Shown: in pieces, positions 1 to 40,355 of the stretch
Position numbering within the stretch: position 1 is the first letter of the stretch
Layout of the letters: each line of letters starts with the position of its first letter
Assembly (NCBI RefSeq): GCF_000003605.2
Contig: NW_003145287.1
Location: forward strand, 158,369 to 198,723
DNA: 40,355 nt
DNA from: Saccoglossus kowalevskii
Taxonomy: Eukaryota > Hemichordata > Enteropneusta > Harrimaniidae
Direction: 5' to 3'
Made by a program: the position numbers and the translations under genes
Notes under the pieces: generated by a model
Told to the model about the DNA's origin: nothing
Seen by the model: only the letters and a program-made list of their open reading frames with translations
Database searches by the model: none

Positions 1-144
1 AGCAGTCTATCTTACACATATGATAAATAATAATAAACCATTATTAGGTAACAACAAAAGTTATGCTTGGTTTAGTTCAGTGCTAAACAAATCAAAGAAA
101 GCTTAGAAAGAACTCCCATTTGCTGAGAGTATTAGAGACACATT

Positions 145-1035
145 AAAAATAATTTGAAATTACTTGTACTTGATTGAGATAGTGATGGAAAAGCTGAAAA
201 CTGATAATGCAAATCAGAAAATTAATATGAACAGATTTTAACCCCAAACTAATCAGGTTTGTACATTGTCATAGAGCATCTTTATACTAAGTTTCATTGA
301 AATGGAATAATTAGTACTTTAGATATCAGTGCGATAGCTTAAAAGTGGTTAATTATGCAAATTAGTAATTAATATGTACAGATTTTGACCCACAATTATC
401 CAGGTCTGTCTATTGTCCTACAGCATCCATGTACAAAGTTTCATTGAAATGTGATGATTAGTACTTGAGAAATCAGTGTGAAAGCTGAAAATTAATTAAT
501 TATGCAAATTAGGTAATTTATATGCACAATTATTTACCCTAAAACTAATCAGGTCTCTGGATAGTTCTAAAAGATCTATGTACCAAGTTTCATTGAAATG
601 TAATGCTTACTACTGCAAACATCAAAAAGCTGAAAATTAATTAATTATGCAAATTAGGTAATTAATATGCACTGATATTACCCTGAAAACTATCAGGTCT
701 GTGCAGTGTCTTATGACACTGCACCAAGTTTCATTGTAATGTGATGATTAGTACTTAAGTGGGAAAAACGAAAAGTGACCATTCATTATGCAAATTAGGT
801 AATTAGTAATTAGGTAATTTTTACCCAAAACTGATCAAAACCTAGCATTAGTTTAGAGCATCTATGTACCAAGTTTCATCAAAACCCAATGAGTGGTTGT
901 TTAGATATCAGTGGAACAGTCATAAAACAGCTAAAAATTAGCTAATTATCATGAAAATTAGGTAATTAATATGTACGGATTTTTACCAAAAACTAATCAA
1001 ATGTGTACTAAAAAAATCTGGGGCATATGTATACC
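145..1035. repeat. Degenerate tandem array, ~145-bp unit, about six copies
   Basis: The phrase 'gtttcatt' recurs at 291, 438, 587, 728 and 873, giving spacings of 147, 149, 141 and 145 bp. Each unit carries in order a 'gattagtacttgagaaatcag'-like stretch, 'aagctgaaaattaattaa', an octamer-containing core (ATGCAAATTAGGTAATTAAT), 'acccaaaactaatcaggt' and 'ccaagtttcattgaaat'. The copies are diverged, so the array is old. It lies in the ELYS intron downstream of the 1257-1361 exon. I see no open reading frame in it and no coding role. Positions 1-144 and 1036-1256 are AT-rich and show nothing else I recognise. Confidence 0.85.
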
Positions 1036-1256
1036 ATCAAGTATCAACCAAGTACTAAGTTTGGGGAAAATCAATCCATGAACTTCTGAGATACTGCAAT
1101 GTCAAGTGTGTCAAGACTGACTGTGTCAAGTCAAGGGCTAATAAATCTATCGTGTTCAACACATACCGTAACTAATGTGCTTGCATATGTCAAATGCAGA
1201 TCCCATTTTAATACTGCCCTCTAAGCTCAATCTTGTCAATTCTTTTGTTTACTCAC

Positions 1257-1361
1257 CTGGGAACTCTGGGAGTAGTCCATTTCTCACGAACCATAGAACC
1301 AGGTGGAGGTGATGACAGATCAACGACACAACATTCAGTTTTGTTTCTAAGTCCCGCAGAC
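1257..1361 (-). CDS. AHCTF1: ELYS / AHCTF1 nucleoporin, internal coding exon (downstream of the 39186-39413 exon)
   Basis: This is an internal exon of 105 nt (35 codons). On the minus strand it is preceded by a pyrimidine tract and acceptor (ttctcttgtttag, AG at 1363-1362) and followed by a consensus donor (cccag/gtgagt, GT at 1256-1255). It starts at the second base of a codon, the phase left by the exon at 39186-39413. The peptide begins LRDLETKLNVVSLIC and ends VLWFVRNGLLPEFP. From memory of the family, vertebrate ELYS has the same order of residues (a GL-DL--K--V--LI segment, then LWF--GLLPE) directly after the segment encoded by the upstream exon. ELYS binds chromatin and seeds nuclear pore assembly after mitosis by recruiting the Nup107-160 complex. 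This part lies between the N-terminal beta-propeller and the helical ELYS domain. The remaining exons lie outside the window or were not found. The exon is very secure; the family assignment is strong but from recall. Confidence 0.85.
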
Positions 1362-3575
1362 CTAAACAAGAGAACAAATTAAAAATACATATATTAAATA
1401 AGTTTCCTGACAATGATTCGTAGCCATGGACTTCCAGCATACAAATACCGGCAACAACTGATCAGCTGTTATCCATTTCAAGGCCACGGTGAATTGATTT
1501 TAATTATATGTTTCGGCATGTTTCAATTTCACACTTTGCTCTGAAAATATCATTTTACATCTAAAATTTTAAAGACAGGCAGATTCTTGTGTTGTAAACT
1601 GCTTTGAATTTCCAGGACAAAAAAATTAATTTATCCAGCATGAAATCCATGTAAATTTCCAGTAAATACATTTTTAACAATTTTTAACAAGATTTTCAAA
1701 CAAGATGACTATTGCATATGAAGTAAACTGAAATCAACAGTGTCAACACATTGCACACATAACATTTTAAAGTTTTTTTGTTTCAGAAAATATCAAAATA
1801 TCAGCATGTGGATAATTTTCAAATAAAACAAAAAAACATACACACACCCACACACAATGTACAATAAACTGTTTGCTTTCTTGGACGTAATTCATGTTTC
1901 CTCGGTACAATACTTTACAGCTTTGACTCAGATGGGTGATCTTAATTAATACTGGTGAAGAATGGTGACCACAGAACAATATTCAATATGTGTCACTAAC
2001 ATGAACCACTGAACAAAAGTCATGACACTTAATTTTTGTTTTGGGTCTTGCACTAATTGGTAATTATAACATATACAATACTTGCTTAAGTGTGTCCAAA
2101 CCTAAGATGAATCTGTATGTATGTGTTTTGCAGCTGAAATTACAAAAATTCACAAAAACATTGTATTGCTTTAAGCATGCAATGTATAGTTAAGCAATGT
2201 CGTATGTGGGTGATCACTGTATGTATTGCCTACTCCTCGCCACGATACATTGCTAAGTGCTACCTGTTGAAAATCAAATTGGGAAATTATCCAGTTTTTA
2301 AAAAAAGCAGCTTCATGAGAGGGCACTGCAGATCCTGGAGATTGTCTATAATAGCAATTGTTGAAAAGAAAAATTGAGATGTTTTGGCATTTCTGATCCA
2401 ATTTGCAAATTTATTAGTCAATCTACCCCTCTTGAATAAATTACCATTTTCAACCAATAAGGAGCGTTCACATCTGAAATAAAAACTAACAATCTAGCAG
2501 TTTGAAAAAACTTCTTGAATATAGGATTTCTGCCAAAAAAATAACGTCTAAACAAATCACTAAAAATATAAAATCAAAGATAACTCCACCATAAAGCAAA
2601 ATCAAAAATAGGTTTACATCATATAACTTTATGGTTGACATGAAAGCAATCTGTGTGACGGTTGGAGAGAAATTTCTCAACAATTATGATTTGGACAAAA
2701 AAAAAAAAGGAAAAAAAAAAAAGAAATTCACTAAAAATATAAAATTGAAGATATGCTACCACATCAACAGACTACACAGAGGACCAGTCAAGGTACCTAC
2801 ATGTACATGCTGAATAGCAAGTCAATCAGACTGACATTTTTTGACCAATCGACGAAAATATTATTTTTTTTTTACCCAACTCCCAGATTTATGGAAAATT
2901 TGTCAACCAATAAGGAATCTTCATACAAAAAATCAGAATAAAAGAGAACTGCCGGACGATTCATGATCCTTCGAACCGATGAGCTAAAAAACACACCTTA
3001 ACACATCCCTCCATTATCTAAAGTTTTAACAATCTTTTGGAATGTTTTTTTTTTTTTTACTTTGAAAAACCAGTTTAAACCTTTCCCCACATTGTGTCAC
3101 AAGAGTAAATCCTTTTTTATTTTTATTTTAATAGTAGAATATTAAAAATATAAAAATGTCAATCTTGAAATACCCTAGTACATGTATATCATTCATTGTG
3201 GCCACTCAGACATCGTATATTGATGTACTGAGCTACCTAGCTTTGGCAGACAAAAAGCCACTGTATACATCCCTGAGGGAACGTTGGACCCTAGTTAGGC
3301 TTAGTACACAAAATAACCCATGAATGAGGTCCTGGTATTATATCCTTGTATACTCGCCTGCAGTGTTATCACAATGCTGTGACCTCTTTAATCTATGAAG
3401 GTTTAATTCGTATTAACTACAATGTGAATTGAGTCAATTTAGTAAAGTGTATTAAATTAAGTAATTTTGCAAATTATTTGACTTCTGACTAAGGTGCCCT
3501 ATGTAAACAAATAGTAGGAGGAAGAAGAAGAATGTTATGAGGTAGAGTTGAAATTTAAAACTCATTCATTGGTTA
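1362..3575. other. AT-rich intronic stretch with weak degenerate repeats
   Basis: I see no gene. There are A-rich tracts around 2697-2722 and a T run near 3045-3058. Two weak direct repeats appear: 'caaccaataagga' at 2451 and 2904, and an 'aaat(t)cactaaaaatataaaat' phrase at 2554 and 2724. They may be remnants of a decayed repeat, but I cannot define a unit. Short open frames here have no recognisable content. Confidence 0.5.
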
Positions 3576-4004
3576 GGCCAGACTTTTATTATCCCTTGTT
3601 TCGCAAACCCGCCGAATGAACAGGAGCCGAAAATGAAATAAAAACAACATTTTATTTCAGCGTAATTTCTCACGCCCGCCGACTTTTAAGCGCAAAAAAT
3701 TGCTAAAAAAATATTATTTTTATCTTTATTTTTTTACCGCCCGCCTCATACCAAATCCAAGTTGCATTTTCGTGGGAGTATCATGATCAAAGTTCCGAAG
3801 TCTTGCGCAGATGAGTAACAAGGTTATAGATGGAATAAAATTTTATTTCATTTCTTCTCTCCGATCAATGATCTCACTTACAATTTTTTGAGAATCACAC
3901 AAATCTAATGGAAAAAAAGAATTAATTTAATTTTTTTTCCCGCCCTCCTCAAAAAAATTGCCTTATAAAAACTCGAGAAACAAGGAATAAAAAAAGTCTG
4001 GCCC
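3576..4004. mobile_element. Non-autonomous DNA transposon (MITE), PIF/Harbinger-like, with long terminal inverted repeats
   Basis: The left end begins GGCCAGACTTTTATTATCCC and continues through 'ttgtttcgc'. The right end, reverse-complemented, reads (G)GGCCAGACTTTTTTTATTCC and continues 'ttgtttctc', so 26 of 29 positions match. TTA flanks both ends (3573-3575 and 4005-4007), which fits a 3-bp target-site duplication. A GG-starting inverted repeat with a TTA/TAA target duplication is typical of PIF/Harbinger elements. The ~429-bp interior has no open reading frame but repeats GC-rich CCGCC/CGCCCGCC blocks separated by A/T-rich tracts. One extra C at the right end is unexplained. The MITE call is firm; the superfamily is an inference. 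Confidence 0.8.
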
Positions 4005-7000
4005 TTAGTTGACAGATTGTCAGTCAAGCGTACTGCCCTAAGCAATGTGTCGTATTAAAATTTTCGCCAAATTGTAACAAAGATGACAAAAATAAAAGAG
4101 TTCATCAAAAAGCCGGAAAATATGGGTCACCTGATCTACAGGCCATCATGTTCCCTTTGAACATGATTGTAAGAAAACAAATTACAATAAGGTTGCATGT
4201 CTTCTGTCAACGTCTATATCAAGCAGAGTTACAACATTCTCTGGTGATTGAATGTACGTATGAATGAAAGAAAGAAAACATTAACAAATCCAGACAGGCG
4301 TAGGCATTAAAAATACACATTGAACAGGAAGAAGGTAAAAAAATCATGCGAAATGTTATCAGGTCTACTCAAATATTACCATGGTGATATGAAACACAGA
4401 TACAATATAGTCTAAAAGCAAACAGTAACAGTGAATAAATGTATGAAATACAAACACTAGCTTCATAACCTTAACCGATGAGGTCAAATACTCCCCTATT
4501 GTAAACCCCCTCCCCCATACCATGGAACATTCTCATTTCCAGACATGCATGTAGACGTATATAATAAAATTTATTATTCGTTTTATGTCACCTCTATACT
4601 AAATTCCACGATCTGATGAAAGTCTCTTTAGCCAACAGTATTTGCAAAATGGAATTCTGCCAGTTTTTTAAATGTTTAGAATGTTAATTTGCATTTTAAG
4701 CTGACTACATTGTCATCTTCATCCCCCCTCAGGATGTGAGCTCCCCTACCTCCAACTGAATGGACTCTCTCACCTTTTATTGAATCTAATATAAAAACCA
4801 TTTGTTGCTAATACGCCTATCCCTAATCAACACACTCACGAAAGAATATTTAATTTCCCTTCGGCTCATTACATCAAGCACAAACATTTTTTTTTTCTCC
4901 CTGTGAGAAATACGTCTTTTGTTACTGTCATATCAGATCAATTCTCCCAGCGGTGAGCAAAATACCTTATTTCCTCGGCAGCGTGTAACAGCGGTCACTA
5001 ACCGAAAAGAAACTGGATGTGGAATTACAGCTTGTCATTTAGAGTTGTTTTACGCGTGATATAAACGCCATGGGGCTACCACTCAAAGCAGCGTAGTGTG
5101 ACAAATAAATCTTCATTTGTAAACTCAGGTATGTATACGTTTACACGATAGCAAATTGTGTACCATACGGTTTATATTTCAAATTTCAAAGCAGATTTCT
5201 ATCGTGAAAGAAGCTCAAGATATAGTGAATGAAATGGATATCTTAATTCTAAAGTGTTTATGGTGGTTTATTGATCATGACAGAGAACGATTAAAACTGG
5301 CAGGTAATATATGATAAATGTATTTACTGGGTAGCTTATTTTCTATAGACTTCTCATGGCTGTAAACTATTTTAGAATTCAAATTTTATGTCAGATTTGA
5401 ATCTCCATTACAGTGTTCAATATTTAACATCTGAACAACTTAATGCTGGTCAATTAAACACAAACATGAAATTTATATTTTCAGAACAGGAAATATGACA
5501 GAAAACTCATTAAAAGTGCTGGTTTTGATTTTTCTTTTAAAGAATCAAATCACATAGCAATAATGGAGGATGATTATTTGAATGATAACAATTTGATTTA
5601 TTGAAAATTTCTTATTTGCTGTAAGTTGGGAACATTTTGCATTTTTTATTTCATCATTTTCGAAACTTTTCAAATACTACATTTGCTCAATCAGAAGCGC
5701 ATTCCTCAAAAAAGCACTCAGATACCAAACAATGCATTTATTATAAATAATGGATCAGTAAATATGACTTATTTTGATCACAGACAGACTTCTGATGTTT
5801 ACATGAGTGTGTACACTTGTAACAGAGCTAATATAGTTTGGTATGTGACGATTCCACCGGGAAGATGTCATGTTACTGACCCAATGACTGAAAGATAAAA
5901 CATGTTGACCTGACTAGCAACTGCCCAAAGTACACAAATAAAAAAATTGTCTGTTTCACATGCTGGCCAGTGAAGAGGAAAATGACATACCACATTTAGA
6001 AATTAGATTGAAATGTCGTCAGGGCTGCATTGTCCATCTAATGACATGGATCAGTAAGCGGTACCAAGATACGGAAATCTGACATTTATTTTAAGTTTGT
6101 TAAGCTGTGCACAAGGGAAAAGAAAAGAGGAATCAAGAAGAAAATTTATTTGTGTGTAGTTCTACTACAGTTCCGTATTTTTTTCAATTATTGATAAACA
6201 CTATTTAAAGGTATTTATGAAAGAAAATTCTGTTGGCCAACATTTTTGAAGATCAGAGGCAAATACAGAATTATACTTTAATAACCAGTTTGTTTCTATG
6301 TAAATAAAGAATAAACCAAGGAAAATATATAAAAATTTTCATATAGAAGATCGCCATATTAAAACTCTCAATCATGTAATTATAATCAATATTAATCCGT
6401 TTTTATTCAGATATGAACTGTATGACCATAAAAAATGCTATTTGACACAATCTTACGACTTTTTTGCATTATTAAACCTGAGTAGTCATCGCCCCTCTGC
6501 ATCTACTTCATGCAGCCCTTGCTGCCAAACCAGTCTACAGCTTTTGCTGCATCAACAGCTAACCTCATGTAACATTTCATTTACTTGCATTTTTTTTCAG
6601 CATGGAGTTCATTTCGTAATTTGTTAGTGTACTATTTATAGCATGCTTTATTTTGTGAACATTGACAAAAGATTAAATTAATTATAAGTTAAAACACATT
6701 TCCAGGAATTCCAATTTTATCACCATTTTATTTTCACCATCACATCTGTATGGAACAGCAAAGTTGACATTTTGTTATTAATCTTCTGGGCGACAAATGA
6801 ACTCTTGATTCACAGGCCATTTAAACGTAGAACTCACTAGGGACTGGCTACATTTGTTTGTTGACTACTAGTCTGTATGGTGATGTCATGCCTGCATTTT
6901 ACTTGCCAGCAAATACAAACGAAGACTGACACCCAACACTTATCTCCATCCATTTTATAATGACAAAATTAATTGATATTTACAGGAGAAAGCTGAATCT

Positions 7001-8033
7001 ATCACTGTCATGTCTCTAACATTTTTTGATTATACACGAATGCACACAGTTAGTTGATAGTTATTCAAACCAGTTTGTAGACATTTTAATTCAGTGTGAG
7101 GAAAGGGTAAGAAATGGCCTACATCAAACAATGACACAGCAGCAGCATTCCATTATGTCAGTGTTAAGCAATAGCGTTTAGTATCAGTCAACCATAAGCA
7201 GGCCACTATATACATGTAACTTGGTGTTTGTGACGTTATTTATACGGAATTTAAGAACTAACATAGATTCTGTAAAAGTGTAGCTATTTTGTCTGCATAA
7301 TTTCCGACTCAATCTAACATATTAATTAAAATGTCACTTTACGTGTCTAGCCTTCACATAGGTGACTCAGATCAACAGGTAGACATCAGTTGATCTTCAA
7401 AGTAACATGTATCAGAGAAAAAAAGACCTCTCTACAAATTATAAAACAAATTTGGTAGGGTGGGTGGTTTGAAGATTTCAAAACAAAAATTAAACAACTG
7501 ACTTTCTTGAAACAATAGATGCAACTAACAAAATGAACCATTCAAATTTGCATAAAAATCAAACAGTGCTCACAGAATATCAAACCATTTTGAAAAAAAA
7601 CCCACAAAATTACAACATTAATTTTGAAACAGATTTTGATTTTGAAAATTTTGAATTCAAAAAAAAAAAAGATTGAATGTACATAGTGACTTTGAACCCA
7701 ATATTGGTATTTATTTTACATTCTGAATGGCTCTGTGTTTTTAAAAGCAAAGACCCACCAAATATCTAAATACACACAAGATCTAATTTACAGAAGGCTT
7801 TCTTGTTGCTTGCATGTTTGGTTTTGGACATTGAATGTTACTATTGTCTCTGGATCCTAACATACAATGCACTTTGCCACAGAAATCATGTCATAGACAT
7901 GGCTATGTGACCATCTTCCTATCATAGAGACATCATGGTAATTTAATGCACTATCCTGTTGTCAATGAGGCCCAGTCAAACACAAGCACTTCTTACAGAC
8001 ATTAACATAAAGTTGCATCGATTAGTGAATGAA
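4005..8033. other. Intronic sequence without a recognisable gene
   Basis: I see no protein gene or RNA gene. Around 5060-5128 there is a short, less AT-rich stretch with a TATA-like word (gatataaacg) and a consensus plus-strand donor (ctcag/gtatgt, GT at 5129-5130). It could be a noncoding first exon and is discussed as a finding. A homopurine tract lies near 7659-7671. The open frames at 5626-5898 and 6442-6627 resemble no known protein. Confidence 0.45.
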
Positions 8034-8200
8034 TCTCAGATAGCAGATTTAGCCTTCCTATTGAATCTGTGGCACACTCACCCAGGGTGGGGAAGGGTGG
8101 ATCAACCCCATTTCTGTGTCAAACCCCAGGATGGGTTTGAACTTAGGTCTACCGATCACAAGTCCAATGCAACAACCAATACACTAATTTGTCATTGATT
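8034..8200 (-). mobile_element. tRNA-derived SINE, fragment or full short copy
   Basis: Read on the minus strand, a tRNA-like head carries a box-A-like word (TAGTGTATTGG, 8186-8176) and a box-B-like word (AGTTCAAACCC, 8143-8133) at normal spacing. Between them lies an anticodon-loop-like CTTGTGA. The stems are too decayed for a working tRNA. Downstream comes a unique body with 'ggggtttgacacag' and 'ccaccctgggtgagtg'. Such an arrangement is characteristic of tRNA-derived SINEs. I see no clear A-tail or target-site duplication, so the outer limits are approximate. A plus-strand open frame across it is only read-through of the repeat. Confidence 0.65.
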
Positions 8201-11007
8201 TCCACATATAATTTATAAAAAAGGGAGAAAGTAAAAAAAAACATTTTCTTTAAAAATTATATTGCTTTTTTGACACTATTATTTTAATATTAATACAAGT
8301 TTACAGAATATGTGCTATTATAGACTGTATAAAACTTTGCCCCAACTTATTATTTACATGACAAAAAATAGAAAAAATACATTTGTCAAGAAATGACTAA
8401 AAGAAATAAAAAAAAAAAATAGTGTTATGTATAGATAATAAAATAAAGATTGTGAGGTTATTCATGGTGGGAGCAGTTTGAATGACATTTGTTGAGATAG
8501 AACAATTTAGGGTGTGCACCAAAACCACATTTCATTTACTCCCTTCCTGCCTGAATAAAACCCTTGAAAAAATTGTCAACTGAACAATTAAATGTTGAAT
8601 GTCAAGTTCAATCTCTTTGATATTGTTCTAAACATGTATCTGATCACAACTGGGGTAATTAATTCAATACTGACAGAGTACTAGATACTACAGGTTCTCA
8701 ATGAAAAAAACAACAATGTTACATTGCTAAAGATATAATCAAGCGATTTATAGTGAATCTCAGGAAAATTAACTGCCTATACGTCTTTCATTATTTAAAC
8801 TTTTGTTTAATGAAATGATCATACAAATATTCATTACGTAACGTGACATACCGGTAACTCAAATCACTGCTACAGAGATTAAGCACGATGGGGTAGACGA
8901 GTCCGAGAGAATAGACAACTCACTCGGCACTTGAGAAACAGAAGACAACCGCTAAGTATAATAAGCTGCCGATATAGCAACCTATACACACAGAAAAGGA
9001 TCTGGGATTAGTTCATGATACATTATCAGTTTTTTGTAAATCCAAATTTTAATCCCGAAAGTGTTATTTTGTTTATTCCACTTTACCCCTTCCCATTAAG
9101 TTGATAAAATCACATTGCGAGAGCTCTGACACTAGACACACCTGTTGCCCTCTCGGAGATAACTATCGTAACCTAGCGATAACAAACAAGCAGGCTATAA
9201 ACATGACGATTCATCATATCATAAGTGACAAGAAACAAAGACATTCTCAGTAATATATGAACTGGTGGAGTTTATTTCATAATAAATTATGTCCAAAAAA
9301 CAATGACCTATTGATGGAGAGGAAGGCGGAGACAGCACGGGACACTAGGTCAGATGGTATAGGGGCTAACCAATAACATTGAGTCAAACTTTAATGTTCA
9401 AATAAGAATTGAATCTAATACTGTTAAACCCCCATCAACAAACTGATAGACCCCTAGCAGCTGATGTGGCACTTGGGATACGACTCTTGTCTACTTTTCA
9501 GAAAAAACACTTCTTCTTGAAAACTAATATTAAGATTTGGTGTAGGTAAGTTAAAGAGAACTCGTTCAGAATTTTGTTTTTAATATCTACATTTTTTCAA
9601 CTTTTTTATGAAAACTGTCATTTTCAATTTTATTGCAATCTGTTTATTTGGATTGATTAGATATTTCGTGTGTGGGTGCGTTAGGTTGACTTAATTTGGA
9701 AAATCCTAATATCTTGATGTACATTTCAAATTATGTAAATGAGCAGATAGGACAGTGGTACTTAATCAATAGATTGATCGCTTGTTTTGGGTTATTGTGA
9801 TTCCAAGTAATTATCAAATTTAATCGCAACACTGTCATCGTACAGCAACATTTTAGTCATGGGTGCCATGCGCAGTACATAACATATGGTCTGTGTACAC
9901 TGAATTTGAATACACTTTGCACGACGATTGTAACACTTTAAATGACTAATGAATTATTCACTGGGTTGACTGTAAAATAAACATTCGAAGAAATATTGAG
10001 TGGGAATGATGCTTTTATCCTGTGCACACAAATAGAATATTACATTGCCGTGCACAGACATAAATACTGCATGATTTTCATGATTTGAAGATTTTATTAA
10101 ATTCGTGAAAACAAAATTCCCTGACACTCAGTTTCTAAAGACAGCAGAGAAATTTTCAATGCTACATTAGGTTTGGTGTAAGGTGACGAGTTGGAGATTA
10201 AACATGATGACCATTTGATTTACGAGAACAACAAATATATCCATTAAATTGGACAAATTGATAACCATTATTTTAATCAATATAAAATGAATTGCCATTA
10301 GTTTGACCAACTGAAAATACATAATTGTATATACATGTATGTTGGTTACTAGTATTCCATTACATTACCTATAACTATAAAAATGTGTCACTGTAGCAGC
10401 ACATTACTAGACTGTAACTAATAATATCAAATGAATTGATGATCAATCTTAATGAAATCAGCTCTACCAACTAGACAGCTTGGTCAACCTAACAACATTG
10501 TCAGCAGGTCAATCCTGTTATCTTCAAATCATCGTCAGGGTGGTGAGACAAGCAGTGCAAAGTTAATGTTTTATAAATTGGGGCTTTGTTTTACATAATT
10601 GTAACAATGAATGGCAGTGACAGAAACGGACATCCTTCACACCACATGATTAGCGTCATGTGTGTGTAAGCTGAACATCCGTGTGTGTAGAATGATGCAT
10701 TTAATATTCAATGACTAGCCTTTAAAGTAAAAACGTGGAAAATCAACAACAATAAACTGATGTACCATGGGAAAATAAACCCCCACTTCTGTCAAAGCCG
10801 TATGAAAAATGAAAAGAAAAGAATGATTTCAGAAAAACTAACGGCCGTTAAATGGCCAATAAAACTCATGGCACAATTGCTCCATTATAGTTTGTTTGCT
10901 TTCATAGCATTCAAAGACAAATAAATTACATGATATAGACTGAACAGTGACAGCGGTTTACAATGTCATAAATCTTACCAGTGTAGGTTATGGTGTTACA
11001 TTAACCA
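8201..11007. other. Intronic sequence without a recognisable gene
   Basis: AT-rich sequence with scattered homopolymer runs (for example around 8408-8420). I found no credible coding exon, RNA gene, transposon end or tandem array. Words such as TACATGTA and ATACCGGTAA appear here as elsewhere in the window. Confidence 0.4.
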
Positions 11008-11263
11008 CAGTTCTGCAATACCCGGTTAAGAAACGTTGTTATTCTAAGGTGTGAATCGCCTGAGGCGTGTGTACAGTGCGTGTTGCGCTTATGGGGAAAC
11101 AACATCATAGCATTTTTTTCGAGCTCTTCTGTTCGTCTACAAATATTGCGTGTTTTTAAGTGTTGACAGTGTGGAGATTACCAATGAGCTAATTTTACGA
11201 ACGCGAAACACACATTGTGACAATAGAACTCGGAGCGTTTCCTAACCGGGTGTTAAGGGACTG
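11008..11263. mobile_element. Probable MITE with ~30-bp imperfect terminal inverted repeats
   Basis: The left end starts CAGTTCTGCAATACCCGG and the reverse-complemented right end starts CAGTCCCTTAACACCCGG. The match then continues through an 18-bp near-identical block, ACCCGGTTARGAAACGYT (11020-11037, mirrored at 11234-11251). The core of the inverted repeat is clear; the outer CAGT extension is weaker. No convincing target-site duplication is visible: the right flank is TA, the left is CCA. The interior has no open reading frame. The CAGT start would suit Tc1/mariner-like or hAT-like elements, but I cannot decide between them. Confidence 0.55.
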
Positions 11264-11356
11264 TACATTAACATACCTGAAAATATATGAATTCCACCAA
11301 ATTTTTATTATCATATTTCTCAAAATGTAATTTTATACAGAAATGATGACATCTAG

Positions 11357-11510
11357 CCTTTTCACCACTAGTTCCCTCTTTTCATCACATTATAGTCTGC
11401 ACTTTCTTTCACAAGATTGGGCCAAAAATAGCCAAATTGTTTGAGTAAAAACTGAAAATTTACTCAAATGATCTGGTGATCCCGAAATTTCCAGAAATAT
11501 CGAGTAATAT
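11357..11510 (-). mobile_element. Truncated copy of the piggyBac-like MITE (inverted relative to the 36599 copy)
   Basis: Starting CCTTTTCACCACTAG at 11357, the sequence aligns with the reverse complement of the 36599-36822 element. Shared blocks are 'ttccctctttt..atcaca', 'tagtctgcactttc', 'aaaaatagccaaattgtttgagtaaaaac' and 'tttccagaaatat'. Similarity stops near 11510, where a different dispersed repeat begins at 11514. The left flank is CTAG rather than TTAA, so the target-site duplication has decayed. Confidence 0.75.
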
Positions 11511-11513
11511 AAG

Positions 11514-11932
11514 GAACAAGCAGCCACTCTGCTGAGATAGCCTTGCTGTCAGCAATGCACATTTCAATTAAAGAATTGAAGTTATCATCACAAAATAAAC
11601 AAATCTGAAAGAAGTCCACCTGTAGCAGCTATATGTATAATATAGAATCAATCAGACTTGCAGTTTTTAACAAAAAGTCGAAAATATCACTTTTCACCTA
11701 AAATGACCAAAATATTCATCAAAATCGGAGAATTAAAGGTTTCATCATGAAATGAACAAATTTAGGTGAGGTCTACCCAAGGTGCATATGTACAAAGTAT
11801 CAAAGCAATCAGGCTTGTAGTTTTCAAAAAGAGGTTAAAAAAGTAAAAATTTGATGCAGACAATGACGATGGACAATCACTTATATGATAAGCTTCGCTT
11901 GACAAAGTCGACAACGGAGCTAAAAAAAAAAT
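11514..11932. repeat. Dispersed repeat family, copy 1 (~415 bp)
   Basis: It aligns along its whole length with 22819-23220, from 'gaacaagcagcc' through 'agcaatgcacatttcaattaaagaatt' to 'atatgataagct' and 'ggagctaaaaa'. Each copy contains two related halves, each with 'aaatgaacaaat', 'gag(a)ggtcta/ccac' and 'tatcaaagcaatc..acttgta/tgttttt', so the element is an internal dimer with a period of about 150 bp. It ends in an A-run, which suggests a retroposed (SINE-like) element, but I see no tRNA head. The minus-strand open frame reading out of its right half is not a gene. Confidence 0.8.
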
Positions 11933-14900
11933 TTGGTGAAAATCCAAAATTCCATTTGATTGAACTAATGAATTAATAACTATTAAGAAATTTACAGACT
12001 TTTCAAAGATTTTTTCATTTTCCCTGTAATTTAAAGACAACTCAAAGACTTTCCGGACCTCAACAAACCCAAAGACTTTCAAAATGATTTTTCCAATGCT
12101 ATGGATCCTGTAAGAAGACAAAACAATCACCAAAATTCTATTTCCCACAATTATCATTGTAAACCTTTCCTGTGAAATCCACTGTGACTCCCCTAGGGTC
12201 CAAGTGAAGTAACCACAATTACATAGGACTGCAGAATGTCACTGCAATTTCCTAGCAACAAGTGAAATATTCACTGCTACATTTTGCAATTTTCCCTAAC
12301 TTGTGAAATCAAATTGGGTTTAAAATAAAAACTGTATATTTGTTGAATAGCGAAGACACGTGTATGCAATTCATGTACATATCACGTCACTTAACACAGG
12401 TAATACAAATACATGACTTTTGTACATTATACACAGAATGTGCTGTACTCAGCAAAAAAAAAAAATGAACTGCATTAACAAACTGGAGATACAGATACAT
12501 TGAAGTTAATAAACTGGTGCTTGGCTACCTTATCATGATAAGACAAATACATAAACAAAGACTTTGTCCTTCATGGCAACACTACACACAAACGAGTTTG
12601 CGGTTCCCTCTCGAAATTGAAAAAAATAAATAAACAAATCCTGAACTCTTTCAACAACCATACCTGCATGCAACTTCACAAAAATAATAGCAATGAGCAA
12701 ACAGAGCTGTTTGTTGCCTAGCAACAGAATGTTTATACTTGACTTGTCAATCACAGCCACCATTCCCTATAAACACTTGACTGTAAATCCAGTGTAATAA
12801 TTACATGTAAGCACAGAGACAACAGATACCTTGTTTATATCTGATACGTTGGGGTCATATCAGATCATATGCCTATAGCGTTGGTCTCCCACTCACCAGG
12901 GTACATGTATCAGCAACACCCAAATTATTGGGTTAGAATTTTGTTTACTTAGTAGTCATGTGACATAATTCACCAGTGTGATCACAGTTTATGGGTAGAG
13001 GATTGTGATATGAAAATATTTTCTCTGTTACAAGATATATTCTCTGGGAAACGTACACACACACAAAACCACAAATTGTTGTTACAACTGTAAAATTTGT
13101 ATTAGAAATCTTCAATATTTATTGTACGCTCGATCATTAAAATACATTCATTTAACCATACACAACTCACATACATGTGCTTACACTTGTACAGCAAATA
13201 TGCCAATACAGTAAATATGGTAATCTAGAAAATGATATATCCACCACATTTTTGCCAGATAACAGATTAAGTGTTCAAATCTTGAACCATGAGTGCGCGT
13301 CTTATGAAAATCTCTAATCAGATTACCTTAAGATACATACATAATACAAAAAAACATGAAAAAAGGAATCAACACCGACAGCGATAAAATCTGAAATCCC
13401 TCGGCAGAACCACCCAAAGATTTCATGCTCATGGGCAGAGGTTTATCATTTTTATCTCAATGGGATAACAAAAAACACACATTTCACAATAATTTAGGTC
13501 AGAACACTCAGCCCAACAGAGCGGATTAACATTTTAGTTTAGTGAGAAAAGAAAGAATTGTCGGATTAATATCATTATATGGAGAGTTTACTTCAGGCTT
13601 AGTATTTCAGGTTTTTGTGTAGTCTCACATATACCTTCAAGGCGTGATCAACAAGTTTATTTTTTTTTAAAAAAAAACAAGCATGTTTACATTAATCCAG
13701 GAAATTAGTTTGATTCAGACAAATTATTCAAGCAGACATCATGTTTGAAACAAATTTAACCAACCAAAATCAGCTATCTATCGCTGATGACTGTATAAAC
13801 AAATCTAAATCAGTGTTCTATACTAAAGTGAAATCAACATCATGAATCAATCAGAATCAGTGTTTCATACATAATAAATGACATAAGCCTGAACAAAATC
13901 ACTGTTTCTGTATAGTTTTGGGTAAATGAAAGAATGTTAAGCAATGTTATGGCTTTTTTTTTTATTTCTTTTTTTTCTTAGGCAGATTTTATTCACCTGA
14001 CTTACAGGTATGACAATAATTACCATAACGTGGCCAATAACTTTTAATTAGTAAGCATAAAACTATATGAAACATCTTCCAAACTCTGTGGATGAAACCA
14101 TTACATAAACAGGGGTGGATAGACACGAGGCAAATAGTGTATAAATCGCCACAGGTCAAATGTCAATCTGTAAAACAAACTTTGGAATGAAAAGCAATCT
14201 GTCTATAACGCAAGTTGGTGGTGGGTTTGGTAAACTGTATAGAACCCAAACACAACACTCATGGATACTTGAGGCTGCAGCAGTGTTTAAAATAAAAATC
14301 AGTTTCTGAGCTTGAACTGTTTTCGCTGGTATGTAAGTTTTAATTCAATATACCATTCCCCCCTCAATCTTCAGTGGTTGATCCCTTGGAAGGTTAAAGG
14401 TCGCATGACATAATTTAGTTATAAAACCTGTATTATTCACACACAAGACAAAGTATTCTCAGGATACTCAACAAGCAGACATATCTCTAGGGTTCTGCTG
14501 AGGGTCTTAGCTTTGTCTCGGTAAGTAGGTTAGAACGAATTCGAACATTCGATATCAGCAACTATCATTATAGGTATTTCATAACAATTGTAGCTGCTTC
14601 TGTTACATTCAGTGTTATATGACAAATGTACAACATTCAAATGTAATCCTTTAACAACCATCGTTAACTTCAGTCGTCTTTCACCGTAAACTTAGCTTCT
14701 AGCTTCTGTCATGAATTTTTACGCCAATGTTCAAAACGTTCAATGAAAACTTTTCGTCTGATCCTAAAATTAAACGCTACAGTCATAGAAAATGAAATAA
14801 AATATGAACTTAAGCAAGAGAGTGGAAGGAAATCGATTGCCCCCAAATATTTTTGAAATAACATGAAAAACACGTGGAATGCCTCAGTCAACTTATTTCA

Positions 14901-16092
14901 TCATAATATAATTTTTTTCAACATTTTTGATCGTGACTTTATATCCAATCAGAAATTATGTTGATGAGATTAAAAATGATAGACATTATTGAAAAAATTA
15001 TGTAAAAACAAACATTTGGCAGTAAAAATTATGGTATTCATAAATCCATGAACTGGGAAGGTGCCATTTCCTAACCAACCCATAATATTATTTTAATGCA
15101 ACGACTGCTGAAAGCGTACACCGAAATAAATGGAGGAAAAAAAACACGACATCAACAGGAGTGTTATATTTGTCATTAAAGTTTATTTTTCATGACTTTT
15201 GGTCGAGAACTGTAAATTCTTATTTTGAACAGACTGGGGAGGACTTTAGAATCAAGGTAAAACAGCACTCCATCAAATGTACTAACTTATGTTACACTTG
15301 GGTGAAAGGTTGACTTCATAAGTGGAAACGGCATAAATAATGATCTGTACCTGTCCATGTTTCAATTGTTCATTGTCTTCGTATTAACTGGAAACATGCC
15401 AATTTGGTGATTTTTTTTTTTTTTATTTGAAGCTGATCTAAGATACTTACAACAACAACAAGCATGCAACATATTGAGAAATCCTACGTATGGTTAGCAA
15501 TAAACAACACCAATTATTCGCGTCAGTTGACTTGTGAAGTTAGCGTTCACCCTGTTGGCCCATGCTTGTTACAGAAAAAGATTTACCCTACAGGACTGCA
15601 CGACAGGGCTGTGTTACTCATAAGTAGCAGTTTCAGGGCCTGCCGGTGCCAACTGGGGTCTCGTTCATTCTTGACATTACCTGCAGACCTAAGTGCCAAT
15701 GGACCTACTAAATCAATATTTCATGAAATAAAATCAGGGAATAAGGAAAACGCAGCACATGCCCAGCTGATGACAATAGCAGTATTGAATCAAGGGACAA
15801 ACAAATATAGTAATATTTCAATCACAAGCCCTAACGAATCAAAAGTACTGTGACTGTGCATTCTTTTTTTTAGAATGGATAAATACAGACTGTTATAGAA
15901 AATATATATTCACTGGAGAAGTGATATCAAGCAGCCATAAAAGTACAGATTGTATACCTGTACTGACGGGGACAATAATGACTTAGGAGTAGTAATAGTA
16001 AAGAAATAATGAAATAATGCAAGTTTCTATTATTCCTTACGTTATATAATGGCTAGGGCTGAGGAAGCTATGAAAAACCAATTTCTCTTCAT
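11933..16092. other. Intronic sequence without a recognisable gene
   Basis: AT-rich, with homopolymer features including an adjacent T-run/A-run palindrome around 13660-13678, a T-rich tract near 13950-13978 and a T-run near 15411-15424. A 129-codon open frame at 15464-15853 is the longest here outside the LRR genes and is slightly less AT-rich than its surroundings. Its peptide has no signal, domain or repeat that I recognise, so I do not call it a gene. Confidence 0.4.
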
Positions 16093-16135
16093 GACAAATT
16101 TCACTTAATTAAGTCAAATTTAAGTTAAATTTGTC
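16093..16135. repeat. Short near-perfect palindrome (16-nt arms)
   Basis: The arms GACAAATTTCACTTAA (16093-16108) and TTAAGTTAAATTTGTC (16120-16135) pair at 15 of 16 positions around an 11-nt loop. It could form a hairpin in RNA of either strand. It has no T-run or other context that would assign a function, and AT-rich palindromes arise by chance or from decayed transposons. Confidence 0.6.
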
Positions 16136-16284
16136 GTCTTTCACAAAATAAACCTACATGATTGCGTTTCTCTATTTTGTCAAAGGTACGTGTCTTAGGT
16201 AAGACAAAGTAGCAAGAATAAACTGGAACAAGTTTCCAATTCTGCCTGAACAATACCACTGAAATGTGCTGGAAACACAGTTTC

Positions 16285-16600
16285 TCACAATATGAGTTTG
16301 TATCTATTTTGAATGAAATTGGTCAATGCAAAGCTTAAAATTTCAGCCATATTCTGTAACTGAAAATGACCAGTTGTGCGTGCTGTGTCTTATAATACTG
16401 AGTATAAATTCCAAGTTTGAATAAAATTGGTCAATGCAAAGCTTAAAATTTCAGCCATATTCTGTAACTGAAAATGACCAGTTGTGCATGCTGTGTCTTA
16501 TAATACTGAGTATAAATTCCAAGTTTGAATAAAATTGGGCAATGCAAAGCTTCAACATTTTCAGCACTACTTTGTGATCAAAAATTAAATATTTTGACCA
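16285..16600. repeat. Tandem array, 108-bp unit, about three copies
   Basis: The word 'g(g/t)caatgcaaagctt' recurs at 16321, 16429 and 16537, exactly 108 bp apart. The central copies are nearly identical, running through 'aaaatttcagccatattctgtaactgaaaatgacc', 'agttgtg' and 'gctgtgtcttataatactgag', then 'ccaagtttgaataaaattgg'. The first and last copies are more diverged. There is no coding potential. The phrase 'ccaagtttgaataaaattgg' resembles phrases in the other repeats of this window. Confidence 0.9.
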
Positions 16601-17567
16601 AAAGAGCCTTTGATTGTGACATTGTGTCAATCAACATGTGTAATCAGCCACTGCAAATACACTAAACAATTTGTCCAAGAAGTTTTATTCAAATCAGATC
16701 TTTCGGGGTTATGATGTGACAAAGAAGGACGAATGAAACCAAATCCACGATTCCTCGTTTCAAACTTTTTCCTGTTATTATCCCAAAATACATACTAAAC
16801 ATGAAAATTGTTGCACCTAAATTTTGGCGAGAAAAATGATGACGTTCGAAGGGCTTGAATCACTGACATTGGTGATATGTCCTCGTAAAATTATAATATA
16901 CCGGTAGCACAGCAAAAAGTTAGCAGTTGAGTACCGGTATATCAACCCATTACAGAATATGAAAAATAAAATGTTTTACTTAAATAATGGATTTTCTTTA
17001 TTAATTTAACAGGATGGGAATAGGGAGCATAGAAATGATTCCAAGAAACCGAGGAACTTCATCCACACACTACTTATACTATACGCAACAACATCAAACG
17101 TAACGAGGCATTTTTCGACACTTGCAAACAAAACCATTAGTACAGAGATGATTAATCTCTACAAACTTATATTCACTGACAGTTCTCTTCTATTTTATGG
17201 ATTCTGCATTTGAGTTTAAATTACAGAAAGAATTGGATTCAGTTTGCCAGGGAAACCAATATACATCATTTTTGGGGGCCATTTTATTTTATTTGATGCG
17301 AAAGCATACACACTTTTAGTCAATAGAGAAAGCTCACAGGTTTCTTCAATGATTAGTTAGATACTATAGTAATGAATCACATGATACCAAATTAGAAGAT
17401 CTTTTTAGATGGATCTGCTTCCTTTGGTAGAAGCTACTGCATTTTGGCAGATTGCAATTTCTGTGGCCTATGTCATACATGTAGATCTTGCACAACAATC
17501 ACTGGGCTTTTCATTTCAGTACAATATGAAATTGGCTAAAGTAGACATTACTGTTACAATGTTGTAA
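16601..17567. other. Intronic sequence without a recognisable gene
   Basis: I found no gene, RNA or transposon end. Two TACCGGTA-type words lie at 16900-16907 and near 16934. The stretch leads into the 85/86-bp array upstream of the first LRR gene. Confidence 0.4.
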
Positions 17568-18075
17568 CTGTTGTAACCTACCACACAATTATACATTGTC
17601 TGTGAATATTAATTAGGTAATTTGCATATCAACAGTTTCACCACTATTGTTAACTGTTGTAACCTACCACACAATTATATGTTGCTGTGAATATTAATTA
17701 GGTAATTTGCATATCAACAGTTTCACCACTATTGTTAACTGTTGTAACCTACCACACAATTATATGTTGCTGTGAATATTAATTAGGTAATTTGCATATC
17801 AAGAGTTTCACCACTATTGTTTAACTGTTGTAACCTACCACACAATTATACGTTGCTGTGAATATTAATTAGGTAATTTGCATATCAAGAGCTTCACCAC
17901 TATTGTTTAACTGTTGTAACCTACCACATAATTATACGTTGCTGTGAATATTAATTAGGTAATTTGCATATCAACAGTTTCACCACTATTGTTTAACTGT
18001 TGTAACCTACCACATAATTATATGTTGCTGTGAATATTAATTAGGTAATTTGCATATCAGCAGTTTCACAACTAT
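17568..18075. repeat. Tandem array, 85/86-bp unit, six copies, immediately upstream of the first LRR gene
   Basis: The word 'ctgttgtaacctaccaca' starts at 17568, 17654, 17739, 17825, 17911 and 17997, so the spacings are 86, 85, 86, 86 and 86 bp. The last copy is slightly short and fades near 18075. Copies are very similar, so the array is young or homogenised. Every unit contains 'aatattaattaggtaatttgcatatc', which includes the octamer ATTTGCAT bound by POU/Oct proteins and TAATTA homeodomain-type cores. The array ends about 255 bp before a candidate TATA box and 360 bp before the ATG of the LRR gene, so it could act as a promoter-proximal element. That role is an inference; the array itself is certain. 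Confidence 0.95.
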
Positions 18076-18226
18076 AAACCCCAAAAAATACATTTGTTGT
18101 GCACTGGATCCTTAAAATCATACTTATTTTCACTATCTTTGTAATTTATGCATGCACCACAAATAGACCATGACCTAATGACTGTTCCATACCTTACTTT
18201 CCTCATCTGTGTTTTATATATTACAG

Positions 18227-18437
18227 GATATAAAGGTGAATAGCTGAAATTAATCCAATAATATCTACCAGGTGTGTTCCAACACATTAAGAAGGCTACC
18301 TAAGCAAAACACTGGGACTATACGAACGGACTATAAAAACTGAAATGCCAGGATGAGTTTTATTCGCCATAACCTTACCCAGTAGGAAGTACCAGAATTA
18401 CTCTGCAGATCACAAGACTGACAAGAGAGTGCCAAAA
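18227..18437 (+). promoter_or_regulatory. 5' region of the first LRR gene: candidate splice acceptor, TATA box and short upstream ORFs
   Basis: Two readings are possible. A long pyrimidine-rich tract ends in 'atattacag' at 18226, a good acceptor that would make 18227 the start of the coding exon after a 5' UTR intron. Alternatively, 'ctataaaaac' (TATAAAAA at 18332-18339) could be a TATA box, giving a start near 18360 and a short unspliced leader. Two tiny upstream ORFs lie before the main ATG: 18345-18356 (3 codons plus stop) and 18353-18385 (10 codons plus stop). The second would be translated only if transcription starts upstream of it. Confidence 0.45.
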
Positions 18438-19505
18438 ATGACACGACTTGAAACAGCAATCGCGTTATCACTGCCATGTGCGTTTCTACTGATCGTAACT
18501 TTGACACAAATATCCGCGTGTCCATCAATGTGCACATGCAACGAAACGATGGACGCTTTGGTCGTTGACTGCAGCAGTCAGAACTTGTCGACCATACCCA
18601 GCACAGTACCGTTGAACACAACGCATCTGATATTTCGAGATAATCAACTTGAGACACTTGAGAGCCTCGATTTCTGTTCGGGATTACAAAAACTTATATT
18701 TCTGGATCTCAGTTGGAATGATATCCTGCAAATAGAAGAGGGCGACTTCCTTAACTGTAACGAGGTCAAGTATTTAGATGTCAGCTACAATAATGTGCGA
18801 GTGCTACCTACAAATTCATTTTGGGGACTTCAGAAAACAGAACTGCTTGACTTAAGTGGAAACAAAATCTACGACCTAGATAACGGATCCTTTCTTGACC
18901 TCCTTAAAATAAAGGAACTCCGTCTTCATGACAATTTGCTTAATAATGATATCGAAAAAGCACTAATAGCCAGAGATACTTTAAAAATTCTAGATTTAAG
19001 CAAAAATAGAATTAAAAACCTAAAAAATACATTATTTGACAACTTGATAAATTTAACCACACTTTCTTTACGTACGAATATCATTAGTGTAGTGGAGGCT
19101 AAGGCATTTTCTAACCAAGAAACACTTGAAAATTTAGATTTGTCGTATAACCCTTTGTACTGTCTGCCAGAAGACACCTTTGACACGTTGATAAATTTGA
19201 ACTATTTGGAGTTAAGCGCAGACAGTCTAGCCGCTATCGTTAAAATGGCTGATAGAATGAACTACACAAACTATTGGTTCAAGGTGATGAGGAACATGAA
19301 AGGCGTCCTAATGGAGATGCCCGGCTATCAGAACGGGACCAACATGTATACCAATCAAAAGATGGGAATCAGATACATGGACGAAGTCTCCACCAGTAGT
19401 GCAGCCGTACTCAATCTTCAACAACCAATCAACTATCAACATGCCTACTTGTATCGTCGCCCGAATTCAGATGAATCACAAGATGCAAGTCGTGAAAATT
19501 ACTGA
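18438..19505 (+). CDS. Secreted leucine-rich-repeat protein, single coding exon (LRR gene 1)
   Basis: The predicted protein has 355 residues. The first in-frame ATG is at 18438; a GTG nine bases upstream is not a credible animal start, and the frame is closed by a stop at 18354. Residues 1-27 form a signal peptide (ALSLPCAFLLIVTL core). Residues 28-45 are an LRRNT cap, CPSMCTC then a cysteine at 45. LRR1 spans about 61-86 and seven 24-residue LRRs follow to 254 (LxxLDLSxNxI type). A final half-repeat from 255 leads into a C-terminal block: W280-F281, M287-K288 and GIRY at 310-313. A Tyr/Asn/Gln-rich tail completes the protein. There is no LRRCT, transmembrane segment, GPI-like end or TIR domain. 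N-glycosylation sequons (for example N35, N49, N60, N149, N205, N275, N299) fit an extracellular protein. Its closest relative here is 35229-36473. The ligand and role are unknown; a recognition or adhesion role is only an inference from the LRR ectodomain. Confidence 0.92.
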   Translation: MTRLETAIALSLPCAFLLIVTLTQISACPSMCTCNETMDALVVDCSSQNLSTIPSTVPLNTTHLIFRDNQLETLESLDFCSGLQKLIFLDLSWNDILQIEEGDFLNCNEVKYLDVSYNNVRVLPTNSFWGLQKTELLDLSGNKIYDLDNGSFLDLLKIKELRLHDNLLNNDIEKALIARDTLKILDLSKNRIKNLKNTLFDNLINLTTLSLRTNIISVVEAKAFSNQETLENLDLSYNPLYCLPEDTFDTLINLNYLELSADSLAAIVKMADRMNYTNYWFKVMRNMKGVLMEMPGYQNGTNMYTNQKMGIRYMDEVSTSSAAVLNLQQPINYQHAYLYRRPNSDESQDASRENY

Positions 19506-19578
19506 TGATAGCGTCAATTCCGCATCAAATAGTTCTGCAAGTTCATCCATGTAAGAAAAAGTGTAATACTTAGTTTTC

Positions 19579-19584
19579 AATAAA
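19579..19584 (+). terminator. Candidate polyadenylation signal (AATAAA) of LRR gene 1
   Basis: A canonical AATAAA lies 74 nt after the stop codon (ttcaataaaaaaag). It is the first such hexamer downstream and gives a compact 3' UTR. In AT-rich DNA such words are common, so the distance is the main support. Confidence 0.5.
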
Positions 19585-22500
19585 AAAAGTGCCTACTATT
19601 ATTAACATTTGGCTGACATTTCACAAATGAAAACATGAATAGGGATAGGATCCTGTAGTCAAATTTATGCATAAGGATGAACTAGTTTTTCTTTTGTCAG
19701 TGTTTGTTTCAAGTTGTGTATATGACATTTTTTTGTAATCTTGTTCATGTCACATCAGATTAAAACCAGACTCAAGTTGATACTGGCTCTCAAGTTATCT
19801 TGTAAGTAGAAATATATTTGATGCACAGAGTTTGACCTTTTTAAATTGAGCAGGCGTCCATTTTCACCACCAAAATTTATAAAATCGCCTTATAGCCCAT
19901 AGAATAATTACACTGACGTCTCTGTTTCTGATGTCTTCCAGGGTTCGGAAGCCACTGAAACAAATGCAACACATTTCTGATATTTTGCCAATGTATCCCA
20001 TGTTCTCAAGCTTCAGATCTGTAGTTGCTAAGCAACAATGTGTGTGATGTGAATTTTGTATAAACTATATACGAGAGAGAATACAACAAAACAGTCTGAA
20101 TATACTATACTCCCAAGATGGCTTTCCTCTAGATTTTGAATTAAAAAAAAAAAAAAATTTTAAAGTGATTATCATTGTCAACATAAATTTTAACTTATTA
20201 ATAGTTGAATCTGACTGTTAAAATTGGATATACGAGGGATATATATTTTTTTGAAAGCAAGTTAGGTAAAAAGCTACCTAAATGTTAAGTTATGCTCAGA
20301 CTGTACTGTTTACTACCAGCTACACCAAAATAATTCACAAAATGTTTTTGAGATAAAAAAAAAGTGAAACAAATAAATGAAACTAAGGGACAGTACAAAT
20401 AACAGAATTGACATCATTTTGATTTCCATAGAAATATGTCATGGTTTTATATACGCCATTCAATACCACCTAAAGGGGGCACTCTTCAATATGTACGAAT
20501 AAAAGCCAGCAGTATAACAGATCAACTATAGATGGCGCTGTTGTCCAAATTTCATGAATAGTGATTACATTCTTTTTGATTTGTTTTTTTTAGAAATTTT
20601 ATGGTAAACCAGATAGTAAGGTACCATATTTACTCTATTAGAAGAACTTATGAATTGAAAATTGCATACATAGTAAAGTGATAGAGCTAGAGATAAAAGT
20701 CATTTACAAAACAGGGCTCCCTCTAGAAAAATAAATGTTTTAGTCATTTCCTAACCAAAACAATTTATTTTTCGCCAAAAATTTAGTTTTAGCTACTAGT
20801 TTTAGCCATTATTGATGACGGTGTCCAAATGACGTCAAATACACTTCGGGGTAACCCAAACCTACTTTGAAAAAGTCTGCACAATCGTTTCTGAAAATCT
20901 GCACATGCGCATATGGTAAGTCTGTACATGCACATTAACAACATTGCATAAATGAAACCCTATGGCTATGATGAAACTTCTGAAAGATTGTGACATTATT
21001 TCTTGGAATTATTTGAGCCAAATCGTTAGATTAGACCTGACCATTTTTGGAAGAAAAAAAGCTTTGAAAACATTTCCAAGTAAAGGCAATACAAATCTGA
21101 CCCCTTAATTCTGAACACAGAAATATGTGATGGTGCCCTCTACGTAAATTCTTCCCTAAATGTATAATGAACAGCGCCATCTAGAGACAAACAAAGACTC
21201 CTCCCTATTTTAAGCTCTGAAACCAATGTTTTGTATATGCAAATTTGTTTGTCAACTTTGAATAGTTTTTGCTTTTTACTTGTTATTAAATCTGATTTAC
21301 AACTTAGTTAACGTACTTAAGTCATAAAAGTGACCAGGTAATACAAAGAGGGCAGTCACACTCAAGTAAACAAGAAACTATTTATCAGTCCGGGCACACA
21401 CACAGTCACATTTGAACCGGAAAATGATTGTCGGTCTTCCTAGTAAAAGACTGCAGTGTAAGTGTGCTCTCAGATGCAGTGTAACGTGCCGTACATGTCT
21501 GTGAACTTGCTTTCAAGATTCAAGTTGTTGAAACTTTAACAGCTCATCCAAAAACATAAAAACAAGGTAAGACGTTGATATACTATCTATTGGTTTGTTG
21601 TCTCTTAACTCTTATAACATTCTAGTCAAGTTTTGCAACAATTCACAAAGCAAGCCCTTTTTTCATAATTTTTCAACAAATTTGATCAAGACGGCTATGT
21701 AATGTAAAATTACATCAATTTGGCCCAAAATTAACAAAGAAACTATAGAAAGTTACGAAAAAATTATGGTGGGAAAAATGATATCAGTCAATACAACTGA
21801 TGTGTTAACCTTGGACTAGAGCATGTATCTCAAACGAAATATGAGAAACAACGGTACCAGACAATATCAGACAAGTACTGTACATGTTTGTAAGTTGACA
21901 AAAGGTAATGCTGGACTACTGGGTAAAATTACAGTTGACAGAGTTTCTGATTATCTGAGAAGTTAATCAGCCAGACAGCAGCTCTTCAATAGAAGTATTC
22001 CATAATTACCCAATATAAATCTTCAAAGGTCAGTGTTCAAATCAAAGTTTTTCCCACACTACCCTTGGCTGTAAACTGAAACTTGACAACCACTGAATAA
22101 AAACTGAATGTCAAACTGTGGTAGTTTAAGACTGCTCTAAGTAACCTGACTGTTATAGAACGTTTAAAATTTGCACATATATTCCATGAACAACTAGTTT
22201 CTGCAGTCTGCACCTAATGGCTCTAAGCTGTTCAAACAGCATGCAAAGTTGTGCAAAGCGATTGCAAAGTTGGTTGATTTGCATGTTTATTTGAACTAAG
22301 CTGTTGTCATATCGCATCATGAAGTTATAAAGTAGAAAAATGAATGAAATCCAAGTGAAAGCTTCCTATATTAGCAAATGGATGGATGTACAAAACAAAG
22401 AAAAGTAATTCTAATTTAGTTATCAATGTCAAGCATAATTGGAATACAAGACTTATTAGAAATGACAATCTGAACTAACTATTCTCAAAACCATGTCACT

Positions 22501-22818
22501 TTACCATTAATTAAACCAATGACACAGTGTATATCAGACAAAAAATACTTTACCAATACCAATCAAATTTTTTTTTTCATTAAATTAAACAAAAATCACT
22601 ATTCACTTTGTACCTTTTAATAGTATAGTATACAAATATTGAGAATTACTATCCCCTCGTGGCTGCTGTCGACAAAAACCTCAAAATACGCCAATGTGAA
22701 AATCAAAACTGACATCTCGAGACTATGAATAATCTTTTAATTCAGCAGACATAATGTCATTTGCTCTTACGTCACACAATGAATGTAATGATCGATATAA
22801 ATATACCTTACACATTGA
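19585..22818. other. Sequence between LRR gene 1 and the second dispersed repeat; no coding gene seen
   Basis: A 14-nt word, TAGATGGCGCTGTT (20529-20542), recurs inverted as AACAGCGCCATCTA (21170-21183). A 'cagggctccctcta' word at 20713 resembles a hAT-type transposon end, but I find no partner end. A strong plus-strand donor (aacaag/gtaaga, GT at 21567-21568) ends a stretch that could be a noncoding first exon of the second LRR gene. Otherwise the sequence is AT-rich without recognisable features. Confidence 0.4.
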
Positions 22819-23220
22819 GAACAAGCAGCCTGTGGGCTGAGATAGCTGCGCTGTTAGCAATGCACATTTCAATTAAAGAATTCAGAATATCATGAAATGA
22901 ACAAATCTGAGAGAGGTCCACCTGTAGGACATATTATATATCAAAGCAATCTGACTTGTGGTTTTTAACAAAAAGTCCAAAGTATCGCTTTTTACCAAAA
23001 TGACAAAAATATTCATCAAAATTAGAGAATTGAAGATATCAACTCGAAATGAACAAAAATCTAAGAGAGGTCTAGCCGAGGTACATATACACCAAGTATC
23101 AAAGCAATCAAGCTTGTAGTTTTCAAAAAGCTGAAGAAGTAACAAGTTGACATGGACGATGACGGACAATCACTCATATGATAAGCTCTGCTTGACAAAG
23201 TCTACAGTGGAGTTACAAAT
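22819..23220. repeat. Dispersed repeat family, copy 2 (~400 bp)
   Basis: This is a full-length partner of 11514-11932 in the same orientation. It starts 'gaacaagcagcc', contains the two related halves ('aaatgaacaaatctgagagaggtcca' near 22895 and 'aaatgaacaaaaatctaagagaggtcta' near 23046) and ends 'ggacaatcactcatatgataagctc' then 'ggagttacaaat'. The A-tail seen in copy 1 is interrupted here. The minus-strand open frame inside it is a by-product of the repeat. Confidence 0.8.
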
Positions 23221-26200
23221 AATTATAACTCAAGACACACTTCAAATAAGTTACAGATTTTATTCTTTCACAACCAGCTACACACTCATCACAGCATCCA
23301 AATAAAGCTAAACATGTTTCACAAGGAGATAAGTGAAGTCAGGGATTGCCTTCGTGTACGCCCCCCAAACATTATTTCTCATACTTTTTGAAGAAAGACC
23401 CTGACTGAAATGTCTGTGAGAACTGTCACACAGGGTATTTGTAGGTGTATAACATAATAAAATCAGACACAAATGTGTCCCTCTTCGTGCAGTGTTATTT
23501 GAAACTTCAAAACACAGGCAAGCATAAATCACTGAAGAAAAGAAAGGTATTAGGTTTATTCCTACTTTTGACATGAAGGATATTCAAAATTAATGAAGCA
23601 GTCACTTGGTAACATTATCACAGGGTACAATGAACAACCTCAATGGGGTTCAATCAAGATATATATTGAAGTTCAAACAGGGGACAATGTCAAAGAGAGT
23701 ATGATATAGACATCATTCGTCAGGCAATTTATGGGGTAGTTGTCGCAGATGGTTCTAAAATTTCGTATTTACCATGAACAAACCGTGCGCCGGGTGAAGA
23801 TAAAAGCTAGGATATATCTACTGCACATTTCAGACATCTCCAGTTACCAGCTATCAAACGTTAATACGACAATTGATCCCCCTATGCCTTATGCAAGTGA
23901 CAAGCTATATTTGGAAATATGACATCACACCCAGAATTGTAAAACGTTTGTTGCATTTCAGATTCATTTGGGTTGGTTAATTTCATCATACACAAGCGAG
24001 CATTAGACGCAGACTCAGGATGCAGACACAATGAGAACGTGAAATTGTATAAAAGCGGTTTAAGGGTATCGATAACGACCGTGACTCTGTGAGTATGCAG
24101 CCATACACAACACATCATGAATACATATTACAGAGCAACAATTACTGTACAGTTTTTTTTTTTCATAATTTTTCAGTATTTTGTGAAGATTACCTAGATC
24201 TTATTTTAACTTGTGTATGAAAAACAGCAGAACAGATAATGACAAATGTGTTTATTTTATAAAAGCAATAGTGAGTAACAATGCAGCTAAACAGATTAGG
24301 GTACCGTTCCACTCATGTTCAAGTGTGTCACTTAAAAGTGAAGTTTACATTGTGAAATTGCAGGTTCAATTACGGTATCAACTGTTTGATTTAACCCTGT
24401 AACAAATAGTGCCAAAATAACCATAAATAACCTAATCTACATGTTGGAGAGTTATTATTTTTTGAAAATTAGTGAACAGTAATTAGTGAAGTTAGTTTCA
24501 ACACTAAGATTTGCTGCCAACATTTTGCACAATTTAAAGTCATTTTCTACAACTTCGTTCTTGATTTTACTATCGGCTACACAGTTCATAATAAACATTT
24601 TGGGATAAAAAGAAATATGGGGAAAAAAATCGTGTAGGTTATTTTTTTTATGAAAGATAAAAATAAAAAATGTTTAAGGGTCAAAAACTACTTTTTACTT
24701 TTTTTTTAATCTGTTTTTCTAAAAGTACTAAAAGGACTGTTTATTATTGTTCATACACCCACAGACTAATTCTGTGCTGTAACATTCTGTCTGAGTAGAG
24801 TTCTTATGAGAGAGAGTTATTCATAAAACCTTGACATTGAAAACAGACAGTCTGATGAAACAAACTGTAACTAATTTAAGTTTAACTCGTGAAGTTCAAA
24901 GTCCCCTGAAAAATGACATCCTACGAACTCAAAAGCAGTTGACATGAGTTGACAAAATTGTTAGTAGCGGGTAAATGTCTCAATTCTATTGCCGGACATG
25001 CTTGATTAAAAAAAGCAAACATACGTAATATTCAAAGCATGCAATTACCTTGGTGAAAGAAAAGAAACACAGACTTTAAAAACATGTTTGGCATGAGGGT
25101 ACAGTTCGACAACTGGCCCTTATGTAATTAAGGGACAATAGGGAACAGTGGCAAGACTAGACATACTAGACATATCCACTTCAGACAAATGTAAGTCCAA
25201 CACAAAAGTAACTAAGTAAATTTGGTTATGGTAACTGTTATTTAAACCAGTTTGTTTTATACTTTGTTGAAAGGTGGATCTAATTGAAGACTTTGTTACA
25301 AGTTAATAGCTTGTGACGCTATTAGTGATTAAGACAGGTCGTGCACAAAACCAGTTACAGATGCAGACTGAGGTAATGTTCTTTAATTCTCTTTCCTTAG
25401 AAGAGAGTGCCTATATTGTCATATTGCAGTGTTTGAAATCTTAGTGTGAATACAACGCAAATACATTAAGGAGGTATTGATGGAGACACAAAATCCTGGA
25501 AAGTGTGTTAGAAGCAATTGCTGATAGACTTGCATCTCGTAAAGTAAATGCATCCATCGATATGTACGATATGTACGTGTAAAGCTTGAATGTAATCAGT
25601 CCCAGTTGAGATATAGAGCCAAATAGATCAACGAACGGACAGACCGACGGACGCACAAGACACACATGTTTCAAATTCGACTCGGATCTCTAGGAAATTG
25701 TGATTGACAGCTGTGTTATTATAGTGAAACATTCTAGTGTGAGTAGGAGATGTGGGACAGAAAGAAAGAATTACTTTCTTAATTCACTCGCTACTCATTT
25801 TATCTTGCTACTCAGTATTATTTCAAAAGTCATTTGTACGTCTTCCTACTGGCATTCCCACCAGTTTGAACTTTGAATAAAAAACTCAAAACACTGGAGA
25901 TAAACATACTATAACACAATAAGTTGATGATATGTTACCATGGTAACAACACTTGGCCAATCAATCTTCCTATGCTTTCCTTTCACACTATCACAAAGCA
26001 TGCTAATTGGATAGGAAAAGAATATACTATTATGTTTATAGGGGTGGCAACTAGATGCGTACAGGTGGGTAGGTAGGGTTGAAGTTGGTTGTATTTTGCC
26101 AAGCAACTGATCTAGACCAAATTAGGTGCTGGTGCTGTTTCCATGCTGACTGAGAATAGGTGGTCATTTTGAAAAATCAAAAGCTTTCAACTTGAAAATT

Positions 26201-29200
26201 TCTTTGTTCAGATATTCAGTAAGTAAATTACCAGAGAAATTATACATGAAAACATATTGAAAAGAAAAATAATGAAATTCAAAAGATAATAAAATTTAAA
26301 ACTTGCCTGTTACATTTATCACCATTGGTATTCCCTTATACTAATCCTACGATTAAATTCATAACGCTGGAGACATATTTCATTTATTGACTCAATATGC
26401 ATTGATAAACTATTAACTCCCTCAATCATAGTAATCTTATTAAACTTTCAAAATCCTCCAAGAAAATAATTAGAAAATAGATGATTTTGATGAGAAAACA
26501 ACAGCACGATTCGCTCTCGTCAAGTTAGGAGTAATCTCAGATTATCAAAAGATCAAAATATTGCAGAAGTTGAAATTAAAAATTAATGTAGATTGTTTTA
26601 TGTTTTATGACTGTCCGTGAAGTGTACTCGTCTCTCAAACACAAATGCATATTTCACAGGTGATTACAAAATTGATAATCCAATTATTGAAACTAATATT
26701 CAGGTTTAAAACAATATTACCCCAGATGTTTCCAACTGTTTTCTCTGCTTTGCTACAAATTTTTTTGTTTGGTATTCTCTGTTCAGTAGCAAAATGGAGA
26801 AAACAGACAGAGGCAGCTGGGTTATCACAATATCTAATAAAGCCAGAAAAATAAACACAGCCAGCAATCAAGAGTGCACAAATATTAATAAATATGGAGT
26901 TTTATAATTAAATATCGATAATTTGTTTTTTTTGAAATGACCGATAATTTGAGACAATCCGCCCTCAACAAGTATTCAAAATCTGTTGACTAGTTTTATC
27001 TTTGCCATTTGATAGTGTCAAATTTCAATGATACGTACTAGGGCATGAAAATGTCCCGACTCAGAGACCCCAATACATAATATGAATTATTATGTAGACT
27101 ACACAGCATGCATTGTGTGCTTCAGTCAAGTAGAGTACGTTTCACATCAACCGTGAAATTACACCACCCACCCTTTATTTTGATGGGACCTACGTTTGTA
27201 GAATTATTTTGTAGTCATCTTTGAAGCATCAGGGAAAACACTTCTGGGGCTTGAACAAAAGTTGGACAGATAACAAATCATAATTAGAATTCACATACAA
27301 ATAATACTTTGTTTTGTTTTTTTCAAAATAGAGGGCAGTATACCAAACTAAACCGACTTACCATTTCCATATTGTCTTGCTGGCTGAGAACTAGAATAAT
27401 TTTCACTATTACAAAAATTTGTATATGTAATTAATTATAATATTAAGTTTGTCCAAATATAATTATCTTGTAACTAATTGGATTTTGGAGCAAAAACAAA
27501 ATTTAAAGAAACTGTTGGTTATAAATAAGGTATGGCAGGAATTTTTTCAGTTTTAATAATTTTTATAATCTATGGTGATGACATCTCATATTTGGATCTC
27601 TAATATCATAAAGGGTATAAATAGCATATATTTATCATCTTAGTTTTTGATAAGATTAAACAATTAAATAACTTATTGTTTTTCTCATTTGTCTTTTTTT
27701 CTGTTAGTAGCACATGCTTTAAATTACACATGTTTTATAATTGAAATAAGCAAAACTTAAATATTCAGTATACAACAAATTCAAGTTTTTGTTAACTATC
27801 TTCAAAAATTAAACTTGCACGTCCATTGGACAAGTTGGTGAATAAAAGTACCTGTCCTAATTGATGATGTACATGTCCCTGGCAAAATGAATTAAGAAAT
27901 ATTATTTGAAATAAAATTTGTAAAACTTTTACAAACTCTGAAAGCAACGTTTTTTTTTTTACATAAGCAACTTGGGAGCACCAGCATTTGGTCAGTTAGT
28001 AATAACTATTATCTTTATTCACCTGACCACAGAGACAGGCAATTTGTACATTTACCTGTCCCAGGTAAAATCTGCCTGTCTGGGACATATTCTCAAGCCT
28101 CGAGTTCAACTCTTGCATAAACTGTCATTTAGATATTTCACAAACTCTTTCATTGACCTCATTGCTGACCTTTTACTAGAAATCTTCAGTTTCTATTCAA
28201 TTTTCAGAAAATGTGATGATATTCAGCACCATGGCAACCATTCTATCAGTCCAAAAATTATGAAAGTAATTTTGAAAAATATCTTTATAGAATATTTGGT
28301 GGAAAAATTTATAACAAATTAATGATAGTCTGTGAGAATGAAAAATGAAAAAAGAATGTTAAAAATAGAGCAGTATGCCACTTGATATAGTTCAATAGGA
28401 AACGTTCACTTGTCCCACTTTTCAATAGTTTCAACAAAATAGAAGTAGTTTTCTCTTAATGAATGAAAACATGTGACCCTATATGACCTTTAACCTTTGC
28501 ACAATACCTGCTGTGGTAGTGGCAAATTGTGATTTCTCTCTAGGGAGATTAAAAACAAACCTGGGTAGCATCTTTGTTGAATCAAGACCACTTAAGTTGT
28601 TGGTGATTATAATTATCAGTTGAGGTATCAATGCTTTAGAAATTATGTGGGGAGGGGGGGGGGCTGTATAAAATAGACATTTGTGGTGAAAGTGAGGCCA
28701 TTACTTTAATGTGGTGTCAATTTGTGCCTAGTTAAGGAGTCTACACTGTTTATCCTCTGCTGTTAATAAAATGAATAGAAGATATGTGAAACACAAGTGA
28801 TGTTTTGCCAGCATGCCGTTCTCACGCAACATGGCTACGTAGAGTGGAATTAAGGTTTAAAACCTAGTCTCAGCCTAGATGAAGATAACGATCTTGATTA
28901 TTTTTATAAATTTACAAAATTGGGATTATTAGCTGCACTGTGTAAGGTATCAGATCAATTCTGATGGTTTAAGATCTATGACTGTATTTATGGTAAGAAC
29001 ACATGTTTTTGTAATGATCAACTACATTTTAGAAATTCACAATATTTGTCTTTTTATATTCCCTCCTTTTGTGGATTGGCAGCAAATTATCCATCTTCTT
29101 TTCACAACTACCATATTTTACTGATATAAATGTTTGCGGTTTCAGAATTTTCAGGCACTGTGAAGACAAAATGTTGTGAACGTCACTGACACTGTATTGT

Positions 29201-30477
29201 ACAACACCAGAAATTTTTTTTAATGCAAACAAATTTTGTGATTTTTACTGACTCTCACTGTCTTTGAAGTGTTTCACAGTACATGTATATCAAAATGACA
29301 ATTTTTTTTTTTAGTGACAGGAAATTTTGTTAATTTTCTGTAAAATCATGCAAATATTATCGAACAAATTTTGAGTTGAAGGTTGCACTATAAAATGTAT
29401 GTAGGGAATGTGGAGATTAAAGCATGCATACTTACACATGAGTTTAAATATGGAATGTTAAATTTCACTGCTTGCATTTTGGCAATTTGAAGGTGTCTGC
29501 AGTGAGTGAATATTACAAAAATCATCATAATGAAGTCAAAAATCCAAGTCCAAGAGTAGAATTTTGAATTTCTGGAATTACCGTTTTTTTTCAGACCTTT
29601 TCAAAACCTAACTGAAATGTATCTCAAATTTAATACCCTTTGGGTTAAGATCTTTTTAGGTATTTAAGACTTACGTGGGAATCTTACTGCAGAAGCCATT
29701 GGAATTTTTCATCGACTTGAATTTCAGAATTATAATCACTAACACCAATAACAAATATAGTCACTATCGTGATGAAAATTTGAATAATGCATTAATTTTT
29801 TGAGATATTGATTTAAAAAATTACAATGAGCTCTCATTGATGAAACGATTCATAATCAGTGGATGCTGTGAGAATAGCACACACTGTAGATATGGATAAA
29901 GAAAATTATGCTAAATTGCATGGTAAACTTTTAACAATATCTGTCACACGAATTGAGAAATATTAAAATTACGATTGTGGTATTTAGAAATTGCAAACGA
30001 GGCAAAAAATTATTTACGAATCTAGCTATTATAAAAAAATCATGTGCCAATTAAATATGGGGTAGTTGACAATCAATAAGTACATAATGCTGAACAAGAT
30101 CTCTCACGCTATTTATGCTTTGCAGCGCAGGTGTGGTACACTGTGCATGAGAAATACTATTTATTTGTAAGATTGAAAAGGAAAGAGTAGGTAAAACACA
30201 ACATATTTTACATTTGTGTTTTGGAAAATCTGTTGATGTTTGGAAACAAGTAATTCTTTATGTGTTTATGTTATAAATTATTTACAATTCCATCAATTTA
30301 TAATTACATATTATTGTACATGTATATTACTGATCAAATATAAATGACAACGATCAATAAATGTTTCACCACAAAATCTCCCGGATGTTCATATTTTAAA
30401 CTATGTATTGGATTTTAAATATGTGAAAGCATTTTTTGGAGAAATTATTGGACATGCACGTATATTGTAGATATAAA
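23221..30477. other. Long intronic stretch with no recognisable gene
   Basis: I examined the open frames at 23308-23574, 25441-25674, 26645-26854 and 27972-28322. None shows a domain, a signal peptide with a plausible mature protein, or good splice sites. Minor features are T-runs near 24152-24160 and 29300-29311, and a G-run around 28651-28663. No tRNA gene, transposon end or tandem array was found. Much of this stretch may be decayed repeats that I cannot recognise by eye. Confidence 0.4.
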
Positions 30478-30697
30478 CCTTTTTACAACCAGACTTTCTC
30501 ACCCAAATTATTCTGCACTTTTTCTTGTATTCTTCTATATTTCTGGAAAGGAACCCTAATTTTGGAGCCAACAGACAAAATTTGAGTAAATTTTCTGCTT
30601 TTACTCAACAAATTTTGCTATTTTTATCCCAATCCTCGGATGGAAGCACGGACTATAAACAGGATTATTTGTGATGAAAAGAGGGATGAAAAGGATA
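30478..30697 (+). mobile_element. Diverged copy of the piggyBac-like MITE
   Basis: It aligns with 36599-36822 in the same orientation. Shared blocks are 'atatttctggaaa', 'gaaccctaattttggagcca', 'acagaca', 'tttttactcaa/ttttactcaac', 'actataaacaggaytattt' and 'gatgaaaagaggga'. Its ends are decayed: the left reads CCTTTTTACAACCAG, the right 'gatgaaaagg', and no TTAA remains. It is clearly older than the 36599 copy. Confidence 0.75.
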
Positions 30698-31287
30698 ACT
30701 CAATGAGTATAAAACACTGATTATATTTCCAAATACTTACAGATTTAAAACAAAGTCTGATGGTATTCTTAGTAAAGAACCTCAGTAAAAGCATTATTTT
30801 TATTATTTTAACATTTTACTAAAACATAAAGTTTGCAGTTATTATTATGAATTATTCAACTGAGAAGATATTAATACCATATTTCATTATCTTGACAAAG
30901 ACGGTATTTGACCCCAATTTTATTTCTCCCATACAAATTTTCTTTTACTGTTTTTTTTTTTTTACAAATAGTTTGTTTTTTTAATAAATGGTTGGGAGGA
31001 ATTAGTAACTAGGAATTAGGAAAAGTACCAATTTCTCTATGTTTAATAAATAGGCGAAGGTTTGCCATCAAAAGCAGTTCTGACTGATTAATATTATTTT
31101 AGAATTTTGCGTGGATGTTAAGAATTTTCTGTTGATGTTAAGATGTTAGCAGAAATTTATACAAACTAGTGATCATTGACTATGTTTATTTTAACTCAAT
31201 TACAGATTTAATTAATACACAAGTAAAATGTTACAATTTTATACTAAACAATTTATGTCATTAAAAACAAAATTTATCAAAGTATAT
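30698..31287. other. Short intronic stretch, nothing recognised
   Basis: AT-rich sequence with a T-run at about 30950-30963. I see no gene or repeat here. Confidence 0.4.
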
Positions 31288-31357
31288 CATTGTGCTGCCC
31301 AAATCTGTCACATTGTGCTGCCCAAATCTGTCACATTGTGCTGCCCAAATCTGTCAC
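31288..31357. repeat. Minisatellite, three 23-bp units
   Basis: The unit 'cattgtgctgcccaaatctg' plus 'tca' starts at 31288, 31311 and 31334, exactly 23 bp apart, with perfect copies, and then breaks at 'catggtg'. It is a local slippage-type repeat without visible function. Confidence 0.95.
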
Positions 31358-34300
31358 ATGGTGATGCAAAGATGCCACACTGATCTACCAAAATTGTACA
31401 TGTCTCTCTCTGCTGAAAATATGGGCGAAATATTCTTAGTTTCACAAATATTTTTAAATTCATAAACAATGTGAGCAGAATATTACTAAAAGATAAAATA
31501 AAAGCATTAAATTCAAAACATAGCATTATCATAAAACTGCTGTCTACACTTAGAGATGTTTTATTGACAAGCTGAAGCCCATTAATGGAACACATGGCCA
31601 ATGAAAGTGGACCCTTTAACTTAACGATAATTACCAATGCAATGAAAAGGCTCTAACTCAGTCAATGGTTTAATCAGCATTGAAATTGGAAAGTTTACCA
31701 TCACATCCTGCCATTGAAATCTCAACTGAATGACTGAATAAATATGGCCTAAGAAAGAGGTCTTGAGAAAACAAAGCAGGTATTTTTGTTTCCTGTTGAG
31801 GGGAAATTGGATTTTAATGTTAGACATGTAATTGGGAAAAGACGGCAGCTAACTGCCTCAACACATCCCATACATGTATGGCTTACCAAAAATATTTTTT
31901 GGAAAAACTATAGTTAGTAAGTTTGTAAGGTCCAGATAAAAAAAAGTATTCATGTTTCTGATCTTTGTTTGGAAATTAAAAATGTGCATGTCATGTCACA
32001 GCTTCCTTTCTCAGGTTTTTGACAGACATTTAGAAAACACTAATGAAAAAAAAAATATTTTTCTGACCCACAATGTAGACACAGTATTACATGTATTGTA
32101 CTGTATCGTATTGTATTGTAAAACAGAGAAGATTAAATGCTGACTGCGAGAAATTTAGAAATTTTTCTCACATGTCAAGGAAGTGAAATTTACACTACTT
32201 AATTTTGTTATTTTCCCAGACTCCGGAAAATTAGTTTCTAGCAAATTTAAAGCTGTACAAGTACATTGCGTTAATACTTTGAGTTTAGTGTCAATGTTAT
32301 TGTTGGTATATACCTTCAGGTTATTATAAACAGAGTGGGCTTTATTAAACCGTTTGGACATCATGCAGGATGAGTGGGGGATGGCCATTTTGAACATCAA
32401 GACTGTAATGTATACCATCCTATTATTTTTTGGTAAATTGTGTTTGACACAGTTTTATCAGCACTATTTAATCACCATCATTTTTTGCATCTTGCCTGAT
32501 TTTATGTGTTTTTTAATTTGTTTCTATAATTTTGAACTAAATAGACATAATTTCCTATTATCTACAGATCTTGATCGAAATGTTGAAAATAATATGAAAA
32601 AAATGTGGGTTTTTATTTTGTGAAAGAAGACAAAAGATGACTTCGGTCCTCCAAAGATCGTTTTCATGAGATTGTCCCTAAATAGATCAACATTTCAGGA
32701 TTTACATTATATTAAATTATTCTTCTCTTAAAGTACAACTAAAATCTGTTTTTAATAGTTTTGGGCAAACTTTTCTGTTGGCTGTACATATATACATTAT
32801 ATATATATAAGTCTCACACAAAAACATAATTTCTTGAAAATAAGCTTGCAATACCAAAGTGTTGGAGCAAACATGTGTTACAACAATATAGGAGTCTATA
32901 CATCAAAATCTGTACAGCACATGTTTTCATTGTGTATAACCAACATGTACCCGCCATCACAGGGGGCGACCTTTGCGCAGATTAAAGACATGTTTCATCT
33001 ACCCTGGCAACCATCCAAAGGATGTGATTGGCTACATCTGGAATGTACACTGAATACTGATACTGATCCCCATCAATGCAATGCTGATCAATGATCAGTA
33101 GACCTATGATGTTGGTGACGATTTGAAAATTTGACGACTCAGTGGCTCATTGTAAACCCATGGTAGGAAAACAAAACTTTTCCATTATCTCGTATCCATA
33201 AAATCAGTTGTCCTGATGTTAACATATTTGATATATTCTCTCATTTACTGCCATGCTTTTGTCAGAATTATAATTTTTTTTACAAATACGTAAAGGTTTG
33301 TAATCAAATGATGAAGGAGAGAGTACAACTATCTACTTATATATATTTTTAGAAACATTGTCGATGACTCAATGGTTTGTTTGATGCATAAACGAGAATA
33401 AAATATCCCATTATGTATTTGTTTGAAGTGCATATTCGTATTGTAATTTGACCACATCAAAATAATTAAAAAAATACAGAAAACTGTTGAAATTTCACAC
33501 GAATTCTGATGGGAAGAGTTCTCTATTCATGAATAGGATAAACAGAGATGTTATAAAAATACTACTTCACACTCCAATGGCATGTAATACAATTCCCATG
33601 TTGAGGATAATGTTGTAAAAGAAAATAAATCTACTGTGTTTATACAAATGAGTCAACTTATAATAGTAATTGAACACTGTCAGGGCTATGTATAAATTAC
33701 GTCAATAAAAAAAACTTTCCAGGGAGCAAAATTACAGGATACAGAGGGTTTTTTTACTCAAGGTTTTCATCTCGACAGAATAGCAGTGCTTGAACTTCTC
33801 ATTCAAAAGGTAAAAATTTGTAAAAACAAATTTTAGAGATTTTTTTTGATGACTGTAAATCTCTTTAAATTTTGCAAAAGATAAATGTTATGATGCAAGG
33901 AGATAATCACAGCATTTTGTAACAGTGAGCTATCACTTTGGATAATTAAGATGTGAAGTCACAGTGACTTTTGTGAAGATTAATTTTCATAATAGCAGCA
34001 AAAACATAACATTTCGAGCGTTTTGGTGGCACATCTAGGCCACATTTCTTACATAAAATAGATTTATAGCTTCCTTGAATTTAATGGTATTCCTTGAATG
34101 ATACGGATCTCATGTAATGTATGCACGTACATGTAAAATACATTGTTTACTAAAAATTCAACCAATCCCTCTATGATGACTATCACTTTTAAAATTCGTT
34201 CTTAGAATTCCAATTTACAAATTCAGAAATGGTGGTGTGACATCATATAGGGTATAAATTAATACTATAGAGTTAGTTCAATGTCATTCAACCAGCAAAC

Positions 34301-35216
34301 ACTTCAATTTGAAAAAGTGGCAGTCACAAATATGACATCACCTTCAGAGGTGATTCAAAGCATGTACATGTACATATAATATCAGTGGGGGACCACAAAG
34401 CAATCACAATTATATATTTGAATTTAAATTAATGTTGAAAGCAGGTATTTACAAATATTTATAAATGTATTTATAAACAATAAAAGGAATACACTGTAGT
34501 ATAATTTTATCTTAAACATTTTTTGCCTGTGAGCATCCTGAATCGCATGTACGCACAATCTTATTTGTTTGTTTGTTTGTTTGTTCTGATACAAGTTTTC
34601 ATTACTTTCTGATAAAAAGCAAATTCACAGATTATGGAATAAATTTTATTTTTAGATTTTATTTTTTAAGGATGCGAACAACGCACGCAATAGCTGCTTT
34701 GAAATTCAATGTAATATTTAAAAATAGAAATGACGTACATAGTCAAAAACAAAATTTTTACATATTTTTTTTTACTGAATATATCACATGTGTCTAATTC
34801 TGCATCTGTCAATGTCAAGTTGTTATTACTGTGCGAGTTAGAGAGAATTACTTGTTCCAGGAGATGTTACGATTGACGCCCTAAGACATCAATCACGTAC
34901 TTAAAACGGGACTATTGGACAATCAATTCACACTGAGCAAGACCAAAATCAACTTTTGTCACCTTTACCAAATAGAACTCAGTCTTATGTTTTTTCATAA
35001 ATCTTGATTAAGAACTCCAGTCAACAGACAATGATGTCTATTTGGTTCAAAATAAAAAAAAATATCAAAAAATACACATTTAAAAAAATGTTTCACCAAA
35101 AACTTGGCAGGAAAAATATATGTGAATTAAACTTTCCAAAATAAATTGGAATGTCATTTCAATACGTACTATTGTTTTCTCATTTTATATATATCTATCT
35201 TTATTTTGCTTTATAG
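31358..35216. other. Sequence upstream of LRR gene 2; no coding gene seen
   Basis: Open frames at 31308-31637, 32354-32623 and 32834-33094 have no recognisable domain or supporting splice sites. An AT dinucleotide-rich tract lies near 32786-32810 and a (TTTG)5 microsatellite at 34564-34585. The last 50 bases form a pyrimidine-rich tract that ends in the acceptor of LRR gene 2. Confidence 0.4.
34564..34585. repeat. (TTTG)n microsatellite, five units
   Basis: Five uninterrupted TTTG units. A simple-sequence repeat with no further context. Confidence 0.9.
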
Positions 35217-35228
35217 ACCTGAGAAATC

Positions 35229-36473
35229 ATGGCCAAGATGAAAGACTTGTCACCAGATGTAAGATGGGTGTTAGGCATATACGTATTGTATAGCATACAT
35301 ATAGCTCGTATTAACGCATGTCCACAAGACTGCACGTGTGATATGAGCAGCTCTGTGAAACTCATCAATTGTAGCAGTGTTGGGTTGCAGAGCGTACCAA
35401 CACAAAGCATTCCCGGCAGCGCAAAGACGTTCGATCTCTCAGATAACAATATTACACAAATATTAGAAAATGAGCTCCCAAGTCGCATCGAAACGCTCGA
35501 CTGCAGCCAGAATGAAATCATACTTGTTGAGGAGCATGCTCTGGAAGATCTTATTGATTTACACCACCTGGATTTTAGCAAAAATAAAATTGAAGTCGTA
35601 AAAACAAGTCTGTTCCTAAATAACGTCAACATGGAAATCCTGGATTTGAGCGACAATGAAATTGTTGACCTTCCATTGAGGATTTTCTCAACGCCAATAC
35701 GACTTGTACAATTAAACCTACGTGACAATAACATAATCGGCCTATTCGATTATCTATTTAGTATGCTTTCAATGTTGCAGGTCCTTGATCTTAGCATCAA
35801 CAATGTAACGACTATTCCCGTCATGACTTTTAGTGGACTTATACAGCTGCAAGAATTGTACTTGCAGCATAATCGGGTGACCAATTTGTTAAACGAGGTT
35901 TTCATGGACCTTTCACAGCTACAACACCTGGATTTAAGTTTTAATGAAATTACCACTATAGAAGAGTTCGCATTTGATGGATTAGCTGAGCTTAAGGTAT
36001 TAAACCTCAATGGCAACCAGATATCAAGGATAAGCCACTGCTTTCACAACACCAACAGCCTGGTTCCGGGACTAAAGAAGCTACAGCAGCTTCACGTTAA
36101 CAGTAATCTGCTGCGTATGTTATCCAATAACACATTTGAGAACTTGGATAAATTAGAATTCCTGGATATCAGCGGGAATGGCTTATCGCAGCTAGAACAG
36201 TATTCATTCATTGGGGTAAAGACCCTAAGAACGCTGCTGCTGAGCCACAACAATCTGCACCTTTTGCCAAGTAAACTATTCGACGACCTCGAACAATTGG
36301 AGTATATAGAATTTGGGACGAGTGAACTGATGTCAATTGCGGATACGCTCAAGGAGGATGATAACAGCTCAGTCTGGTTTTCAGTCATACAACGAATGAA
36401 AGACGTGATATTGCCAGAGCATGGTAGAAGACAAACTGCCTCGGAAACAACTGGAATCCGATATTCCAAGTAG
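35229..36473 (+). CDS. Secreted leucine-rich-repeat protein, single coding exon (LRR gene 2)
   Basis: The predicted protein has 414 residues. The ATG at 35229 is the first in frame; an in-frame TGA lies three codons upstream, and a strong acceptor (ttattttgctttatag, AG ending 35216) lies 12 nt before it. The coding exon therefore probably follows a 5' UTR intron. Residues 1-30 are a signal peptide. The LRRNT cap is C31, C35, C37 and C48 (CPQDCTC motif). Twelve LRRs run from about 64 to 357, mostly 24 residues each; repeat 9 (256-285) is enlarged to 30 and holds C271. After a terminal half-repeat (358-370) comes the block shared with LRR gene 1: W383-F384, M390-K391 and GIRY at 409-412, just before the stop. 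It has no LRRCT, membrane segment or TIR. Sequons at N47, N74, N192, N300 and N379 fit secretion. It is a paralogue of 18438-19505 with four more LRRs. Its role is unknown. Confidence 0.93.
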   Translation: MAKMKDLSPDVRWVLGIYVLYSIHIARINACPQDCTCDMSSSVKLINCSSVGLQSVPTQSIPGSAKTFDLSDNNITQILENELPSRIETLDCSQNEIILVEEHALEDLIDLHHLDFSKNKIEVVKTSLFLNNVNMEILDLSDNEIVDLPLRIFSTPIRLVQLNLRDNNIIGLFDYLFSMLSMLQVLDLSINNVTTIPVMTFSGLIQLQELYLQHNRVTNLLNEVFMDLSQLQHLDLSFNEITTIEEFAFDGLAELKVLNLNGNQISRISHCFHNTNSLVPGLKKLQQLHVNSNLLRMLSNNTFENLDKLEFLDISGNGLSQLEQYSFIGVKTLRTLLLSHNNLHLLPSKLFDDLEQLEYIEFGTSELMSIADTLKEDDNSSVWFSVIQRMKDVILPEHGRRQTASETTGIRYSK

Positions 36474-36598
36474 TTTCCTACTGCCAACAGTTCACACTGC
36501 ACCACTGATGAACTTATTTGTGTATCGCATTTGATTGCTCTTTTCAATAAGCTAATTAACATTCATAAGCAATATAAAATTATGCAAGTGCTTATTAA

Positions 36599-36822
36599 CC
36601 TTTTCACCACCAGAATTGTTCAGCACTGTTTTGTTTATGTTCTTCAATATTTCTGGAAAATGAACCCTAATTTTGGAGCCAACAGACACAATTGAGTCAA
36701 TTTTAGGTTTTTACTCAAACAATTTGGCTATTTTTGTCCTAATCTTTGGAAGGAAAGTGCAGACTATAAACAGGACTATTTTGTGAGTTTGTGATAAAAA
36801 GAGGGAACTGGTGGTGAAAAGG
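36599..36822 (+). mobile_element. piggyBac-like MITE with perfect inverted repeats and TTAA flanks
   Basis: The element starts CCTTTTCACCACCAG and ends CTGGTGGTGAAAAGG, a perfect 15-bp inverted repeat. It is flanked on both sides by TTAA (36595-36598 and 36823-36826). TTAA target duplication with CC...GG ends is the hallmark of the piggyBac superfamily. At 224 bp without an open reading frame it is non-autonomous. Two older relatives lie at 11357 and 30478, so this copy inserted more recently. It lies 126 nt after the stop codon of LRR gene 2 and may be transcribed in its 3' UTR; a canonical AATAAA occurs beyond it at 36916-36921. Confidence 0.88.
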
Positions 36823-36826
36823 TTAA

Positions 36827-38866
36827 AACATATGATGAAGCCATAAAATGTTGACACCAATTTGTTTAAAGGAAATTATTCCCTAAAAAAACCTTTAATC
36901 ATTCATTGACCTTAAAATAAATATTAGTAAAATTATTTTATATATTTTTCTGTCTGAATATTGAAACTTTGAAATTTTATTTCAACAAAGACCAACTTTT
37001 TGTTGATGAAACGTGCCACAACCGACATAATATTACTTTTCAATTCAATATGGAATTTTCATTCATCTCACTGAAATGCATGTAAAGAAAGTGGAAATTA
37101 TTTTGCACTACTATTTTATTGCTGGGATATTTCAGAGATGAAAGAATTGAATTCAAATTAAAGGGGTCAAAAAGGTCAAGATAGATATTATTTGGTTTTG
37201 ATAACAATTACACACATGTAAAGAATGAATACATGGAAAGATGAGATGTTCATATAATAGGAATGACAGTGGGGAAAGCCAAAACTGTATCACTTTCATT
37301 CTCTATTACTTGTGTGTAAAATTTGAGTCTCTGCGTTTTTTTTTTTTATTTCTTTAGATGTCAGCATACAGAATATGAAAAGAACCAGTATGTCATATTT
37401 GTTTGAATAATAGTTCCGGACATGTAGTATCAGGATATAGCAAATTCTGTCTCTAAACTGTCTCCAGTTGTCCCTTTTTAATTTGGATGATTAAGGCAGA
37501 AATTTGGTCATAAATCACATGACAATGTTTATTATGTACAATAATGAAGCTGGTGTCTCATGAAAGAACATTATTTGGAAGTCACGTTTTTTGAGAAACG
37601 TGTTCTAATAGTTATTTTAGAACAGTACCATAAAACACAGTGTTAATGAAAATGCCCCATAGTACAATTTATTGCAAAATGAATAAATTTGGGGTATTTT
37701 CATTCATGAGTAGGCTTCTCCCTCAAATAACTTGTCATGCATGTGTATGTCATTATAGATTGTTGATGTACTATCGAATGATGCATGGAAGGGAAGAAGC
37801 ATAAAAAAGACTTCAGACTTTGTCTGAACAGAAAAAATTAATAAGATCTATTGCAATAACGCTTGAAGGTTATCTGTATATTCCTACACTTTTTTTATTT
37901 TTATACATTACTGTAAAAACAACATTTGATAGAATTGAACCAATTCAGGATTTATTTTAAGTTATTTATTCGCATGTCAGTACTGAAACTGATGCATTTT
38001 TAATTTATGCGAAGAAGAGAAAAATTGAACACTGCATTATAAAAGTGACGCTTCTTACATGAAGAGGACAAGAGAGGTTTGATTTCTTTTATTTATATTC
38101 TAAATTCACTGCCATAATGTTTATTTCAATCCTTCTGATAAATGTGACTATTACAATCAAAACAAGTTTTTGATTGTTTGTATTGATCATTAAGAAAGTG
38201 TCAGCTAATCAGTATTAAAAGTGATATAACAATCATATATTTAGTTTTATTTCTTGTTAATAATGCAATTTTAACACCAGAATTAATGCTGAGAAAATTA
38301 CTGGTTGTATCCACCAGCCAATGAGGGCGCTGTCTAGTTGTTAGATAAAAGTTCCCAGAACATTATAATGTGATGTCATTTGTTGACATTTTTGTCTATC
38401 TCCATGGTGATATGACTGACAAAACATGTAGTGTACAGATCAGCACTAGATTACAATCTAGTGTGACAACTTTATCCAAACATTGTTTCATTATTAAAAC
38501 TGTATTTCATAAAACATTCAAGCAAAGAACAACTACATCTACAAATGTACATATTGGTAGTACGGTAACTACTGAATGAACGGCTTTCAAAAAAATGAAA
38601 ATCAATCACAGCAATCCAAACACGTCTTAGAAAGAATTGCACATATGTATTTTTAAAACAAGATGGCCATCAGTCGGCCATCTCTGATCTGACTGTAAAG
38701 TGATCTCTCCCCTGACTTATGAAAATAATGAATCACAAGGGCTAATTATCACTCTCAATTCAGATCATTTTGAGGAGATTTAAGTAGCATAACTCCACTA
38801 ATTTTTTACATTATAGTGTCCAAGAATATTAAATCAATTTGATTGAAGAGGAGTGGCATTGGCGCG
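36827..38866. other. Intronic sequence downstream of LRR gene 2; no gene recognised
   Basis: AT-rich. An AATAAA word at 36916-36921 could be a polyadenylation signal for LRR gene 2 if its 3' UTR includes the MITE; the nearer AATATA at about 36571 is a weaker alternative. The open frame at 38370-38579 has no recognisable content. The last ~120 bases ('ccaagaatattaaatcaattt' then 'gaagaggagtgg') resemble the 3' part of the repeat phrases seen elsewhere and lead into a CA-rich tail. Confidence 0.4.
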
Positions 38867-38912
38867 CAAACACACAGACACACACATACCCAGACAGACA
38901 GATACACACACA
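38867..38912. repeat. Imperfect CA/CAGA-rich simple repeat
   Basis: An interrupted run of CACA, CAGA and CATA units follows a repeat-like sequence that ends 'ggcattggcgcg'. It is probably the tail of a dispersed repeat. Positions 38913-39185 hold nothing else I recognise before the ELYS donor. Confidence 0.7.
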
Positions 38913-39185
38913 GAATCAAACACAAACCGTTCAATACATGTATGACTTTCTTGTTTGAATGAGAAGAAATCATTCAGCGCTTATACACCGGCAGTCACAT
39001 AAAAAGAATGAGGCCTTGTGTTAAGCACACTGATGAACTCATGTCTACCCACAATGTAACAAATCAGATGCAATAGTTTACATCCAACATACACACCAAT
39101 GTGAACTAACTACCGGTAGCACAGATGCTTACAGCCGCTATTAAAGTTAAGAACAATGATGATTCTAGAATCCATATTCACTTAC

Positions 39186-39413
39186 CTTGTTCAGTGGTGG
39201 ACCCCGACTGATCAAGCAGAGCCTGGAATATCAATACCATGTGATTTAGCTGCAAAGCATTTTGGTCTAGCGCCTGCATAGTCTGCTGATCAAGGTGAGT
39301 CCCATAGCCATCATACAGTGGTATACAAATTCTATCCAATGATTCCTTAATGTTTGCTACTTTGTTCCATGCCCAGTCAAGAATTGATCTTAAAGTGAAC
39401 CCTGTAGAGAAGC
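39186..39413 (-). CDS. AHCTF1: ELYS / AHCTF1 nucleoporin, internal coding exon (upstream of the 1257-1361 exon)
   Basis: This is an internal exon of 228 nt (76 codons). On the minus strand it follows a classic acceptor (tgtttctctttttacag, AG at 39415-39414) and ends in a good donor (acaag/gtaagt, GT at 39185-39184). It begins at the second base of a codon and leaves the same phase, matching the exon at 1257-1361. The peptide contains LRSILDWAWNKV, ESLDRICIPLYDG, LDQQTMQALDQN and STTEQ. As I recall the family, vertebrate ELYS has the same series here: a (L)WDWVW-KV helix, D-LC-PL-DG, DPQT-Q--Q, then E--ERGL-DL. The last piece corresponds to the splice junction with the next exon. The protein nucleates nuclear pore assembly on chromatin. 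An ATG at 39447 lies in the preceding intron and is not a start. Upstream exons are outside the window or unrecognised. Confidence 0.87.
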
Positions 39414-40054
39414 CTGTAAAAAGAGAAACATTTGAAAGGTTGGGCAAATCATGAAATTGTGATAAAATACTTTTCAGTTATCAAGTTAGAGCAATAAAGT
39501 ATTTAGGCCAAGTCAAAGACTCCGCCCTATAAATGCAATGTTTAGCTGCATGGAGACTTTGAGTTAGGCTAGTGTATACAATCACTTTGACACTTTTCTG
39601 TGACAATCTGACCAGATAAAAATGCATCTACACAAATTTTTAAAAATTCAAAATGGTTGCCAATGGAAGTAAAAATCTTTGTTACCATGGAAACAAACAG
39701 AGACAATACGTCCTGAACTGAATCAAAACAAAAATGCCTACATTTTGTCAAGGGGACTTGAGAACCCTGGTACTCATAACTTTCAGCAGTTGTCATCTTT
39801 CACCAAAAAAAAAATGTTGTCTTTCTGACAAAACAAATGAATGGGCCACCATTATCCAATTGAACATCTCCATATAAAGTCACAAAACATGTCTTGAGTA
39901 AACAGAACACCACTAGCTGGACTATAATGACAATGTACATGGGTTGGAAACCAGAAAATAAACTTGAAATATGGTAGATAATATTTGGTAAACGTTGTCC
40001 TAAGTAATTATTGAAAACAACTTGACGTTTCAAGCAATGGCACTTTATTGCACG

Positions 40055-40058
<4 letters not shown>
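39414..40058 (-). other. Part of the next upstream ELYS intron; nothing else recognised
   Basis: I looked for a further minus-strand exon with acceptor and donor and found none that I would support. The open frame at 39569-39796 lacks splice sites and any ELYS-like residues. Confidence 0.4.

Positions 40059-40106
<48 letters not shown>
40059..40106. repeat. (CA)24 microsatellite
   Basis: An uninterrupted run of 24 CA dinucleotides. The minus-strand open frame that reads alternating Val-Cys through it is an artefact of the repeat. Confidence 0.97.
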
Positions 40107-40109
<3 letters not shown>

Positions 40110-40142
40110 TTGTATTGCAATATGTTCCGAGGACTACATTGG

Positions 40143-40183
40143 ATTAACTTTTAATATAGTTGAATTAACTTTTAATATAGTTG
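40143..40183. repeat. Two tandem 21-bp units
   Basis: The word 'attaacttttaatatagttg' occurs at 40143 and 40164, 21 bp apart and identical apart from the last base. It adjoins the palindromes at 40191-40301 and may belong to the same element. Confidence 0.9.
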
Positions 40184-40190
40184 CGATATG

Positions 40191-40301
40191 AACTCGATTA
40201 AAACGCGTTCCTATATAGGGTTGCGTTTTAATTGGAGTTTAATTAAACTCAATTACAATGCAATACAATGGAGAATTGCATTTTAATTAAGTTTAATTAA
40301 A
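40191..40301. repeat. Compound palindrome: two adjacent hairpins
   Basis: The first hairpin pairs AACTCGATTAAAACGC (40191-40206) with GCGTTTTAATTGGAGTT (40223-40239), with one bulge. The second pairs 27-nt arms, 40238-40264 with 40275-40301, at 25 of 27 positions around a 10-nt loop. The junction contains a perfect 16-bp palindrome, GAGTTTAATTAAACTC (40235-40250). This suggests the subterminal part of a foldback transposon or MITE that may continue past the window edge; no target-site duplication can be assigned. Confidence 0.8.
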
Positions 40302-40355
40302 CAAGAGTTGAATATCCCGTGACTGAACATAGAAATGTTTGCGAAGCTTAGGTTT

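Follow-up and report, generated by a model that had tools for sequence, protein, structure and literature searches.

Two putatively secreted leucine-rich repeat genes on the opposite strand of a long ELYS intron in Saccoglossus kowalevskii

A contig of the hemichordate Saccoglossus kowalevskii carries two leucine-rich repeat (LRR) genes, here called A and B, within a single intron of a gene on the other strand, and the question is what kind of proteins they encode, how they are related to each other, and whether they belong to an expanding family of recognition molecules. The window analysed is the whole stretch of 40,355 nucleotides (NW_003145287.1, positions 158,369 to 198,723), and all coordinates below refer to it. 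The reading we prefer, with a probability of roughly 0.6, is that A and B, two independent genes with a single coding exon apiece that lie antisense to ELYS within one of its introns, encode secreted LRR-only glycoproteins and are old, diverged representatives of one small family.

Coding sequences, domains and genomic setting

The features of the two genes are as follows.

18438..19505, plus strand: gene A, single-exon coding sequence of 355 aa (ORF; Pfam LRR_8 and LRRNT; codon log-odds)
18438..18518, plus strand: gene A signal-peptide-like N-terminus, 27 aa (hydropathy 2.07 in a 19-residue window)
18519..18611, plus strand: gene A LRRNT, C-x3-C-x-C-x10-C (Pfam PF01462, 31.3 bits, cut-off 25.8; cysteine positions)
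18612..19190, plus strand: gene A, eight LRRs (Pfam LRR_8, E 5.4e-25; units parsed by hand)
19191..19502, plus strand: gene A partial terminal repeat, cysteine-free C-terminal module and 42-aa polar tail (homologous to the B tail)
19579..19584, plus strand: gene A candidate polyadenylation signal AATAAA, 73 bp after the stop (motif scan)
35216..35222, plus strand: gene B candidate 3' splice site (AG ends at 35216), then an in-frame TGA at 35220-35222 (motif scan)
35229..36473, plus strand: gene B, single-exon coding sequence of 414 aa (ORF; Pfam LRR_8, E 2.2e-64; codon log-odds)
35229..35318, plus strand: gene B signal-peptide-like N-terminus, 30 aa, weaker than that of A (by eye; below the 1.9 hydropathy threshold)
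35319..35408, plus strand: gene B LRRNT, C-x3-C-x-C-x10-C (cysteine positions; Pfam 14.1 bits, E 0.036, below cut-off)
35409..36290, plus strand: gene B, twelve LRRs, the ninth the longest (Pfam; units parsed by hand)
36291..36470, plus strand: gene B partial terminal repeat and cysteine-free C-terminal module, ending G-I-R-Y-S-K (genome search)
36916..36921, plus strand: gene B candidate polyadenylation signal AATAAA, 442 bp after the stop (motif scan)

The preliminary description of two complete reading frames, each with a signal-peptide-like start, an LRRNT and eight or twelve LRRs, is borne out by the ORFs, the Pfam matches, the cysteine positions and parsing by hand, the last of which gives 8 (A) and 12 (B) full LRRs, each series followed by a terminal partial repeat. 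The open frames extend over 382 (A) and 416 (B) codons, with in-frame stops ahead of both ATGs, and from base composition the numbers of runs this long expected by chance in the window are about 6e-10 and 4e-11, respectively. In-frame codon log-odds are 0.122 (A) and 0.148 (B) compared to a mean of -0.082 (sd 0.036, maximum 0.002) for 76 noncoding stretches; the score was trained on 23 LRR ORFs and its signal is partly one of LRR amino-acid content. A score confined to synonymous codons (0.029 for A, 0.050 for B) fails to single out the true frame, because other frames score as high or higher (up to 0.031 and 0.087). The candidate splice site and TGA just ahead of the gene B ATG at 35229 fit a 5'-UTR intron followed by a single coding exon.

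Several observations bear on the fate of the proteins. The signal peptides were judged by hydropathy and by eye, and in the two proteins the hydropathy threshold is exceeded only at the N-terminus of A; both tails are polar, and neither the scan nor the tails give any sign of a membrane or GPI anchor. Pfam recognises extracellular-type LRRs with no other class of domain, and neither protein has an LRRCT or TIR match. The four-cysteine LRRCT is absent by Pfam and from the tails, which contain no cysteine, and the cysteines that join the last two repeats in the LRRCE of small leucine-rich proteoglycans (SLRPs) are also lacking; each protein has one late cysteine (242 in A, 271 in B) and no pair in its last two repeats. 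The combination of transmembrane segment and TIR that marks a Toll-like receptor was found neither by Pfam and hydropathy nor in the Pfam scans downstream, and hydropathy gives no single-pass transmembrane segment with a cytoplasmic tail such as marks an LRRTM. Those scans, in the three plus-strand frames, returned no domain in 19500-34400 or 36471-40355, the interval 34401-35228 lying outside them. The earlier claim that LRRCT, membrane anchor and TIR are all missing therefore agrees with the Pfam and hydropathy evidence, and both proteins are probably soluble and secreted, as judged from their sequences. ARAGORN and Rfam (at gathering thresholds) give no match anywhere in the window.

The host gene is ELYS, transcribed on the minus strand, and both LRR genes lie within one of its introns, on the opposite strand:

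39186..39413, minus strand: ELYS coding exon upstream of the long intron, 228 bp (phmmer to PDB 7r5j ELYS 578-649, E 6.3e-12; AG/GT boundaries)
1362..39185, minus strand: single ELYS intron, phase 1, 37,824 bp, containing genes A and B (flanking exons abut at ELYS 648-649 and join in frame)
1257..1361, minus strand: next ELYS coding exon, 105 bp (phmmer to ELYS 648-681, E 0.0078, weak alone; AG/GT boundaries)

When joined, the two exons form one open frame, with AG/GT at all four boundaries. Pfam does not recognise ELYS at the right end of the window; further upstream on the contig there are two ELYS-bb stretches on the same strand, such that the ELYS beta-propeller and the region following it occur in order. 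The nesting of both genes in one minus-strand ELYS intron, as first described, is upheld by the exon matches, the in-frame join and the boundaries. It is most simply regarded as positional: the genes would have been inserted into a long intron, or duplicated within it, and would have no functional link with the nuclear pore.

A shared cysteine-free C-terminal module

Both proteins end in a cysteine-free module with the pattern W-F-x-V-x3-M-K-x-V ... G-I-R-Y. In gene A the GIRY is encoded at 19365-19376 and is followed by the 42-aa polar tail; the likeness between A and B extends up to this motif, which in B lies two residues before the stop. The A/B score for the module is 55, compared to a shuffle mean of 20.3 (sd 3.8), and none of 5000 shuffles reaches it. 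Neither tail has a Pfam match at E values up to 10, and the B tail gave a single, chance-level match to PDB ('adaptor gp14', E 0.3). The spacing of the W-F residues suggested a degenerate, cysteine-less LRRCT, a possible link that we do not claim: with a profile of two sequences (the A and B tails), local hhalign to 17 LRRCT segments from this genome stops at the last LRR, and a forced global alignment reaches into the tail with a probability of 76%. Helicity of the cap is weak, with a helical hydrophobic moment as high in 3.6% of shuffles for A and 23% for B.

From its sequence the module is potentially a new element. A bolder proposal is that extracellular LRR solenoids can be closed by this module as an undescribed cysteine-free cap, which would be confined to a secreted pair of hemichordate (or ambulacrarian) proteins kept together in the ELYS intron and would give animals a further mode of closing besides LRRCT, LRRCE and plain ends; we put this forward tentatively and think it rather doubtful.

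Relationship between A and B and size of the family

The two genes had been called close paralogues, but they share only 29% identity over 249 residues, and the likeness of their repeats is that of the LRR scaffold. At LRR positions that are neither scaffold nor concave there are 9/88 or 7/88 matches, depending on which of two registers is used, versus 105/1056 for all A-by-B repeat pairs; at concave positions the counts, which are small, are 12/40 or 8/40 versus 90/480. Off the scaffold, a repeat of A resembles one of B no more closely than any other two repeats would. Repeat-by-repeat alignment gives no convincing register and no particular kinship is evident between the LRR parts, such that the proposed shuffling of LRR modules is not supported. 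There is also no nucleotide repeat of at least 40 bases common to the two genes. The argument for common descent therefore depends on the shared C-terminal module and the location. The LRRNT cysteine spacing C-x3-C-x-C-x10-C was considered as a further sign of kinship and dropped, being present in 3 of 14 other LRR ORFs.

Comparisons were extended with 28 non-redundant LRR ORFs from 60 loci (30 of 50 matches with A as query and 30 of 60 with B). A tree of LRRNT regions from the 16 of 28 ORFs with the cysteine pattern leaves 12 of 13 inner branches open, the bootstrap not being settled. The best single-stretch match of A elsewhere scores 94.5 bits compared to 89.2 for its first stretch to B (55.6 for the second), and B has matches of 93.3 and 91.2 bits elsewhere compared to 60.2 and 50.6 for its stretches to A. 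A count of family members in the genome was proposed in the preliminary description; a search of the 572-Mb assembly with the B module (36252-36470) at E values up to 10 gives, among the matches listed, only A and B. With the B tail as query, A is found at just E 0.0026 with the best 2 candidates listed, so a third copy as diverged as A is from B could be missed. Among the matches listed neither gene occurs in a tandem array or as recent copies, and of 5 stretches in viral contigs that fit a pattern none encodes a relative of B. These sequences show us a diverged pair of genes, with nothing to indicate that the family is expanding or shuffling its repeats. The preliminary interpretation survives in part: the suggestion of a small family, probably soluble and sharing an intron of a host gene, is supported, and that of close paralogues with shuffled LRR modules is not. 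The B tail query reveals no expansion among the matches listed.

Alternative readings, likely function and known relatives

Two alternatives would change the gene models themselves. A and B could be parts of larger receptors, spliced into exons with an LRRCT or membrane anchor, as might be expected from the 26 other LRR ORFs, a P-x-C-x-C LRRCT motif being present in 17 of them and a transmembrane segment predicted in 18; GTRAG donors are present at 35259, past codon 10 of B, and at 19551, in the presumed 3' UTR of A. However, the scan, which was for GTRAG donors only, finds none in the latter half of the A or the B ORF, the shared tail runs to within two residues of the B stop, an AATAAA follows the A stop by 73 bp, and Pfam is empty in the downstream intervals scanned, all of which makes this very unlikely. 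Hardly probable at all is that either gene, or the pair, is a decaying or untranscribed relic, for although the B signal peptide is weak and synonymous codon use uninformative, the frames are fully open (355 and 414 codons), with LRR scaffold and tail kept despite very high divergence. It is unlikely, though less so, that the genes arrived separately, for example as retrocopies of different LRR genes. The LRR parts of A and B being no closer than unrelated repeats, the higher-scoring single-stretch matches elsewhere (A, 94.5 vs 89.2; B, 93.3 vs 60.2 bits), the lack of a joining repeat of at least 40 bases and the commonness of the LRRNT spacing all favour separate arrival, but the shared module, the same intron and the same strand fit duplication in place better.

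A reasonable if less probable alternative concerns function: A and B may be soluble pattern-recognition proteins in coelomic fluid or mucus, with a CD14-like relay to Toll-type receptors. Their predicted architecture equals that described for shrimp LvCD14L, which is reported to bind PAMPs and Tolls (PMC10178686), and five of six scallop LRR-only proteins are reported to have bound PAMPs (PMC5877582); by analogy, an immune role is possible. Architecture alone, however, cannot separate immune from other secreted LRR proteins, and a partner-binding, matrix or signalling role is somewhat more likely, because just two diverged members were found, with no expansion, array or recent copies among the matches listed.

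Under the preferred reading of a diverged pair of secreted LRR-only glycoproteins, we infer secretion, fold, function and origin as follows. Mature A would be about 38 kDa and B about 44 kDa before sugars, with a pI of about 4.7. Each would fold as a curved LRR solenoid, the N-terminus closed by a disulphide-bonded LRRNT and the C-terminus by the partial repeat and the cysteine-free, possibly helical W-F-x-V-x3-M-K-x-V cap in place of an LRRCT. A ligand or partner receptor may be bound on the concave face, as soluble extracellular LRR proteins generally do.

Similar proteins are described in other animals. The preliminary statement that extracellular LRR proteins usually carry an LRRCT is too strong, since 101 of 207 amphioxus proteins with an LRRNT are reported to have both caps (PMC4731796). 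LvCD14L of Litopenaeus vannamei, reported as extracellular, has a signal peptide, a putative feature of A and B too, and shares with them an LRRNT and LRRs without an LRRCT, but has 7 LRRs and a hydrophobic tail as compared to 8 or 12 LRRs and a polar tail with G-I-R-Y, the comparison being one of descriptions only (PMC10178686). LRRs are likewise the sole recognised domain of CfLRRop-1 to -6 of the scallop Chlamys farreri, in which there are 1-4 LRR domains and reported PAMP binding for 5 of 6, whereas A and B have 8 and 12 LRRs and are known from sequence alone (PMC5877582). Podocan and the SLRPs resemble A and B in having an LRRNT-type cap and are secreted, as A and B probably are; podocan is said to be without C-terminal capping. 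Canonical SLRPs differ in their LRRCE cap, in which the last two repeats are linked by a disulphide (PMC2637281). The amphioxus VLR-like Bf66946 has an LRRNT and LRRs with no other functional domain reported, but unlike A and B it also has an LRRCT and a hydrophobic region (PMC4731796). As to location, LRRTM1-3 lie on the opposite strand of large alpha-catenin introns with one or almost one coding exon, as do A and B in ELYS, but LRRTMs are vertebrate membrane proteins in another host gene, and A and B share a single intron (PMC3933685).

LRR-only proteins without an LRRCT (e.g. LvCD14L, podocan) are thus already documented, as are nested opposite-strand LRR genes in vertebrates, and the find is rather ordinary as it stands. 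For the secreted LRR-only class it supplies two more gene models, here from a hemichordate, and hemichordates are useful for tracing deuterostome recognition proteins. It also provides an invertebrate example of LRR genes lying antisense within an intron, beside the vertebrate cases described in PMC3933685. If the C-terminal module is new and conserved, it would be usable as a signature for a family missed by LRRCT-based searches.

Two LRR genes within an ELYS intron

Two plus-strand LRR genes, A and B, lie within one intron of the minus-strand ELYS gene, and the features that define this arrangement are as follows.

18438-19505, plus strand: gene A, complete open reading frame, 355 aa
35229-36473, plus strand: gene B, complete open reading frame, 414 aa
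18226, then 18354, plus strand: plausible splice acceptor, then in-frame stop, before the gene A ATG
35216, then 35220, plus strand: plausible splice acceptor, then in-frame stop, before the gene B ATG
39413-39186, minus strand: ELYS exon, matching PDB 7r5j ELYS residues 578-649
1361-1257, minus strand: ELYS exon, matching PDB 7r5j ELYS residues 648-681, weak by itself

The two ELYS exons have canonical splice sites, form one open frame when joined and are separated by a 37,824-bp intron, and the nesting of A and B is firm. Upstream of these exons, the same strand carries two ELYS-bb stretches (contig C3612:207074-208952; 49.2 and 43.5 bits), and Pfam gave no match over the right end of the window. 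Similar opposite-strand nesting is documented for LRRTM1-3 inside alpha-catenins, and an LRR gene lies inside 12 of the 19 nested structures reported there as absent in frog or chicken (PMC3933685). Among the matches listed in the open-licence literature on ELYS/AHCTF1 nested genes or LRRs, and on hemichordate LRR genes, none concerns this locus.

From base composition, open runs of such length are expected by chance at ~6e-10 (A) and ~4e-11 (B). In-frame codon log-odds are 0.122 and 0.148, compared to -0.082 (sd 0.036) in 76 noncoding stretches; because its training sequences were 23 LRR ORFs, the model also rewards LRR amino acids. Synonymous-only scores, 0.029 and 0.050, do not exceed those of other frames. 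Both products match Pfam LRR_8 (E 5e-25 and 2e-64), and parsing by hand gives 8 repeats in A and 12 in B, each with a partial last repeat. The LRRNT match is over the cut-off in A and under it in B, and C-x3-C-x-C-x10-C is present in both. Neither has a Pfam match to LRRCT or TIR, and nothing exceeds the threshold of a hydropathy scan except the N-terminus of A.

With an acceptor and in-frame stop before each ATG, both genes fit a model of a 5′ noncoding exon and a single coding exon. The only GTRAG donors are at 35259 (in B, after codon 10) and 19551 (about 45 bases past the A stop), and plus-strand 19500-34400 and 36471-40355 contain no Pfam domain.

Several repeats are also present. An 86-bp tandem array (17560-18075; six copies, 96% matches) contains six ATTTGCAT octamers and ends 362 bp before the gene A ATG; it may represent a minisatellite on the promoter side, or just satellite DNA. 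A 147-bp array at 207-756 has a ATGCAAATTAGGTAATT-like core similar, by eye, to the opposite strand of the 86-bp array, as if both were seeded by one dispersed satellite family. A repeat at 11390-11470 has inverted copies at 30580-30645 and 36689-36769 (89% and 82% complementary), one copy of the family being 3′ of gene B, and 11514-11831 and 22819-23130, with segments 83–86% alike, are probably an old transposable element.

Kinship of genes A and B

The preliminary description was correct and careful as to the two nested genes, their reading frames, domain content and intron, but over-read them as close paralogues with shuffled repeats. BLASTP identity is 29% over 249 residues. At LRR positions outside the scaffold and concave face, 9/88 or 7/88 match in two registers, no better than for all A-by-B repeat pairs (105/1056) or within A (28/308) or B (61/726); concave positions match at 12/40 and 8/40, against 90/480 for all pairs. 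Off the scaffold and concave face, the LRRs of A and B are no more alike than any repeat pairs, and neither close paralogy nor shuffling is supported. Judged from sequence, the genes are linked by what follows their last repeat, a cysteine-free module whose alignment scores 55 (shuffles: mean 20.3, sd 3.8, 0/5000 reaching 55); the highest scores of 26 other LRR ORFs are 45 with the A tail and 42 with that of B. Searching the B tail against the assembly (572,110,611 bases, 4830 contigs; E up to 10) returned only B and A (A at E 0.0026), a search that scored two candidates and that a third copy as diverged, or split by an intron, could escape. Together, A and B look like a strongly diverged family of two genes.

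Other LRR genes and the mitochondrial contig

Sixty fetched loci yielded 28 non-redundant ORFs, 26 besides A and B. A P-x-C-x-C LRRCT motif occurs in 17 of these and a predicted transmembrane segment in 18. Both features are absent from six: two short exons (L054 and L058), L043, which is truncated by the locus edge (ending near an LRRCT-like D-C-G-C outside the motif used), and L051, L053 and L055, which are without a signal-like start. The A/B architecture is therefore demonstrated in 0/26. Genome-wide, Pfam LRRNT (E up to 0.001) has 12 matches, including A and excluding B; six sit in short open frames (44–88 aa), so multi-exon LRR genes are under-sampled in this comparison. L004 and L006 (contig C1864, ~28.9–36.4 kb) form a close tandem pair; both are single-exon LRR receptors of 549 aa from the first ATG, with an LRRCT motif and transmembrane segment. 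They resemble each other much more than A resembles B, and are a better site to seek recent LRR duplication.

The only COX1 match in the assembly is on the 17,037-base mitochondrial contig (C4830; loci L066 and L067), where, with genes named by eye, COX1 runs antiparallel to most of the protein genes and ND2 comes after the large rRNA. Nine of the ten COX1 ATA codons align to the 7o37 chain (isoleucine 5, valine 2, methionine 1, leucine 1), and the single AAA aligns to lysine, like the reported S. kowalevskii assignment of ATA to isoleucine and AAA to lysine (PMC3121625). By eye, from translations, nd5 adjoins cob, an arrangement also described in Xenoturbella and in both hemichordates that were compared with it (PMC2697986). 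These features point to an enteropneust hemichordate, probably close to Saccoglossus.

Predicted proteins and the LRR-only class

Each product may be a soluble, curved LRR solenoid, closed at one end by LRRNT and at the other by the shared module, with a ligand bound by the concave face. The pI values (A 4.65, B 4.68) and N-glycosylation motifs (seven in A, five in B) are compatible with secreted glycoproteins. The hydrophobic moment of the module is equalled by 3.6% of shuffles for A and 23% for B, which suggests helical character in A and does not indicate it in B.

LRR-only proteins are described elsewhere. In a four-species survey 52/161 proteins of the LRR_Only class, which does not imply LRRCT absence, are secreted (PMC2235866); amphioxus is reported to have LRRNT in 207 proteins and both caps in 101 (PMC4731796), and podocan is said to be without C-terminal capping (PMC2637281). 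Shrimp LvCD14L, reported as extracellular, has a signal peptide, LRRNT and seven LRRs without LRRCT (PMC10178686). In scallop, binding to microbial molecules is reported for five of six LRR-only proteins (PMC5877582). An immune role for A and B, earlier raised as possible recognition molecules, seems rather unlikely, and the lack of visible family expansion argues mildly against it. A and B add members to a known LRR-only class, and their standout structural feature is the C-terminal module.
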